A stretch of 64,000 nt of DNA, taken from assembly GCA_002255985.1 (NCBI GenBank), contig NKIR01000001.1, positions 490,914 to 554,913 of the forward strand, written 5' to 3'. The DNA comes from Sphingomonadaceae bacterium PASS1. GTDB taxonomy: Bacteria > Pseudomonadota > Alphaproteobacteria > Sphingomonadales > Sphingomonadaceae. Shown here piece by piece: positions 1-64,000 of the stretch. The notes under the pieces were generated by a model that saw only the letters and a list, made by a program, of their open reading frames with translations, was not told the origin of the DNA and made no database searches. The position numbers and the translations under genes were made by a program. Position 1 is the stretch's first letter. Each line of letters opens with the position of its first letter.

Positions 1-430
1 GCATGCTTTCGCGGTTCTCGCGCGCCATTGGCGTCAGTCCAAGCTGCTCGCAGCGCAGCTTTGTCATCGAAAGACAGATCAGGCCACGGCCATGGGTCGC
101 CATGAAGTTAATAGCGTCCGGCGTTGCCATTTGCGCTGGAATGATAAGGTCGCCTTCATTTTCGCGATCTTCATCGTCAACGAGGATATACATGCGTCCA
201 TTGCGGGCTTCTTCGATGATTTCCTCAATCGGAACGAGCGCAGGCGTGTCATCGTTCGAAAAGAGATAGATTTCCAGTTTGCGCAGCGTTTCCGCTGTTG
301 GATTCCAGCCTGCATCATCCAGATCACGCAAGGTATTGGCATGAAGGCCAGCCGCGCGCGCAAGGCCAGAACGGGACAAGCCGCCTTCGTTGACGAGATT
401 ACGAAGCTTTTCAATTAACTGGGTGGACAT
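1..430 (-). CDS. ribB: 3,4-dihydroxy-2-butanone-4-phosphate synthase with N-terminal HTH domain (partial)
   Basis: RibB converts ribulose-5-phosphate to the four-carbon precursor of riboflavin. Reading leftward from ATG at 430, an open frame of 143 residues runs off the window edge. Residues about 80-97 contain the RibB acidic loop [10 protein letters not shown], followed by [14 protein letters not shown] and [10 protein letters not shown], all typical of the family. Residues about 5-55 precede the usual RibB start and look like an XRE/Cro-type helix-turn-helix ([20 protein letters not shown]). A strong Shine-Dalgarno GGAGG lies at about 436-440. The C-terminal end, and any fused RibA domain, is outside the window. 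The RibB assignment is secure. The DNA-binding role of the extension is inference. Confidence 0.9.
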
Positions 431-450
431 ATGACCTCCAACATTCGCAG

Positions 451-474
451 AATAGCGAAACATGATTCGCTATT
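451..474. promoter_or_regulatory. Perfect inverted repeat upstream of ribB, candidate operator
   Basis: AATAGCGAA at 451-459 and TTCGCTATT at 466-474 are exact reverse complements separated by six bases. The dyad lies about 20 bases upstream of the ribB start, just beyond its ribosome-binding site, in the divergent region shared with the DUF2855 gene. Position and symmetry suggest an operator; the binding protein is unknown. Confidence 0.55.
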
Positions 475-475
475 T

Positions 476-513
476 TCACACTGAAATGTGATTGTCAAAG
501 CATGAATCACATT
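476..513. promoter_or_regulatory. Overlapping dyads upstream of the DUF2855 gene
   Basis: TCACA (476-480) and TGTGA (487-491) form one dyad. AATGTGATT (485-493) and AATCACATT (505-513) form a second perfect nine-base dyad with an 11-base spacer that shares the middle half-site. The array ends about 20 bases before the start at 534. The half-sites resemble TGTGA boxes but the first pair is everted relative to a CRP site. Function is inferred from symmetry only. Confidence 0.4.
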
Positions 514-533
514 GATATGTTGAGGAGAGTGTC

Positions 534-1622
534 ATGGCGCAGACAATATGGGTAAACAAAGCGAAGCTTTCGGAAAATATGGTCCATGATGCCGACCTGC
601 CCATATTGGCGGATGGCGCCATCAGGCTGAAAATCGAAAGCTTCTCGGTAACCGCAAACAACATCACTTATGCCGTCATTGGCGACATGTTCGGATACTG
701 GAACTTCTTTCCGGCTGAAGGCGCGTGGGGCGTCGTTCCCATGTGGGGACATGCGGTGGTCACCGAATCCCGCCACGCAGAAATCTCCGTTGGTGAGCGC
801 GTATACGGCTATCTTCCCATGGGCACGCATTTGGACGTCTTGCCGGGAAAAGTGAGCGCCAGCGGCTTCAGCGACACCGCAGCCCATCGCCAGCCCATGA
901 GCCCAATCTATAACCAGTATAGTCGTATTAACGCGGACCCTGAGCATGATGCGGCCAAAGAGACAGAGCGCATGCTATTTGGGCCGCTGTTCAAAACTGG
1001 TTTTCTCATTGAAGCCATGTTCCGCCGCGAAGATTGGTTCGGCGCGCAGAATTTGGTCATGACGAGCGCGTCGTCGAAAACATCTATGAGCCTCGCGAGC
1101 GTTGCGAAGGACTTGTCGCCCCATATCAAACGGATTGGCCTGACATCAAAAGGCAATGTCGCATTCGTTGCCAATTCAGGTCTCTATGACGAGGTCATCG
1201 CCTATGATGACATTGGCGATTTGCCCGCTGCGGTCTCGGTAGCCGTTGATTTTGCCGGTAACAGCGGATTGCTGCGCGGCATTCACGACGCGCTCGGGGA
1301 GCATCTAAAATATAGCTGCCTCGTCGGCGCAACGCATGTCGATGCACGCGGCGCGAACAGCCCGGGCGGCAATGGTGACGCAATGCCAGGCCCCAAGCCA
1401 ATTCTTTTCTTCGCACCCGATCACGCCGTCGCCACCATTCAGGAACTTGGTCCCAAAGGCTTTGGCGAAGCTGTTGCGACAAGCTGGAAAAGCTTCCTTG
1501 TCGCCGTAGACGGTGTCGTGGAAATCGATGAACGCACTGGAATAACCAATGCTATTCCCGCGTTCACCGACACATTTCAGGGCAAAGCAGAACCCGCGAT
1601 CGGGATTATCATTCGTCCTTAA
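534..1622 (+). CDS. DUF2855 family protein
   Basis: This 362-residue protein matches the DUF2855 family, whose members resemble medium-chain reductases but have no established reaction. Seen here are an N-terminal segment with VWGVVPMWGHAVV-like residues that recalls the GroES-like fold of alcohol dehydrogenases (GERVYGYLPMGTHLDV near 85-100), and a central FAGNSGL-like segment in place of a canonical glycine-rich nucleotide site. The start ATG at 534 has GAGGAGAG upstream. It is divergent from ribB, and its 3-prime end overlaps the convergent amidohydrolase by 14 bases. No signal peptide is visible, so it is probably cytosolic. Confidence 0.75.
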   Translation: MAQTIWVNKAKLSENMVHDADLPILADGAIRLKIESFSVTANNITYAVIGDMFGYWNFFPAEGAWGVVPMWGHAVVTESRHAEISVGERVYGYLPMGTHLDVLPGKVSASGFSDTAAHRQPMSPIYNQYSRINADPEHDAAKETERMLFGPLFKTGFLIEAMFRREDWFGAQNLVMTSASSKTSMSLASVAKDLSPHIKRIGLTSKGNVAFVANSGLYDEVIAYDDIGDLPAAVSVAVDFAGNSGLLRGIHDALGEHLKYSCLVGATHVDARGANSPGGNGDAMPGPKPILFFAPDHAVATIQELGPKGFGEAVATSWKSFLVAVDGVVEIDERTGITNAIPAFTDTFQGKAEPAIGIIIRP

Positions 1623-2913
1623 ATACCCGGCCGTCCTTCATCACGAACTTCACCGCTTTCAAAACGGTGACGTCTAATGTAGGATCGCCTGCAACGGCAA
1701 TAAGATCAGCAGCTTTGCCGAGCTCAAGGCTGCCCACTTCCTTCTCCACGCCTAACAGGGTTGCCGCGTTCATCGTCGCAGCCTGAATCGCCGCGCTGGC
1801 GGGCATGCCATGCTTGACCATCAGCTCGAACTCGTCAGCATTCTTTCCATGTTTTGAGACACCGGCATCTGTCCCGAACGCAATTTTCACGCCTGCGGGA
1901 TACGCCTTTTCAAGACCTTTGCCCGTAACGCCAATGCGCCATTTGACCTTTGCCAACACGTCTGGCGGATAGGCATTGGGGTTCGCCGCAAGCCGTTCAA
2001 TGTAACCATTCACGGTTGACAGCGTCGGAACATAATATGCGCCCGCCGTTTTGAACAATTTGATGCTCGCATCGGTCAGCATCGTCCCGTGTTCGATAGA
2101 GTCGGCGCCAACGGCAAGCGCTGCATCAATGCCGTCATCACCATGCGCGTGCACGGCAACTTTCTTGCCATACATATGTGCGGTATCGACCAATGCTTTA
2201 ACTTCATCGTCAAACACTTGCCGGCCAAGACCCGTGCCAATGCGACTGTTAACGCCGCCTGTTGTCGCTATCTTAATAACATCTACGCCGCGCCGAATTT
2301 GCTTACGCACAGCCTGACGACAGCTTTCAACACCATCGCACAAATTGTCTTGGCCGATACTGTTGTGCAGATCTTCCGAAACCGACAGCGTGGCATCCAT
2401 ATGCCCGCTTGTGGTGGAAATCGAACGCCCAGCATCGATGATCCGAGGCCCGGGTAACTCGCCGGCCGCAACAGAATCGCGAAGAGCCAAAGTCGCGCCG
2501 CTTCCGTCGCCCAAATTGCGCACGGTGGTGAAGCCCGCCATCAGCGTCTTCTTTGCGTTTTCGGCGGTACGGTATGCGGCTCGGGCAGGACTATCGGTCA
2601 TAGCCTCAATCAACGCGGCATTCCCGCCCGCATCGCTATCGAGATGCACATGGCTGTCGATCAAACCAGGAAGAACAAACTTGTCTTTCAAATCGATCAA
2701 CTTTGCGCCTGCTGGACCAGCCTGATGCCCGGCCAAAATCTCGGCTACCTTGCCATTACGAATGATGACAGTCGACGGACCGCGTGGTGCTCCTCCAGGC
2801 TTGTCGAGCAATTGCCCGGCATGGACGACCGTGACTTGTTCGACGTTTTGGGCCGCCAAGGGCGCGCTCGCCAACAATACGGCACTCAATGAAACAAAAG
2901 CAATTATCTTCAA
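1609..2913 (-). CDS. Secreted metal-dependent amidohydrolase (prolidase/imidazolonepropionase-like)
   Basis: A 434-residue amidohydrolase-superfamily enzyme of the Xaa-Pro-dipeptidase-like group. It has a signal peptide (IIAFVSLSAVLLASAPLAAQ) and the metal-binding HVH in LIDSHVHLD. A candidate carboxylated lysine lies in VDVIKIATTGG, and the remaining ligands in VHAHGDD, EHGTMLTD and FGTDAG. I chose TTG at 2913 because AGGGGAG lies nine bases upstream, the signal peptide begins there, and the preceding gene ends at 2918. A longer frame to 3048 would put 45 unlikely residues before the signal. It is the last gene of the seven-gene operon. The substrate is not predictable. Confidence 0.85.
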   Translation of the reverse strand: MKIIAFVSLSAVLLASAPLAAQNVEQVTVVHAGQLLDKPGGAPRGPSTVIIRNGKVAEILAGHQAGPAGAKLIDLKDKFVLPGLIDSHVHLDSDAGGNAALIEAMTDSPARAAYRTAENAKKTLMAGFTTVRNLGDGSGATLALRDSVAAGELPGPRIIDAGRSISTTSGHMDATLSVSEDLHNSIGQDNLCDGVESCRQAVRKQIRRGVDVIKIATTGGVNSRIGTGLGRQVFDDEVKALVDTAHMYGKKVAVHAHGDDGIDAALAVGADSIEHGTMLTDASIKLFKTAGAYYVPTLSTVNGYIERLAANPNAYPPDVLAKVKWRIGVTGKGLEKAYPAGVKIAFGTDAGVSKHGKNADEFELMVKHGMPASAAIQAATMNAATLLGVEKEVGSLELGKAADLIAVAGDPTLDVTVLKAVKFVMKDGRVFKDE

Positions 2914-2917
2914 TTCT

Positions 2918-3727
2918 TCAAACTCCCCTGTCGGTTTTATAACGTGTACCTGCTGGCGGCGGATCTTGCGGCGGCCCAGCAAAACATTGTGCAACGGCCA
3001 TCCATTGATGCGCGACTTCTCCGGTGACTGCAAGCGACGTATCGGCAATGTTGCGACATTGCGTCACAACCTGACAAAATTCGGAAGCGCTGCCCCTAAT
3101 GAGCCCACTGTCCGACGCCTCACCATATTCCCATATCGTTCCTGAAGGCGCAGTCAGGTGAAGCTGCGGCATTGGCCCAGGCGGGTCTTGGCGCCGGTTT
3201 TTCCACGTAAAGCCCCATGTATTGACGCCCAACCGAACGATATTGCCGATGCGGTCCGTATCCTGACGTGCGACACCCAGAACATCATAAACCGCCTGGG
3301 CATGTGCCCATGTTTCCATGAGACGCGCGGTTATGGAGCTTAGCGCGCTCATATCCGGCCCGACCCATTTCAGCCGCAGTTTTGGATCGGCCTTGGCAAA
3401 TGCAGCGGCTACAGTCTCTGTCCGATTTAGCCATGCCTGCAGCAAAGCCTGCCCAGAAAGTCCGTCCAGAAAAGACGCCTCAAAAGCAGGTAACTTCCCG
3501 CCCCGAACCCCCTCCATCATCGCGGCAACAAATGCACCAAATGCCGTCTCATCCTGCAACGACAGGTCCACCGCGATATTCCAGACATGCAAATGCCGGA
3601 TGATGTTGTTGATCGTCCATCCCTTAAACTGCGTTTGCGTTTCGAAATCAGAATCGCTCAGCGCAGCAAGACGCCCTGCGAAAGCTCTGCTCTCTTCCAA
3701 AAAGTCTGTTGCCTGCTGCATAACCAT
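2918..3727 (-). CDS. TIGR03084 family (DinB/maleylpyruvate-isomerase-like) protein
   Basis: A 269-residue protein that I recognise as the TIGR03084 family, related to mycothiol-dependent maleylpyruvate isomerase/DinB-fold proteins. The N-terminal region has the fold's helical motif with WTINNIIRHLHVWN around residues 40-52, and WAHAQAVYDVLG around residue 140 supplies another likely metal-ligand histidine. Its start overlaps the acyl-CoA dehydrogenase stop (TGATG at 3729-3725), so translation is probably coupled. A GTG at 3730 is an alternative. Family members lie next to acyl-CoA genes, but the reaction is unknown. Mycothiol is not expected in this lineage, so isomerase activity should not be assumed. 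Confidence 0.75.
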   Translation of the reverse strand: MVMQQATDFLEESRAFAGRLAALSDSDFETQTQFKGWTINNIIRHLHVWNIAVDLSLQDETAFGAFVAAMMEGVRGGKLPAFEASFLDGLSGQALLQAWLNRTETVAAAFAKADPKLRLKWVGPDMSALSSITARLMETWAHAQAVYDVLGVARQDTDRIGNIVRLGVNTWGFTWKNRRQDPPGPMPQLHLTAPSGTIWEYGEASDSGLIRGSASEFCQVVTQCRNIADTSLAVTGEVAHQWMAVAQCFAGPPQDPPPAGTRYKTDRGV

Positions 3728-5004
3728 CACCCCATAAATCCGAACAAATGTCCCGCCACTTTGCGCATTTGGATCTCCTCTGCACCTTCGGTAATTCGAT
3801 AGCGCCGATGGTGTCGGTAGATATGTTCGAACGGTTTATGCCGTGAATAACCGATGCCACCATGCACCTGCATCGCGAAATCGGCTGCATTGCAGACCAA
3901 CCGGTTTGCCTTGTAATTACACATGCTGACTTTGTCCGATAACCGCACGGCGACTTCAGGCTTGGTCATGCTGTCCATTTCGGCGGCCGTTTTGCAAATC
4001 AATAGGCGTAGCATCTCCGCGTCGGTTTGCAGTTCTACCAAGGGGAACTGAATGGCCTGATTTACCGCAAGAGGTTTGCCAAATGGCTTACGCTCACGCG
4101 CGTACTTCACCGCTTCATCAATGCAATATTGGGCTGCGCCGAGCGAACTTGCCGCTTGGCGAATACGGTTCTCGTGCACAAAATGCTGCGAAACAGCCAG
4201 GCCATTGTCCAATTCCCCAAGGATAGCGCTTTCGGGCACCCAGACATCGGTATATTTAACCTTGGGGTGGTCGGTGGGCATATTGAACGTCCACATATAT
4301 TCGCCAATTTCAAATCCTGGCGCGTCCGTTGGGACAACAAAACAGGTAATGCCGCGCGCTTTGCCATCTTCACCGCTGGTGCGCGCAAAGGTCATCACGT
4401 GCGATGTATAGGGCAGCCCGGTCGTCCACATCTTGTTGCCGTTGATGCGATAGCCTGCAACGCCGTCACGCATTTCAGGCACCGCGCGCGTATCCATATG
4501 CGTTGCGTCAGAGCCATGATCTTCTTCGGTCAGGCCAAAGCTCCAACCCATTTTGCCCTCGAGCATGGGCGGAATAAACGCGGCCTTTTGTTGCGGCGTT
4601 CCAAAATCACGCAGCATCAAAACCTGCACAAGATTGCCGACAATGCTGCTTTCGTTCTGCAGGTCGTTATGCAGGCCTAACCCCTTGTGCGCCAGATGAT
4701 GCCGGATGACCGCCATCGCCAGATTGGAGCCATTTTTACCGCCAAATTCTTGTGGGATAGCAAAGCGGTAGTGCCCCGCCTTGTCCGCCACCTGCCGCAT
4801 TTCGGCCAGCAATGCCCACCAATCAGCACGCGGGTGACCGTCATTATCCCAATCGGTCCGCGCATTTTCGCGGCGGTGATCAAAAAAACGTATATTGTCG
4901 TCGCGCGCCTCGATCGGTTTGATTTCCCGATCAATGAACGCGTCAAGTTCGGCCAGATAGTCGGTGATCTCTGTGGGAATTTCGAAGAGCATTAGATTGT
5001 CCAT
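3727..5004 (-). CDS. Acyl-CoA dehydrogenase family protein (candidate partner of APH-type kinase)
   Basis: A 425-residue acyl-CoA dehydrogenase. WSFGLTEEDHGSDATHMDTRA and GNKMWTTGL are the middle-domain FAD and substrate segments. The C-terminal helical domain carries RKPFGKPLAVNQAIQF, MQVHGGIGYSRHKPFEH and RITEGAEEIQMRKVA, where the glutamate in TEG fits the catalytic base position. The gene overlaps the upstream kinase by 13 bases and the downstream TIGR03084 gene by one base. Acyl-CoA dehydrogenases next to an APH-type kinase recall the ACAD10/ACAD11 fusion proteins and LvaA/LvaC of levulinate catabolism, which act on 4-hydroxyacyl-CoAs. That function here is inference from context. Confidence 0.9.
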   Translation of the reverse strand: MDNLMLFEIPTEITDYLAELDAFIDREIKPIEARDDNIRFFDHRRENARTDWDNDGHPRADWWALLAEMRQVADKAGHYRFAIPQEFGGKNGSNLAMAVIRHHLAHKGLGLHNDLQNESSIVGNLVQVLMLRDFGTPQQKAAFIPPMLEGKMGWSFGLTEEDHGSDATHMDTRAVPEMRDGVAGYRINGNKMWTTGLPYTSHVMTFARTSGEDGKARGITCFVVPTDAPGFEIGEYMWTFNMPTDHPKVKYTDVWVPESAILGELDNGLAVSQHFVHENRIRQAASSLGAAQYCIDEAVKYARERKPFGKPLAVNQAIQFPLVELQTDAEMLRLLICKTAAEMDSMTKPEVAVRLSDKVSMCNYKANRLVCNAADFAMQVHGGIGYSRHKPFEHIYRHHRRYRITEGAEEIQMRKVAGHLFGFMG

Positions 5005-6323
5005 TTTTTTCTGGCCGCGGCCAAGCCTGAATATTTGGGTTGGTCAGCCGCAAGTTTGGCGAGCGACTGCGCTTTTAGCTGCGCCAGCAACCCCGGGGTG
5101 GTGCGTGATTGTCGGCCCGCCAAAAATGCATCGGAAAGCGACTTATCATGCACGTTTAACGGCGCAGTCGCTTCGCGCTGTAACATGCCCAGTGCGTTCA
5201 CGGCCACGGCAGCCATGAAACGGTCACGTCCCTTTGCCTGTGGTTTGATATCAGTCTCAATCCAACGCGCGAGCGCCTCGAGCATTTCTGTTGCGGATGG
5301 TTCCCCCAGCCGTCGCGGTGCTACAGGCGACGGCAGCGTAATTGGGCCACGTTCGGCTTCAGGCGCATCCTCTTCCAATAGCATCAGCAAATCAATTTCG
5401 GTTTCCGAAGTCCGCCGTCCAATGACGGCACGCTCTAACCCTTCGTCGAGACCGCTGCGCCAGATATCGGCCATTTGCAGACAGCAGACGCCCCACCACA
5501 ATGTCGAATAGATAAGCCACCAACGGAAGCGTGCAGGTTCGACCGATTTACCGCTCACGCTTTCATAGGCGGCGAAAAATTCGTCCAACGGGCCAATGCC
5601 AAATGCGGGCCGGTCAATATATCCGAATCGCCAGCTGTTAATGCAGCCAAAGGCGAGATCCTGATGCCGGTCCCCCCGATGCGCCAATTCCCAGTCGAGA
5701 ACAGCGGCGAGACCATCAGCATCGACCATGATATTGCCCATGCGAAAATCGCCATGAAGCAACACTGCAGAAACCGGCGAAGGCAAATGGTCCTCAAGCC
5801 ATTTAAACGCGAGCGCCATTACTGCGCGATCGCCGCCAAAGTTGATGAACCGTTCCCGCAACTCAACGAGCAAGCTTTCCGCGCTGGTTTCAGGCATCTG
5901 AGGCAGCGTGTCAGACCGCACCGCGTGAATTGAAGCCAGTTCGCGGGCGAAATCATTCAACAATCCCGGTGGAGCGTTAGGCAAGATTTTTGCAGGGTTA
6001 ACCTCTGCCTCCACACGGCGCATCACATAGCCGGTTCCGAGATGATCAGCAGCGCTTACCTCACCCATTATTTCTGGGGCCTTCACCCCCGCCGCAAAGG
6101 CCGCACGAACGACAGCCGCCTCCACGTCATGGCCATAGGTTCGGCCTGCCATCATGTCCGCCGATGGTGACCGCCGCAGCACATATCCCTGCCCCGCATA
6201 ATCAAACGACCAGCTTTCCATGTTCGCGCCACCTGTCAGCCGGACAAGGTTCTCAGCGTCGGCGGTTCCCCCGAACACCCGCCGGGCAAAGGTCGTGACC
6301 AATAAGGCGATGCCGTCGCTCAA
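4992..6323 (-). CDS. APH-type phosphotransferase with C-terminal DUF6285-like domain
   Basis: A 443-residue aminoglycoside-phosphotransferase-fold kinase. It has the catalytic loop VLLHGDFRMGNIMVD and the metal-binding AVLDWELAHRGD about 20 residues later, as in ACAD10/11 kinase domains. After a proline-rich linker (PITLPSPVAPRRLGEPS) the last 110 residues (EMLEALARWIETDIKP, FMAAVAVNALGMLQRE) look like the small DUF6285 protein usually encoded separately beside such kinases. TTG at 6323 was chosen because it forms a TTGA start-stop overlap with the preceding gene; the frame stays open to 6434. The likely role is phosphorylating a hydroxyacyl-CoA for the adjacent dehydrogenase, by analogy with LvaA/ACAD11. 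Antibiotic resistance is unlikely. Confidence 0.82.
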   Translation of the reverse strand: MSDGIALLVTTFARRVFGGTADAENLVRLTGGANMESWSFDYAGQGYVLRRSPSADMMAGRTYGHDVEAAVVRAAFAAGVKAPEIMGEVSAADHLGTGYVMRRVEAEVNPAKILPNAPPGLLNDFARELASIHAVRSDTLPQMPETSAESLLVELRERFINFGGDRAVMALAFKWLEDHLPSPVSAVLLHGDFRMGNIMVDADGLAAVLDWELAHRGDRHQDLAFGCINSWRFGYIDRPAFGIGPLDEFFAAYESVSGKSVEPARFRWWLIYSTLWWGVCCLQMADIWRSGLDEGLERAVIGRRTSETEIDLLMLLEEDAPEAERGPITLPSPVAPRRLGEPSATEMLEALARWIETDIKPQAKGRDRFMAAVAVNALGMLQREATAPLNVHDKSLSDAFLAGRQSRTTPGLLAQLKAQSLAKLAADQPKYSGLAAARKKWTI

Positions 6324-6715
6324 ACGGTTTGCCCCTGCCAATATGCAAATATCCCGTCCTGTAATTTGCGGATATGGGCTTGCGCCTGTGGTCCAGTCCA
6401 TTCGCCCTGATAGTCGGTGCGCCCGGTCCACCACCCTTGCCCCGGCAAACCGTCGCCTTCACGCACCACAAGCACGGCAAGCGCTGGTCGACCTTCGGCG
6501 AGCGTTATCTGGTCAATCTTATCCAACGTCTTGCAGACCGCGCGCATCTTTGGCCGTGTAAACCGGAAACCAAGGTTCAGCAGCAACTCAGAATAGCTGA
6601 TTGCCCGGCCATCGCGTGCGCATTGCTCGAGAATGACCTTAATTCGCGCAACATCGTGCAGCGCGGAAACATCCGCCGCGGGATCGCTCAGAAATTCTTC
6701 AAGGACAGGGTCCAA
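6320..6715 (-). CDS. Conserved-looking hypothetical protein
   Basis: A 131-residue soluble protein that I do not recognise. The first 70 residues are helical (VARIKVILEQCARDGRAISYSELLLNLGFRFTRP shows the pattern, including a possible winged-helix segment), followed by LAVLVVREGDGLPGQGWW and an aromatic C-terminus ending HIRKLQDGIFAYWQGQTV. No signal peptide, membrane segment or cysteine pair is obvious. It lies eight bases after the nitronate monooxygenase-like gene and overlaps the kinase start by four bases, so it is almost certainly translated as part of the operon. It could be a small DNA-binding or accessory subunit, but nothing visible proves that. Confidence 0.7.
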   Translation of the reverse strand: MDPVLEEFLSDPAADVSALHDVARIKVILEQCARDGRAISYSELLLNLGFRFTRPKMRAVCKTLDKIDQITLAEGRPALAVLVVREGDGLPGQGWWTGRTDYQGEWTGPQAQAHIRKLQDGIFAYWQGQTV

Positions 6716-6723
6716 AGCCGCTC

Positions 6724-7665
6724 CTAAAGATAGTCGTTGCGCATATTGTTCATAACATCGTGGAATTCTTCCATGACTTCGTCGATGATTTTTTTCGAAG
6801 GCTTCACCGTATCAATGCGTCCCGCAACTTGTCCGGACAGCGCGATCGCAGCTTCCATGTCACCGCCAAAATACAAATCGAGCACGCCGCGCATTTCGCC
6901 CATGATATTTTCCGAAGGCGTCACATCCAGCTTTTCCGTCCGGTCCGTACGCAGCGCACGCAGCGCCGGGCCCGGGCCATGGCGGTTTAGGAACAGCGTG
7001 TCTGTTTCCTTGGCGTTTATGATCGCGTCTTTCCAGTTTTGATGGACTGGCGATTCCGCCGCGCTGACCATCCGTGTACCCATTTGCACAGCTTCGGCAC
7101 CTAGCGCGAACGCCGCCGCCATCGTCCGTCCACAGACCATTCCGCCGGCGGCAACGATCGGTACGTCGACTTTGCTCCTTATGAGCGGCAACAGGACCAT
7201 GAGCGCAACATCTTTGGGATTTTTAAACCCGCCGCCCTCGCCGCCTTCGACGACCAAGCCATCGACACCCGCCTCAATCGCCTTCAACGCGCCGGCTAAC
7301 GTAGGGACCACATGAAACACGGTTAGCCCCGCAGCCTTCAGCGGACCGCAATATTTGTTCGGATCGCCCGCCGACGTAGTGACGAATTTTACGCCCTGAT
7401 CAACGACGAAATCTACGATACCGGGATCGCGGACAAAGGCTTGCGCGATGTTCACGCCAAATGGCTTGTCCGTCAGTTCGCGCATCTTGATGATCTCTGC
7501 GCGCACTTCCTCCAATTGGCCAGATGACGTTTCAATGATCCCAAGTCCACCGGCGTTTGAAACGGCCGAAGCCAGTTGCGCCCGCGCGATCCAGCCCATG
7601 GGGGCCTGAATGATCGGATATTCAACGCCAAGCAATTCGGTAATGCGGTTTTTAATAGGTTTCAT
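6724..7665 (-). CDS. Nitronate monooxygenase / enoyl reductase-like FMN protein
   Basis: A 313-residue TIM-barrel flavoprotein of the 2-nitropropane dioxygenase (NMO/FabK) superfamily. It begins ITELLGVEYPIIQAPMG and contains SNAGGLGIIE, VEGGEGGGFKNPKD, PIVAAGGMVCGRTMAAAFALGAEAVQMGTRM, all typical FMN-binding strands. The usual catalytic histidine of NMOs (GGH) is replaced by phenylalanine (GGF), so classical nitronate oxidation is doubtful. In acyl-CoA operons such proteins may act on enoyl thioesters, which is inference. The start at ATG 7665 is four bases after the DUF1330 stop; a longer frame to 7737 would overlap that gene by 68 bases. Confidence 0.85.
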   Translation of the reverse strand: MKPIKNRITELLGVEYPIIQAPMGWIARAQLASAVSNAGGLGIIETSSGQLEEVRAEIIKMRELTDKPFGVNIAQAFVRDPGIVDFVVDQGVKFVTTSAGDPNKYCGPLKAAGLTVFHVVPTLAGALKAIEAGVDGLVVEGGEGGGFKNPKDVALMVLLPLIRSKVDVPIVAAGGMVCGRTMAAAFALGAEAVQMGTRMVSAAESPVHQNWKDAIINAKETDTLFLNRHGPGPALRALRTDRTEKLDVTPSENIMGEMRGVLDLYFGGDMEAAIALSGQVAGRIDTVKPSKKIIDEVMEEFHDVMNNMRNDYL

Positions 7666-7669
7666 GATG

Positions 7670-8083
7670 TCAGCGTCCAATCTGGCTTGTGCGGATGTTG
7701 AGTTGGCCGGCGAGGCCAGCTTTGCGATGAACTTCAATCGCCCGATATTCCGGGGAGGACATCATCTTCTGCATGGCCGCCAATGAAGGGTATTCGACCA
7801 ACGCAACCATGTCCCAAAGTTCTTCGACCTCGCCAATCATAAGTCCCGTAACTTGCCCGGCATAAATCTGCTTCCCGTCGACCGCAGCAAGACACGCCTG
7901 AATACCCTTCCCATAACGGGCATAAGCCCTAGCGCCACTAAGGTCAGCATCGCTGCCATCGGCATACTCTGCGGTCTCTTTGAATTTCAAAAGGTTGACC
8001 ATCACAAAGGGTCCATTTTCAGGACCGCCGAAAAAGGACGTGATTTGCTCCGTGCCCGGAAAAACTGCGTTCTCGACGCGCAT
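7670..8083 (-). CDS. DUF1330 domain protein
   Basis: A 137-residue protein with a C-terminal DUF1330-like ferredoxin-fold domain: PFVMVNLLKFKE, ARAYARYGKGI, WDMVALVEYPSLAAMQKMMSSPEYRAIEVHRKAGL. Family members are small dimeric alpha-beta barrel proteins of uncertain function, often near catabolic genes. The ATG at 8083 has a very strong GGGGGAGAG ribosome-binding site. It is the first gene of the seven-gene minus-strand operon, with a TTAATC-type dyad immediately upstream. Confidence 0.8.
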   Translation of the reverse strand: MRVENAVFPGTEQITSFFGGPENGPFVMVNLLKFKETAEYADGSDADLSGARAYARYGKGIQACLAAVDGKQIYAGQVTGLMIGEVEELWDMVALVEYPSLAAMQKMMSSPEYRAIEVHRKAGLAGQLNIRTSQIGR

Positions 8084-8103
8084 CGTTGTTCTCTCCCCCT
8101 AAT

Positions 8104-8119
8104 TTAATCATCTGCTTAA
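8104..8119. promoter_or_regulatory. TTAATC-N4-G(C)TTAA operator candidate, site A
   Basis: TTAATC at 8104-8109 and GCTTAA at 8114-8119 form a dyad with a four-base spacer and one mismatch. The symmetry extends outward (ATTTAA/TTAAAT). It sits about 20 bases upstream of the first gene of the kinase/acyl-CoA dehydrogenase operon. Spacing and half-site match two other dyads at 12832-12847 and 47455-47470. Confidence 0.5.
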
Positions 8120-8205
8120 ATCAGAGGAGACGTGTTGTAAAAGCGAATATGTGCAGCTCGTGACATTGCCTTAATTACGATAACTTCGAAGGCCAAAAAG
8201 AGCGG

Positions 8206-8850
8206 CTAAGACACGATTTTCATATGCGAACCGGCAGCCGATTGGATCGCCATCTTTTTACCTAGCCCCTGAAACACTGTATCCACGATCATGGCCAGTT
8301 TGGTAACGCTTAGCTTCGTTGTCCCGATGTAAAAAAGCATGTCGGGGTTTGTATAGCAATGTAGCATTTGGTTGATGAGCGACACCGCTTCATCAATAGA
8401 CAGGCCTCCGAAATAGCCCTGCTCCATTGCTTCGGCCACGATGATCGCAAGATAATGGTCGCCAAGGTCCACGTAACCGCGCACCACTTCGAAATGCTGC
8501 TGACCAATTTCCAGATAGCTTTTTAACAGCTCGGGCTCGGCCTCATACTGCTCGACCGAGGCCAAGTATCGCCGGACGAAATATTGATACATTTTGTCGC
8601 GAACCGGCAAGTCGGACTCGGTTACTTCGACCATGATACGGATTTTTTCCGCGAAGAAACGCTCGGCTACAGCCTCTAACAAAGCTTCCTTGTTGTCGAA
8701 AAAGCGATACAGGTTTGACGGCGACATACCCGCCGCCGCGGCCAAATCCGTCATGGAAATATCGACCGACCCGCGTTTGCGAACAAGGTCATCTACCACT
8801 TCAAGCAACGCGGTTCTGCCGGCTTCTATATCAGTTTGTGGCCGGGCCAT
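8206..8850 (-). CDS. TetR/AcrR family transcriptional regulator
   Basis: A 214-residue TetR-type repressor. Residues about 10-60 form the DNA-binding domain, with the helix-turn-helix in ISMTDLAAAAGMSPSNLYRFF followed by DNKEALLEAVAERFF. The ligand-binding C-terminal half is all-helical and unassigned. It lies between two operons for acyl-CoA/lipid metabolism, both preceded by TTAATC-type dyads, so it is a candidate for their regulator. It is encoded downstream of dinB with a 54-base gap that includes its own dyad. Inducer and operator are not known. Confidence 0.9.
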   Translation of the reverse strand: MARPQTDIEAGRTALLEVVDDLVRKRGSVDISMTDLAAAAGMSPSNLYRFFDNKEALLEAVAERFFAEKIRIMVEVTESDLPVRDKMYQYFVRRYLASVEQYEAEPELLKSYLEIGQQHFEVVRGYVDLGDHYLAIIVAEAMEQGYFGGLSIDEAVSLINQMLHCYTNPDMLFYIGTTKLSVTKLAMIVDTVFQGLGKKMAIQSAAGSHMKIVS

Positions 8851-8867
8851 CCTGCTTCCTGTATTAT

Positions 8868-8882
8868 AACTGCATAACAGTT
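8868..8882. promoter_or_regulatory. AACTG-N5-CAGTT dyad upstream of the TetR gene
   Basis: AACTG at 8868-8872 and CAGTT at 8878-8882 are exact reverse complements about 18 bases upstream of the TetR start, a usual place for an autoregulatory operator. The sequence differs from the TTAATC dyads, which argues against this TetR binding both or shows that its own promoter is controlled differently. Confidence 0.35.
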
Positions 8883-8904
8883 TTCTGATATAACGTCGAT
8901 TGTT

Positions 8905-10014
8905 TCATTTTTCAATGTGGTCAAATGCAAATTGTCCCTGCATTGTTGGTTCTGCGGCAAGTTCACTTTGGTCAACAAGTCCCGACAATGTCAGCCCAAG
9001 CAGGCGAACGCCCATTTCGACGGGCAAAATCTGGTCCAACAGCGCATGGCCCAGCGTCGCGATTGCCGAACGGTCAGAAAGTATATGCCCAACCGTCCGC
9101 GACCGTGTGACGGTCCGGAAATCGGAATAGCGCGCCTTTAAGACCAGAGTCTTTCCTTGAGCCTGATTACGGTCAATACGATCCCAAACGATGTCGACAA
9201 TATCGTCTAACGCTTCGCGTAACTCTTCCTCGCTGCGTTTATCTTCAAAATAGGTGCTTTCAGCGCCAATGGATTTACGCACAGCATTGGCGTTCACGGG
9301 GCGGTTATCGATCCCGCGCGCTGCATGAAACAGATACGCCCCCCAACTGCCAAAATGCTGCGACAACCAAATCTCGTCCTTTTGGACAAGGTCTGCACCT
9401 GTGTGCACGCCAAGCTTGGCCATTTTTTCGGCAGTGCGTGGCCCCACACCGTGGAACCGCCGCACAGGTAAGCTTGCGACAAATTCCGGCCCCTGTTCGG
9501 GCAATATCACACACATGCCATCAGGTTTATTCTGGTCACTCGCCAGCTTGGCGATAAATTTGTTGTAGCTCACGCCAGCGCTTGCGGTCAGTCCGGTTTC
9601 TTCGCGAATGGCCGCACGAATAGCTTTGGCAATTTTGACTGCCGAACCAATGCCCTGTTTATCCTGCGTGACATCAAGATACGCCTCATCCAGCGATAGC
9701 GGTTGGATTTCATCGGTGTGCCGGGCAAATATCTCCCGAATGTGACGCGACACAGCCTTGTACGCCTCAAATCGCGGCTTCACGAAAATCAGGTCCGGAC
9801 ATTGCCGCAATGCGGTCACCGAAGGCATGGCAGACCGCACGCCAAACGCCCGTGCTTCATAGCTTGCCGCCGCCACAACGCCGCGTTTGGACGATCCTCC
9901 GACGGCGACTGGCTTACCACGCAGTTCGGGATTATCGCGCTGCTCTACGCTGGCGTAGAACGCATCCATATCAACATGGATGATTTTGCGCATCTCTCCG
10001 GTGTCGGCCACCAT
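8905..10014 (-). CDS. dinB: DNA polymerase IV (Y-family, error-prone)
   Basis: A 369-residue Y-family polymerase for translesion synthesis. It has the catalytic motifs VDMDAFYASVEQ and LSLDEAYLDVT, the helix-hairpin-helix region FHGVGPRTAEKMAKLGV, and the little-finger domain (RKSIGAESTYFEDKRSEEEL onward). The C-terminus is short; a beta-clamp motif may lie in the last residues (GQFAFDHIEK). ATG at 10014 and ATG at 9993 are both possible starts. The family's usual start corresponds to MRKIIHVDMD (9993). It follows the acyl-CoA ligase by 12 bases, an unusual partner. No SOS box was recognised. Confidence 0.93.
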   Translation of the reverse strand: MVADTGEMRKIIHVDMDAFYASVEQRDNPELRGKPVAVGGSSKRGVVAAASYEARAFGVRSAMPSVTALRQCPDLIFVKPRFEAYKAVSRHIREIFARHTDEIQPLSLDEAYLDVTQDKQGIGSAVKIAKAIRAAIREETGLTASAGVSYNKFIAKLASDQNKPDGMCVILPEQGPEFVASLPVRRFHGVGPRTAEKMAKLGVHTGADLVQKDEIWLSQHFGSWGAYLFHAARGIDNRPVNANAVRKSIGAESTYFEDKRSEEELREALDDIVDIVWDRIDRNQAQGKTLVLKARYSDFRTVTRSRTVGHILSDRSAIATLGHALLDQILPVEMGVRLLGLTLSGLVDQSELAAEPTMQGQFAFDHIEK

Positions 10015-10026
10015 GCAACCGAATGC

Positions 10027-11709
10027 TTAAGGCCCGACCGCGGAACGCAAAGCCTTGCGGTCAAGCTTTCCGATCATGGTTTTTGGCAGGACGTTGAGGA
10101 TGGTGACACCTTGAACCCGTTCATGCTTTCCAAGACGCGGGTTCAGCCACGCCGTCAATTCGGCACCATCCTCCGTAGCGCCATCGTGCAACGTCACAAA
10201 TGCGCGCGGTACTTCGCCAAGATACGCATCCGGCACGCCGATAACCAATGCCTCTTTGACCGCAGGATGCTTGTAGAGGACATCTTCGACCTGACTTGGA
10301 AACACCTTGAAGCCGCCCACGGCGATCATGTCTTTCAACCGATCAACGATGTGGATGAAGCCGTCTTCGTCGATGGTCGCAACGTCGCCTGTGCGCAAAT
10401 ATTTGCCTAGAAACACCTCGGCATCCGCATCTTTACGGTTCCAATATCCGCACATCGTCTGCGGACCTGAAAACACCAATTCGCCCGGTTCACCGTCGGG
10501 CGCTGGCTTGCTCGGGTCTTCCTTGTCGACCAATTTCACATCGGTGCCGGGAACGGGTTGACCAATGCTGCCGATCTTGTTGATACCCTCATACGGATTG
10601 CACGACACGACGCCTGAGCTTTCGGTTAGCCCGTAACCTTCAATGACGACTGCGCCCGTTACCTTTTCAAAACGTTCCTTCAGTTCCGCCGCCAAAGGTG
10701 CGCCACCCGAGATACACGCGCGCAAGCTGGTGAAGTCGGTTTTCGTGACATCCGGGCAATCGAGCAATGCTTGATACATTGTCGGCACGCCGGGCAATGA
10801 TGTCACCTTAGTGCGGTTAATGGCCGCCAACGCAGCGCGCGCCTCGAAACGTGGCAGCATCACAATTTCCCCGCCATTGGCGACGGTACGATTAAGCACC
10901 GTTGCATTGGCAAATACGTGGAAAAACGGCAGCACACCCAGAATCCGGTCATCTGCAGCGCCATTGGGCTGGTTCACCGCACTGTGCGGATCCAGCATGT
11001 TAATCTGCCGCGCGTTCGCCGTTATGTTCTGGTGGCTGAGCATCGCACCCTTTGGCGTGCCCGTCGTACCGCCAGTATATTGAAGCTGCGAAATGTCTTG
11101 TTCCGGCGTGCAAGGCTGGACAGCATAGTCGCCATCATTTGCGATCAGCGTCGCATAATGCGTAATTCTGCTGTCGTCAGGTATTGCGGCGAAATCGCTG
11201 CGTTTCAACAACCGGTAGGCCCAGCTTTTCGCCTTGGGCAATGCCTCGGCGACGCTGCCAACAATCAGTTCCTTCAGGCTGCTGTTGTCCAGAACCTTGA
11301 TAGCTGTCGGCAGCAATGCTGCAGCTGAAACGGTGAACAAAATAGACGTACCGCTGTCAGCCACCTGATGTGCCAGTTCATCAACAGTGTATAAGGGTGA
11401 GAAGTTAACCACGGTCGCACCGGCGGCAAGTGCGCCATAATAAGCCGCGATATAATGCGGGACATTCGGCAGAAAAAGACCGACATGGTCCCCCCGGCCA
11501 ATACCTTTATCCTGAAGACCGCGCGCCACGCGCCGGACGGTGTCCGCCATATTGGCGTAGCTATATTTACGACCCATGAAATCGGCGATGGCCGCACGGC
11601 CCATGCGTTCGGCGGACTGGAAAAACATGTCGTGCAAAGCCAACGGCACAAAATGTTGGTCCCATTTTACAGGGTGCAGGTAACGACTGTTCCAGATATT
11701 TTGTGCCAT
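10027..11709 (-). CDS. fadD: Long-chain-fatty-acid-CoA ligase
   Basis: A 560-residue AMP-forming acyl-CoA synthetase that activates fatty acids with ATP and CoA. Motifs are YTGGTTGTPKGAMLSHQN (phosphate loop), GYGLTESSG (adenine motif), YLRTGDVATIDEDGF and IVDRLKDMIAVGGFKVFPS (hinge), and the catalytic C-terminal lysine in PKTMIGKLDRKALR. The start at ATG 11709 lies eight bases after the upstream hydrolase stop. A GTG at 11757 is possible but would overlap that gene. With the hydrolase it forms an operon downstream of dyad site B. The exact chain-length preference cannot be read. Confidence 0.9.
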   Translation of the reverse strand: MAQNIWNSRYLHPVKWDQHFVPLALHDMFFQSAERMGRAAIADFMGRKYSYANMADTVRRVARGLQDKGIGRGDHVGLFLPNVPHYIAAYYGALAAGATVVNFSPLYTVDELAHQVADSGTSILFTVSAAALLPTAIKVLDNSSLKELIVGSVAEALPKAKSWAYRLLKRSDFAAIPDDSRITHYATLIANDGDYAVQPCTPEQDISQLQYTGGTTGTPKGAMLSHQNITANARQINMLDPHSAVNQPNGAADDRILGVLPFFHVFANATVLNRTVANGGEIVMLPRFEARAALAAINRTKVTSLPGVPTMYQALLDCPDVTKTDFTSLRACISGGAPLAAELKERFEKVTGAVVIEGYGLTESSGVVSCNPYEGINKIGSIGQPVPGTDVKLVDKEDPSKPAPDGEPGELVFSGPQTMCGYWNRKDADAEVFLGKYLRTGDVATIDEDGFIHIVDRLKDMIAVGGFKVFPSQVEDVLYKHPAVKEALVIGVPDAYLGEVPRAFVTLHDGATEDGAELTAWLNPRLGKHERVQGVTILNVLPKTMIGKLDRKALRSAVGP

Positions 11710-11716
11710 GCGCGCT

Positions 11717-12817
11717 TTATGCCGTGTGATACCATCCAACACCATCGCGGATTTCACATTTTATCCGACCGGCAAAGTGCAGGTAGCGCAAATGCGCCTG
11801 CGCCTCACCCGTGGCCAAACCGTAAACCGTGTCATCAATTTCACGGTCGAACAGCAATGCAAATGTATCGACCGCGCGCATTTCTGTGTGCCGCAGGGCC
11901 GCTTCCAACTTGTCGAGCCTTTCATGGTGGCCAGACGCCAGCTTATCTAACCGGACATGCACACCGGTGAACGGCTCCCCATGTGCTGGCAGGACCAGCA
12001 TATCGGTGGGCAATGCGTCACGAAACTTTGTAATGGAGTCCAGCCACTCACCCAACGGGTTAGCATTAGGCTCGCTGTCCATAACGGAAACATTTGAAGT
12101 GATGCGCGGCAAAATCTGGTCACCCGCGATGATCATGCCATTGTCGAAATCGACAAGGCAGGCATGTTCGGGTGTGTGTCCGCCGCCTGTCATCACGGTC
12201 CAATCCCGCTGCCCGACGCGGATCACTTGTCCGTCGTCTATGCGGACATGTCCCGTGGGTAGCCGAGAGACAGCGCGCGCAAATCCGCCCCAACCGGCCT
12301 TGCGCACCTCATCTATGCGTTCTTCATCATAACCTGCAAAGCGGCGGTTGTTTAATACATCTTCGGGCGGTTGGTCCAACTGATCTGCGATAAGCATCCG
12401 CGCCATCAACCATTCGGTCCGGTTCATCCAGACGGGGACTTTGAACTTATTCGAGAGCCATCCCGCACAGCCAACATGGTCGGGGTGAAAATGGGTTACA
12501 AAAATTCGCTTGAGTTCGCGGTCAGCCAAATTCCCCGCGAACATCGCTTTCCACTGCTCAATCGTCGGCGGCATGAAAAGGCCGGTGTCCACCAGCGCAT
12601 AGCGGGCCTCCCCCTCGTCCAATAGCCAAAGGTTGATGTGGGCCAGATTGCCGGGCACAGGCATGCGCGTCCAGCCAATGTCCGGCGCGATAGGGTAGAT
12701 TTCTCCATAAGCCGGAGCATGATCCCCCAAGGGATATGTTAGCCCCTTAAATTCTTTTGCTTCAAATCCATGGTCGGCAAGCGACGCGTCGTAATCAGGG
12801 GTTGCTTTGGTAGCCAT
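11717..12817 (-). CDS. MBL-fold metallo-hydrolase
   Basis: A 366-residue metallo-beta-lactamase-fold hydrolase. The metal-binding signature is THFHPDHVGCAGWL, with further ligands in GGGHTPEHACLVD and LPAHGEPF. A C-terminal helical domain (RLDKLASGHHERLDKLEAALRH) is like that of the LACTB2/glyoxalase-II-like subgroup. The product is probably a cytosolic thioester or lactone hydrolase, inferred from co-transcription with the acyl-CoA ligase. It is the first gene of its operon. A near-perfect operator-like dyad lies 11 bases upstream of the ATG. Confidence 0.85.
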   Translation of the reverse strand: MATKATPDYDASLADHGFEAKEFKGLTYPLGDHAPAYGEIYPIAPDIGWTRMPVPGNLAHINLWLLDEGEARYALVDTGLFMPPTIEQWKAMFAGNLADRELKRIFVTHFHPDHVGCAGWLSNKFKVPVWMNRTEWLMARMLIADQLDQPPEDVLNNRRFAGYDEERIDEVRKAGWGGFARAVSRLPTGHVRIDDGQVIRVGQRDWTVMTGGGHTPEHACLVDFDNGMIIAGDQILPRITSNVSVMDSEPNANPLGEWLDSITKFRDALPTDMLVLPAHGEPFTGVHVRLDKLASGHHERLDKLEAALRHTEMRAVDTFALLFDREIDDTVYGLATGEAQAHLRYLHFAGRIKCEIRDGVGWYHTA

Positions 12818-12827
12818 ACCCCACCCG

Positions 12828-12851
12828 TGCCTTAATCAAGCGATTAAGGCA
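12828..12851. promoter_or_regulatory. TTAATC-N4-GATTAA operator candidate, site B
   Basis: Arms TGCCTTAATC (12828-12837) and GATTAAGGCA (12842-12851) are perfect ten-base reverse complements around a four-base AAGC spacer. The site is directly upstream of the MBL hydrolase/acyl-CoA ligase operon and 15 bases past the end of trcR. It could also act as a hairpin for trcR, but there is no T-tract. Confidence 0.6.
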
Positions 12852-12866
12852 ATGACGACGTCGTCC

Positions 12867-13568
12867 TTATTCGCCCGCTTTTTTGAACAAGGTATCAGCT
12901 GTCAGCTCTGCCTTTTCGGTGGTTTCTACTTCACCGTTGAGAGCAGCTTCCGCGCGGCGCGCCGCTTCGGTACGTTCTGCACGCAATTCTTCGATCAATG
13001 CTTCACGATCCGTCCCAAGGCGCGCATCATTTGCCGCAGTGTTATCAATGCCTGCCTTTTTAGCGGCGCGATTGACGATGGCATCGAGCTCGCGTTGCGA
13101 AGTCAGACCAAGCGTTACGGGATCCTTTGGCTGGATTTCAGCAATGTTCCAATGGCTGCGATCGCGAATGGCGGCGATGGTGTTGCGCGTCGTTCCGATC
13201 AACTTGCAGATTGCGCCATCCGAAATTTCCGGGTGGTTACGCAACAGCCAAGCGATGCCGTCTGGCTTATCCTGACGCTTTGAAACTGGCGTATAGCGGG
13301 GCCCTTTTGTGCGGCGCACCTGATCCGGGCCCTTGGACATTTGAAGGACATAATCTTCATCTGCCTGACCCTTTTCGATTTCGTCCATCGACAATTCGCC
13401 TGCGTGCACAGGATCGCGACCGGTATATTTCGAGCCAGTCATGTCATCCGCCATAGCCTGAACTTCAAGAATATGGATGCCGCAGAACTCGGCAATTTGC
13501 GAGAAGCTCAAACCAGTATTGTCGACCAACCAAGCGGCAGTCGCATGTGGCATCAAAGGGGTGGCCAT
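12867..13568 (-). CDS. trcR: DUF1013 protein, cell-cycle transcriptional regulator TrcR homologue
   Basis: A 233-residue protein matching DUF1013, the family of the alphaproteobacterial cell-cycle regulator TrcR, which associates with RNA polymerase. An N-terminal helix-turn-helix-like part (AAWLVDNTGLSFSQIAEFCGIH) and a second one (AWLLRNHPEISDGAICKLIGTTRNTIAAIRDRSHW at about 105-140) flank a charged segment. The C-terminal tail is a likely coiled coil rich in Glu, Ala and Arg. Start ATG 13568. It has no operon partner on its 5-prime side, which is a divergent intergenic region. Confidence 0.85.
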   Translation of the reverse strand: MATPLMPHATAAWLVDNTGLSFSQIAEFCGIHILEVQAMADDMTGSKYTGRDPVHAGELSMDEIEKGQADEDYVLQMSKGPDQVRRTKGPRYTPVSKRQDKPDGIAWLLRNHPEISDGAICKLIGTTRNTIAAIRDRSHWNIAEIQPKDPVTLGLTSQRELDAIVNRAAKKAGIDNTAANDARLGTDREALIEELRAERTEAARRAEAALNGEVETTEKAELTADTLFKKAGE

Positions 13569-13727
13569 GTCTTTTGCTCCAATAATAAGGGCCGCCCCTT
13601 ACGGAGCGGCCTGAAAATCTTGAACAGCGCATTAGGCGAACTTTACCGTATCGGCAAGCGACAATGCGCGTGGGGGCTTGCACATTGCCCGTCTGGCATG
13701 CAATCCAGCACCTGATTGGGGAAAGAA

Positions 13728-14693
13728 ATGAAACGTCTTATCAAATGGCTGGTTGTTGTGCTCGTGATCGCGGTCGCCGCCGTCTTTATCTGGGGATATG
13801 CGCCAGATACCGATGCCGCAGCGATGGAAACCAAATATAGCAGCAGCGCATCACGCTTTGCTGACCTTGAGCCCGGCCTGCGCGTTCACTATCGCGATGA
13901 AGGCAATCGGGCTGGCAGTGTTCTTGTCCTCATCCACGGATCGAACGCGTCGCTACATACGTGGGAGCCGTGGGTCCAGATATTGGGCAAGGAATATCGT
14001 ATCATTTCGATGGACCTTCCCGGCCATGGCCTGACCGGGCAAAATCCATCCGGCACCTATGACAGCGCGACTTATGTCGGGGTAGTCGACCGATTGCTGA
14101 CGCGGCTGAATGTCAAAAAGGCCATAATCGGCGGCAACTCAATGGGTGGCGGCGTCACATGGATGTACACACTCACGCACCCCGAAAAGGTCGAGGCGAT
14201 GTTGCTGGTGGATGCCAGCGGCCAGCCTTCTGCCAAATCTGGTAATTTACCACTCGGTTTCCGTTTGATGCGGATGCCGGTTATCAAAGAGGCAGCGCGC
14301 TTTATTGCGCCACGCAGCATTTTTGAAGCCAGCGTCAAAACCTCAATGAGCGTTCAATCGAAGATCGACGCAAAACTTGTCGACCGCTATTGGGAACTTA
14401 ACCGCTATCCCGGTAACCGTGAAGCAACCATGAAACGCTTTGCAAACCTGCAAAGCATGCGCGCTGGCAACACAGAGAAGCTGGCGACGATCAAGGTGCC
14501 TGCGATGATCATGTGGGGAGAAGAGGATAACCTCATCCCCGTAAGTGCTGCGCGGTGGTTCGCAGACGCCTTGCCGCAAGCCAAGCTGATTATCTATCCC
14601 GGCGTCGGCCACATCCCAATGGAAGAAATTCCGGAGAAGAGCGCTGCCGACGTAAAAGCATGGCTGGATGGCTTGCCGCCACCAGCCGTTTAG
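13728..14693 (+). CDS. Alpha/beta hydrolase with N-terminal membrane anchor
   Basis: A 321-residue alpha/beta-fold hydrolase. Residues 5-25 (WLVVVLVIAVAAVFIWGY) form a membrane anchor or uncleaved signal. The oxyanion segment is VLIHGSNASLHTW, the nucleophile elbow GGNSMGGG (Ser in GNSMG), the acid probably Asp in WGEEDNLIPV, and the histidine GVGHIPMEE. The start at ATG 13728 follows GGGGAAAG; a TTG at 13716 is less likely. Substrate unknown; esterase, lipase or C-C hydrolase are possible. Its stop codon lies inside a palindrome shared with the convergent oxidoreductase. Confidence 0.85.
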   Translation: MKRLIKWLVVVLVIAVAAVFIWGYAPDTDAAAMETKYSSSASRFADLEPGLRVHYRDEGNRAGSVLVLIHGSNASLHTWEPWVQILGKEYRIISMDLPGHGLTGQNPSGTYDSATYVGVVDRLLTRLNVKKAIIGGNSMGGGVTWMYTLTHPEKVEAMLLVDASGQPSAKSGNLPLGFRLMRMPVIKEAARFIAPRSIFEASVKTSMSVQSKIDAKLVDRYWELNRYPGNREATMKRFANLQSMRAGNTEKLATIKVPAMIMWGEEDNLIPVSAARWFADALPQAKLIIYPGVGHIPMEEIPEKSAADVKAWLDGLPPPAV

Positions 14694-14727
14694 GGTCAGG
14701 ACCTATTAAATGGTCCTGACCCTAAAC
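14688..14727. terminator. Perfect 16-bp palindrome between convergent genes, probable bidirectional terminator
   Basis: GTTTAGGGTCAGGACC (14688-14703) and its exact complement (14712-14727) enclose an eight-base AT-rich loop. Both flanking genes end inside the arms: the hydrolase TAG at 14691-14693 and the oxidoreductase TAG at 14724-14722. There is no long T-run outside the stem, so it may block readthrough or stabilise both 3-prime ends. A REP-like element is an alternative. Confidence 0.7.
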
Positions 14728-15720
14728 TTCGAGCAGAATTTTGCCAACATGTGCGCCCGATTCCATATAGGCGTGTGCGCCAGCGGCATCGGCCAACGGA
14801 AACATCCGGTCCATTTCGGGCCGCAACGCGCCGTCGCACACCATTGGCCAAACCGTTGTTGATATTTCTTGCGCCAACAAAGCCTTAAACTCTGCCGTGC
14901 GCGGGCGTAGCGTGGATCCGGTAAGCGTCAACCGGCGGGACATGATATAGGCCATATTAAGCTCAGCGGTCATCCCGCCTTGAACGGCAATGGTCACATG
15001 ACGGCCATCTTCGCGCAGACACTGAAGATTGCGCGCCACATAACCACCTGCGACCATGTCCAAAACAAGATGCACGCCAGCGCCGTTGGTAATTGTTTTT
15101 ACTTCAGCGACAAAATCTGTGCTGTTGTAATTTATGGCATGATCCGCGCCGATCGCCTTTGCGGCGGCGCATTTGTCATCCGAACCACAGGTCACAATGA
15201 CATTGAGATCAAACAATTTGCCCAGTTTAATCGCCATGGTTCCAATGCCGCTCGTGCCGCCATGGATAAGGACCGTTTCGCCGGGCGCTGCGTAGCCACG
15301 TTCAAACACATTGTGCCACACGGTGAACAGCGTTTCAGGCAATGCTGCAGCTTGCGCCATTTCCATTCCCGCTGGAACGGTCAGGCAAACGTCGGCGCGG
15401 GCGATGCAATATTCGGCATATCCGCCGCCCGATACCAACGCGCATTGGCGCGTACCCAATAATTCGCGGGACACGCCTGCACCCACCGAAACGACAATAC
15501 CTGATACTTCAAGTCCGGGCAGATCGCTCGCGCCTGGCGGCGGCGGATATAGACCTTTGCGTTGAATGACATCGGGTCTGTTTACGCCTGCAAAGGCAAC
15601 CTTCAAAAGCAGTTCACCGTCGCCGGGGCTTGGCACGGGACGCTGTGTTGCAACCAGCACCTCTGGTCCGCCCGGCGTCGAAATCTCGATAGCCGTCATC
15701 AACTCAGGCGGTTTTTCCAT
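14722..15720 (-). CDS. NAD(P)H-quinone oxidoreductase, zinc-independent MDR family
   Basis: A 332-residue medium-chain dehydrogenase of the quinone oxidoreductase/PIG3 (TP53I3) type. It has GroES-like N-terminal residues (FAGVNRPDVIQRKGLYPPPP), the nucleotide site HGGTSGIGTMAIKLGKLF, CGSDDKCAAAKAIGADHAINY, and no zinc-ligand cluster. It would reduce quinones or activated enones with NADPH in the cytosol. The start ATG at 15720 corresponds to MEKPPELMTAIEI; the frame is open upstream to 15780. It is divergent from the DUF1192/clpA side. Confidence 0.88.
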   Translation of the reverse strand: MEKPPELMTAIEISTPGGPEVLVATQRPVPSPGDGELLLKVAFAGVNRPDVIQRKGLYPPPPGASDLPGLEVSGIVVSVGAGVSRELLGTRQCALVSGGGYAEYCIARADVCLTVPAGMEMAQAAALPETLFTVWHNVFERGYAAPGETVLIHGGTSGIGTMAIKLGKLFDLNVIVTCGSDDKCAAAKAIGADHAINYNSTDFVAEVKTITNGAGVHLVLDMVAGGYVARNLQCLREDGRHVTIAVQGGMTAELNMAYIMSRRLTLTGSTLRPRTAEFKALLAQEISTTVWPMVCDGALRPEMDRMFPLADAAGAHAYMESGAHVGKILLEV

Positions 15721-15804
15721 ATCTATTGCATCCCCAGTTCTATTGAGATGCCTTTTAGGCAAGCATCTTATTGACAGCAACCGCTCATGGGTAAAATATG
15801 AACC

Positions 15805-16002
15805 ATGGAAATCGACGACAATCTACCGTTACGCCGGGACGACCCACTCAACAATCTTGTGAAGCAAGATATTGATGCCCTTTCTGTTGCAGAGCTTGAG
15901 GCCCGCATCGCTGCATTGAAGGCAGAAGTTACGCGCTGTGAGGGTAAGATAGCCTTTGCCAGCAAGCATCGTAGTGTTGCCGACGCTTTGTTCAAAAAAT
16001 AA
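15805..16002 (+). CDS. DUF1192 family small protein
   Basis: A 65-residue protein matching DUF1192: acidic N-terminus (MEIDDNLPLRRDDPLN), LSVAELEARIAALKAEVTRCEGKI as a probable coiled coil, and a conserved-looking C-terminus SVADALFKK. The role is unknown. In related genomes it lies near clpA or similar genes, as here. Confidence 0.85.
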   Translation: MEIDDNLPLRRDDPLNNLVKQDIDALSVAELEARIAALKAEVTRCEGKIAFASKHRSVADALFKK

Positions 16003-16144
16003 GCGTCAGATGGTGCAAAACGGGCCCACATGATTAAGAAACTGGGGATGAAAACCGTTATCTCGCTCATGTTGCTTGAAAGCACAGAAGGCCGCGCCAA
16101 TATAGAGTTCAAGCGACAGCGACTCATTTAAGGGAGACGATAAC

Positions 16145-18487
16145 ATGCCATCATTTGCGGAGTCGCTGGAAGCAACGCTTCACAACGCATTGAAACACGC
16201 AGGCGACCGTGCACATGAATATGCGACGCTTGAGCATTTGCTGCTCGCACTCATCGATGATGCAGATGCGGCAAAGGTCATGCAGGCATGTGGCGTCGAC
16301 TTGGGCGAGCTGTCCGACATCATCATCACCTATCTCGACACCGAACTCGAAAGCTTGCGTGTCGAAGGCAAGGTAGACCCCTCCCCCACCAGCGGCTTCC
16401 AACGCGTGGTTCAGCGCGCGATATTGCACGTGCAAAGCTCGGGCAAAGATGTCGTGACTGGCGCCAATGTTTTGGTGGCCCTGTTCTCCGAACGCGAAAG
16501 CTACGCCGTCTATTTCCTGCAGCAGCAGGATATGAGCCGCCTCGACGCGGTTTCATATATCAGCCATGGTATTGGCAAGGATGGCAAGCTTGCCGAGCCG
16601 CGCCCAGTCTCTGGTTCCGAGCAAAAGGGCGAAGAGCCTGAGGATACAAAGGCAAAGAAGGACAAGAAAGAGGGTGCGCTTGATCAGTTCACCGTCAATC
16701 TGAACGAAAAAGCCAAGCAGGGCCGCATTGATCCGCTCATCGGCCGTGCGGCTGAGGTCGATCGCACGGTGCAGATTTTGTGCCGCAGGTCGAAGAACAA
16801 CCCATTATATGTCGGCGAACCCGGCGTGGGCAAAACGGCCATCGCTGAAGGTCTGGCGCGTCGTATCGTCGAAAAGCAGGTACCAGAAGTATTGTTGCCC
16901 GCCGTGATTTATTCACTCGATATGGGCGCGCTTTTGGCCGGCACCCGCTACCGTGGTGATTTCGAAGAGCGGCTAAAGGCCGTGGTGTCGGAACTCGAAA
17001 AGCTGCCCGACGCGATATTGTTTATTGACGAAATTCATACTGTTATCGGCGCGGGTGCAACCAGCGGCGGCGCGATGGATGCATCCAACTTGCTGAAGCC
17101 AGCTTTGTCCGGCGGCACCATTCGCTGCATCGGTTCGACAACGTACAAAGAATTCCGCAACCATTTCGAAAAAGACCGCGCATTGCTGCGCCGGTTCCAA
17201 AAGATCGACGTCAACGAACCAAGCATTGAGGATACCATCAAAATCCTCGCCGGCCTGCGGCCCGCATTCGAAGAGCATCATAAAGTGAAGTACACGCCAG
17301 AGGCCATTAAGGCAGCGGTTGAACTGTCATCGCGCTACATCAATGACCGCAAGCAGCCCGATAAAGCTATCGACGTCATTGACGAGGTTGGCGCGATGCA
17401 AATGCTGGTTGCACCGTCAAAGCGTCGGAAGCTCATCACTGCGCGCGAGATTGAGGCTGTTATCGCCACCATCGCCCGCATCCCGCCTAAGCAGGTGTCC
17501 AGCGACGACAAGACCGCGCTCGGCACGCTTGAAGCCGACCTGAAGCGCGTTGTGTTTGGACAGGACAAGGCGATTGAGGTGCTTGCCAGCGCCATCAAGC
17601 TTAGCCGTGCTGGCTTGCGTGACACCGAAAAGCCCATCGGCAGCTATTTGTTCAGCGGCCCCACGGGCGTCGGCAAGACGGAAGTCGCGCGTCAGCTCGC
17701 GTCCATTCTTGGCATTCCGCTTAAGCGTTTCGACATGTCCGAATATATGGAGCGCCACAGCGTCAGCCGCCTGATCGGTGCGCCTCCGGGCTATGTCGGT
17801 TTTGACCAAGGCGGTCTGTTGACCGATGCCGTCGACCAAAGCCCGCACAGCGTGTTGTTGCTCGACGAAATCGAAAAAGCGCATCCTGACCTGTTCAACA
17901 TTCTGCTTCAGGTCATGGATAATGGCCGTCTGACGGACCATCATGGCAAGACCGTTGATTTCCGGAACGTCATTTTGATTATGACAACCAATGCGGGTGC
18001 CAGCGACATGGCCAAAGAAGGCATTGGTTTCGGCAATAACATCAGCAAGGAAGACGCTGGAGACGAAGCCGTCAAAAAGATGTTTGCGCCGGAATTCCGC
18101 AACCGTCTGGATGCAACCGTGCCATTTGGTTATCTGCCAACCGACGTTGTAGCGCGCGTTGTCGACAAGTTCATTTTGCAGCTTGAACTGCAACTCGCCG
18201 ACCAGAATGTGCACATCAAACTGGACGACGAAGCGCGCGCATGGCTCACCGAACGTGGCTATGACAAGCTATATGGCGCGCGCCCAATGGGACGGCTGAT
18301 CCAAGAAAAAATCAAACAGCCGCTTGCTGAGGAGCTTCTGTTTGGAAAACTCGTGCATGGCGGCGAAGTGGCTGTGCACATGAAAGACGGCGCACCAAAT
18401 TTTGAAGTAACGCCCGCTGCGCCCAAGGCCACAAAGCCTAAGGCACCCAAGAAAAAGGTCGTGAAAAAGGCAAGCAAGGCCGAGTAA
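16145..18487 (+). CDS. clpA: ATP-dependent Clp protease ATP-binding subunit ClpA
   Basis: A 780-residue AAA+ unfoldase that feeds substrates to ClpP. The N-terminal Clp_N domain (residues 1-150) starts MPSFAESLEATLHNAL. D1 has Walker A GEPGVGKTAIAEGLA and LFIDEIHT. D2 has GPTGVGKTEVARQLA, VLLLDEIEKAH and a ClpP-docking loop region near IGFGNN (IGF signature of ClpP-binding unfoldases). The C-terminus ends with a Lys/Ala/Pro-rich tail (PKATKPKAPKKKVVKKASK), longer than in E. coli ClpA. A clear AGGGAG precedes ATG 16145. clpS is not adjacent in this window. Confidence 0.97.
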   Translation: MPSFAESLEATLHNALKHAGDRAHEYATLEHLLLALIDDADAAKVMQACGVDLGELSDIIITYLDTELESLRVEGKVDPSPTSGFQRVVQRAILHVQSSGKDVVTGANVLVALFSERESYAVYFLQQQDMSRLDAVSYISHGIGKDGKLAEPRPVSGSEQKGEEPEDTKAKKDKKEGALDQFTVNLNEKAKQGRIDPLIGRAAEVDRTVQILCRRSKNNPLYVGEPGVGKTAIAEGLARRIVEKQVPEVLLPAVIYSLDMGALLAGTRYRGDFEERLKAVVSELEKLPDAILFIDEIHTVIGAGATSGGAMDASNLLKPALSGGTIRCIGSTTYKEFRNHFEKDRALLRRFQKIDVNEPSIEDTIKILAGLRPAFEEHHKVKYTPEAIKAAVELSSRYINDRKQPDKAIDVIDEVGAMQMLVAPSKRRKLITAREIEAVIATIARIPPKQVSSDDKTALGTLEADLKRVVFGQDKAIEVLASAIKLSRAGLRDTEKPIGSYLFSGPTGVGKTEVARQLASILGIPLKRFDMSEYMERHSVSRLIGAPPGYVGFDQGGLLTDAVDQSPHSVLLLDEIEKAHPDLFNILLQVMDNGRLTDHHGKTVDFRNVILIMTTNAGASDMAKEGIGFGNNISKEDAGDEAVKKMFAPEFRNRLDATVPFGYLPTDVVARVVDKFILQLELQLADQNVHIKLDDEARAWLTERGYDKLYGARPMGRLIQEKIKQPLAEELLFGKLVHGGEVAVHMKDGAPNFEVTPAAPKATKPKAPKKKVVKKASKAE

Positions 18488-18492
18488 AGCGT

Positions 18493-19554
18493 CTAATTCT
18501 GCCCGACTGGCAACAGTTGGGCAGACGGCCCTATACCGTTGAACAATTCTGGCTCGGTTCCGGTCATCCAGACCTGCGCGCCGGTTTCAGCCAGTAACGC
18601 GAACAATGCAGCGCGTCTTGACGGATCGAGATGCGCTGCAACTTCATCCAAAAGCAGGATTGGCGGTGCCTGACGCTGCGCGGACACCAGTGCGGCGTGG
18701 GCAAGGATGAGCGATAGCAATAAGGCCTTTTGCTCACCGGTCGAACACTGCTCCGCCATTTGGCCGGAATCCTTATGTATGACGTCAAGGTCTGCGCGAT
18801 GTGGACCAAATAATGTGCGCCCGGCGCTGGCATCACGGCTGCGGCCCTTACGCCAGATCGCGGCCAGATCACCCTCTGTTGGACCGGCCGCCTTATCGAC
18901 AAGGCTAATCAGCGGAACAGCAAATGGCCCGGAAGGCGCGCTTTGCAATTGGTCGCGCAAGGCACCAACCAAGCCGGAACGCGCAGCTTGAATGGTGTAA
19001 GCACTGTCGGCCATCTGCTGTTCGATTGCGTCCAACCACAGCGGGTCAGCGGGCACGGTCCCCGACAACAGCTTGTTGCGTTGCTGCATGGCCTTTTCAT
19101 AGCGGCTGCTGTGGCGCGCATGCTGAGGACTTAGTGCCAGCACAAGGCGGTCTAAAAACCGACGCCGCGCGGCTGAACCATCTGCAAACAGGCGGTCCAT
19201 CGCTGGCGTAAGCCAAATGACCGAAAGCCATTCGGCCAGGCTGTTAATGGACGCGTTGCTCTCGTTCACGCGGACTTTCCGGCGCTCGGGCTGTTCTGCA
19301 CTAACACCCGTTCCGATAACATTCCCCGACACTTCAGCAACGATGGCAAACCCACCGCCACCACCAGCGCGGACCATATCAGACATTGCAGCGCGCCGAA
19401 GGCCACGCCCCGGCACCAACAGCGAAACGGCCTCCAGGATGTTCGTCTTGCCCGCACCATTTGAGCCATGAAGTGCAATGAACTGCGCATTGGGACGGAT
19501 CTCAAGCGCGGCATGGTTGCGAAAATCATTCAAGGACAGGCGGGACAGGACCAT
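18493..19554 (-). CDS. recF: DNA replication/repair protein RecF
   Basis: A 353-residue SMC-like ATPase that loads RecA at gaps through the RecFOR pathway. Motifs: Walker A HGSNGAGKTNILEAV (residues 29-43), ABC-type signature STGEQKALLLSLILAHA, Walker B PPILLLDEVAAHLD, and LVLALSPQHARHSSRYEKAMQQRNKLL in the coiled arm. It converges on clpA with a five-base gap, and is away from dnaA/dnaN in this window, unlike the E. coli arrangement. Confidence 0.96.
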   Translation of the reverse strand: MVLSRLSLNDFRNHAALEIRPNAQFIALHGSNGAGKTNILEAVSLLVPGRGLRRAAMSDMVRAGGGGGFAIVAEVSGNVIGTGVSAEQPERRKVRVNESNASINSLAEWLSVIWLTPAMDRLFADGSAARRRFLDRLVLALSPQHARHSSRYEKAMQQRNKLLSGTVPADPLWLDAIEQQMADSAYTIQAARSGLVGALRDQLQSAPSGPFAVPLISLVDKAAGPTEGDLAAIWRKGRSRDASAGRTLFGPHRADLDVIHKDSGQMAEQCSTGEQKALLLSLILAHAALVSAQRQAPPILLLDEVAAHLDPSRRAALFALLAETGAQVWMTGTEPELFNGIGPSAQLLPVGQN

Positions 19555-19778
19555 ATAACGTGCCTGCTATAGTGGCATGTTCTGGTCAAGCCGCTTGTCG
19601 GAAAATCGCCAAACCAAATATTGGTATTTTTTCCCAACATATGAAATTGTTTCACGCTCGTCCGATACCAAGGACAGACCTAACTATATGATTTTATGAA
19701 ATACATCGAATTTGGCACGGCCTGTGCAGAGTATCCCGCATGGCCGGAATTGTCCGGTAGATTTTACAGGAACGTCAC

Positions 19779-19898
19779 ATGACACAATATGCACGCACCC
19801 AAATCGTTTCAGCCTTTGCCGCTGTATTTTGCGCGGTCATCACCATCGGTATCAGCATTGCACCAGCCGTAGCGCCTGTTGCAGCTATCGTTGCCTAA
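19779..19898 (+). CDS. Short hydrophobic peptide upstream of pspC
   Basis: A 39-residue frame with ATG at 19779 and AGGA 12 bases upstream: MTQYARTQIVSAFAAVFCAV then a hydrophobic, alanine-rich stretch ending AAIVA. It looks like a single membrane segment or a signal-peptide-like sequence. The gene lies 36 bases before the PspC gene in the same direction. Not in any family I can name; short alanine-rich peptides at this position occur in related genomes as I recall, but I cannot check that. Confidence 0.5.
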   Translation: MTQYARTQIVSAFAAVFCAVITIGISIAPAVAPVAAIVA

Positions 19899-19934
19899 AC
19901 ACATTAACGCAGTTCAAAACAAGGGAATGAAGAA

Positions 19935-20111
19935 ATGACACGTTTAACATTGGACAAAACCAACAAGAAGATTCTCGGTGTATGTGCCGGATTAGCGAAC
20001 TGGTCCGGGATGGACGCGATGATCATTCGCCTGATTTTTGCCGTCGCGACCGTGGTTGGTTTTGGCTCACCAGTCCTGATCTACATACTGCTGGCGATGA
20101 TACTCGACTAA
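19935..20111 (+). CDS. PspC domain protein
   Basis: A 58-residue protein matching the PspC domain: KKILGVCAGLANWSGMDAMIIRLIFAVATV, then a membrane helix (VGFGSPVLIYILLAMILD). PspC proteins relate to envelope stress in E. coli; this short form contains only the domain. ATG 19935 has a good GGGAATGAAG upstream. Confidence 0.85.
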   Translation: MTRLTLDKTNKKILGVCAGLANWSGMDAMIIRLIFAVATVVGFGSPVLIYILLAMILD

Positions 20112-20164
20112 ATCTGATTACTCCGCTAACTGTTATCGCAAGGTCAGGAGATCAGGAACCACAG

Positions 20165-20497
20165 ATGGCGGGGGACTTTTTTGACAGTCGAGGTCACGAC
20201 TATCGCGCATTTACGCGTAGCGGCGTCTCCATCACGGCAAGCGTCCGCGAACAAGGCGGGGGTCGACAAAAGGTTGAAGTTGTCGACCTATCCCAAGCGG
20301 GATTTCGGATGCGGACGGGGTCATTCATTGCACCCGATCGGATAATATTCCTGACATTGCCAGGATATAATCCGCTCGAAGCGCGCATCGCATGGCATGA
20401 AAATGAATATTACGGCTGTGAATTTGTCCAAAGACTGCATGAGGCCGTGTACGACGACATTGTCCGCAGATATCCGTTATTCAAGGTCCGCAATTAA
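20165..20497 (+). CDS. PilZ domain protein
   Basis: A 110-residue protein with the PilZ fold: RGHDYRAFTRSGVSI near the N-terminus (an R-x(3)-R-like element), VVDLSQAGFRMRT in place of the D/NxSxxG motif, and ARIAWHENEYYGCEFVQRL as the last strands. The D-L-S-x-A-G form suggests possible cyclic-di-GMP binding, though the full RxxxR motif is not clean. Start ATG 20165; the frame is open upstream without a better site. It converges on the beta-ketoacyl synthase gene. Confidence 0.8.
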   Translation: MAGDFFDSRGHDYRAFTRSGVSITASVREQGGGRQKVEVVDLSQAGFRMRTGSFIAPDRIIFLTLPGYNPLEARIAWHENEYYGCEFVQRLHEAVYDDIVRRYPLFKVRN

Positions 20498-20536
20498 GCG
20501 ATAATGCGTTGCCGCTTATTGCGGGCGTCATCGGAC

Positions 20537-21676
20537 CTAGGCAACCTTGCGCACAAAAACCGACCCCGCCGAATAGCCAGCCCCAAATGAGCAGATGAGA
20601 CCAAGGTCGCCTGCTTTCAGGTCCTGATTATGCTTATGAAACGCGATTATTGAACCGGCGCTTGAGGTGTTGGCATATGTGTCGAGGACAGTTGGGCTCT
20701 CATCCTCAACAGCTTCATGCCCGAGTACCTTTTGCGCGATAAGCCGGTTCATTCCGGTATTGGCCTGATGCAACCACAAGCGACGCAAATCTGCCCCCGA
20801 CAGGCCAAGGCTTTCTGCGTGCTCAAGGATCATCTGTCCAACCATAGGCACGACTTCCTTGAAAACCTTTCGGCCTTCCTGAACGAACAATTTGTCGTTG
20901 CGCGGTCCGCTCTGATCAACAGGGCCATTGCCATGCGCACGGTTCAAAAATCCGAAGTTGTTGCGGATATTGTTTGAAAACTGGGTTTTCAAACGGGTAC
21001 CCAAAATTTCCCAATGTTGCGCTGGGGCCAAGTCCTTTGCTTCGACCAAAATGGCGGTTGCCACATCGCCAAAGATAAAGTGGCTGTCACGATCGCGCCA
21101 GTTGAGATGGCCAGACGTGATTTCGGGATTTACGACCAAAACTGACCGGGCGTTGCCGCTGCGGATATAGTCGGCAGCCGTCTGGATGCCAAAGGTGGCC
21201 GACGAACAAGCGACATTCATATCGAAACCGAAACCGCGCTGCATGCCCAATTCATGCTGAATCTCGACGGCCATAGCAGGATAGCCTCGCTGCATATTAG
21301 ACGCCGCACATAAAACAGCGTCAACGTCCGCAATGTCTCGGCCAGCCTTAGCCAATGCGTCGCGACATGCCGCCACACCGATTTCCGCCATAAGGGAAAT
21401 CTGGTCATTCGGACGCTCTGCGTAGCGTGGCTCCATAATGTCCGGATCTAATATCGCGGTTTTGTCCATGACATGGCGCGACTTTATACCGCTGGCCTTC
21501 TCCACAAACTCAACCGAGCTGTGCGTCAGTGGCTCTGCATCGGGATGGGCGGCGTTATACCGATCGGCATAAGCGTTAAAGCTGGCAACGAGCTCCGCAT
21601 TGCTGATGGTATCTTCTGGCGTGAATAAGCCAGTAGCTGAAATGACCGGTATGGCGCCGTGCGCTGAATGCGACAT
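20537..21676 (-). CDS. Beta-ketoacyl-ACP synthase III-like (FabH family) protein
   Basis: A 379-residue thiolase-fold condensing enzyme. The catalytic Cys lies in MNVACSSATFG, the His in LWLHQANTGMN and the Asn in TYANTSSAGS, giving the complete C-H-N triad of FabH. It is longer than housekeeping FabH (about 320), with an extra N-terminal segment and an insertion around residues 215-250. I start at ATG 21676 (MSHSAHGAIPVI); the frame continues to 21793. Chain-initiating condensation with an acyl-CoA is the usual activity. It is divergent from a plsC-like gene, so a role in lipid synthesis is plausible. Confidence 0.85.
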   Translation of the reverse strand: MSHSAHGAIPVISATGLFTPEDTISNAELVASFNAYADRYNAAHPDAEPLTHSSVEFVEKASGIKSRHVMDKTAILDPDIMEPRYAERPNDQISLMAEIGVAACRDALAKAGRDIADVDAVLCAASNMQRGYPAMAVEIQHELGMQRGFGFDMNVACSSATFGIQTAADYIRSGNARSVLVVNPEITSGHLNWRDRDSHFIFGDVATAILVEAKDLAPAQHWEILGTRLKTQFSNNIRNNFGFLNRAHGNGPVDQSGPRNDKLFVQEGRKVFKEVVPMVGQMILEHAESLGLSGADLRRLWLHQANTGMNRLIAQKVLGHEAVEDESPTVLDTYANTSSAGSIIAFHKHNQDLKAGDLGLICSFGAGYSAGSVFVRKVA

Positions 21677-21796
21677 GTTTTTTCCCGCTTGTTTTTTGAT
21701 TGCGTCCGCGTGCCTAGCGCTTGCGTATTTATGAAACAAGACGTTTGAAAAGGTTTGCAACGCAGTTATGGAAGCAATGGGGGAGGAAGACAAAAT

Positions 21797-22402
21797 ATGT
21801 CTTTGAAGGAACGTCAGCCTAGCTGGCTGTCCCGCCTATTCAGGCGGGCATTGGTGGGGATATACAAACGCGGTGGATGGCATGCCCATGGCGTCGTGCC
21901 CGAATCGCGTAAATTCGTGGTGATTGCGGCGCCACACACCAGCAACTGGGATTTTGTTTATTTTCTGGGGTTAACGGATGACCTTGGAATTATGCCACAT
22001 TTCATGGCGAAATCCTCTCTCTTCCGTTGGCCATTTACCAACTTCATGCTCGACATGGGCGGTGTCCCGGTGGATCGTACATCGAACAAAAATTACGTTC
22101 AGCAGATGATTGATGAATTCGGCCGTAGAAAAAAATTCATGCTCACCATTGCCCCAGAAGGTACAAGGGGCAACGTCAAAGCGTGGAAAACGGGTTTTTA
22201 CCATATCGCCATGGGTGCCGGCGTGCCGCTGGTCGTTGGCATGATGGATTATCAGTCAAAATCCGGTGGCTTAGGGCCAGAGATTTGGCCCACGGGTGAT
22301 TATAAGGCTGACATGAAAAAGGTCGCCGAAATCTATTCTACTGTCGTGCCGAAATACCCTGCGAAAGGGATGACCGGCATTTTTGCAAAGGATGAAACAT
22401 GA
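21797..22402 (+). CDS. 1-acylglycerol-3-phosphate acyltransferase-like protein
   Basis: A 201-residue PlsC-type acyltransferase. The catalytic HxxxxD is HTSNWD in IAAPHTSNWDFVYF, the second motif is GGVPVDR, and the third is APEGTRGN. Short compared with PlsC proper (about 240), so it belongs to the small glycerol acyltransferase subgroup. It is membrane-associated, and the substrate is not certain. ATG 21797 has GGGAGGAAG about 10 bases upstream; an earlier in-frame start at 21755 is unlikely. The stop overlaps the next gene in ATGA. Confidence 0.83.
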   Translation: MSLKERQPSWLSRLFRRALVGIYKRGGWHAHGVVPESRKFVVIAAPHTSNWDFVYFLGLTDDLGIMPHFMAKSSLFRWPFTNFMLDMGGVPVDRTSNKNYVQQMIDEFGRRKKFMLTIAPEGTRGNVKAWKTGFYHIAMGAGVPLVVGMMDYQSKSGGLGPEIWPTGDYKADMKKVAEIYSTVVPKYPAKGMTGIFAKDET

Positions 22403-23208
22403 CAGCTATCGGTCAAACACTTGCAATCAACGCGACTGCCCTTCTCGCAGTCATACTTCTGCTCTGGGCTTATTCCGTCAAGATCCGCGATGTTTCGTTC
22501 ATTGATGCTTTTTGGGCGTTCGGAATGGTGCTGCTCGCGTGGGCAAGCTGGACGCAATCCGATGCACCCGGGACTCGGTCGCATTTGCTGCTTGGCCTGA
22601 CAACATTGTGGGGGCTTCGGCTTTCGCTGCATTTGTGGACACGCTGGCGTGCGCATGGCGAAGATCCGCGTTATGAAAAAATCATGCGTAGTGTGATGGA
22701 GAAAAAGGGGTGGAGCTGGAGCAAAACATCGCTGCAGTCGGTTTTTCTGACACAAGCCCCGTTGCTGTTCATCACGTGCCTGCCAGCACAGCTCGGCATC
22801 TCGTACAGCGATGGCGCGAACACAGCTTTAGGTCCGCTTGCATTTGCCGGCGCAATCATTGCGATCATTGGCATATTGTTTGAAACCATCGGTGATGCGC
22901 AGCTAAACGCCTTCCGGGACAACCCTGCCAACAAAGGCAAGGTGCTCGACACTGGCCTATGGCGCTATACCCGACACCCCAATTATTTCGGCGATGCATG
23001 CACGTGGTGGGGCATTTGGCTCATCGCATGTGAAACTGGACTGCCGGGTTGGATCAGCATCATTGGCCCGATCTTCCTGACCTTCACGCTCACGCGCTGG
23101 TCGGGCAAGCCGATGCTAGAATATGGCATGAAGAAAACGCGGCCCGGCTATGCGGAATATGTCGCGCGTACCTCAGGCTTCTTCCCGCTACCGCCAAAGT
23201 CGCGCTAA
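22399..23208 (+). CDS. DUF1295 (steroid-reductase-like) membrane protein
   Basis: A 269-residue integral membrane protein of the DUF1295 family, similar to the catalytic domain of steroid 5-alpha-reductases and isoprenylcysteine methyltransferases. About six hydrophobic helices are visible. The C-terminal active-site-like region is GLWRYTRHPNYFGDACTWWG and KTRPGYAEYVARTSGFFP. The ATGA overlap with the acyltransferase indicates coupled translation and a lipid-related role. The reaction is not known. Confidence 0.85.
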   Translation: MTAIGQTLAINATALLAVILLLWAYSVKIRDVSFIDAFWAFGMVLLAWASWTQSDAPGTRSHLLLGLTTLWGLRLSLHLWTRWRAHGEDPRYEKIMRSVMEKKGWSWSKTSLQSVFLTQAPLLFITCLPAQLGISYSDGANTALGPLAFAGAIIAIIGILFETIGDAQLNAFRDNPANKGKVLDTGLWRYTRHPNYFGDACTWWGIWLIACETGLPGWISIIGPIFLTFTLTRWSGKPMLEYGMKKTRPGYAEYVARTSGFFPLPPKSR

Positions 23209-23212
23209 GCCA

Positions 23213-24433
23213 TTACTTCGTCAGCCAGATTTCGCCATAGCCGTTAAAGGCGGGCGCGATCTTGTGTTTCACTTCGCGTTCCGGTGCGAATGCAAGATCT
23301 GGGAAGCGTTCGAACAACAAAGGCAAGGCGATTTTCGCCTGTGCCTTGCCTAGCCCTGCCCCCAAGCAATAATGCGCGCCGCCGCCAAAAGCGAAATGCT
23401 CAATACGCGGGCGTTCGATGTCAAACTTGTGCGGGTCAGGGTTCATTTCAGGATCGAAATGCGCGCCAAATAGCGACATGTGGATGGTGTCGCCTTGTTT
23501 GATCGACTTGTCCGCAACCTCCATGTCTTCATGCGCGCTCCGCAACACCTGCGTAACCGGTGGCTCAACACGCAGGATTTCGTCCATGGCATTGTCATAC
23601 AAATCTGGTCGCGTTCGAAACTTTGCCAACTGCTCAGGATTTTTCAAAAGCTGCACGACACCGGCACCCAACATGTCAGTCGTGGTGGAATTACCTGCAA
23701 TCAGCAGCAACCGGATCAGCAGAACGATGTCTTGCGTCGTCAGCGTATCACCCTGCTCCTCCGCCAATGCCAATCGCGTAATCAAGTCGTCCGACGGGTT
23801 GTTTCGCCGCGCATCCACTTCGCGGGCAAGATAGTCCGCGAGAACGGTAGTCGATTCCTCATATAAAGCGGTCTGCTCTTGTGTGCGGAACGGGTTTAAT
23901 GCCTGCATACAGCCAAGCGACCAGCGACGGAAATCTGCGCGATCAGCGGGGTTGATTCCAAGCAGTTCAGCCATGACTGTCGTGGGCAGAGGCGACCCGA
24001 AAAGTTGGACGAAATCGAACTCTCCATCCGTAGCCATAATATCGTCGGCAAGCCCTTGTGCAATGTGTTCAATCCGCGGCAGCAAAGCATCAACCGATCG
24101 CTTGTTAAAAGCCTGCAATACCAGCGTCCGTTGCCGCTTATGCTCTGGATCATCGAGCATCAGGATGGACAGTTCCTTGCTGTTATTGCCGTAAAGGGTT
24201 TTGGAAAAACTGCCCTCATTCGCTTTGCGCGGATCAGCGTTAAGATCGCGGTTTTTGATAAGCTCCGAAACTTCTTTGCCACGCGTCAGGAAATAGCGGC
24301 CCAGTTGCTGATCATGATGCACGGGATCGGCAGCACGCAAACGGTCCAACGGCACCCAAGGCGTTTCGCGGTACACGGGGTCCAATGCCGAAAGCTGATA
24401 ACCCGTTGGAAGCGGCAAATCTTCGTCGGCCAT
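23213..24433 (-). CDS. Cytochrome P450
   Basis: A 406-residue soluble bacterial P450. The heme signature is FAFGGGAHYCLGAGLGKAQ (Cys is the iron ligand), the K-helix ExxR is in DEILRVEPP, and the I-helix reads LLLIAGNSTTTDM. At the I-helix position usually occupied by Asp/Glu (AGx[DE]T) this protein has Ser, so proton delivery may differ. No redox partner gene is adjacent. It converges on the DUF1295 gene with a four-base gap. Substrate unknown; hydroxylation of a lipid or terpenoid is a guess. Confidence 0.93.
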   Translation of the reverse strand: MADEDLPLPTGYQLSALDPVYRETPWVPLDRLRAADPVHHDQQLGRYFLTRGKEVSELIKNRDLNADPRKANEGSFSKTLYGNNSKELSILMLDDPEHKRQRTLVLQAFNKRSVDALLPRIEHIAQGLADDIMATDGEFDFVQLFGSPLPTTVMAELLGINPADRADFRRWSLGCMQALNPFRTQEQTALYEESTTVLADYLAREVDARRNNPSDDLITRLALAEEQGDTLTTQDIVLLIRLLLIAGNSTTTDMLGAGVVQLLKNPEQLAKFRTRPDLYDNAMDEILRVEPPVTQVLRSAHEDMEVADKSIKQGDTIHMSLFGAHFDPEMNPDPHKFDIERPRIEHFAFGGGAHYCLGAGLGKAQAKIALPLLFERFPDLAFAPEREVKHKIAPAFNGYGEIWLTK

Positions 24434-24579
24434 ATTTTCCCCAATTGCGAACTGTCAATATTTTTGAACTTTCAGCAATTGATAGGCAAATGCCCTATTA
24501 AGTCAAAGGGGTTAAACGGAAATCTGATGAAGAAATTTTGCGGCGCGGCCACCCGTTACGCCAATGCAGATGCCCCGAA

Positions 24580-25944
24580 TCAGGCAACAACGCCAAACAG
24601 GTCGTGCTCGTCCGCGTCTTCGATATCGACCTGCACAATGTCCCCCGCCTTTAATGTCGGTGCAACGTCACGCAAATAGACATGGCCATCGATCTCCGGC
24701 GCATCGGCTTGCGACCGTCCGGTGGCACCAACGCTGCCATCTTCATCGGCCTCGCCAATCTCGTCGATAATGACGGGGATATTGCGTCCAACCTTTGCGG
24801 CAAGCTTCGCCGCGCTAATCGCCGCCGTCTTTTCCATGATACGCTGGAACCGCTCCTCCTTCACCTCTTCAGGAACAGGGTTTGGTAGATCGTTCGCTTG
24901 TGCACCTTCTACGGGTTCAAAACGGAAAGCGCCGACGCGGTCCAACTGCGCTTCGTCCAACCAGTCGAGCAAATATTGGAAATCCGCATCGGTTTCGCCC
25001 GGAAATCCGACCACAAAGCTTGACCGGATAGCGATATCGGGCGCGATACTGCGCCAATTACGAATGCGCTCCAGCACCTTCGCTTCATTGGCGGGACGCT
25101 TCATCGCCTTTAGGACATTCGGCGCGGCATGTTGAAACGGGATGTCGAGATATGGCGTCAGATAACCTTCCGCCATCAATGGAATAACGTCATCAACATG
25201 GGGGTAAGGATAGACATAATGCAGCCGGACCCAAGGCGCGAGGCCTTCGCTCGTCCGCAAGCTACCCAATTCGCGGGCGAGGTCAGTCATATGCGCGCGC
25301 ACCTGACGCCCCTTCCACTCGCGTGGCTCGTGCCGCGTATCAACGCCATAAGCAGACGTGTCTTGCGAAATAACCAAAAGCTCTTTGGTGCCCGCGCCGA
25401 CCAGTTTCTCTGCCTCACGCAACACGGCATCAATCCGGCGGCTCGCAAGCTTTCCGCGCAACGACGGAATGATGCAGAAGGCGCAGCTGTGGTTGCACCC
25501 TTCGGAAATCTTTAAATAGCTATAATGGCGCGGGGTCAGCTTCAATCCGCCTTCGGGCACCAAGTCCACAAACGCACCGCGTGTTGGCGGCGCAGCTTCA
25601 TGAACCGCCGAAACAACGGCTTCATATTGATGCGCGCCCGTGATCGCTAGCACGTCAGGGAAGCGCGCACGGATGACGTCGGCTTCATTACCCATGCAGC
25701 CTGTGACAATCACACGGCCGTTCTCTGCAATCGCCTCTCCAATAGCCTCAAGGCTCTCTTCCTTTGCGGAGTCCAGAAAGCCACAGGTATTGACCAGCAC
25801 AACGTCAGCGCCGGCATAATCGGGCGACAAGCCATAGCCATCGGCACGCAGCTTTGTAAGGATCCGTTCGCTATCGACCAGCGCCTTGGGACAGCCAAGT
25901 GATACCATGCCGAGCTTCGGCGCTGCTTTGATTTGAGTTGCCAT
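24580..25944 (-). CDS. rimO: Ribosomal protein S12 methylthiotransferase RimO
   Basis: A 454-residue radical-SAM methylthiotransferase that modifies Asp-88 of S12. The N-terminal UPF0004 domain has the three conserved cysteines in [24 protein letters not shown] and GCMGNEADV. The radical SAM cluster CNHSCAFC lies near residue 155, and a TRAM domain ([16 protein letters not shown]) is at the C-terminus. I start at ATG 25944 ([19 protein letters not shown]); the frame continues to 26028 without support. MiaB is the alternative, but [12 protein letters not shown] is RimO-type. Confidence 0.95.
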
Positions 25945-26027
25945 GACGGCGGGTCGCATAGCGGGTTTCGGTACGCTTGTCACGGGCAGTATAGATTTGC
26001 GGTGTGCGTCAGGATAACAATCCAACA

Positions 26028-26534
26028 ATGATTATCAAAATTACCAAGGGCACGGATCGCGATTTTCTCGCTATCGTTCGGGATGACGGCTCGACCGAGA
26101 CCGCAACCTTCCCGAAAAAAGGCGTGACGCCGCATGATGCCATCCATTATTTCGTTGAAACCGAATATGTTTTGCGGATGGCATTTTGGGGAATGGTGGC
26201 AAAAGGACATAGTCCCGCAGATATTCAGGAAATTGCAAAACAAGCGGGTCACGCCAGTGCGTCGCGGGCGCAGACGCCTGACGAACATATTGTGCAGTTG
26301 CTGCAGGCAGAACGCTTGGTGGAATGTTTCGAATCCGACGCGTGGGGCGCCCCGGCAGATTCCGAAACCTTTATTGCTATTGCGGCAACCGCCTGCGAAT
26401 CTTCATTTATTCCAATGCCTGCGCTGACGCCCCGATCCATTGAGGCCGTACGCAGCCGGATTGCCGAGTTTCAGTCCATCTGGTTGGTTGCGAAGGCTGG
26501 GCATGTGGCTGAATTTCAGTGGGATGAACAGTGA
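26028..26534 (+). CDS. Hypothetical protein
   Basis: A 168-residue soluble protein that I do not recognise. It starts [22 protein letters not shown], then an alpha-helical middle with [30 protein letters not shown] and [20 protein letters not shown], ending [15 protein letters not shown]. No signal peptide, membrane helix or metal motif is evident. A poorly spaced AGGA is upstream. It is divergent from rimO and convergent with surE. The frame from 26004 also begins with GTG, but the shorter ATG start is preferred. Confidence 0.6.
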
Positions 26535-26587
26535 TCGCGAACGCAACTTAACTGGCAATTTTGGTCGCTGCAGCAAATGGCTGTCCA

Positions 26588-27355
26588 CTATCCGCTGTAA
26601 GCGCTCCGAAGATTGGCGAGGGACTCGCTATGGGTTAAGTCAAGCTGCAGCGGGGTCACTGCGATATAACCATCCTCAATCACCTCAAGGTCCGTATCAT
26701 GGCCGGGTGTGTGCACCATTCCATGAAGCCCGAACCAATAATAGTCGTATCCGCGCGGATCCGTGCCCTTGACGATTGAACCGCGGCTATAGTCATGGAA
26801 CCCCTGCCGCGCGACTTTGATGCCTTTAACATCCTGCGGCAAGAGCGGCGGGAAGTTGATGTTGGTCAGCGTGCGCGGCGTATGCGGTGTGTCCAATAAC
26901 GGACGAACCACCCGCTCGCCCCACGCTTCGGCAGTTGAAAAGGGTACAGCATCCGCCATGCCTTCTTTGCTATACACTTGGCTAAGCGCAATGGATCGGA
27001 TTCCCGCCAACGCGCCTTCCATCGCCGCAGCGACCGTGCCCGAATAGGTTATGTCGTCGCCAAGGTTGGCACCGCGGTTCACACCGGACAAGATCAGGTC
27101 AGGCTTGGCATCTTTCATAATGACACCAATGCCCAGCATGACAGAATCGGTTGGCGTTCCTGCAACAGAGTAATGTTTTTCGCCATGTTGGCGAATGCGA
27201 ACAGGCTTGGTCAGTGTAAGCGAATGACCTGCCCCTGAATTTTCCTCAGCCGGCGCGACAATCCAGATGTCATCGCTAAGGGTACGGGCAATCGCCTCCA
27301 AAACCTTAAGGCCCGGCGCATTTACACCATCATCGTTGGTCAATAAAATGCGCAT
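26588..27355 (-). CDS. surE: 5'/3'-nucleotidase SurE
   Basis: A 255-residue metal-dependent nucleotidase for nucleoside monophosphates. [20 protein letters not shown] carries the Asp-Asp metal site, and LILSGVNRGANLGDDITYSGTVAAAMEGAL the remaining Asn/Ser ligands. PLQLDLTHSE is near the C-terminus. ATG 27355 overlaps the serS stop (TGATG), so serS-surE are translationally coupled, a common arrangement. Confidence 0.96.
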   Translation of the reverse strand: MRILLTNDDGVNAPGLKVLEAIARTLSDDIWIVAPAEENSGAGHSLTLTKPVRIRQHGEKHYSVAGTPTDSVMLGIGVIMKDAKPDLILSGVNRGANLGDDITYSGTVAAAMEGALAGIRSIALSQVYSKEGMADAVPFSTAEAWGERVVRPLLDTPHTPRTLTNINFPPLLPQDVKGIKVARQGFHDYSRGSIVKGTDPRGYDYYWFGLHGMVHTPGHDTDLEVIEDGYIAVTPLQLDLTHSESLANLRSAYSG

Positions 27356-28635
27356 CAGGCTGCAATCTCAAGCTTTGTCAGTCCGCCCATATATGGCAGC
27401 AGCGCGGTTGGAACGATCACACTGCCGTCCGCCTGCTGATGATTTTCGAGGACGGCAACCAGCGTGCGGCCAACGGCCAAGCCAGAGCCGTTCAACGTGT
27501 GTACGAACACATTGCCTTTGCTTTCCGCAGGGCGGTAGCGCGTGTTCATACGGCGCGCCTGCCAATCACCGCAGTTCGAACAGCTCGAAATTTCACGGTA
27601 CAGCCCCTGCCCCGGCAACCAGACCTCAAGATCATATGTCCTACGCGCGCTGGCACTCATGTCACCTGTGCACAGCAGCATCTTGCGATACGGCAGTTCA
27701 AGCGCTTGCAAGATACCCTCAGCACTTTCGACCATGCGTTCATGTTCGGCGGCACTGTCTTCGGGGCGAACAATGGAAACCAGCTCCACCTTTTCAAACT
27801 GGTGTTGGCGGATCAGGCCTTTCGTATCGCGTCCCGCCGCGCCCGCTTCGGAACGGAAACAGGGCGTTAACGCGGTCATACGGATCGGCAACGTGCTCTC
27901 GTCCAAAATCTGTTCACGCACGCTGTTGGTCAACGACACTTCTGCGGTGGGGATCAGCCAACGGCCATCGGTCGTCTGAAAATTGTCTTCGGCAAACTTT
28001 GGAAGCTGTCCGGTACCAAACAGCGATTCCTGACGCACCAGATAGGGCGTTGCGCATTCTGTGTAACCGCGCTGGCCGGTCTGGTAGTCCAGCATGAACT
28101 GACCAAGCGCGCGATTAAGCCGCGCCATTTGTCCGCGCATGAATGTGAAGCGCGCACCTGAAATTGCAACGCCCGTTTCAAAGTCGAGGCCAAGTACTGG
28201 TCCCAAATCAGCATGATCGCGCGGTTCAAATTCAAAACTGCGCGGGGTTCCCCACCGCGCTATTTCAACATTTTCGGTCTCGTCCGCACCATCTGGCGTG
28301 TCGTCACCGGGCAAATTTGGCAGCCCGGCGAGCAGCGTATCCAATTCTTCGCCGGCCGCGCGTTCTTGTTCTTCCAATGCCGGCAGGGTATCCTTCAAAG
28401 CGGCAACTTCGGCTTTCAGCGCCTCTGCGGTCGCGGTATCGCCCTTGCCCATGGCAGCGCCGATTGCTTTGGACGCCTCATTGCGGCGTGCTTGCGCATT
28501 TTGCATTTCGGTCAACAAAGCGCGGCGATTTTCATCCAGCGCCAGAACCGATGCAGCTACGGGTGCAGCGCCCCTGCGGATAAGGGCGGCGTCAAAGTCT
28601 TGCGGATTTTCGCGTATATATTTTAGGTCATGCAT
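27355..28635 (-). CDS. serS: Seryl-tRNA synthetase
   Basis: A 426-residue class II synthetase. The N-terminal coiled-coil arm ([21 protein letters not shown] and a [25 protein letters not shown] stretch) binds tRNA. Motif 2 is [21 protein letters not shown], motif 3 [15 protein letters not shown]. Cysteines in [12 protein letters not shown] are the family's conserved serine-site loop. The start [15 protein letters not shown] is family-typical. Confidence 0.98.
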
Positions 28636-28723
28636 GGTGGCTGGCTATGCCGTTCGCGCATCGGTTTCGCAACGAAAAAGGGCACCTCGAAAGCTGCACA
28701 TTTTCTAACCTACCAAAACGAGA

Positions 28724-29683
28724 TTATGCAGCCTTGTTCGCTTTCGCTTTCTTGGCGGCACGTCTGCGCGCCATCAGCCCGGCAGCTGCGGCACCAAAGA
28801 GAATGACCATAGGTGGCGCCGGTACATCGGTTCCACCTGTCGAACTGCCATAGCCGCCACTTGACCCGCCACTGGAACTAGAAGTGGACGAGGAAGATGA
28901 AGATGACGAACTGGTTGAGCTGGACGTCGATGATGACGTGCTCGACGATGTAGAGGTGCTCCCGCCAAAACTGGAGGACGAAGACGAGGTCGACGTACTG
29001 ACGCCACCAGTTGATGTAGAAACACTGCCCGTCGAAGTCGAAACACCTCCGGTTGAGGTTGAGACGCCACCTGTCGATGTTGAAACACCTCCGGTTGAGG
29101 TTGAGACGCCACCAGTCGACGTACTCACGCCGCCTGTTGACGAACTCGTCGATCCGCCATTGTTGTTGTTATTGTTGTTGACGGCGATATTGATGCCACC
29201 GCTGCTGGTTGCACCGTCGGACGATGTCCCTCCACTAGTCGTAGAGCTTATGGAGTAGACAACGGAGCTGCCACCACCGCTTCCGCCGGAAAAGCCACCA
29301 AAGAAGCCGCCGCCAAGGCCACCGCTAAAGCCGCCAGAACCTCCGATAACCACCGGTACGCTGCCTCCATTGGTGCCTTCATATGGCGCACCGGTTGCAA
29401 GCGGCATATACGGCATCGGGATTGGAGCCATAGCCTGGCTCGCGAATGACACCGTTGGCGTACAGGTTGAAGTCCGCGTCGTGGTCGTCCGAACAACTTT
29501 ACGCACACGCTTCACTTTGCGCACTGGCGCTTTGTAAGCAATTTTGCGCGCCTTCTGCTTCTTCTTGGCAACCTTGTACACATGCGCTGGCGGCGCATCG
29601 GCAACTTGCATCGCACCGCCGCCAATCAATGCGCCTCCACAGGTGCAGGCACATAATTTCGCTAAAGCCATGCGTACGGACAT
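28724..29683 (-). CDS. Serine/glycine-rich PEP-CTERM sorted surface protein with tandem repeats
   Basis: A 319-residue low-complexity protein. The first 50 residues have a weak signal-like segment (MSVRMALAKLCACTCGGALI) then a Lys/Arg-rich block. The middle is Gly-rich, then an Asn run (NNNNNNN), then STSTGGV heptads about seven times, then a poly-Ser/Thr tract. It ends DVPAPPMVILFGAAAAGLMARRR, a VPxPP-plus-hydrophobic-helix-plus-basic-tail PEP-CTERM sorting signal for exosortase. ATG 29683 has AAGG eight bases upstream; upstream ATG codons at 29701 and 29755 are less well placed. Probably an exported or glycosylated surface or extracellular-matrix protein. Confidence 0.8.
   Translation of the reverse strand: MSVRMALAKLCACTCGGALIGGGAMQVADAPPAHVYKVAKKKQKARKIAYKAPVRKVKRVRKVVRTTTTRTSTCTPTVSFASQAMAPIPMPYMPLATGAPYEGTNGGSVPVVIGGSGGFSGGLGGGFFGGFSGGSGGGSSVVYSISSTTSGGTSSDGATSSGGINIAVNNNNNNNGGSTSSSTGGVSTSTGGVSTSTGGVSTSTGGVSTSTGGVSTSTGSVSTSTGGVSTSTSSSSSSFGGSTSTSSSTSSSTSSSTSSSSSSSSSTSSSSGGSSGGYGSSTGGTDVPAPPMVILFGAAAAGLMARRRAAKKAKANKAA
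28995..29135. repeat. Tandem repeats (21/42 bp) inside the PEP-CTERM gene
   Basis: The coding strand repeats a 21-bp unit for GGVSTST about seven times. Two consecutive 42-bp copies (29041-29082 and 29083-29124) are nearly identical, showing recent duplication of a two-heptad block. Length variation by slippage is likely. Confidence 0.85.
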
Positions 29684-30046
29684 AATCTTGACCTTTTCCA
29701 TCCTGGGCGGCTGGTTGTCGGTTCCGACAGTCATCTTTCCCATGTGATTCATCACGAAACGCAGAACGAAGACGCAAGCTCAAATAAATTAACCCTGTTT
29801 GGCGACCCATCTTGAGAAAAATTAGCAAATTCCGCTGCGCAACGGGTAAAGCGTCCCGAACTGGAACTGTTTGGAACGGGAAAATCTATCAAGCCACCCC
29901 GTTTCCACAGCTTTTATGGATTCCATGACCTTCTGTGACATTTGCTGCTTGTGCGGGTTTTAGCGTGAGTCTATAGCGCCGGCGAGAGTGGATTTGGACG
30001 CGGCAACCTTGGTTTTGCGGGGCCCGCCAGAGGTGGAGAATCTATC
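29684..30046. other. Divergent intergenic region between PEP-CTERM gene and dksA
   Basis: A 363-bp region without a credible gene. It should hold both promoters. A strong GGTGGAG site precedes dksA. No recognisable -35/-10 pair, riboswitch or tRNA was found by eye. Confidence 0.5.
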
Positions 30047-30511
30047 ATGGGCGCGAGCGCCGAGCCTCAAACGAATACCGGAGAATTGAACAATTCCGGT
30101 TACGATATTGACCCGTCATATGTCCCCAACGATGACGAGCCTTTCATGAACGATCGCCAGCTGAGATATTTTGAAAAGCAGCTGGTTGACTGGAAAAACA
30201 GTATCCTGGCGGAATCACAGGGGACGCTGAATCAGCTTCAGGATGGCCCCATGCGCGAACCTGACCTGAACGACCGCGCATCCAGCGAAACGGACTGGGG
30301 TATCGAATTGCGAACCCGCGACCGTCAGCGCAAACTGATCTCCAAAATAGAATCCGCACTTCGCCGCATCACCGAAGGCGAATATGGATATTGTCAGGTT
30401 ACAGGCGAACCCATTTCACTTGCCCGACTGCGCGCCCGTCCCATCGCCACAATGACGCTTGAGGCGCAAGAACGTCACGAGCGGCAGGAACGCGTTTCAC
30501 GCGACGACTAA
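30047..30511 (+). CDS. dksA: RNA polymerase-binding transcription factor DksA
   Basis: A 154-residue DksA with the central coiled coil (QLRYFEKQLVDWKNSILAES; DRQRKLISKIESALRRITEG) and C-terminal globular finger GEYGYCQVTGEPISLARLRARPIATM. Only one Cys remains of the four-Cys zinc finger, as in the alphaproteobacterial type. The last helix EAQERHERQERV is typical. It modulates rRNA and stringent-response promoters with ppGpp. A short palindrome follows at 30508-30525. Confidence 0.95.
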   Translation: MGASAEPQTNTGELNNSGYDIDPSYVPNDDEPFMNDRQLRYFEKQLVDWKNSILAESQGTLNQLQDGPMREPDLNDRASSETDWGIELRTRDRQRKLISKIESALRRITEGEYGYCQVTGEPISLARLRARPIATMTLEAQERHERQERVSRDD

Positions 30512-30525
30512 CGCAACGGCGTTAG
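30508..30525 (+). terminator. Weak hairpin after dksA
   Basis: CTAACGC (30508-30514) and GCGTTAG (30519-30525) are a perfect seven-base stem with an AACG loop. It overlaps the dksA stop codon and lacks a T-run, so terminator activity is uncertain. Confidence 0.3.
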
Positions 30526-30676
30526 ATTGGCGTTGTCAATGTAACCATTTGAAATCAATTGGATTGCTGCCCGAATTAACCTTTTGGCGACAATTAAGTG
30601 GCAATGTCGCAAGCTGAATTATATCGAATTTTCTGCTTGGTGCCGCATTATGAACGACTCATTTGGCGAGGATAGT

Positions 30677-31039
30677 ATGTCCATTGCAAAGCGGGGCATG
30701 GATCGCGACAGCCTATTTCTTAAGGCCGTCCTGCGCTTTCCTAGCGCAAAAGATGAGCACGAAGTTCGCATTCGTAACCTTTCAGCCGGTGGGCTGATGG
30801 CTGAAATCCCCACGGACGCACCCCGCGGTGAGCGAGTCGAAATCAACCTGCGCAGTATCGGTTGGGTCAGCGGTCGCATTGCATGGGTAACCGACGGTCG
30901 CGTGGGAATTGCGTTTGATCACCCAATCAATCCGAAAGACGCGCGCAAGCCGGCCAATGCTGGCGAGCGCGAACTTCCCCTTTATCTGAAAAAGCTAAAC
31001 TCGACGCCGCCAGCGCCTAACAAGCTACGCCGCGTTTAA
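30677..31039 (+). CDS. PilZ domain protein
   Basis: A 120-residue PilZ domain: KAVLRFPSAKDEHEVRIRNLSAGGLMAEIP contains the N-x-S-x-x-G motif (NLSAGG), then GERVEINLRSIGWVSGRIAWVTDGRVGIAFD. The usual RxxxR is replaced by R near the N-terminus only, so cyclic-di-GMP binding is uncertain. ATG 30677 has GGCGAGGA upstream; earlier in-frame starts at 30650 and 30584 lack a site. It converges on pgl with a one-base gap. Confidence 0.8.
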   Translation: MSIAKRGMDRDSLFLKAVLRFPSAKDEHEVRIRNLSAGGLMAEIPTDAPRGERVEINLRSIGWVSGRIAWVTDGRVGIAFDHPINPKDARKPANAGERELPLYLKKLNSTPPAPNKLRRV

Positions 31040-31040
31040 A

Positions 31041-31748
31041 TCAATCATCCAAACAATATATGTCGACAGGGACGACAATCTTTTCGAGCACGCGGCCAAC
31101 GGGGTAAGCTGACTTACTGCCCTGCTCAATCGCTGCCTCAAGCACGGCACGTTTCTCTGCGCCATTGATAACCAATATGGCCGTACGCGCGGTACTGATC
31201 GCAGGTCCTGTCAACGTGACGCGGTTCACCGGAGCTTCGGGCGGAAGCGGGTCTGGCGCAACACCGACAGCGCGCACATCTTTGCCGCTTTCAAGAGCGG
31301 TTTCGAGATCAGGTCCCGGGAATATCGACGCGGTATGCCCATCAGTACCCATACCCAGCCAAACAAGATCGGGCGGCCAATGCAGGTCCGCAAGCCGCGC
31401 ATTTGCTGCCCCTCCGGCAAGTTTATAATCCGCAGCGTCGCTGGTGATCGGCAAAACGCGCGCGCCTTTCGGGATGAATATCTTCGCAATCATTGCAACA
31501 TTCGACAGCGCATTGTCGACGGGAACCAAACGGTCATCGGTCGGAATGATTGTAACACTTTTCCAGCGGATATTGGCTTGCGCCAGCTTTTCCATAATAG
31601 GCTTTGGTGTCGAACCGCCGGGGAACGCAACCAAAGCTTGTCCACGGGCATCAAGTGCACTTTCGATGATGAAGCTGACGTCGCCGACAACAGCGTCGAT
31701 CAAATCTTCTGCGGCGTCAAAGTCCCACCATTCAATTTCTTCGGCCAT
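31041..31748 (-). CDS. pgl: 6-phosphogluconolactonase
   Basis: A 235-residue DevB-type lactonase that opens 6-phosphogluconolactone made by Zwf. Family features: VAFPGGSTPKPIMEKL (sugar-phosphate loop), TIIPTDDRLVPVD, LVWLGMGTDGHTASIFPG and a C-terminal VINGAEKRAVLE. Last gene of the Entner-Doudoroff operon, 16 bases after eda. Cytosolic. Confidence 0.94.
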   Translation of the reverse strand: MAEEIEWWDFDAAEDLIDAVVGDVSFIIESALDARGQALVAFPGGSTPKPIMEKLAQANIRWKSVTIIPTDDRLVPVDNALSNVAMIAKIFIPKGARVLPITSDAADYKLAGGAANARLADLHWPPDLVWLGMGTDGHTASIFPGPDLETALESGKDVRAVGVAPDPLPPEAPVNRVTLTGPAISTARTAILVINGAEKRAVLEAAIEQGSKSAYPVGRVLEKIVVPVDIYCLDD

Positions 31749-31764
31749 GTGCCTTGCGTCTCCG

Positions 31765-32379
31765 TTAGTTGCGTAATGCCGATGCTGCGCGCGCTGCAGA
31801 TTCTATCGCGGCAATATCAGGAACGCCTTTACCAACAAGCCAGCTTCCACCAACACATAAAATTTCAGGAACCGCGAGCCAGTCTGCTGCGGTTTCCTGT
31901 TTAATGCCGCCAGTCGGGCAGAATTTGCACTGACCGAACGGGCCGATAAGCGATTTCAGCGCAGGTAGACCGCCATTTGCTTCAGCCGGGAAGAACTTGA
32001 AATGTGTCAGGCCCAGATCAAGTCCGCGCATGATATCGCCCGCGCTGGCGACGCCGGGAAGGAAAGGGATATTCTTGGCGACGGCGGCTTTACCTAGATT
32101 GTCGGTAAGCCCAGGCGAAACGATAAACTCCGCCCCAGCGGCGATTGCGCTGTCGAGACCTGCCACATCAACAACGGTGCCTGCACCAACAATTGCGCCC
32201 GGCACCTTCTTCATTTCGGCAATCGCGTCCAATGCAGCTGCTGTGCGCAACGTGACCTCTAGCACCGGCAAACCACCTGCCACCAATGCCTCCGCTATCG
32301 CGCGCGCATACGCCGCATCTTCAATCACCAGAACGGGGATAACGGGCGCGGTGCGCATGATTTTTTCAACGGGCGTCAT
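31765..32379 (-). CDS. eda: 2-dehydro-3-deoxy-6-phosphogluconate aldolase
   Basis: A 204-residue class I aldolase that splits KDPG into pyruvate and glyceraldehyde-3-phosphate. The Schiff-base Lys is in LGLTHFKFFPAEANGG. VIPVLVIEDAAYARAIAEAL and LEVTLRTAAALDAI form the N-terminal barrel strands, and CPTGGIKQETAADW the phosphate site. Three bases after glk, so the operon is tightly coupled. Confidence 0.97.
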   Translation of the reverse strand: MTPVEKIMRTAPVIPVLVIEDAAYARAIAEALVAGGLPVLEVTLRTAAALDAIAEMKKVPGAIVGAGTVVDVAGLDSAIAAGAEFIVSPGLTDNLGKAAVAKNIPFLPGVASAGDIMRGLDLGLTHFKFFPAEANGGLPALKSLIGPFGQCKFCPTGGIKQETAADWLAVPEILCVGGSWLVGKGVPDIAAIESAARAASALRN

Positions 32380-32382
32380 TGG

Positions 32383-33363
32383 CTATTCTTTCTCGATATA
32401 TTGCTGGGCATAGGCCGCCGCTGCGCCGAAAAGGCCGGGCTGCGGATGGGTGATCAGTTTAACGGGAATTGACGCCATCAATCCTTCAAAGCGGCCTTTG
32501 GCGCGGAAACGTTCGGCAAAGCCTGAACGGACAAGACTGTCTTTGATACGCAACCCTAGTCCGCCTGCGATGACGACCCCTGCAAAGCCGCCCTGAGCCA
32601 GCGTGATGTCACCCGCAACGCTGCCCAGCGATAGGCAAAAACGGTCAACAGCCGCCGCCGCAAGGCTATCCTCACCGGACATCCCCATTTGCCAGAGCGT
32701 CTTGTCATCATATTGCTGAACCGCGCGGCCTTCGATAGCGGCTAGCGTTTCGTAGAGATCAACCAAGCCCGGACCCGACACGACACGTTCAATCGAAACC
32801 CTGCGGTAGCGTTTGCGCAAGCGCGCCAAAACGGCATCTTCAATAGCATCGAGCGGTGCAAAATCGATATGCCCACCTTCGGTCGCCTGCACATGATAGG
32901 CGCCGCCGGTGCGCGCTACATGTGCGACGCCAAGACCGGTTCCCGGGCCAATGATGCTCAGCGTCCCTTCCGGCGCAAACGCCTGATCAGGACCCGTCAA
33001 ATGATGGAAATGCTCGGGCCCGGCTTGCGCAACCGCATGGCCAACAGCGCCGAAATCATTAACGATCACGAAGCTATCGACATTCAGCTTTTCACACACC
33101 ATCGACCGGCGGATGATCCACGGATTGTTGGTGAGCTTAATCACGTCAGCGTCGACGGGTCCGGCAATGGCGATAGCGGTTGCGCGCGGAAGCGGCGCTC
33201 CGTTCATCCGCTGAAACTCCTGCCACGCGGTTTGGAAACTGGCATGCTCTGTTGTTTTCAGCGTTACCGCCTCACCCAGTTTAATCACCTTGCCCGCACC
33301 CACGTCAGCAAGCGCAAAGCGCGCGTGGGTTCCGCCGATATCGACGGCGACAATCGCGGTCAT
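32383..33363 (-). CDS. glk: Glucokinase
   Basis: A 326-residue ROK-unrelated bacterial glucokinase (Glk type). [19 protein letters not shown] is the phosphate-1 loop, [17 protein letters not shown] and [12 protein letters not shown] the sugar and adenine segments, and [13 protein letters not shown] phosphate-2. It makes glucose-6-phosphate for Zwf. The four-base ATGA overlap with edd implies coupling. Confidence 0.96.
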
Positions 33364-35183
33364 AGCCCTGCCGCCGCGAGCATCGCTGACCCGCCCTTTT
33401 CCGCTTCATCGGCCGTAGCGCGCATCAGTGCAAACAGCTCGCGTCCAGTTCCCAGTTGCGCCACGGGCGTCGGGGCTGGTGCGCGACCGGCCCATTCGCC
33501 GTCGTCGACCAGCACGGACAAAGTGCCGCTATTGCCGCACAGGCGCACGACGTCGCCATCCTGAAGCTTCGCAATCGCCCCGCCACGTGCAGCTTCGGGA
33601 CTTAAGTGGATCGCCGCGGGCACTTTGCCCGATGCGCCCGACATACGCCCGTCGGTTACGAGCGCCACGTTAAAGCCTTTATCCTGCAACACACCCAATG
33701 GCGGCGTCAGCTTGTGCAGTTCCGGCATGCCGTTGGCGGCAGGCCCCTGAAAACGGATGACGACAATGACATCGCGATCAAGCTCGCCCGCCTTAAAAGC
33801 TGCAAGAACATCATTTTGTTCATGAAATACCCGAACCGGTGCTTCGATGGTCCAGCGTGCTGGATCAACCGCGCTGGTTTTGAACGTCGCACGACCCAAA
33901 TTACCCGTCACCAGTCGCATACCACCGTCGGGGCTAAACGGCGCGGACGGCGGACGTAGCATCGTGTCATCGGCGGTCACCGCAGGGGCATCACGCCACA
34001 CAAGTCTGTCGTCTTCCAACATGGGTTCACGCCCATAATCGGCCAAATCCTGTCCCGCGACGGTCATGATATCGCGGTGGAGAAGCCCTGCGTCTATCAG
34101 CTCGCGGATAACATAGCCTATTCCGCCTGCGGCGTGGAAATGGTTCACATCGCCGGAGCCATTGGGATACACGCGGGCGATTAACGGAACCACTGCGGAC
34201 AGCTGATCCAAATCTTCCCAATCAATGACGATACCGGCGGCGCGCGCAATTGCCGGAATGTGCAGCGCATGGTTGGTCGATCCGCCTGTTGCCAGCAAAC
34301 CGACACAGGCATTGACGATTGCTTTTTCGTCGACGCACAGGCCCAAGGGCCGGTAATCGTCACCGTCCCAGCCAATCTCGCTCAACCGATGTACCGCAGC
34401 CCGCGTCAATTCGGTGCGCAGCTTGTTACCCGGATTGATGAACGCCGCACCCGGGATATGCAGCCCCATGACCTCCATCATCATCTGGTTGGAATTGGCA
34501 GTTCCGTAAAAAGTACATGTGCCTGCGCTGTGATAGGACGCGGCTTCCGCCTCCAGCAATTCGGCGCGGCCTACCTTGCCCTCTGCATATAGCTGACGGA
34601 CACGCTGTTTTTCTTTGTTGGCGAGGCCCGACGGCATTGGGCCTGCGGGCACGAGGATGGTCGGCAAATGGCCAAAGCGCAACGCACCGATCAGAAGGCC
34701 GGGGACGATCTTGTCACAAATGCCCAACATCGCGACGCTTTCAAACATCCCGTGGCTCAGGCCAACCGCGGTTGCCATGGCGATGACATCGCGGCTGAAC
34801 AACGACAGCTCCATCGAGTCCTGCCCCTGCGTCACCCCATCGCACATCGCGGGCACAGCGCCTGCGACCTGTGCCGTCGCGCCAACTTCGCGCGCGAATA
34901 TTTTCATTTGCTCGGGGTAGCGGCCATATGGCTGATGCGCGGACAGCATGTCGTTATAGGCACTGACAATGCCGATGTTCATCGCGTTGCCGCCGCGAAT
35001 GGCTGGCTTATCTTCACCGCTCGCGGCAAAGCCATGCGCCAGATTGCCGCAGCTTAAAGCAGGCCGGTTTACGCCTGCATCGCGCTGCTTAGCGATGAGA
35101 TCGAGATAGGCTTGACGCCCGGGCTTTGACCGTTCGATGATCCGCGCGGTGACGGCTTCAACGGTTGGGTGCATTTTACTCAT
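33360..35183 (-). CDS. edd: Phosphogluconate dehydratase
   Basis: A 607-residue IlvD/Edd-family dehydratase with an iron-sulfur cluster. Cysteines appear in [11 protein letters not shown] and [12 protein letters not shown], with a third in [34 protein letters not shown] is the C-terminal catalytic motif. It removes water from 6-phosphogluconate to give KDPG. The gene overlaps zwf by eight bases and glk by four. Confidence 0.97.
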
Positions 35184-36621
35184 GCCAGCTCACTCCATCA
35201 CGTTCGGTGAGGGCAATCGCGGCATTGGGGCCCCAGCTGCCGGCACCATAGCCCTTTGGCATCAACGCTGTCACGTCCCACAGCGCCCGTATGGCGTCGA
35301 TCCACTTCCACTGGGCCTCAACCTCATCACGGCGCACAAATAGCGTCTGGTCGCCTTCTATGAGGTCGAGAAGCAGGCGTTCATACGCAATCCGCCGTCG
35401 CGACCCGGCAAAGGCGGCGGTAAGCGACAAATCAAGCGGCACTTCGCGCAAGGTGACCCCGCCGCGATCCAGCCCGGGTTCTTTGGCCATCACCAACAGC
35501 CGAACATATTCCTCGGGCTGTAACCGGATAACCAGCGTATTTGCCTCAAGCCGACCGCCGCGGTCCTTAAACACATTGTGGGGGACGGGTTTAAACTGGA
35601 TGACGATTTCGCTGCGGCGTTCGGGCAAACGTTTCCCGGTGCGTAGGAAAAACGGCACGCCCTGCCACCGCCAATTGTCGACATAGGCTTTAATCGCCAC
35701 AAAGGTTTCGGTGTCGGATGGTTTGCCGAGGTCGCTGTCATAGCTTTTGACCGCTTCGCCGTTGACCGCGCCGTCATTATATTGCCCGGTCACGACGTCA
35801 CCTTCGACCACCGGACGAAGCGCGCGCAGGACCTTTACCTTTTCATCGCGGATGGCCGTCGCATCCAGACTTGCCGGTGGCTCCATCGCCGTCAGCGCGA
35901 GCAATTGCAGCATATGGTTTTGTACCATGTCCCGCAGCGCGCCGGTGTCATCATAAAATCCGGCTCGCCCCTCAAGCCCCACGGTCTCACTGATGGTAAT
36001 CTGCACATGTTCGATGGCATTTGCATTCCACAGCGGTTCAAACAGCATGTTGGCAAAACGAAGCGCCATCAGGTTCTGGACCGTTTCCTTGCCCAGATAA
36101 TGGTCGATGCGGAACGTCCGTGTTTCCGGGAAAACCGCGTTCACGGCGTCATTAATATGCTGCGATGACGCCAAATCATTGCCCAATGGCTTTTCCAAGC
36201 CAATGCGGACATTTTCGCCCGAAAGACCGGCATTGTGCAGGCCCTTGATCGTTGGCTCAAACAAAGATGGCGCGGTGGAAAGGAAAATCGACAATCCGCC
36301 CGATATGTCCCCAATCTTGTCAGCCAATGCGGCAAAGCCTTGCGGATCGGAAGCGTCCAGCGCGACATAGCAAAGCCTTTGCAGAAACGCGTCAATCAGA
36401 CCTTCGGCCTTGCGGTCATCGGGCAGAAATTCACATAATGCCGCGCGTGCCATATCGCGGAAGGCATCATCGGTAAGTGCGCTACGCGCAGTGCCGAAAA
36501 TACGCAGGTCAGGATTAATCAGGCCATCGGCATGCAGTGCATATAAGGACGGCAGCAGCATTCGCCGTGAAAGGTCGCCCGTGGCCCCAAACAACAGCAA
36601 GGTGGAACTGTGCATGCTCAT
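35176..36621 (-). CDS. zwf: Glucose-6-phosphate 1-dehydrogenase
   Basis: A 481-residue G6PD. The nucleotide motif [19 protein letters not shown] is at the N-terminus, and the substrate and catalytic segment is [37 protein letters not shown] lies in the C-terminal half. Start ATG 36621 has GGAG nine bases upstream; the frame runs on to 36645. First gene of the Entner-Doudoroff operon. NADP/NAD preference cannot be judged by eye. Confidence 0.96.
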
Positions 36622-36722
36622 TCTGTCCGTCTCCATGCAAGGCACCGTTCGGTTGCCTTACCAATCGCGACTCCCTTTATCCTTAAGGGCACAAGCGTCT
36701 AGCGCTTATTCGTATGCAACGT

Positions 36723-37757
36723 TTAACGTGTTGCCCAGCCGCGCTGTTCGTCCATACCCATGGAAATCAATATAGGTTCGTCCTGCTGCCGTGCCTGAAA
36801 GTCCGCTTTGCCCGAAAGTCCACGCCAACCGGACGCAATCAGCGCTTGCGCAGCTGGCGCACCCAAGGTGGTTCCGGGCCCAAGAACGATCACAACGTCC
36901 GGCGCGAATTCTGCGGCGGCAACCTGAACCGCGCGGCTGAAATCATATATCTCGGTTAATTGCGCACCAAGTGTGTAGGCGTAAATCGCGGCTTGGTTAA
37001 AGGCGCGCGGCGACCAAATCTTGCCCTGCCCGTCAATTGCCGGAATGCTGCCGGGGCCGAAATCCGTCACAGGATTCTGCCCGCGCGCCATCGGCACGAT
37101 ATGCTGCAGCAACGGGCTATGGAATGCCGCATGATGCATCAGGCGCAATGGGAAGCGGTCGTCCTTCGGCAGTTTTTCGGCGAGCCATTTCAGTCCGGCT
37201 TCGTCGCCTGCGAAGACAATCATCCCGCCGAGCCGTATCGACACCGATATACAAATATCATAAATATTCTGCGATTCACCCACTAATGCATTCGCAAAAT
37301 TCACTTTTTCTTCGTCAATGCTCCAGTCGGCATCAACAATCGGCCAAACGATTTGCCCGCCGGTGCCATGTTCATGCATCAACAGGCCCATATTGTTCAC
37401 AAGCCGCGCACCCGCCGCCAGATCAACAATGCCCGCGCAGGCAAGCGCGAGATACCAGCCCATCGAATTGCCCGTCACCGCAACGACATCAAATTTATCA
37501 CGATCAATCGCGGCGAAATCGGCCAGGGCAGATGCGTAAATCAGCGGGGATGCGTTATCGCCGATCATATGCACCGATGGCGCGTATTTCTCTGCTTTAT
37601 CGAGCGCCGATACCGGCACTTGGCCCTTGTCCGCACGGACCGCATCAACAATGCCGACAACATCGGCGCGCGCCGCATGGTGCTTCTGCAGATATCCAAG
37701 CTCGGACGCGTTATAGGTGCCGCGTCCTGGGCAAACGACCAATGCGCGCTTCTTCAT
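36723..37757 (-). CDS. ACP S-malonyltransferase-like acyltransferase
   Basis: A 344-residue FabD-type acyltransferase. The active-site elbow VAVTGNSMGWYLALACAGIV contains GNSMG, and the histidine in MHHAAFHSPLL fits the FabD His. VSVSIRLGGMIVFAGDEAGLKWL is a family-like domain. Unlike housekeeping fabD it is not beside fabG/acpP but is translationally coupled (ATGA, 37754-37757) to a fused E1 dehydrogenase. It may therefore act on a branched or acyl product of that dehydrogenase, which is inference. About 100 bases separate it from zwf. Confidence 0.8.
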   Translation of the reverse strand: MKKRALVVCPGRGTYNASELGYLQKHHAARADVVGIVDAVRADKGQVPVSALDKAEKYAPSVHMIGDNASPLIYASALADFAAIDRDKFDVVAVTGNSMGWYLALACAGIVDLAAGARLVNNMGLLMHEHGTGGQIVWPIVDADWSIDEEKVNFANALVGESQNIYDICISVSIRLGGMIVFAGDEAGLKWLAEKLPKDDRFPLRLMHHAAFHSPLLQHIVPMARGQNPVTDFGPGSIPAIDGQGKIWSPRAFNQAAIYAYTLGAQLTEIYDFSRAVQVAAAEFAPDVVIVLGPGTTLGAPAAQALIASGWRGLSGKADFQARQQDEPILISMGMDEQRGWATR

Positions 37758-39955
37758 GCGATCGCTGCCTTGGCGGCTTCCACGATCGATTGCTTGCTTG
37801 GCAACACCAGCTCAGCCGCGGGCCCAAGCGGGATGAAGCAATCTTCGGCGGTAATCCGGCTAACAAAGTTCCCGCGACCAGCCTCGGTCAATATGGTCAT
37901 CAGCCTTTCACTCAAGCTTCCCGATCGGCGGCTTTCGTCAACAATCAGCATATTCGAACAATCGGCCACCGCAGCCACAATTGCGTCCGCATTCAACGGA
38001 TGCAACCAACGCAGGTCGATGATCCGTAGCTTGATACCCAACGCTTCCAATTCGGGCGCAGCCTGACGCGATAAATAATAACCATTTCCATAGGTTATAA
38101 TCGCAAGCTCAGTACCGGTGCCAAATTGCCCAAGCGCACCAAAGCAAATGTCACGCGCGTCCGCCGGCGCTGTATATTCCGCGGACCACGCCCCATCATC
38201 CGCACCATGAAGGTCCGTTGTGTGATACAGCGCGATGGGTTCAAGGAAGATCACAACACGGCCATCCTCATGCGCAAGCCGGACGCATTCACGCAGCATA
38301 GCAGGCGCATCAGCGGCATTGGACGGACATGCGACAATGATACCGGGAATGTCGGTGAGGACAGCGATGCTGTTATCATTGTGGAAATGCCCGCCAAAGC
38401 CCTTTTGATAGGGCAAGCCAGCGATACGTACGACCATAGGGTTACGATATTGGCGGTTTGAAAAGAAGGACAAGGTCGCCGCTTCGCCCCGGATCTGGTC
38501 CTCTGCATTATGCAGATAGGCCAAAAACTGGATTTCGGGGATAGGAACAAAGCCATTATGCCCCATGCCAATGGAGAGCCCAAGAATGGTCTGTTCGTCC
38601 AACAACGTATCAAACACACGTGCCGCACCGAATTTTTCCTGCAGCCCCTGTGTCACGCCATAAACGCCGCCCTTGCGCGCGACATCCTCACCAAACACCG
38701 CGACATTGGGATATTGCAGCATGATGTCCGCCAAGGCGAAGTTGATGCTCTTGGCCAAAGTGACCGGCTTAGCGAGGTTGCGTGCGTCTTTGGCGAAAAG
38801 GGTGTCGCGTGCGGCCGTATCGGGCAATGGCGGCGACGGCTTGACGCCTTCCTCTGGCAGGATGGATGCCATCACCTCTTGCGCGGTGACGAGCCGTGGT
38901 TTGGCCAGCGCGTCCAAGGCAACGCGGTCCACCCGCGCGCGCATATCTTCGTAGCGCGCAACAATCTCCGCGCCCGACATGTCCGCTTGCTCGTGCAAAA
39001 TCCGGGCGCTGTGCAGCAATGGATCTTGCGCTTCGGCAGCTTCGATCTGCGCAATCGGTGCGTAGCTTAGTTCAACATCGGCCCCCGCATGTCCCATGAG
39101 ACGCACCGTCTGCATATGCAGAAACACAGGCCTGCGCCGCGAACGTGCATATGCGACGGCTTCGTGGCAGCCACGCAGAGCATCATTCAGGTCCGCCCCG
39201 TCGCAGGCAATGTACTTCAATGCGGGGCGATGCGCGAAATTGGCCGCTATCCATCCACCGGGCGTCCGCACCGAAATGCCGATGCCATTATCCTCACACA
39301 GGAAGACGATAGGCATGGGTAAATGCTGATATGCAGCCCAGCAGGCGGCGTTGAACGCACCTTGCGATGTCGAATGGTTGGCAGACGCATCGCCGAGGGA
39401 ACATACAATGACGGAATCGTGGGGGAGAACGGCGTCATCGAGTTGCAGACGCCGAGCCAGCCCCAAGGAATGCGCGGCGCCGACGGCCTTTGGCAAATGC
39501 GAGGCAATGGTGCTGGTCTGCGGCGGGACAAAAGTATGTGCGCAGCCCAGAACCTTGTGCCGGCCGCCGGAAATCGGATCATCTGCCGAAGCGGCGAAGG
39601 ACAAAGCCATGTCATATAATGGCGTCAGGCCGCCCACCTGTTTTTTGCGCTGAATCAGAAACGCGCCATCGCGATAATGCAAAAATGCCATGTCGGTCGC
39701 GCGCGTGGCCGCCGCCATCGCCGCAGTGCCTTCATGCCCCGAACTGCCGATGGAATAAAATGTCTTACCCTTTGACCGGCGCGCCCAAAGATCGAGGTGA
39801 CGGTTCATGATTTGCGTATCGAACAAATCCACCAGCATATGGGCCGCTGCTGTTTCAACCACGTTTTCGAAGCGCGGGGTTGGAAAGTCGTGAGCAGCAA
39901 CGCGCCGCAGAAAAGCCGCGTCTAATATCGTAGGACGGTCAAACATAGACCGCAT
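37754..39955 (-). CDS. Fused alpha/beta E1 component of a 2-oxoacid dehydrogenase
   Basis: A 733-residue thiamine-diphosphate enzyme with E1-alpha (residues about 1-380) and E1-beta (about 395-730) in one chain. The alpha half has HYRDGAFLIQRKKQ and the TPP motif variant LGDASANHSTSQGAF (GDA rather than GDG) ending with CEDNGIGIS. The beta half has VAVFGEDVARKGGVYGVTQGL, LDEQTILGLSIGMG and LRIIDLRWLHPL. E1 decarboxylates branched-chain or pyruvate-type 2-oxoacids; E2 and E3 are not nearby. Fused chains of this kind occur in several bacteria. ATG 39946 is an alternative start. Confidence 0.88.
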   Translation of the reverse strand: MRSMFDRPTILDAAFLRRVAAHDFPTPRFENVVETAAAHMLVDLFDTQIMNRHLDLWARRSKGKTFYSIGSSGHEGTAAMAAATRATDMAFLHYRDGAFLIQRKKQVGGLTPLYDMALSFAASADDPISGGRHKVLGCAHTFVPPQTSTIASHLPKAVGAAHSLGLARRLQLDDAVLPHDSVIVCSLGDASANHSTSQGAFNAACWAAYQHLPMPIVFLCEDNGIGISVRTPGGWIAANFAHRPALKYIACDGADLNDALRGCHEAVAYARSRRRPVFLHMQTVRLMGHAGADVELSYAPIAQIEAAEAQDPLLHSARILHEQADMSGAEIVARYEDMRARVDRVALDALAKPRLVTAQEVMASILPEEGVKPSPPLPDTAARDTLFAKDARNLAKPVTLAKSINFALADIMLQYPNVAVFGEDVARKGGVYGVTQGLQEKFGAARVFDTLLDEQTILGLSIGMGHNGFVPIPEIQFLAYLHNAEDQIRGEAATLSFFSNRQYRNPMVVRIAGLPYQKGFGGHFHNDNSIAVLTDIPGIIVACPSNAADAPAMLRECVRLAHEDGRVVIFLEPIALYHTTDLHGADDGAWSAEYTAPADARDICFGALGQFGTGTELAIITYGNGYYLSRQAAPELEALGIKLRIIDLRWLHPLNADAIVAAVADCSNMLIVDESRRSGSLSERLMTILTEAGRGNFVSRITAEDCFIPLGPAAELVLPSKQSIVEAAKAAIA

Positions 39956-40167
39956 AATTAGCGCCAAAGGGCACAAAAGCCACTGTAAAGTATAAATTTC
40001 AACTGCCCGATTAAATTGCTGGATTTGTTAAAATTCGGCGATAGGATGATAGTTGAGTGAGAGCTTGCTTGCCGGTCCAACCCAGACGGTGAGTGTGTCG
40101 AAACTGGCATCCCAAAGTGAGCAGCAAATGCCACAAGGGGTTCGGTTGAATAGGAGGAGAGAGTACA

Positions 40168-42777
40168 ATGCGTCGATTTAATCGTGTAATCACGGCTGCT
40201 TTGTGCAGCACCATCTGCAGCGCGATGTTAGTGCCTGCGGCTTACGCCCAAACAGCCCAAGCCGAAGAAGATAGTGGTGATGAACCCATTATCGTTACGG
40301 CAACGTTGCGCGCGATGGATGTGCAAGACATTCCGCTTGCCGTGACCGCCGTCGCGCCAGAGGCGCTGGAGCGTCAAGGTATCAACGACATCAAAAATCT
40401 GGCGTCGATTTCACCAAGCATCAACATCCAATCTTCGCAGACCGAAACCCAAGGTACCTCTATCAAGGTCCGCGGCGTCGGCACGACCGGCAACAATACG
40501 GGCCTTGAAAGCTCGGTTGGCGTATTCATCGACGGTGTCTATCAGTCACGTCCAGGCGTTGCACTGGGTGACCTTGTCGACCTTGAGCGGCTTGAAATTT
40601 TGCGTGGTCCTCAAGGCACTTTGTTTGGCCGCAACACTTCGGCCGGCGCACTGAACGTCTCGACAAAGCGTCCAAACCTCTCTGAAGTCGAAGGCTTCGC
40701 AAACGCGAGTTACGGCAATTACAATTTCATGAACCTTCAAGCCGGCGTCAGTGTACCTATCACCACTGATGTTGCGGGCCTCCGGGTGTCCGGCACATGG
40801 CGCAAACGCGACGGCTATCTCAAAACGCCATCGGGCGTAGAGAGCAATAACCGTGATCGTTACATGCTGCGCGGACAATTATATATCGAGCCAAATGCAG
40901 ATGTGAGTATCCGTTTGTTGGCCGATTATGCCAAGACCGACGAACAATGCTGCGAAGCGGTTATCGTTCGTGAAACCGAACTTGCGCCTTTCTCAGCTTT
41001 CCATGGTTTGGCCAGCGATGGCGTAGACCAGTCCGGAATGAGCGCCCTGAAGAATCTATCGATCAACGGCGGACCCTATCTGAACGGCTCCAAGCAGTGG
41101 GGTACTTCGGCCGAACTGAAATGGGACCTGGGTGCAGCGAAGCTGACCTCGGTTACCGCATATCGTAAGTTCGATTCGAGCTCGACAACGGTCGGTGGGT
41201 TCACCTCCAACGACACCTACACAGTGGGTAATGGCGCACCGACATCACGCACCGGCATTTTGCCAGCAGGTGACCATATCAAGACCTTCACCCAAGAACT
41301 GCGCCTGCAAGGCACCGCTCTCAATGATGGTCTCGACTGGTTGATTGGTGGTTTCTACTCGAGCGAGAAAATCCGCGCTGACCAGACGATGACTCTCAAT
41401 GCCGATTTCCAGAAGACTGGCAGTGCGTTTAACTTTGCCAATGCGGCAGGGGTCAACCCGTTGTTCGCACTGACCGCGCTCGGCAATGCCGGCGTTCCAG
41501 TCAATGCCAACGGCAACTATGCCGAAAACCGGTTTAACCAGGATGCAAGCAGCTGGTCGGTATTCACGCATAACGTTCTTAACTTCACCGACAAACTGAG
41601 TTTGACGGTCGGTGCGCGTTACGTAAATGAAACCAAGGACGCATCATTCAACCAGCTTGCTGGAACGACCGGTGCAGGCGCCAGTGCGTGCCAAGCCAGC
41701 GTGAATGGTGTTTTGACCGGCGCCGTACCTGCCCCACTTCGTGCGGGCATGGTCGGCATCAACTGCTTCCCGTTTGCAACGTCGGTTGCCCTGACTGCTC
41801 CGGCAGCTGTGGGCGGTGGTCTTGCCAGCGCCAAGCTACCGTTGCCGCGTGTGTGGTCGCAAGAGTTCAAGGACGATGAGATCACCTACACGGCTCAACT
41901 TGGTTACAAAGCCAACGAAGATCTGCTGTTGTACGCTGGTTACAGCCATGGATTCAAATCGGGTGGCTTCAATCTCGATCCACAGTCCGCAACCTTGCAA
42001 AACTCGGCAGCCATTCTTGGCGGTTTGGCAACACCGGGCGGTCCGGTGATCGTTGCCCCGGTTTATGCTGATCCAAGCTTCAAATCGGAGAAGGTCAACC
42101 AAATCGAAGTTGGCGTTAAGGCAACATTATTTGGTGCCATCAAAGCCAATTTGGCCTTGTTCGACATGAAAATGAGCGACTTCCAGGTGCTTGAATTCAC
42201 GGGCGTCCAGTTCCTGACCTTCAACGTCAATTCGGCGCGGTCGACAGGTGCTGAGCTTGAGTTGTTTGGTAAGCTGAGCGACCATATTTCGGCAAACGCA
42301 TCGGGAACATATGCCAATGCACGCTATCCTAGCAACTGCGCGGATGGTGTAGCCGTGGCAGCCCTCCCATCCACATTGCGACTTTGTGGTCAGGACCTGA
42401 CGAACGCGCCTAAATTTGCGGGCGTAGTCGGTATGACCTACGATGGTCCTTTGAATGACTCGGGTTGGAATTTGCTGGTCAACGGTAATGTGAACTATTC
42501 CGATAGCCGCACGACCCGGACAATCGATACCGATACGAACGGTCTGCTCGTGCCGCTGGCACGCCAGGAAAACTACTTCAAGATCAACGCACGCATCGGT
42601 CTGACCACGCCAGACGAGCGTTACACGTTCGAGCTTTGGGGTACGAACCTGAACAACGAAATCACGCGCGGCATCACCGCCAACACCCCACTTCGTGGCG
42701 GTGCTGGTACGCGCTCGCTGATCGGTTTCGTTGAAGAACCACGCATGTACGGCATGACCGTCCGCGCTAAGTTCTAA
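40168..42777 (+). CDS. TonB-dependent outer membrane receptor
   Basis: An 869-residue TonB receptor. The signal peptide is residues 1-27 (CSAMLVPAAYAQ), and the TonB-box-like DEPIIVTATLRAMDVQDI precedes the plug (VTAVAPEALERQGINDIKNL; VFIDGVYQSRPG; LEILRGPQGTLFGRNTSAGALNV). The C-terminal barrel ends in RMYGMTVRAKF. The VTA...QDIPLAVTAV signature is of the sphingomonad polycyclic/steroid/terpene-type receptor group often found beside catabolic genes. The substrate is not identified. It is divergent from the E1/malonyltransferase operon and ends at a strong hairpin. Confidence 0.93.
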   Translation: MRRFNRVITAALCSTICSAMLVPAAYAQTAQAEEDSGDEPIIVTATLRAMDVQDIPLAVTAVAPEALERQGINDIKNLASISPSINIQSSQTETQGTSIKVRGVGTTGNNTGLESSVGVFIDGVYQSRPGVALGDLVDLERLEILRGPQGTLFGRNTSAGALNVSTKRPNLSEVEGFANASYGNYNFMNLQAGVSVPITTDVAGLRVSGTWRKRDGYLKTPSGVESNNRDRYMLRGQLYIEPNADVSIRLLADYAKTDEQCCEAVIVRETELAPFSAFHGLASDGVDQSGMSALKNLSINGGPYLNGSKQWGTSAELKWDLGAAKLTSVTAYRKFDSSSTTVGGFTSNDTYTVGNGAPTSRTGILPAGDHIKTFTQELRLQGTALNDGLDWLIGGFYSSEKIRADQTMTLNADFQKTGSAFNFANAAGVNPLFALTALGNAGVPVNANGNYAENRFNQDASSWSVFTHNVLNFTDKLSLTVGARYVNETKDASFNQLAGTTGAGASACQASVNGVLTGAVPAPLRAGMVGINCFPFATSVALTAPAAVGGGLASAKLPLPRVWSQEFKDDEITYTAQLGYKANEDLLLYAGYSHGFKSGGFNLDPQSATLQNSAAILGGLATPGGPVIVAPVYADPSFKSEKVNQIEVGVKATLFGAIKANLALFDMKMSDFQVLEFTGVQFLTFNVNSARSTGAELELFGKLSDHISANASGTYANARYPSNCADGVAVAALPSTLRLCGQDLTNAPKFAGVVGMTYDGPLNDSGWNLLVNGNVNYSDSRTTRTIDTDTNGLLVPLARQENYFKINARIGLTTPDERYTFELWGTNLNNEITRGITANTPLRGGAGTRSLIGFVEEPRMYGMTVRAKF

Positions 42778-42792
42778 ACCAACGACACAAAC

Positions 42793-42827
42793 AAAAAGGG
42801 CGGCCTCCGCGGAGGTCGCCCTTTTTT
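42793..42827. terminator. Bidirectional intrinsic terminator
   Basis: Stem GGGCGGCCTCC (42798-42808) and GGAGGTCGCCC (42811-42821) pairs with one G-T mismatch, preceded by five As and followed by six Ts. It therefore terminates the TonB receptor transcript and, read in the other direction, the convergent fadJ/FadB-like operon. Confidence 0.9.
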
Positions 42828-42845
42828 GTGCCTTGCTTGCTGGTT

Positions 42846-45041
42846 TTATGCAGCGGCTTTGTACAGCGTCTCGCCCTTGTCCGCCATGTCGCGGAAGCTT
42901 TTAGGTGGCGCAAAACGATTGCCAAATCGCTGTGCCAAATTGTCGGCCGTACGGACGAAGTTCTCTAAGCCCACAGTGTCGATATAGCTCATCGGGCCAC
43001 CCGTGTACGGCGCAAAGCCCCAACCGAAGATAGCCCCCAGATCAGCGCTCTGTGGATCGCGTACGACCTCTTCTTCAAAGCATTGCGCGGTTGCAATCAA
43101 CTGAATGTACAACAGGCGCTGTTTCACTTCGTCGACCGATGGCTGGTCTTCGGCGAGCGGGTAATGCTCCGCCATGCCCTGCCACAGGGTCTTGCGCTCA
43201 CCTTTTTCGTCATAGTCGTAGAAGCCGGAGCCGAAACGACGGCCCTTACGGCCAAGTTTGACCACCATCAATTCCATGAAGTCTTCCGTGCCGCTTGGTT
43301 GATACGCGTCGCCCAATTCCTTCTTGGTCGATTGCATCACATCATAGCCAAGCTGCAATGTGGTTTCATCAAGCAATGCCAGCGGGCCAATCGGCATGCC
43401 AAGCGACTTTGCGGCATTTTCGATCAGCGCAGGCTTTACGCCCTCGGTCACCAGCTTCATCGCCTCACCCATGTAAGGCGGGAATACACGGTTGGTGAAA
43501 AAGCCGCGGACGTCCTTTACGACGATCGGGGTCTTCTTGATCTTTGCGTTATAATCAAACGCCGCGGCCATCGCCCGCTCGCCCGTCAGTTCACCGGGGA
43601 TGATTTCCAGCAGCGGCATTTTTTCAACCGGCGAGAAGAAGTGCAGCCCGACAAACAATTCCGGACGTGACGAATTCTTCGCAAGACCCGTAATCGGCAA
43701 TGTCGACGTATTCGACGCGAACACGACATCGGGACCAATCACCGCTTCTGCCTTCTTAATGACATCTGCCTTTACATCGGGCCGTTCAAACACGGCTTCG
43801 ATGATGAGATCGACATCTTTCAGATCGTCGTAATTGTCGGTCGGCGTAATCCGCGCCATGAACGCATCGCCTGCTTCCTTGGTCATCTTGCCACGGCTGA
43901 CGGCCTTGTCGATGATCTTGCGGCTGTAATCGACCGCCTTGTTGGCATCTTCAAGGCTGCGGTCGAGAACGACAACGTCCATGCCACCCTTAACGGTAAC
44001 GTGCGTGATGCCCGAGCCCATGAGGCCACCGCCCAATACGCCAACCTTTTTAATCTCAACCGCAGGGACACCCGCAGGGCGGCCAGCGCCCTTTTCAGCG
44101 GCTTGTTTGTTGATGAACAAGGTGCGGATCATGTTCTTCGCTTGGCTGCCCGAAAGCAGTTTCGTGAAATATTTGGATTCAACACGCAGCGCAGTGTCGA
44201 ACGGCAAAATTGAACCTTCATATAGACACGACAAAATGGCCTTGATGGCGTCAAAATTGCCTTTGCTTTCCTTATGCGCCATCGCGTTCAGGCCAACGAA
44301 TAGCTGAACCGCACGCGGGTCCATCGCGCCTGCACCGCCCGGGAATTTGAAATCCTTCTTGTCCCAAGGCGCTGTCGCCTTCGGATTGGCCTTTACCCAT
44401 GCCTTGGCATTGGCGATCAAATCCGCAGCCGGCGCAACGTCGTGCACCAGTCCCTGCGCCTTGGCCGTTGCCGGGTCGAGCGACTTGCCCTGAATAATCA
44501 TCATCGCTGCGTTCTGCAGGCCAATGAGGCGCGGCGTCCGCTGTGTTCCGCCGCCACCGGGTAACAGTCCAACCATCACTTCGGGCATACCAAGCTGGAT
44601 TTTTGGATTGTCCGCAACGACGCGGTAATGGCACGCAAGCGCGAGTTCCAAACCGCCGCCTAGCGCCAGACCGTTCAGCGCACAGGCGACTGGCTTTGCC
44701 GACGCCTTGCCACTGCTCAGGTCCTTGGCGGATTGACCGCCGGATTCCATTTTGCGCAGCAACGCGTTCAAAGCGAAAGCCTGGTCGAACGCTTCTTTCG
44801 TGCTGTTCGCCTTTGCGCCGCCCAGCATGGTCAAGTCAGCACCGGCCAGGAAACCGGATTTCTTGCCCGATGTAATGACCGCGCCCTTTACGGCTTCGTT
44901 CGTGGTGAAATCGTCGACCCATTTGCCGAATTCTTCAATCAATGCGCCATTCCATACGTTCATGGATGCATCAGGAAGGTCGATCGTCAAAAGCGCAATG
45001 CCATCGGCGTCGATATCGACGGAGAAAGTTGTGTAAGTCAT
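42846..45041 (-). CDS. 3-hydroxyacyl-CoA dehydrogenase / enoyl-CoA hydratase (multifunctional FadJ/FadB type)
   Basis: A 731-residue beta-oxidation protein. The N-terminal crotonase domain (residues 1-300) has the oxyanion segments SGKKSGFLAGADL and ALNGLALGGGLELALACHYRV, with EVMVGLLPGGGGTQR. The dehydrogenase domain starts VEIKKVGVLGGGLMGSGI with FASNTSTLPI, LHFFSPVEKMPLLEIIPG and DVRGFFTNRVFPPYM. It catalyses hydration and oxidation of enoyl-CoA. Start ATG 45041; the frame is open upstream. Thiolase is immediately upstream by 14 bases. Confidence 0.95.
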   Translation of the reverse strand: MTYTTFSVDIDADGIALLTIDLPDASMNVWNGALIEEFGKWVDDFTTNEAVKGAVITSGKKSGFLAGADLTMLGGAKANSTKEAFDQAFALNALLRKMESGGQSAKDLSSGKASAKPVACALNGLALGGGLELALACHYRVVADNPKIQLGMPEVMVGLLPGGGGTQRTPRLIGLQNAAMMIIQGKSLDPATAKAQGLVHDVAPAADLIANAKAWVKANPKATAPWDKKDFKFPGGAGAMDPRAVQLFVGLNAMAHKESKGNFDAIKAILSCLYEGSILPFDTALRVESKYFTKLLSGSQAKNMIRTLFINKQAAEKGAGRPAGVPAVEIKKVGVLGGGLMGSGITHVTVKGGMDVVVLDRSLEDANKAVDYSRKIIDKAVSRGKMTKEAGDAFMARITPTDNYDDLKDVDLIIEAVFERPDVKADVIKKAEAVIGPDVVFASNTSTLPITGLAKNSSRPELFVGLHFFSPVEKMPLLEIIPGELTGERAMAAAFDYNAKIKKTPIVVKDVRGFFTNRVFPPYMGEAMKLVTEGVKPALIENAAKSLGMPIGPLALLDETTLQLGYDVMQSTKKELGDAYQPSGTEDFMELMVVKLGRKGRRFGSGFYDYDEKGERKTLWQGMAEHYPLAEDQPSVDEVKQRLLYIQLIATAQCFEEEVVRDPQSADLGAIFGWGFAPYTGGPMSYIDTVGLENFVRTADNLAQRFGNRFAPPKSFRDMADKGETLYKAAA

Positions 45042-45055
45042 GTTTTCGTTCCCGA

Positions 45056-46270
45056 TCAATTCACGCGTTCGATGATGGTTGCAGTGCCCATTCCGGCACC
45101 GATGCACAGCGTGGTGAGCGCAGTCGACTTGCCGGAACGCTCCAGCTCATCCAGCACGGTGCCAAGGATCATGGCACCTGTCGCGCCAAGCGGATGTCCC
45201 ATGGCAATGGCACCACCATTGACGTTGATGTCTGTATGGTCGACGTTCATCGCTTCCATGAAGCGCAGAACGACCGAGGCGAAGGCTTCGTTCAATTCCC
45301 ACACATCAATGTCGCTTTTGTCCATTCCGGCGCGCGCCAGCGCCTTTTGCGCAGCGAATTCCGGGCCCGTGAGCATGATGGCGGGTTCGGAACCGATGGA
45401 GGCCATCGATACGATACGTGCACGCGCCTTCAGGCCATATTTCTCGCCGGCTTCTTTCGTGCCGATAAGCACAGCGGCCGAACCGTCGACGATACCCGAG
45501 CTGTTGCCGGCATGGTGGACATGGTTGATCTTTTCGACATCAGGATAGCGCATGATGGCAATGTCATCAAAGCCGGGCATCATCGTGCCCATCATCTGGA
45601 ATGCAGGGGCCAACGCGCCCAATGACTGCATATCGGTTTCCGGACGCATCAATTCGTCATGGTCGAGGACGACTTCACCAATGACATCCCGGATCGGCAG
45701 GATGGAGCGCGCAAAACGCTTTTCGGCCCATGCCCGGCCAGCCCGCTTCTGGCTCTCGACCGCATAAGCGTCGACATCATCACGGCTATAGCCATATTTG
45801 GTGGCAATAAGGTCTGCGGAAATGCCTTGCGGGATGAAGTAATTGGCAATCGCCGAGCGCGGGTCGATGGGCCACGCGCCGCCGTCCGAACCCATGGGGA
45901 CGCGGCTCATCGATTCAATGCCGCCGCCGACAGCCAGATCGCATTCGCCCGACTTCACTTTGGCCGCAGCGATATTTGATGCTTCCAAGCCCGATCCGCA
46001 GAAACGGTTGACCTGAATACCCGACGTTGTGTGCGGATAGCCCGCAGCCAACACAGCGGTGCGCGTGATAACCGCGCCCTGCTCGCCCACTGGCGATACG
46101 CAACCAAAGGCCACATCTTCGATCTCTTCACCCGACAGACCATTACGGTCGCGAATAGCAGCCAGAACCTGCGCCGCGAGGTCGATGGGCGTTATTTCAT
46201 GCAGCGCGCCATCGGGTCGGCCCTTGCCACGCGGGCTACGCACCGCATCATAGATATAGGCTTCGGTCAT
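45056..46270 (-). CDS. Acetyl-CoA acyltransferase (thiolase)
   Basis: A 404-residue thiolase II with the acyl-accepting Cys in VNRFCGSGLEASN, the C-terminal GGAIAMGHPLGATGA and the catalytic Cys in TLCIGAGMGTA. It cleaves 3-ketoacyl-CoA with CoA as the last step of beta-oxidation. Two bases from the CoA transferase stop and 14 from the FadJ-like start, so a three-gene operon. Confidence 0.95.
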   Translation of the reverse strand: MTEAYIYDAVRSPRGKGRPDGALHEITPIDLAAQVLAAIRDRNGLSGEEIEDVAFGCVSPVGEQGAVITRTAVLAAGYPHTTSGIQVNRFCGSGLEASNIAAAKVKSGECDLAVGGGIESMSRVPMGSDGGAWPIDPRSAIANYFIPQGISADLIATKYGYSRDDVDAYAVESQKRAGRAWAEKRFARSILPIRDVIGEVVLDHDELMRPETDMQSLGALAPAFQMMGTMMPGFDDIAIMRYPDVEKINHVHHAGNSSGIVDGSAAVLIGTKEAGEKYGLKARARIVSMASIGSEPAIMLTGPEFAAQKALARAGMDKSDIDVWELNEAFASVVLRFMEAMNVDHTDINVNGGAIAMGHPLGATGAMILGTVLDELERSGKSTALTTLCIGAGMGTATIIERVN

Positions 46271-46272
46271 AT

Positions 46273-47430
46273 TCAGTCCTTATTTGCGACCACGGCGCCT
46301 GCCGCGATCAGTTGGGAGATGTCATCGGCGCTGAGTCCCGCTTCGGCCAATATGGCAGCGTAATCTGCACCTTTTGTTGCGATGTCGAAATGGGTTGGCA
46401 AAGGCTGCGTTGCAAGACGCGGCGCGACTTGAGGGTGCAGCCAACGACCGTCGGTGACAACCGCGTGGCGTTCAGCATTTACAGGATGTGACGCTGCCTC
46501 AACATAGTCGAGCACGGGCGTTACGCATGCGTCGGTACCGGCAAAAACAGCCTCCCAATCGTCACGCGTTTTGGTGGCAAACACATCCTCCAGCATTTCA
46601 TGCTGCTTCGCGAATGCGGCATGGTCATGCTGCCCGCCATAGGCGTCACGATCGATGGGCAAACGCTCCATCATTGCGGCAAAAAATTGCGGTTCGATAC
46701 AACCAACCGCCATGAACTTGCCATCCGACGTCATGTAACAACGATAGAATGGCGCGGCGCCGTCGAGTAAATTCGCCTCACGCTTCGTCCGCCATTGGCC
46801 AACGCCCGCCATGCCATGGACAAAGCTCATCAGGTTATGCGTGCCATCAACAATCGCGGCATCGACGATATTGCCACGGCCCGTCTGTGCACGCTCGATT
46901 ATTGCGACGAGGATGCCGTTGACGAGGAACATTGAGCCGCCGCCGAAATCACCGATCATATTGAGCGGCGGAACTGGCGGCTGACCGTCTTTGCCAATCG
47001 CGTTCAATACGCCCGTCATACCGATATAATTGATATCATGGCCCGCCATCTGGCTCCACGGGCCGGTCTGTCCCCAGCCGGTCATGCGGCCATAGATCAA
47101 GCGCGGGTTAATAGCGTGACAGACATCGGGGCCAACACCCATACGCTCGGTCACGCCCGGCCGCAGGCCTTCGATAAGGACGTCGGCAGTCTCGACAATC
47201 TTTAACAGCGCAGCCACGGCTTCAGGTTTTTTCAGGTCAAGAACCATCGACCTTTTCCCGCGCGCATCAATCCCCTTGGGGACGATCGAGCCGCCAGGAC
47301 GGTCAATCACAATCACATCAGCGCCCATGTCAGACAGCAGCTGGCCCGCATATGGCCCCGGCCCAATTCCAGCGAGCTCAACGACCTTAATGCCTTTTAA
47401 GGGACCCGTTTTTGCTGGAGAATCGGTCAT
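46273..47430 (-). CDS. CoA transferase / alpha-methylacyl-CoA racemase family (CaiB/BaiF)
   Basis: A 385-residue class III CoA transferase-fold protein of the alpha-methylacyl-CoA racemase type. IKVVELAGIGPGPYAGQLLSDMGADVI is the family start. GQTGPWSQMAGHDINYIGMTG contains the His/Asp pair used by racemases, and NLLDGAAPFYRCYMTSDGKFMAVG the central motif. It probably epimerises 2-methyl-branched acyl-CoAs before beta-oxidation. ATG 47430 has GGGAAAAG upstream; a perfect TTAATC dyad lies 25 bases upstream of the start. Confidence 0.9.
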   Translation of the reverse strand: MTDSPAKTGPLKGIKVVELAGIGPGPYAGQLLSDMGADVIVIDRPGGSIVPKGIDARGKRSMVLDLKKPEAVAALLKIVETADVLIEGLRPGVTERMGVGPDVCHAINPRLIYGRMTGWGQTGPWSQMAGHDINYIGMTGVLNAIGKDGQPPVPPLNMIGDFGGGSMFLVNGILVAIIERAQTGRGNIVDAAIVDGTHNLMSFVHGMAGVGQWRTKREANLLDGAAPFYRCYMTSDGKFMAVGCIEPQFFAAMMERLPIDRDAYGGQHDHAAFAKQHEMLEDVFATKTRDDWEAVFAGTDACVTPVLDYVEAASHPVNAERHAVVTDGRWLHPQVAPRLATQPLPTHFDIATKGADYAAILAEAGLSADDISQLIAAGAVVANKD

Positions 47431-47454
47431 GAAGCTTTTCCCAATATGGCGCAT

Positions 47455-47470
47455 TTAATCGCGCGATTAA
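47455..47470. promoter_or_regulatory. TTAATC-N4-GATTAA operator candidate, site C
   Basis: TTAATCGCGCGATTAA is a perfect 16-bp palindrome upstream of the beta-oxidation operon. It has the same half-site and four-base spacer as sites at 8104-8119 and 12832-12847. Confidence 0.65.
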
Positions 47471-47550
47471 GGCGTATCTGTTAAGGTGTCGTGGCACTTG
47501 ACGCAAGCGTCAAGTAAGCTGAACGCGGGAATTCTAACGCTTTACTGACG

Positions 47551-49503
47551 TCATTGGTTCTGCCGCCCCTCAATAAGGGCATCGACAACATTTGGGTCAG
47601 CAAGCGTTGACGTATCGCCCAGTGCACCAAAGTCATTTTCGGCAATCTTCCGCAATATGCGCCGCATGATTTTGCCCGATCGTGTTTTTGGCAGTGCCGT
47701 CGTGAAATGGATATGATCGGGCGACGCAATGGGTCCGATTTCAACGCGTACCTGCTGCCGAAGTTCCGCATGGAGTTCGTCCGATGGTTCCTCGCCGACA
47801 TTCAGGGTCACATAGCAATATATGCCCTGCCCTTTTATATCGTGCGGAAACCCAACCACCGCTGCCTCTGCGACCTTGTCATGCAGCACGAGCGCGCTTT
47901 CCACCTCGGCAGTGCCCATGCGGTGGCCCGATACGTTGATGACGTCGTCAACACGGCCCGTAATCCAGTAATAGCCGTCTTTATCCCTGCGGCAGCCGTC
48001 GCCTGTAAAATATTTGCGCTTATAGGTCGAAAAATAGGTCTGCACGAAACGGTCGTGATCGCCATAGACGGTGCGTGCCTGGCCCGGCCAACTGTGCGTG
48101 ATACAAAGATTACCGGAGGTTGCGCCGCCAATATGTTCATCGGCGAGAACAGTGCCTTCATTATCCACGAGCTGCGGTTGGATGCCAAAGAAAGGCCGCC
48201 CTGCGCTGCCCGGTTTCATGCCATGCGCGCCAGGCAAGGTTGTAATCATCACGCCGCCTGTCTCTGTCTGCCACCATGTGTCGACAATGGGCAATTTCCC
48301 CTCACCCACTGTTGCGTGATACCAGCGCCAAGCTTCGGGATTGATGGGCTCACCCACCGTGCCCAGCAAACGCAACGACTTGCGTGAGCGCGCTAGAACC
48401 GGCGCATCGCCATCACGCATCAACGCGCGCAGTGCCGTTGGCGCCGTGTAAAATATGTTCACCTGATGCCGGTCAATAATGTCCCAGAAACGCCCGCTGT
48501 CAGGGTAGCTTGGAATGCCTTCGAATATCAGGCTGGTTCCGCCATTTTGTAACGGCCCATAGACGACATAGCTGTGCCCCGTGACCCAACCAATGTCCGC
48601 CGAGCAAAAGAAGACCTCGCCGGGGCGATAATCAAAGACATAATGGAATGTGCTCGCGGTCCATACCGAATAGCCACCGACGGTGTGCAACACCCCCTTT
48701 GGGCTGCCCGTTGATCCTGAAGTGTACAATATGAACAAAGGGTCTTCGGCGTTCATAGGTTCGCACGGACAATCATCCGACGCGCCAAATTCATGATACC
48801 AATGGTCGCGGCCAGCCTGCATCGCAACAGGTTCGCTTGTGTGCTGCACAACCAAAACAGCATCGACGCCGTCCACTTTCGTCAGCGCTGCGTCGATATT
48901 CGCTTTTAACGGCACGGACTTGCCACCGCGCAACGCTGTGTCTGCGCAGACCACAAACCGGCTTGCGCAATCCTGAATGCGTCCAGCAATGGCCTCCGGC
49001 GAAAAGCCGCCGAAAACAACGCTGTGCACAGCGCCGATCCGTGCGCAGGCCAGCATCGCAACCGCGCCCTCAACGCACATGGGCATATAGATTGTAACGC
49101 GGTCCCCTTTGCCAACGCCAAGGGTCTTAAGCGCGCCAGCCATGCGCTTAACCTCTGTCAGCAACGCGGAATAGGAAACTCGGCGCGCATCTTTGGCCGG
49201 GTCATCAGGCTCAAAGATAAACGCAATCGCGTCGCCCTTTCCCGCGGCAACATGGCGGTCAACGGCGTTGTGGCAGAGGTTTAAAACACCGTCTTCATAC
49301 CATTTGATCGACACGGGGTCGAACGACCAGTTGCCAATTTTCGTCGGCGGCGTGAACCAATCGATCCGCTTGGCTTGCTCCGCCCAAAATGCATCGGGCG
49401 CGCTGATGCTTTGCGCATACATCCGGTCATAATCCGCAGCGCTGCATTGCGTGTTACGGGCAGCCGTCTCGGGAATTAGAAACCAGTCCTGATGCTCACT
49501 CAC
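47551..49503 (-). CDS. acs: Acetyl-CoA synthetase
   Basis: A 650-residue AMP-forming acetate-CoA ligase. Motifs: [50 protein letters not shown], and the regulatory acetylation lysine in [17 protein letters not shown]. Length is family-normal. It makes acetyl-CoA from acetate, feeding the TCA cycle. Its start is at 49503, in the opposite orientation to an SDR remnant. Confidence 0.97.
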
Positions 49504-49608
49504 TTGCTCTCTCCCGTAACGCTGTTAATCCTTGTGGCCTGCTTAAGTGGAGTAGGTCCAGTGATTCAAGGCTAAAGAGTGCAAACGCTCTTCACACAGC
49601 TCAGATAG

Positions 49609-49630
49609 CCGCCGCACAGCGATGCGGCGG
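49609..49630. other. Hairpin in the acs-prfB intergenic remnant
   Basis: CCGCCGCA (49609-49616) and TGCGGCGG (49623-49630) are exact complements around a six-base loop. No T-run follows on either strand, so it is a weak terminator at best. It precedes the short-chain dehydrogenase remnant. Confidence 0.35.
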
Positions 49631-49644
49631 TCAAAATATCCTTT

Positions 49645-49784
49645 GAATACAGGAAACGCACCGAATTGGTGGTGCTGCATTAGCCCTGATGCTCGCATCG
49701 GATGACGCAAGCTATATGACCGGAAGCGAAGTGCATCTGGACGGCGGACTATTAGCGGGGTCTTCAGCGTCTCCGGGCGATTAA
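49645..49784 (+). pseudogene. C-terminal remnant of a short-chain dehydrogenase/reductase
   Basis: The plus-strand frame ending TAA at 49782-49784 reads LALMLASDDASYMTGSEVHL then DGGLLAGSSASPGD. LASDDASYMTGSE...DGG is the C-terminal signature of short-chain dehydrogenases. A stop lies at 49644-49646, the region before it has lost the Rossmann and YxxxK parts, and a short piece between RIG and AALA seems deleted. No complete SDR surrounds it, so it is a decayed gene between acs and prfB. Confidence 0.75.
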
Positions 49785-49787
49785 GCG

Positions 49788-50915
49788 TCAATCAACATCG
49801 TCGACGGAAACCGCCTCGCCTGTCACGCGTTGGGCCAATGCTGCGGCGATGAAATTGTCTAGGTCGCCGTCAAGCACATCGCTGGGTGTTGGCGACGTCA
49901 CGCCGGTACGAAGGTCTTTCACCATCTGATAGGGCTGCAGCACATAAGAACGGATTTGGTGGCCCCAACCGATTTCGGTTTTGGCCGCATATTCGCCCGA
50001 TGCGACTTCTTCACGCTTGCGAAGCTCGGCTTCGTACAAGCGCGCCTTCAGCATGCCCATCGCGGTTGCGCGATTCTTGTGCTGGCTGCGGTCATTTTGA
50101 CTGGCGACGACGATGCCGGACGGTTTGTGGGTAATACGCACGGCGGAGTCGGTCGTGTTAACGTGCTGCCCACCTGCGCCTGATGCGCGGTAGGTGTCGA
50201 TCTTTAAATCGCCTTCGTTGATTTCAATGTCGATATTGTCATCAATGACAGGATAGACCCAGACGCTGGAGAAGCTGGTGTGGCGCTTGGCTGCGCTGTC
50301 ATAAGGTGAGATGCGGACTAGGCGATGTACGCCGCTTTCGGTCTTGGCATAGCCATAGGCATTTTCGCCTTTGACCAGCAACGTGGCCGACTTGATGCCG
50401 GCCTGATCACCTGCCTGATAATCAACCATTTCGACTTTGTAGCCACGTTGTTCGGCCCAGCGATAATACATGCGCTGTAGCATTTCGGCCCAATCCTGGC
50501 TTTCCGTGCCGCCTGCGCCGGCGTGAATTTCAATAAAGGTATCATTGCCATCGGCTTCGCCCGACAGCAGCGCCATGACCTTGTCCTTGTCCGCACGATC
50601 CGCCAACGCCTTAAGCGCGGCCGCGCCTTCGTCGCCGAGTTCAGCATCGCCTTCCATTTCGGCCAGCTCAATCAGTTCGACCGTTCCGCTCTTGTCGGCG
50701 TCAATTTCGCGTACAGTGCTGATGGCGGCATCAAGGCGGCGGCGCTCGCGCATAACCTCTTCAGCGGCTTTGGGATTGTCCCACAAGGTCGGGTCTTCAA
50801 CCTTTGCGTTCAACTCATCAAGGCGGCGCAATGCGCGGTCCCAATCAAGCGACATCTTGACCAGGTTAAGGGCAGCATCAATGCGGGCAACATAGCCTTC
50901 TGCGTCGGCGCGCAT
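49788..50915 (-). CDS. prfB: Peptide chain release factor 2
   Basis: A 375-residue RF2. The peptidyl-hydrolysis GGQ lies in RASGAGGQHVNTTDSAVRITH. The stop-codon tripeptide region reads VRISPYDSAAKRHTSF, i.e. SPY instead of the E. coli SPF. The N-terminus is a full in-frame sequence, so no programmed +1 frameshift site is seen. It terminates at UAA and UGA. mrcA lies upstream on the same strand, with a strong hairpin in between. Confidence 0.97.
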   Translation of the reverse strand: MRADAEGYVARIDAALNLVKMSLDWDRALRRLDELNAKVEDPTLWDNPKAAEEVMRERRRLDAAISTVREIDADKSGTVELIELAEMEGDAELGDEGAAALKALADRADKDKVMALLSGEADGNDTFIEIHAGAGGTESQDWAEMLQRMYYRWAEQRGYKVEMVDYQAGDQAGIKSATLLVKGENAYGYAKTESGVHRLVRISPYDSAAKRHTSFSSVWVYPVIDDNIDIEINEGDLKIDTYRASGAGGQHVNTTDSAVRITHKPSGIVVASQNDRSQHKNRATAMGMLKARLYEAELRKREEVASGEYAAKTEIGWGHQIRSYVLQPYQMVKDLRTGVTSPTPSDVLDGDLDNFIAAALAQRVTGEAVSVDDVD

Positions 50916-51029
50916 GCGGAAACTCCAAGGGAATGAAAAACGTCAGGCGCGGCGTTTAACCGAAACGCCCGCGAAGTCAAAGCCAGCTAATTGCGTGGGC
51001 ATTCTTCGACCCTCCATCATTGGGGCAAC

Positions 51030-51054
51030 AATTTAGGGCGACGCGCCCTAAATT
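51030..51054 (-). terminator. Hairpin between mrcA and prfB
   Basis: AATTTAGGGCG (51030-51040) and CGCCCTAAATT (51044-51054) form a perfect 11-bp stem with a three-base loop, 11 bases past the mrcA stop. AT-rich arm ends make it a likely terminator or attenuator for mrcA. No long T-run follows. Confidence 0.6.
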
Positions 51055-51064
51055 AGGCGGATAA

Positions 51065-53581
51065 TTAGTATATTCCGCCCTCTTGCTGGATAAACTCCTG
51101 ATCGCGTTTTGTGCCGACGCTGGTACTCGCCGATGTCGATGCGCGCGTTGCGCTATCGGACTGCGTCTCGGATTTTTCCTTGGGCTTGTCTTCACGCGCC
51201 GCAAGCTCCTCTTGCCGGATGGAACGCTTCGGTTCCGTTTCGGCCTTGAATGCTTCCCAAATCACTGCGCTCATGGGATCTCGGCCCGGCCAAGCGCCAT
51301 AGACGCGCTTGCCGCTCTTGCGGTCGATGCGCACCAACCGGGTTCCCGCGGGCGCGATAAACGGTGTCTTTGGCATCCCTGCCATCGCGGACCGCGCGAA
51401 TTGTTTGAAGATTGGCGCAGCAAGTGAACTACCCTGCGCATAGCCACCCATATTTCGCGGCTGATCAAATCCCAAATAGAGACCTGCGACAAGATGCGGC
51501 GATCCGCCAATAAACCATACGTTGGTCGGGCCAGTGGTTGTTCCAGTCTTGCCAAACAACGGGCGATCCAACTCGCGCAATGTTACCGCCGTGCCGCGTT
51601 CAATGACGCCTTCAAGCATATGAACGACTTGATAGGCGGTAATCGGGTCCATGACCTGTTTACCCGCGGCACCAAAGCGCGGCATTGCCTTGCCGTTCCA
51701 ATCCTTGGCAAGGCAACCCTTGCATGGTTTCCACTTGGCCGGGAAAATGACTTTACCTTTACGGTTCTGCGCGAAATCAATGAGCGTCGGCTTCAGTTCG
51801 CGGCCTTGATTGACCAGCATTGAGTAGGCATTGACCATCTTCAGCACGGTCGTGTCACCCGCGCCCAAGGCATAAGAGAGATAATCCGGATAATCACCGA
51901 TGCCGACATCGCGGAAGGTGTCGGTCACATTGTCCATACCCGATTCCGCCGCAGCCCGCACCGTCATCAGGTTGCGCGACTGTTCAAGCCCCCAACGCAT
52001 CGTTTGCGGTCCTGCGCCATTACCGGTGAAGTTTCGGAAGCATTTTTGGCCAAGCGACGCCCCTTGCCACACACAATATGGGCCATCGACGATGATGGAT
52101 GTCGGTGTCATGCCGTTATCAAGCGCAGTCGCATATACAAATGGCTTGATTGTAGAACCCGGCTGACGTTGCGCCTGCGTTGCACGGTTAAAGCTTGAAA
52201 TGCGATTATCAAAACCGCCTTGGATCGCCAAAACGCGGCCATTAAGTGGGTTTTGTACAACCATGCCGCCGCCGACTTCTGGAACGCTGCGCACGGCGTA
52301 GCTATTCGTACCATTGGGCGCGACAGCAATAACATCGCCGGCTTTCATCGCCGATGGGCCGCCGTTTAACTGAGCAATGCTGCCATCGGCAAAGCCAACT
52401 TTGCCTTTGCCCAAAGCAACGCCAGCCCGCCATTGGGCGTAATCAATGGCAATATTGGTCGCCGCAAATCGTGACGCCCATTTGTCGTCCGACACGTCAA
52501 TCGTGCCCATATTGGCCTTCCACGCTTTGCCGGCGTTATAGCGCAACAAACCATCGCGCAGTGCCTGGGTCGCAAGTATCTGGTAATCGGCGTTCATGGA
52601 TGAACGCACCCAAAGACCGCCCGAATAGACGCTATAGGGTCCGTCGGCATCGGTTTCGCCAAAGCGCTCAATCAGTTGGCGGCGAACTTCTTCCGCGAAA
52701 TATCCGCCGACATTTTTATATCCGTTGCCGCGCTGCGCAACAAGGCCAAGGGGTTCGGCACGGGCAGAGGCTAATTGCGCGTCGGTGATCCATTCATTCT
52801 TGCGCATTTCGCCAAGCACCCAATTGCGACGGGCAATGGCAAGCTGTGCGTTCTTTGCGCGACCATAGCGTTCTGGCGCCTTGGGCAAGATGGCGAGAAA
52901 TGCCATTTCATGCAGTTGAAGCTGATCGACGCTTTTGGCGAAATAGGCCTGCGCGGCGGCTTCCACCCCGAACGCCTGCCGGCCGAGTGCGATTTCATTG
53001 AGGTACAGCGACATGATTTGCTGCTTGGTCAGCGCGCTTTCAATGCGCTTCGCCAAAATCGCTTCTTTGACCTTGCGGGTGTAACTATACTCATTCGTCA
53101 GCAAAAGGTTTTTGGCGACCTGCTGCGTTATCGTCGAGGCACCGCGCGAGCGTTTGCTGCTGAAGATATTGTCAAAAATAGCCGAAGCGATACCGGGATA
53201 ATCGATACCGCCATGGCTAAAGAATGTTTTATCTTCTGCGGCCATATAGGCCCGGACCAGTAATTTGGGGAAGTCGGCATATTCCAGCTGAACGCGTCGT
53301 TCGCGGGCATAGCTGTGAAATGGTTCTCCATTAATGTCGCGTACCACCGTTGGCAGCGGCGATTCATATTCGATCAATGCCTCTGCATCGGGAAGATTGC
53401 GGGCAAAAAGCACCCAAAAGAAAATGAGAAACAGAACAAACGCGCCCACCGCATAGGTCGCGAGCCGAAACCGTTTACTTTGCCACCAGCCCTGCCACTG
53501 ATCGATAAATCCTTCAGCTTCGCGTTTCAGCCTGTAGCTGACAGCAGTTGGCTCTTCGGTGGTAGGAGACGAGTTATCCAT
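51065..53581 (-). CDS. mrcA: Penicillin-binding protein 1A (bifunctional transglycosylase/transpeptidase)
   Basis: An 838-residue class A PBP. A cytosolic tail is followed by a TM helix (LATYAVGAFVLFLIFFWVLF, residues 40-60). The GT51 domain has the catalytic Glu in YMAAEDKTFFSHGGID and RGASTITQQVAKNLLL. The transpeptidase domain has the Ser nucleophile in QPGSTIKPFVYA, SRN in LEQSRNLMTVRA and KTG in LFGKTGTTTGPTNVWF. It polymerises and cross-links peptidoglycan. The C-terminus is a low-complexity Ser/Thr/Arg/Lys-rich tail. Confidence 0.97.
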   Translation of the reverse strand: MDNSSPTTEEPTAVSYRLKREAEGFIDQWQGWWQSKRFRLATYAVGAFVLFLIFFWVLFARNLPDAEALIEYESPLPTVVRDINGEPFHSYARERRVQLEYADFPKLLVRAYMAAEDKTFFSHGGIDYPGIASAIFDNIFSSKRSRGASTITQQVAKNLLLTNEYSYTRKVKEAILAKRIESALTKQQIMSLYLNEIALGRQAFGVEAAAQAYFAKSVDQLQLHEMAFLAILPKAPERYGRAKNAQLAIARRNWVLGEMRKNEWITDAQLASARAEPLGLVAQRGNGYKNVGGYFAEEVRRQLIERFGETDADGPYSVYSGGLWVRSSMNADYQILATQALRDGLLRYNAGKAWKANMGTIDVSDDKWASRFAATNIAIDYAQWRAGVALGKGKVGFADGSIAQLNGGPSAMKAGDVIAVAPNGTNSYAVRSVPEVGGGMVVQNPLNGRVLAIQGGFDNRISSFNRATQAQRQPGSTIKPFVYATALDNGMTPTSIIVDGPYCVWQGASLGQKCFRNFTGNGAGPQTMRWGLEQSRNLMTVRAAAESGMDNVTDTFRDVGIGDYPDYLSYALGAGDTTVLKMVNAYSMLVNQGRELKPTLIDFAQNRKGKVIFPAKWKPCKGCLAKDWNGKAMPRFGAAGKQVMDPITAYQVVHMLEGVIERGTAVTLRELDRPLFGKTGTTTGPTNVWFIGGSPHLVAGLYLGFDQPRNMGGYAQGSSLAAPIFKQFARSAMAGMPKTPFIAPAGTRLVRIDRKSGKRVYGAWPGRDPMSAVIWEAFKAETEPKRSIRQEELAAREDKPKEKSETQSDSATRASTSASTSVGTKRDQEFIQQEGGIY

Positions 53582-53663
53582 TATCGGCCCTCTCTAGCCG
53601 ATTTGCCGGACAGGTCCAGAATCTTGTTCTGCAACTTGGCGCGATTTTTACCGAACCGGAAGA

Positions 53664-54638
53664 TTACCGGACCGCGATCCTGCGTGCAAAGTGGACCTGA
53701 ATGGCATTTGCCAATGCCCGGGCGACTTTTTGACGTCCGGTTGATGATGCCAGAAAACTGACATCGGATTCATTGCTCAGATAACCTGTTTCGAACAATA
53801 CCGACGGCGTATCTGGTGCTTTGAGCACGATAAACGAGGCAAAGCGGTGCGAATTTCCGCGGACACGCATGTTCGGCGTTGCCTCACGCAGCAACAGCTT
53901 TGCGAAATCGGCGGATGCATTCATGGTTTCGCGCTGTGTCAGGTCAATAAGGATCGACGACACATTGGCATCAGCACCGCCCAGATTAACGCCGTTGATG
54001 ATGTTCGCTTTGTTTTCACGGGCTGCAAGCCGCTGTGCCTCGCGATCGGACGCAATTTCGGAGAGCGTGTAGACGGTGCCGCCACTCGCTTGCGGGTTTT
54101 CAGCGCTGTCCGCGTGAATAGAAATGAAAAGGTCCGCGTTCAACTTGCGCGCGAGCTGATATCTGTCCTGCAACACGATAAATTTATCGCTGTCCCGTGT
54201 TAAAGCGACGCGGACACGGCCGCTTTTGAGCATTTCATCACGCACCGCCTTGGCAATTGCCAATGTGACCTCTTTTTCCCGCTGCCCGCCATGTGGACTG
54301 ATGGCGCCCGGGTCATGGCCCCCATGCCCTGCGTCAATAACAACAAGTGGTAGGCTTTCATCCGCAGGGCCGCTTATTTTCGGACGGCCTTTGCCAACAT
54401 TCGTGCGAATTGGCGCGGTAACTTCGTAACGCCGCTTTGGTGGCTCCGCGCGAAATGCCAATGGTGGCACGATTTGGGTTTTTCGCGGTCCTACTGCCCC
54501 GTGCACCGAAACTTGCTGAATGGCTCCACCAATTGCGGGTGACGCGAAAACCGGCAAGGTGGCAAAAAGCGCAGCAGCGAACATATAGTGCTTATGGGTT
54601 CTTCCCGCTGCCCTCGTCCAGAAAATTTTTTCGTCCAC
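53664..54638 (-). CDS. N-acetylmuramoyl-L-alanine amidase
   Basis: A 324-residue AmiA/B/C-type zinc amidase. Zinc ligands: His in VVIDAGHGGHDPGA, Glu in REKEVTLAIA, His in LFISIHADSAEN; the catalytic Glu is in VLFETGYLSNESD. The N-terminus carries a signal-like segment (YMFAAALFATLPVFASPA). GTG 54638 is chosen because GGAG lies seven bases upstream; ATG 54584 is an alternative. No AMIN domain is present. It precedes mrcA, so cell-wall genes cluster here. It cleaves the stem peptide in daughter-cell separation. Confidence 0.9.
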   Translation of the reverse strand: MDEKIFWTRAAGRTHKHYMFAAALFATLPVFASPAIGGAIQQVSVHGAVGPRKTQIVPPLAFRAEPPKRRYEVTAPIRTNVGKGRPKISGPADESLPLVVIDAGHGGHDPGAISPHGGQREKEVTLAIAKAVRDEMLKSGRVRVALTRDSDKFIVLQDRYQLARKLNADLFISIHADSAENPQASGGTVYTLSEIASDREAQRLAARENKANIINGVNLGGADANVSSILIDLTQRETMNASADFAKLLLREATPNMRVRGNSHRFASFIVLKAPDTPSVLFETGYLSNESDVSFLASSTGRQKVARALANAIQVHFARRIAVR

Positions 54639-55121
54639 ACCCAAGCTCCACCCTCATGATAAATGTTTTGTAAGCGATGGAAGCGTAAACTCTGGTGTCC
54701 AGATAGCGTAAATGGCGCATTAAGGTTGAAAACCGGTTTTTCCATCCAGAATAGAAAGCTATTTCGCGCGATGCCCTTGCCGACAACCCGCTGGAGTGCT
54801 AGCGAATAACTACAGGGAACTTCAACGGAACTTCCCGCCAATCCGCCTTCGGTTCTTTTCCGCTCGGCACATTAACAGGTTGACGCTGCATGAGGCATGA
54901 TATTTCCACCAACGCCGCCCGCACAGGGACTGGCGCATGGGCTGGAAATCAAGCGCGCGCGATACACGCCCGCCATGCACAAGCAGCAGACGCAATTCTT
55001 ACATTCCCACCATATCGCTGTGCCGACAGGAACGCTTCGCGTCCGGTCTGGCATTGCATCAACAATAAAGCGAGCGGCCTTTGGCTGACAACCGGGCGCC
55101 ATGCTCGCTGGAGTAATATTA
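54639..55121. other. Divergent region between the amidase and rne
   Basis: A 483-bp region with no gene I can support. A palindrome AAAACCGGTTTT lies at 54729-54740, and a TTGACG element at 54880-54885 may be a promoter -35 box. A long rne leader would be expected for RNase E autoregulation, but I cannot identify it. The rne start has GGAG eight bases upstream. Confidence 0.4.
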
Positions 55122-57767
55122 ATGACAACGCGTATGCTAATCGATGCGCGGCACCGGGAGGAAACCCGGGTCGCAGTCGTCACAGGAAACCAGATTGAGG
55201 AATTCGATTTTGAATCGGCCGAGCACAAGCAGCTCAAAGGCAATATCTACCTCGCAAAAGTAACAAGAGTTGAACCCTCGCTTCAGGCGGCGTTCGTAGA
55301 CTATGGTGGCAACCGCCATGGCTTTTTGGCGTTTGCCGAAATCCACCCCGATTATTACCAGATCCCGCGCGAAGACCGCGATCGTTTGTTGGCTGAAGAA
55401 GCCGAAGCCGCGGCTGAAGAAGCTGCGCTGCGTGAGCAGGAAGAGGAAGAAAGCGACGAGCCTTCCGACATCATGCAGGGTTCTGCAGAGCGCGAAGACG
55501 ACTCCACTGACCTGATTGAAGTCGATAGCGACGATAGCGTCGACACCATCGACATGACCGAGGGCGAAGAACCCGACCTTGGCAGCAATGGCGACGATGC
55601 GTCAGACGAAGGCGAAGGCGAAGGCGAGCGCGGCGAAAACGGCCGTAACAACCGCCGTCGTCGTGGCCGTGGTGGCCGCAATGGCGAAACCCGCGCGCCA
55701 AAGGCCAGCGATGAAGTCCGTGCAAAGCGCATGAACCTGCGTCGCCGCTACAAAATTCAGGACGTTATTCACCGCCGCCAGGTTTTGTTGGTTCAGGTTG
55801 TGAAGGAAGAGCGCGGCAACAAGGGCGCTGCTCTGACAACGTATCTCAGCCTTGCCGGTCGTTATTGCGTTCTGATGCCAAATACGTCGCACGGCGGCGG
55901 CATTAGCCGTAAAATCCACAGCGCGGCTGACCGTAAGCGTTTGAAGTCGATTATTTCGGACCTGACTTTGCCATCCACCATGGGTTGCATCATCCGGACG
56001 GCCGGCCTTGCGCGCACGAAGCCGGAAATCAAGCGCGACTTCGATTATCTGGCCCGGCTTTGGGACGAAATTCGTGAGCGTACGCTTCGTGGTGCAGCAC
56101 CGATGCTGATCCACACCGACAGCGACCTCATCAAGCGTGCCATCCGTGATATCTATAACAAGGACATTGACGAGGTATTCGTCGAGGGGCCTGACGGATA
56201 TAAAGCCGCCAAGGATTTCATGAAGCTGCTGATGCCAAGCCACGCTAAACGCGTGCAGCATTATGCAGACCCGGTTCCGCTGTTCCAGCGTTACCACGTC
56301 GAAGATCAGCTGAACGCAATGTATCAGCCAATCGTCCAGTTGAAGTCAGGTGGCTATATCGTCATCAACCCGACGGAAGCTTTGGTATCGATCGACATCA
56401 ACTCAGGCCGTTCAACGAAAGAACATGGCATCGAGCAAACCGCGCTTTCGACCAATTTGGAAGCCGCACGCGAGATTGCCCGCCAATTGCGCCTGCGCGA
56501 CATGGCTGGCCTGGTCGTCATCGACTTCATCGATATGGAGCATCATTCGAATGCCCGCAAAGTCGAGCGCGCGATGAAGGAAGCGTTGAAGCACGACCGT
56601 GCCCGTATTCAGGTCGGCCGTATTTCGAGCTTTGGTTTGATGGAAATGAGCCGCCAGCGTTTGCGCACCGGCGTGCTCGAAGCGTCCACCCGCGAATGTC
56701 CGCATTGCGAAGGCACTGGCCTTGTTCGCACAGCATCGTCTGCTGCGTTGTCAGCCCTGCGTCTGATCGAAGATGAAGCTGCAAAGGGCCATGGCAGCCA
56801 GATCGTTCTGCAGGCAAGCCAGGAAGCGACAATCTACTGCCTCAACAACAAGCGTGCAGAACTGGCCGCGATTGAAGAGCGCTACCACGTCCGCGTGCTG
56901 ATTGTGCCCAACGGCGAAACCGAAGGTGCGAAGCTTGCCGTATCAAGCTCCGGTCCACGCCCAGAGCGGCCAGCAGAACTGCCGCCCATCATCGATTTCG
57001 ATGACGATGATATGGACGACGAAATCGACGATTTCGACGATGAAGTCGAAGCCGAAGAGGTTGAGCGCGAACCACGCCGTGCGCGTGAAGAGCGTCCACG
57101 CGAAGAAAGCGAAGGTGGTGAAGGCCGCAAGCGCAAGCGTCGTCGTGGACGTCGTGGTGGCAAGGGTCGTGATCGCGATGGCCGTCCGGAAGGCGAAGAT
57201 GCTGTTGCTGGTGAAAACGACGCTGCAGATCGTCCAGAAGGCGAGATCAACGCCGAAACAGCCAAAGCTGACGGCGACGTCGAAGGCGAGACCAAGCCAA
57301 GGGCCCGTCGCGGTCGTCGTGGCGGCAGAGGCCGTGATCGCGACGTTGAAACGGGTGCAGGCGAAGCAACAACCGAAGCTCCAGCTGTAGCTGAAAGCGA
57401 AGTTGCGGAAGCGCCCGTTGAAGCACCCGCAAAGCCAAAGCGTGCAAGCCGGGCAAAGCCAAAGGCTGATAAGGTCGTTTTAGAAGCCGATGTGTCAGAA
57501 GCGAAAGCAACTGAAGCACCAAGCGCTCCAGAAGAAGCACCTACTGCTAAAGCTAAGGCACCGGCGAAACCACGCAGCCGTGCAAAAGCACCGGTAGCTG
57601 AAGCGGTAGCCGACGAAACGATTGAGGTACCAAAGGCCAAAGCCAAGGCGCCACGCAAGAAAGCAGCTGCCAAGGATGTTGCACAGGATGTAACATCAAC
57701 GACCGAAGCTGGCGGGGCCGACGATGGTCCGCCCCGTTCAGGTTGGTGGCAACGCACTTTCGGTTAA
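55122..57767 (+). CDS. rne: Ribonuclease E
   Basis: An 881-residue endoribonuclease of the RNA degradosome. The S1 domain begins around residue 35 (YLAKVTRVEPSLQAAFVDYGG...HPDYYQIPREDRDR). It is interrupted by an acidic then Arg/Gly/Asn-rich insert (about residues 88-205), and resumes KIQDVIHRRQVLLVQVVKEE. The DNase-I-like catalytic Asp residues are in LVSIDINSGRST and LVVIDFIDMEHH. The Zn-link is CPHCEGTG. The C-terminal 260 residues are Glu/Arg/Ala/Pro-rich disordered scaffold. Start ATG 55122; the frame is open from 55101. Confidence 0.97.
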   Translation: MTTRMLIDARHREETRVAVVTGNQIEEFDFESAEHKQLKGNIYLAKVTRVEPSLQAAFVDYGGNRHGFLAFAEIHPDYYQIPREDRDRLLAEEAEAAAEEAALREQEEEESDEPSDIMQGSAEREDDSTDLIEVDSDDSVDTIDMTEGEEPDLGSNGDDASDEGEGEGERGENGRNNRRRRGRGGRNGETRAPKASDEVRAKRMNLRRRYKIQDVIHRRQVLLVQVVKEERGNKGAALTTYLSLAGRYCVLMPNTSHGGGISRKIHSAADRKRLKSIISDLTLPSTMGCIIRTAGLARTKPEIKRDFDYLARLWDEIRERTLRGAAPMLIHTDSDLIKRAIRDIYNKDIDEVFVEGPDGYKAAKDFMKLLMPSHAKRVQHYADPVPLFQRYHVEDQLNAMYQPIVQLKSGGYIVINPTEALVSIDINSGRSTKEHGIEQTALSTNLEAAREIARQLRLRDMAGLVVIDFIDMEHHSNARKVERAMKEALKHDRARIQVGRISSFGLMEMSRQRLRTGVLEASTRECPHCEGTGLVRTASSAALSALRLIEDEAAKGHGSQIVLQASQEATIYCLNNKRAELAAIEERYHVRVLIVPNGETEGAKLAVSSSGPRPERPAELPPIIDFDDDDMDDEIDDFDDEVEAEEVEREPRRAREERPREESEGGEGRKRKRRRGRRGGKGRDRDGRPEGEDAVAGENDAADRPEGEINAETAKADGDVEGETKPRARRGRRGGRGRDRDVETGAGEATTEAPAVAESEVAEAPVEAPAKPKRASRAKPKADKVVLEADVSEAKATEAPSAPEEAPTAKAKAPAKPRSRAKAPVAEAVADETIEVPKAKAKAPRKKAAAKDVAQDVTSTTEAGGADDGPPRSGWWQRTFG

Positions 57768-57786
57768 ACCCGATTTACTGTTTACA

Positions 57787-57825
57787 CAAAGCCCCGCTGG
57801 TCACTGACTAGCGGGGCTTTGTTTT
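57787..57825 (+). terminator. Intrinsic terminator of rne
   Basis: CAAAGCCCCGCT (57787-57798) and AGCGGGGCTTTG (57810-57821) form a perfect 12-bp stem with an 11-base loop followed by TTTT, about 20 bases past the rne stop. A classical rho-independent terminator. Confidence 0.92.
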
Positions 57826-57874
57826 GCCCAACTTCTTCATTGCGCGTTCATCAAGTTCGCGCCATTCACTGCAT

Positions 57875-59242
57875 ATGAACAATTCTGTATTTCGTGCCTT
57901 GCGAACAGCATTGGTGCTGTTTCTTGCCATATGGATATCAGTGCGCCCGGTTATGGCGCAGTCCGTTTTGCGCGACGCTGAAACCGAAGCTTTTTTCGAA
58001 GAGATTTCGGCGCCTTTGATTACGGCAGCTGGCCTTGACCCGAACAATGTCGACATCATCCTGATCAATGACAAATCAATCAACGCATTCGTCGCTGGCG
58101 GTCAAGCGGTCTATCTACACAGTGGATTGATTGACGCAGCAACGACCGCAAATGAAGTGCAAGGCGTGATTGCGCATGAGCTTGGTCACGTCGCCGGCGG
58201 CCACGCCGTGCGCTATGACGAAGGTGCTTCGGTCGCAAGCGGCATCAGCATTGCCAGCTTGATACTTGCCGCTGCGGCAATGGCGGCTGGCGCGGGCGAA
58301 GCTGGCATGGGCATTTTATCCGCGGGCCAGCAAGCAGCGATGGGCAAGTTCCTTGCCTACAGCCGTGGACAAGAAGGCACAGCCGATGCGTCCGGTGCGC
58401 AATATCTTTCCACGGCAGGCATTTCGGGCCGGGGCTCCATCAGCTTCTTCAAAAAGCTGCAGAATTTCGAATTCCGCCTCGGTATCCCGCAAGAGGATAG
58501 CTACGGACGTACCCACCCATTGTCGGGTGAGCGTATTTCCGTGCTGCAGGACAAATATTCCGCCGATCCGGCCTGGAATGCGCCGCTAAATCCGAAGTGG
58601 GAGAATGATTTCAAACGGATCAAGGCAAAGCTGACAGGCTATCTTGCGGACCCGACGGCAACGATGCGCGATTATCCTGAAAGCGACAAAAGCGTTCCTG
58701 CGCGCTACGCGCGTGCCTATGCATGGCATAAGTCAGCCTATCCGCAGAAGGCGCTGGATGAATCATTATCACTCGTCGCATCAGCCCCTGAAGATGCCTA
58801 TTTTCTTGAATTACATGGGCAAATATTGCTGGAATCCGGTCGGCCAGCGGACGCCATTATTCCACTGCGCAAAGCCGTAAACCTGACGGGCAATCAGCCG
58901 CTGATCGCCGCCATATTAGGACATGCGTTGATTGCCACTGAGGACAAGACAAAACTTGATGAAGCCGCTCAGGTGCTCAAGGCTGCGGTCACAAAGGATA
59001 ATCAAAATCCTTTTGCCTGGTACCAGTTGGGCGTCGTTTACGAACAAAAGGGCGATACCGCACGCGCGGCCCTCGCCAGTTCGGAGCGTTACCTGATGGA
59101 AGGTGCACCGCAATTGGCGTTGCCTAACGCACAGACCGCAATGGCTGGCCTGCCCGAATATTCACCCGATTGGATCCGCGCTCAGGACATCAATATGGTG
59201 GCCGAGGCAAAGCTTGCGCAGCTCAAGAAGCGGAAGCGCTGA
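57875..59242 (+). CDS. M48 family periplasmic metalloprotease with TPR domain (BepA/YfgC-like)
   Basis: A 455-residue protein: signal peptide (LRTALVLFLAIWISVRPVMAQ), zinc-protease motif VIAHELGHVAGGHAVR with a third ligand probably in EGTADASGAQYL, and C-terminal TPR-like helices (ARAYAWHKSAYPQKALDESL; FLELHGQILLESGRPADAIIPLRKAV; FAWYQLGVVYEQKGDTARAAL). This is the BepA architecture, an outer-membrane protein quality-control factor. Start ATG 57875 lies after the rne terminator; an earlier ATG at 57824 falls in the terminator. The next gene begins 42 bases later. Confidence 0.9.
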   Translation: MNNSVFRALRTALVLFLAIWISVRPVMAQSVLRDAETEAFFEEISAPLITAAGLDPNNVDIILINDKSINAFVAGGQAVYLHSGLIDAATTANEVQGVIAHELGHVAGGHAVRYDEGASVASGISIASLILAAAAMAAGAGEAGMGILSAGQQAAMGKFLAYSRGQEGTADASGAQYLSTAGISGRGSISFFKKLQNFEFRLGIPQEDSYGRTHPLSGERISVLQDKYSADPAWNAPLNPKWENDFKRIKAKLTGYLADPTATMRDYPESDKSVPARYARAYAWHKSAYPQKALDESLSLVASAPEDAYFLELHGQILLESGRPADAIIPLRKAVNLTGNQPLIAAILGHALIATEDKTKLDEAAQVLKAAVTKDNQNPFAWYQLGVVYEQKGDTARAALASSERYLMEGAPQLALPNAQTAMAGLPEYSPDWIRAQDINMVAEAKLAQLKKRKR

Positions 59243-59284
59243 ATTGGCTGGCAACTGGATGCACCGAACGCTAATCGAGCCGCT

Positions 59285-60094
59285 ATGAACAACGACACAA
59301 CGACGCGTACACCGCTTATCCTTATTCTTTCCGCTACACTTTTTCTGGCCGTAATCGGCGCTTATCTGTTTTGGCCAAAAGATAGCATGTCCGTGCAAGA
59401 ACCAGCAGGCGCTGCATCACAAGAGGCCGCCAAGGCTTCTGCCGCCGCAGGTATGAACGCCGACGACCGCAAAGCGACCGAGGCGATTGTACGTGCGTAT
59501 ATCTTGGAAAATCCGGAGATTATCACAGAAGCTATTGGCGTCTTGCAAAAGCGTGAGGCAACCAAGCGCCTCACCGCCGCGGGCAGCAAGCTGACCGAGC
59601 CCTTCCCCGGCGCGGAGTTCGGAAACCCCAATGGCGATGTCACGCTCGTCGAGTTTACCGATTATAATTGCGGATTTTGCCGCTCCAGCGTTGCAGATGT
59701 TCAAAGGCTTATAGATAGCGACAGCAATATCCGCGTTGTCATCCGCGAGGTACCGATCCTCAGCGCGACCAGCCGCGATGCTGCCTTATGGGCACTCGCA
59801 GCCGCCAAGCAAGGCAAGCACAAGGCATATCATGATGCTATGTTCAGCGGTGGACGCCCCGATGCCCAAAGCATCCGTGCCGCCGCTTCAAAAGCAGGGA
59901 TGAACCTCGCCGCCGCTGAAAAATTTGCAGGCTCACGCGAGGCGATGGCTGAAGTGGAAAGCAACATTGCAATCATGCAGAAAGTTGGCTTTGGCGGCAC
60001 CCCGACCTTCATTGTCGGCGACCAGATATTGGAAGGCGCGGTTGGCCTCGATGCCCTGAAAGCCGCGGTCGCGAAAGCGCGTAAAGCGGATTAA
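59285..60094 (+). CDS. DsbA-family thiol oxidoreductase, membrane anchored
   Basis: A 269-residue thioredoxin-fold DsbA-like protein. One N-terminal TM helix (LILILSATLFLAVIGAYLFWP), an Ala/Glu-rich linker, then LVEFTDYNCGFCRSSVADVQ with the CGFC active site, and GFGGTPTFIVGDQILEGAVG (cis-Pro loop). This resembles the copper-resistance/ScsC and BdbD-like group. It follows the BepA-like gene and probably acts on envelope proteins. Its stop shares TTAA with the convergent rlmE stop. Confidence 0.88.
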   Translation: MNNDTTTRTPLILILSATLFLAVIGAYLFWPKDSMSVQEPAGAASQEAAKASAAAGMNADDRKATEAIVRAYILENPEIITEAIGVLQKREATKRLTAAGSKLTEPFPGAEFGNPNGDVTLVEFTDYNCGFCRSSVADVQRLIDSDSNIRVVIREVPILSATSRDAALWALAAAKQGKHKAYHDAMFSGGRPDAQSIRAAASKAGMNLAAAEKFAGSREAMAEVESNIAIMQKVGFGGTPTFIVGDQILEGAVGLDALKAAVAKARKAD

Positions 60095-60777
60095 GCTTTC
60101 TTTCCCTGCGCGATCACATACCATTCCACCGATCCCTTGCGGCTTGCCGGTGGCTTGGCATGTTTGACCGTGGTGAAGTTGTTTTTAAGAATGCTCAGCA
60201 TCACCGGGTCGGTCCCCCCGGCAAACACTTTCGCAACAAAATCGCCGCCAGGCTGAAGCACCTGAATAGCAAAATCGACAGCCGCTTCGACCAGGCCCAT
60301 TGTGCGTAAATGGTCTGTCTGTTTGTGACCAACGGTGTTGGCCGCCATATCTGACAAGATGAGGTCCGGCGCGCAGCCGAGTTCAGCAATCAAACGACCC
60401 GGCGCGCTGTCGTGCATGAAATCCATTTCGAGCAGCACCACGCCTTCCAGCGGGTCGACCGGCAACAGATCGATACCAACGATGGCTGCCTTTGGCTGTT
60501 GCCTGCGCACCACTTGTGCCCAACCGCCCGGTGCTACACCAAGATCAACGACAGCCTTCTTGCCGCGCAATATGTGAAACTTTTCGTCTAACTCGACCAG
60601 CTTATATGCTGCGCGGCTGCGATAGCCCTCGCCATGCGCGCGCTTTACATATGGGTCGTTCAACTGTCGCTCAAGCCAGCGGGTTGAACCAGCGGTGCGT
60701 CGCTTGGCCGTCTTGACCTTCTGTTTACCAGCGAGTGTCCGGCCGGAATCTTTACCACCAAATAAATTGTCTGCCAT
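60091..60777 (-). CDS. rlmE: 23S rRNA (uridine-2552-2'-O)-methyltransferase RlmE/FtsJ
   Basis: A 228-residue SAM-dependent methyltransferase of the FtsJ family. The motif is KAVVDLGVAPGGWAQVVRRQ; LILSDMAANTVGHKQTDHLR and GGDFVAKVFAGGTDP complete the K-D-K-E catalytic set, with the N-terminal Lys in YRSRAAYKLVELDEKF. A short basic N-terminal extension (KQKVKTAKRRT) precedes the fold. It methylates the large-subunit A-loop. Convergent with the DsbA-like gene. Confidence 0.95.
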   Translation of the reverse strand: MADNLFGGKDSGRTLAGKQKVKTAKRRTAGSTRWLERQLNDPYVKRAHGEGYRSRAAYKLVELDEKFHILRGKKAVVDLGVAPGGWAQVVRRQQPKAAIVGIDLLPVDPLEGVVLLEMDFMHDSAPGRLIAELGCAPDLILSDMAANTVGHKQTDHLRTMGLVEAAVDFAIQVLQPGGDFVAKVFAGGTDPVMLSILKNNFTTVKHAKPPASRKGSVEWYVIAQGKKA

Positions 60778-60779
60778 TT

Positions 60780-61964
60780 TTAGTTCCGTCGATTTCTGCG
60801 CTTGGCGTCGCTGGCCATCAGCGCACGCAAAATGCCCTCGCGAATTCCGCGATCCGCAACGCCCAGCCGCTCACCGGGCCATATATCAAAAATAGCCTCA
60901 AGGATGGCGCAGCCGGCAACGACTAAGTCCGCGCGCTCATGCCCAATGGTCGGGAATTCAGCCCGCCCCTCTATAGTGCGGCCGGCAAGCTCGCGGCTAA
61001 TCTCGCGCATGGCGGCGGTCGGCAAATGCAGCCCGTCAACAGCGCGGCGGTCATAGCTGTTCAGCTTAAGATAGACGCTGGCAAGCGTGGTGACCGTTCC
61101 CGAAGTCCCCAACAGCCTGCGGTCCCCGCCATCTTTCGGCAAACGTGCGGCGAACTCTGCAAAGCTTGCCATCACCTTTGCGCGCATTGATGCGTAAATG
61201 GCGTTTAGCTGCTCAGGCGTCTCCGCCTCGGCCCGTTCACTCTCAGTCAACGAAACCACGCCCCATGGAACGCTCACCCAGTCCAATATTTCCGGGACAA
61301 GGCCACTTGTCGACACCAGCACAAGCTCAGTCGATCCGCCGCCAATGTCGAATATCAGCGCAGGGCCGTCCCCCTGCTCAAGCAAGGCGTGGCATCCCAT
61401 GACGGCAAGGCGCGCCTCTTCCTTTGGGCTGATGATGTCGAGATGGATACCGGTCTCGCGCTTGACGCGTTCAATGAACTGCGCGCCGTTGACGGCCTGA
61501 CGGCATGCCTCGGTCGCAACCGACCTCGCCAGAACCACATTCCGTTTTTTCAACTTCTCGGCGCACACGGAAAGTGCCTCAACCGCACGGTCCATGGCCT
61601 CATCGCTCATCCGGCCCGTGGCTGTGAGCCCCTCACCCAGCCTGACAACGCGCGAAAATGCATCGACGACGGTGAAATCATCGCCACCAGCCCGCGCAAT
61701 TAGCAAACGACAGTTGTTCGTCCCAAGGTCAAGCGCAGCATATGCCGTCCTATCAAGCCAGTTACGCCGCAAAGCTGCGTTATCTGCAGGAGCAAAGCCC
61801 TTGGCGGGTTTCGGAGACGGGTTGGATGTGTTTGCACGCGCTGCGCCCTCAGCCGAAGCTTGCTGCAGTTTTGCAGCCTTGGGTGCCGCATTCTTGCGAC
61901 GGGGCGGTTTTTTACGTTTACGCCCGCGTCCCTGTTGCGGCGATGGCGCGACATTCTCGCCCAT
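60780..61964 (-). CDS. Ppx/GppA phosphatase family protein
   Basis: A 394-residue actin-fold phosphatase that acts on polyphosphate and/or pppGpp. ALDLGTNNCRLLIARAGGDD is the first phosphate loop, LIFDIGGGSTELVLVSTSG the second, and LGTSGTVTTLASVYLKL the third. The first 60 residues are a basic, Lys/Arg-rich extension (GRGRKRKKPPRRKNAAPKAAK) that may bind RNA or polyphosphate. It lies two bases upstream of rlmE, so they form an operon. Confidence 0.93.
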   Translation of the reverse strand: MGENVAPSPQQGRGRKRKKPPRRKNAAPKAAKLQQASAEGAARANTSNPSPKPAKGFAPADNAALRRNWLDRTAYAALDLGTNNCRLLIARAGGDDFTVVDAFSRVVRLGEGLTATGRMSDEAMDRAVEALSVCAEKLKKRNVVLARSVATEACRQAVNGAQFIERVKRETGIHLDIISPKEEARLAVMGCHALLEQGDGPALIFDIGGGSTELVLVSTSGLVPEILDWVSVPWGVVSLTESERAEAETPEQLNAIYASMRAKVMASFAEFAARLPKDGGDRRLLGTSGTVTTLASVYLKLNSYDRRAVDGLHLPTAAMREISRELAGRTIEGRAEFPTIGHERADLVVAGCAILEAIFDIWPGERLGVADRGIREGILRALMASDAKRRNRRN

Positions 61965-62132
61965 AGCCGTAAACTCACTTCTTATTTTCTATCCGGGCAG
62001 ATGTTCTGCCGGTACCTGTAGCGGTGGTACGCGCTGCACGCTAAAAATTCAACATTTTTGAATATCGTCGCAGATGACCGGATTCAGCGACTTGACCGTG
62101 CACGGGCACCAGCATATAGGCCCCTCCTCTGC

Positions 62133-62206
62133 TCCCCGGTCGTCTAACGGTAAGACTACGGACTCTGACTCCGTCTATTGAGGTTCGAATCCTTACCGGG
62201 GAACCA
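62133..62206 (+). tRNA. tRNA-Gln (anticodon CTG)
   Basis: A 74-base cloverleaf: acceptor TCCCCGG pairs with CCGGGGA, then A73 and an encoded CCA. The anticodon stem ACGGA/TCCGT encloses the loop CTCTGAC with anticodon CTG, reading CAG (glutamine). The T-arm is GGTTCGAATCC. It is a possible integration site since the following DNA is mobile. Confidence 0.95.
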
Positions 62207-62571
62207 TCATAACATTCTGATATAGTTGTACTTTAATGTTGCAGAGCGACGTTAGTGACGCGCGTTTTTGTTACTTCACTGGCCCATGCAATTTCGTGCC
62301 TTTCCTTGCAGTCCCCGCAGCTCCGCGCAACATGGATGCAACATGAAAGCGTTCACAAACGCAGCTGAAATCGGATCAAGAGAGAGAATGCCGGTATTTG
62401 GGCCGGAAGCCGACTAGCTGCTTTCGCGAAGTTAGAGCGAGGAGCGGACCTTCAGCCGGGGCCAGGCGATGCCAGCCTTCAACCCATTGAAAGTCCTTTT
62501 CCGCTGTCTGAGACGCCGCTATGCTGCGCCGATGCAAGGGGCCGATCTAGGCTTATGGGCGGGGAGATAAG
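62207..62571. other. Gene-free region after the tRNA
   Basis: A 365-bp stretch with no supportable gene or family hit. It contains no second copy of the tRNA 3-prime end. It leads into a truncated amidohydrolase, so it may be the edge of an acquired segment. Confidence 0.4.
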
Positions 62572-62900
62572 ATGATGCGTGCTTTTTCTAACTTATGGCT
62601 GGCTGCCGGCTTGAATTCGGCCGCTATGTGCGCGACTTCCCCGGCATTTGCCCAAGCCCCAGTCCCGCAGAAGGTCGAGGCGGTGAAACCGCGGGCGGGC
62701 GCGAACCCGGCGCCAGCACGGGCGGGCGGCGAAGGTGCAGGGCCGTTCCGCAAAATGGTAATCCGTGGCGCGATGCTGATTGACGGCACCGGCGCGCCGC
62801 CGCGCGGACCGGTTGACATCGTTGTTGAGAACAATCGGATCGCGGAGATATTAGACGCAGGCACGCCCGGGCTGCCGATGAAGCAAGGGCGGGAGCCCCG
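62572..62900 (+). pseudogene. N-terminal fragment of a secreted amidohydrolase, truncated by an IS element
   Basis: The frame starts ATG 62572, has a signal peptide (LAAGLNSAAMCATSPAFAQ), an Ala/Pro linker, and MVIRGAMLIDGTGAPPRGPV, the start of an amidohydrolase with AEILDAGTPGLPMKQGREPRD. The HxH metal motif expected next is absent; the frame soon runs into an IS end and stops at 62937. The rest of the gene may lie beyond the IS, outside the window. Confidence 0.8.
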
Positions 62901-62989
62901 TGACTGTTCCCCGTCAGCACCAATGGCACAGATTTAATGTTGTGATTTAAGGAGTGTTTTTGTCTCATCGTAGTGACGAAGGAACGAAG

Positions 62990-63367
62990 ATGAGACAAAA
63001 ACACTCTGGCCAACCCAAGGCCTCGGCCGAACGTGTCGTAAGGGATATTCGCCGGGCAACACGGCGGCATTTTTCTGCTGAAGACAAGATCAGGATTGTG
63101 CTGGAAGGCCTACGCGGGGAAGACAGCATATCCGAGCTGTGCCGCAAGGAGTGCATCGCGCAGAGTCTCTATTACACCTGGTCCAAGGAGTTCATGGAAG
63201 CTGGCAAGCGCAGGCTTGCGGGCGATACTGCACGTGCAGCCACCAGCGGTGAGGTGCAGGACCTGCGTCGTGAAGCGCGTGCCTTGAAGGAATGCGTTGC
63301 TGATCTGACCCTTGAGAACCGGTTGCTCAAAAAAAGCATGATCGCGGATGGGGACGACGACGCATGA
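62990..63367 (+). CDS. IS3-family transposase OrfA
   Basis: A 125-residue helix-turn-helix protein: FSAEDKIRIVLEGLRGEDSISELCRKECIAQSLYYTWSKEF, followed by a leucine-zipper-like segment (VADLTLENRLLKKS). It binds IS ends and regulates transposition. It ends in an ATGA overlap with OrfB. ATG 62990 is used; a longer frame from 62954 also exists. Confidence 0.9.
   Translation: MRQKHSGQPKASAERVVRDIRRATRRHFSAEDKIRIVLEGLRGEDSISELCRKECIAQSLYYTWSKEFMEAGKRRLAGDTARAATSGEVQDLRREARALKECVADLTLENRLLKKSMIADGDDDA
63329..63336 (+). promoter_or_regulatory. A7G slippery tract near the OrfA end
   Basis: Seven As followed by G lie at 63329-63336, in the last part of orfA. The minus-one frame is open from there through the OrfB start, so slippage could make the OrfAB fusion typical of IS3 elements. 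In the orfA frame the codons are AAA AAA AGC, so the heptamer is not in the ideal A-AAA-AAG phase. Confidence 0.4.
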
Positions 63368-64000
63368 GGTACCCAGCCTCGGAGAAGCTCGAGATCATCA
63401 GGATCGTCGAGCAGTCGCATCTGCCAACCAAGATCACACTCGACAAGCTGGGCGTTGCCCGCCGGACCTTCTACCGCTGGTATGACCGCTATCTCGAAGG
63501 CGGGCCGGAAGCGCTGGCGGATAAGCCATCAAGCCCGAGCCGTGTCTGGAACCGCATCCCGAAGGTAATCCATGACCAGATCATCGATCTGGCGCTGGAA
63601 CAGTCCGAGCTGTCACCGCGCGAACTGGCGGTGCGGTTTACCGACGAGCGGCGTTACTTCGTGTCAGAAGCCACGGTTTACAGGCTACTCAAGGCCCATG
63701 ACCTCATTACCAGTCCGGCCTATGTCGTGGTGAAGGCAGCAGGCGAGTTCCACACCAAGACCACCCGACCCAACGAGATGTGGCAGACAGACTTCACCTA
63801 CTTCAAGATCATTGGCTGGGGCTGGATGTACTTGTCGACGGTACTCGACGACTTCTCGCGCTACATCATCGCCTGGAAGCTGTGCAGCAATATGCGCGCC
63901 GAGGATGTCACCGACACGCTCGACATGGCACTAGCAGCGTCAGGCTGCGATCATGCCACTGTCCAGCACAAGCCACGGCTGCTCAGCGACAATGGTCCCA
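63364..64000 (+). CDS. IS3-family transposase OrfB (partial, DDE integrase)
   Basis: Begins ATG 63364 (MRYPASEKLEIIRIVEQSHL). It has an N-terminal helix-turn-helix (KLGVARRTFYRWYDRYLEGG), the integrase core with Asp in EMWQTDFTYFK and a second Asp in RLLSDNGP. The catalytic Glu lies beyond the window. At least 212 residues are present, open to the edge. Confidence 0.92.
   Translation, partial: MRYPASEKLEIIRIVEQSHLPTKITLDKLGVARRTFYRWYDRYLEGGPEALADKPSSPSRVWNRIPKVIHDQIIDLALEQSELSPRELAVRFTDERRYFVSEATVYRLLKAHDLITSPAYVVVKAAGEFHTKTTRPNEMWQTDFTYFKIIGWGWMYLSTVLDDFSRYIIAWKLCSNMRAEDVTDTLDMALAASGCDHATVQHKPRLLSDNGP

Follow-up and report, generated by a model that had tools for sequence, protein, structure and literature searches.

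PsrA is a TetR regulator of fatty acid degradation, and FadP is a predicted TetR regulator of the same process that is described as confined to betaproteobacteria, with 17.9 target genes per genome (PMC5343134). In the sphingomonad Caenibius tardaugens, the TetR repressor EdcR acts on a catabolic cluster, and its putative operator TnnCnnTACnAnTnGTAnnGnnA is reported to overlap the -10 box (PMC8700777). DAP-seq data for 44 regulators of Novosphingobium aromaticivorans have been published (GEO GSE291618), and that report gives 77 peaks for the TetR protein Saro_1703 and 57 for Saro_0451 (PMC12352068).

This study analyzed a stretch of DNA of 64,000 nt (the window), in which a palindromic dyad precedes operons of acyl-CoA enzymes (Table 1). 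The first-pass annotation had described the same half-site and spacing for sites A and B. The spacing and the left half are indeed identical, whereas the right half of site A reads GCTTAA, with one mismatch to the motif, and the sameness of the two sites is therefore limited to the spacing and the left half. The perfect ten-base arms reported for site B are present. The annotated gene order also held overall, with two exceptions: the operon behind site A comprises five genes, of which the DUF1330 gene is the first, and fadD is separated from the TetR gene by dinB. The consensus over the sites is TTTAATCG-NN-CGATTAAA. The CtrA-type pattern is TTAA-N7-TTAA; the spacing here is N8, and this identity of the dyads was set aside. 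A terminator at site B was also rejected, as this site is absent from the nine terminator-like sites found. Site C, a third dyad and an exact match, had been overlooked previously.

Table 1. Candidate operators and neighboring genes in the window
Feature	Position	Strand	Remarks
Site A, candidate operator, TTAATCATCTGCTTAA	8104..8119	.	about 20 bp 5' of the DUF1330 gene; 1 mismatch
Site B, putative operator core TTAATCAAGCGATTAA	core 12832-12847; ten-base arms 12828..12851	.	0 mismatches; 5' of the MBL-fadD operon
Site C	47455..47470	.	exact match; 5' of the CaiB-thiolase-FadJ operon
TetR1	8206..8850	-	PF00440 + PF17935; TetR gene named by the first-pass annotation, probably not the regulator of the sites
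DUF1330 gene	7670..8083	-	PF07045; first after site A
Nitronate monooxygenase-type gene	6724..7737	-	PF03060
APH-type kinase	4992..6434	-	PF01636
Acyl-CoA dehydrogenase	3727..5004	-	PF00441
MBL-fold hydrolase	11717..12817	-	PF00753; first after site B
fadD-like AMP-binding ligase	10027..11757	-	PF00501
CaiB-type CoA-transferase/AMACR-like gene	46273..47454 (start probably 47430)	-	behind site C
Acetyl-CoA C-acetyltransferase (thiolase)	45056..46270	-	NF006090, above cut-off
FadJ-like fatty acid oxidation complex alpha subunit	42846..45107	-	best model, below the model's cut-off

The first-pass annotation had proposed scanning the genome and its relatives for the motif, and the results revealed that the dyad is retained. 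The exact motif occurred at five places in the window's own genome against none for the control, and at 10 places against two for the reversed control when one mismatch was allowed. At up to three mismatches the counts were 19 and 10, and weak sites were consequently counted only if an orthologue had a better site. All 25 genomes of the genus carried the exact motif, at 148 places in total (4-11 per genome), against no control match. In seven relatives, 40 exact sites were inspected; all but one of them, 39, lay within approximately 110 bp 5' of a gene, and acyl-CoA enzyme genes stood behind 22 of these 39. Gene names were assigned by reading the proteins and are backed by Pfam or NCBIfam for examples. 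Sites in front of orthologous genes were conserved: in 19 of 24 cases, the MBL gene of another genus genome was preceded by site B or a variant with up to two mismatches. The counterpart of the acyl-CoA dehydrogenase in one genome (G001, L060) had an exact site immediately upstream. Site A was located 3' of TetR1 in 16 of 25 TetR1 loci, with doubtful matches in one and none in seven (24 assessed), and its odd half-site was retained in most of the 16. These findings indicate that a single repressor very probably docks at the repeated palindrome and controls many fat-burning genes at once in Sphingorhabdus and its relatives; support for a common acyl-CoA regulon is good.

We compared the distribution of the motif in 149 genomes of the family with those of two TetR proteins, TetR1 and a second one, TetR2. 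At least two sites were present in 16 of the 18 genomes with TetR2 (E <=1e-85) and in 1 of the 131 without it, the exception being the genome of the window itself; when six weaker TetR2 matches were included, sites were found in 16 of 24 carriers. At the genus level, 9 of the 10 TetR2 genera bore the motif, as did none of the others among 91 genera. Two genomes of one genus (G105 and G170) carried TetR2 and no exact site; a variant pattern, TTAATCG-N2-CAGTTAA, searched in 22 genomes, matched once, in G170, and not in G105.

TetR2 was present in 24 of 24 genus relatives. It combines PF00440 with PF14514, has the conserved helix region NSALVKYYFGNK, and belongs to the TetR family by its TetR_N helix-turn-helix score (PF00440, 26.9 bits against a curated cut-off of 24). 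Its gene is the terminal gene of a thiolase-SDR-enoyl-CoA hydratase operon in all six of six genomes. The thiolase, which was recognized by a pattern and whose start is approximate, had a site upstream in all 64 loci in which it was recognized, against 0.09 expected, and 16 of the 80 loci had no recognized thiolase. Of the 80 TetR2 loci for which sufficient upstream sequence was available, 2 had no site within two mismatches. TetR2 was not found in the window's own assembly, an absence that probably reflects an assembly gap. Distant homologues in G033 and G039 (35-36% identical) have TAAT-N6-ATTA-like sequences upstream of the homologues and of a neighboring SDR gene; these are AT-rich and only suggestive, and were left aside.

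The first-pass annotation had proposed TetR1 as a shared acyl-CoA-responsive repressor. TetR1 adjoins site A, is represented by an orthologue in every one of the 25 genus genomes, is present in the window's own genome, in which TetR2 was not found, and correlates with the motif (at least two sites in 14 of 37 genomes with TetR1 and in 3 of 112 without it). However, this correlation is weaker than that of TetR2: 23 of the 37 carriers had fewer than two sites, three genomes (G062, G095, and G165) had sites without TetR1, and among 24 family genomes with TetR1 and without a close TetR2, only that of the window had at least two sites. Autoregulation is usual, though not obligatory, and the TetR1 promoter (300 bp, up to two mismatches) contained no motif site in 24 readable orthologue loci. 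On the basis of the promoter and co-occurrence evidence, TetR1 was set aside; it is probably not the regulator of the dyads, and we consider its role as the shared repressor quite improbable. The dyads thus probably fall outside a TetR1 regulon, given the weak co-occurrence and the lack of sites in TetR1's own promoters. What stands of the proposal is common control of acyl-CoA genes at these dyads by one regulator, probably of the TetR type, to which conservation, gene content, and co-occurrence point. The AACTG-N5-CAGTT dyad ascribed to TetR1 does exist (8868-8882); as a TetR1 operator it was rejected, because it is within chance and, among 24 upstream regions, only two, those of the window's own genome and G008, contain it without a mismatch.

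Another regulator co-inherited with TetR2, for example of the LysR or MarR type, might bind the sites, since linked inheritance and binding look alike in a co-occurrence test that covered two TetR proteins. An operon behind its own site is, nevertheless, the usual arrangement for an autoregulated TetR repressor, and the TetR2 operon stands behind a motif site in four genera, which makes such a regulator unlikely. If sites A and B acted instead as RNA hairpins, as an attenuator or a shielded ribosome site, their good folding (z about -3.3 each), the conserved arms of site B, and the matching changes on both arms in G009 would be explained; a palindrome is equally expected from a protein dyad, however, site C folded no better than shuffles (z -0.24), and the motif tracks TetR2, so that we regard hairpins as highly improbable. 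Chance would account for the count in the window alone, where four matches with up to two mismatches compare with a shuffle mean of 1.58 and at least four occurred in 10 of 100 shuffles. The counts across the genus and the conservation at orthologous promoters exclude chance for the motif as a whole and leave this reading with next to no credibility, although individual sites may still be chance.

On the basis of the sites, their conservation, their position before genes, and their co-occurrence with TetR2, all of which are read directly from the sequences, we consider it likely that sites A, B, and C serve as operators and that TetR2 is the regulator acting on them. The regulon so formed would comprise genes that break down acyl-CoA and alcohols in Sphingorhabdus and some related sphingomonads. 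TetR2 would bind the three sites and the one heading its own operon and would repress the genes behind them, and acyl-CoA, a ligand suggested by the target genes only, may release it. Such release, together with the site heading the TetR2 operon, would close a feedback loop.

Sphingomonads are known for their ability to degrade oils, steroids, and lignin aromatics. No described regulator of their fatty acid degradation was found in the open literature, to which the search was confined. The proposed regulation is directly testable: a candidate regulator has been named, its putative operator and targets are listed, the structure of a homologue has been solved, and DAP-seq data have been published; the motif for comparison with the published peaks is TTAATCGNNCRRTTAA.

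FadP belongs to the TetR family, like TetR2, and, as proposed here for TetR2, has numerous targets in fatty acid degradation, whereas it is described as unique to betaproteobacteria (PMC5343134). PsrA shares the family and the pathway (PMC5343134), but TetR2 reached only 27 bits with the Vibrio-type PsrA model of NCBIfam, whose equivalog cut-off is 300. The TetR-type FadR of Bacillus was the best fatty-acid-regulator model match of TetR2 (E 7.6e-9); its 35.6 bits, however, remained below the equivalog cut-off of 200. EdcR is likewise a TetR protein acting on catabolic genes in a sphingomonad, but its reported C-terminal family is PF16859, which separates TetR2 from it, and its putative operator differs from the dyads described here (PMC8700777). 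A close homologue in the PDB, 2qtq/2rha (E 7.4e-84), is identical to TetR2 in the helix region by sequence match and is entered as "Transcriptional regulator, TetR family", a match that states no function. Among the literature matches listed, 2qtq and 2rha were named together only in a methods paper, as judged from its title. In one part of the Sphingomonadaceae, 10 of the 91 genera sampled, TetR2 is probably the master repressor for the breakdown of acyl-CoA and alcohols. It would then take the place of FadR, PsrA, and FadP in this lineage, with an operator of its own, and would give 2qtq/2rha a function.

Site B, ahead of an MBL hydrolase gene, is an exact copy of the dyad TTAATC-N4-GATTAA, as the first-pass annotation had read it, whereas site A, which had been described as the same dyad, carries one mismatch. 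A third exact copy, site C, was found ahead of a CaiB-type gene, a thiolase gene, and a FadJ-like gene. When the window was considered alone, the number of motif matches was within chance. The minus strand carries, in order, trcR, site B, the MBL hydrolase gene, a fadD-like ligase gene, dinB, the TetR gene termed TetR1, and site A, followed by genes for a DUF1330 protein, a nitronate monooxygenase-type protein, a 131-aa protein without a Pfam match, an APH-type kinase, and an acyl-CoA dehydrogenase. Past the trcR stop codon, a perfect palindrome, GACGACGTCGTC, adjoins site B, and a minus-strand RNA hairpin around site A (z -3.3) would mask the AGGGGGAG ribosome site.

Coordinates of the sites, genes, and side features
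Feature	Sequence	Position	Strand
Site A	window	8104-8119	
Site B, core	window	12832-12847	
Site C	window	47455-47470	
TetR1 gene	window	8206-8850	-
trcR gene	window	12867-13568	-
RNA hairpin around site A	window	8080-8135	-
Palindrome adjoining site B	window	12854-12865	
TATATCAYAAAACTG-like core upstream of TetR1	window	about 8868-8900	
Two TetR_N matches in one frame (L014:877-2208)	PASS1 contig C9	1015-1143, 1663-1797	
One-mismatch site	PASS1 contig C9	4053	
Contig with broken-off thiolase gene	PASS1 contig C24 (L319)	1-3800	
Repeat of about 75 bp	G008 locus L185	8485-8560, 9856-9937, 12304-12376	
Three-mismatch site before TetR2	Novosphingobium locus L242	4895	
Three-mismatch site before TetR2	Novosphingobium locus L257	4969	

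Across the PASS1 genome, the motif occurred at 10 places with up to one mismatch versus 2 for the reversed control, and at 5 versus 0 places without mismatch. The recurrence in relatives that the first-pass annotation had proposed to look for was confirmed: all 25 genomes of the genus Sphingorhabdus hold 4-11 exact places each (148 in total; control, 0). In the order's other families, 16 genomes yielded 3 exact places versus 6 control matches. Of the 24 genus orthologues of the MBL gene, 19 are preceded by site B or a variant (exact in 13, one mismatch in 5, and two in 1), with like changes in both half-sites in G009; the remaining five orthologues have no site within two mismatches. Site A lies downstream of TetR1 at 16 of the 25 genus TetR1 loci; one locus is doubtful (two-mismatch hits), seven have no site, and one broken TetR1 was left out.

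Exact sites, TetR1, and TetR2, a second TetR protein, were all counted across one set of 149 family genomes from 91 genera, where the control matched once in each of three genomes. Two or more sites were present in 16 of the 18 genomes carrying TetR2 at E <=1e-85 and in 1 of the 131 without it, namely PASS1 (Fisher 2e-18, a value that is too small because the genomes are related). Counting six weaker TetR2 matches as carriers gave 16/24 versus 1/125. By genus, two or more sites occurred in 9 of 10 TetR2 genera and in none of the sampled genera without TetR2; G044 and G076 hold one site each without TetR2. For TetR1, the corresponding counts were 14 of 37 carriers and 3 of 112 non-carriers. Of the 24 genomes that carry TetR1 but lack a close TetR2, PASS1 alone has sites, and TetR1 is missing from G062, G095, and G165, which carry TetR2 and sites. 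TetR1 orthologues occur in all 25 genus genomes, and the motif is absent from the TetR1 promoter at all 24 genus loci read. Most of these promoters conserve a core resembling TATATCAYAAAACTG, which may be the TetR1 promoter or TetR1's own operator.

TetR2, which has TetR_N and TetR_C_9 domains and a solved homologue (2qtq/2rha), was found in 24 of 24 genus relatives. In all six genomes examined, a thiolase-SDR-enoyl-CoA hydratase operon ends with the TetR2 gene and has an exact site ahead of the thiolase gene, an arrangement seen again in G008. A scan of named genomes gave 80 TetR2 loci, the best 80 of 275, and these carry the titles Sphingorhabdus, Novosphingobium, Blastomonas, Parasphingorhabdus, and unassigned sphingomonads. 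The thiolase gene was recognized in 64 of these 80, and in each of the 64 a site within two mismatches lies 22-41 bp ahead of the approximate thiolase start (exact in 38, one mismatch in 11, and two in 15); the remainder of these sequences gives a chance expectation of 0.09. Among the 16 other loci, 11 end at a contig edge, 3 have a site, and 2 have none within two mismatches. At two Novosphingobium loci without a recognized thiolase, a three-mismatch site stands directly before TetR2.

TetR2 was not found in the PASS1 genome. We compared this genome with 19 kb of DNA from the close relative G008 comprising the thiolase operon, TetR2, and thrS; no long high-identity match appeared among the 40 of 151 candidates scored, and the hits consisted of short repeats and distant genes. 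Because thrS is an essential gene, the TetR2 region is likely missing through an assembly gap; the completeness of the assembly is 95.9%. On the 3.8-kb contig C24, there is a variant site together with a Novosphingobium-type thiolase gene broken off at the contig end. The 92.5% identity of this thiolase to those of a Sphingomonadaceae MAG (L270) and a Novosphingobium MAG (L235) suggests that the contig may be foreign; it may otherwise be a second copy. A repeat of about 75 bp in G008 matched PASS1 at many places on both strands and is therefore near-palindromic and interspersed.

The surroundings of 40 exact sites were inspected in seven relatives (all sites of six genomes and four of eight in G004). 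A gene start lay within about 110 bp downstream of 39, and one site fell inside the 3' part of a gene. According to our reading of the proteins, with Pfam assignments for ten examples, acyl-CoA enzymes stand behind 22 of the 39: 10 acyl-CoA dehydrogenases, 6 thiolases, 2 enoyl-CoA hydratases, 1 carboxyl transferase, 1 CaiB, and 2 MBL-fadD. The other 17 comprise 2 GMC and 3 PQQ alcohol dehydrogenases, 2 P450, 2 nitroreductases, 2 AAA/MoxR, and one each of a nitronate monooxygenase type, aldehyde dehydrogenase, alpha/beta hydrolase, NUDIX, TonB receptor, and amidohydrolase. No regulator gene was seen directly behind the inspected sites. The further PASS1 sites stand ahead of genes for a nitroreductase, AAA/MoxR, an acyl-CoA dehydrogenase accompanied by a thioesterase, a GMC oxidoreductase, a DsbA-type protein accompanied by an enoyl-CoA hydratase, and an amidohydrolase. 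Two weaker PASS1 sites are followed by genes for an acyl-CoA dehydrogenase (C19) and a P450 (C12) whose counterparts in relatives have exact sites; the one-mismatch site on C9 has no clear target. Elsewhere on C9, two TetR_N domains lie within a single open frame of 450 codons, which looks like a fusion of two TetR proteins.

The consensus of the sites is TTTAATCG-NN-CGATTAAA, with a core that is invariant because exact sites alone entered. By eye, many sites lie 13-30 bp and others 58-80 bp from the start codon, some downstream of TTGAC-like hexamers, and such positions would suit a repressor. We propose that TetR2 would repress the regulon, its own operon among the targets, and that an acyl-CoA would release it; we infer this ligand from the target genes and from what FadR, PsrA, and FadP are known to do. 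Searches of the open-access literature showed no earlier description of this regulon. The portion of PMC5343134 consulted gives FadR, PsrA, and FadP as regulators of fatty acid degradation, places FadP in betaproteobacteria alone among the classes studied, and mentions Sphingomonadales for HutC alone. The proposed regulon would work in the manner of established regulons for fatty acid degradation. TetR2 is itself a TetR protein but matches the FadR and PsrA models far below both cut-offs.
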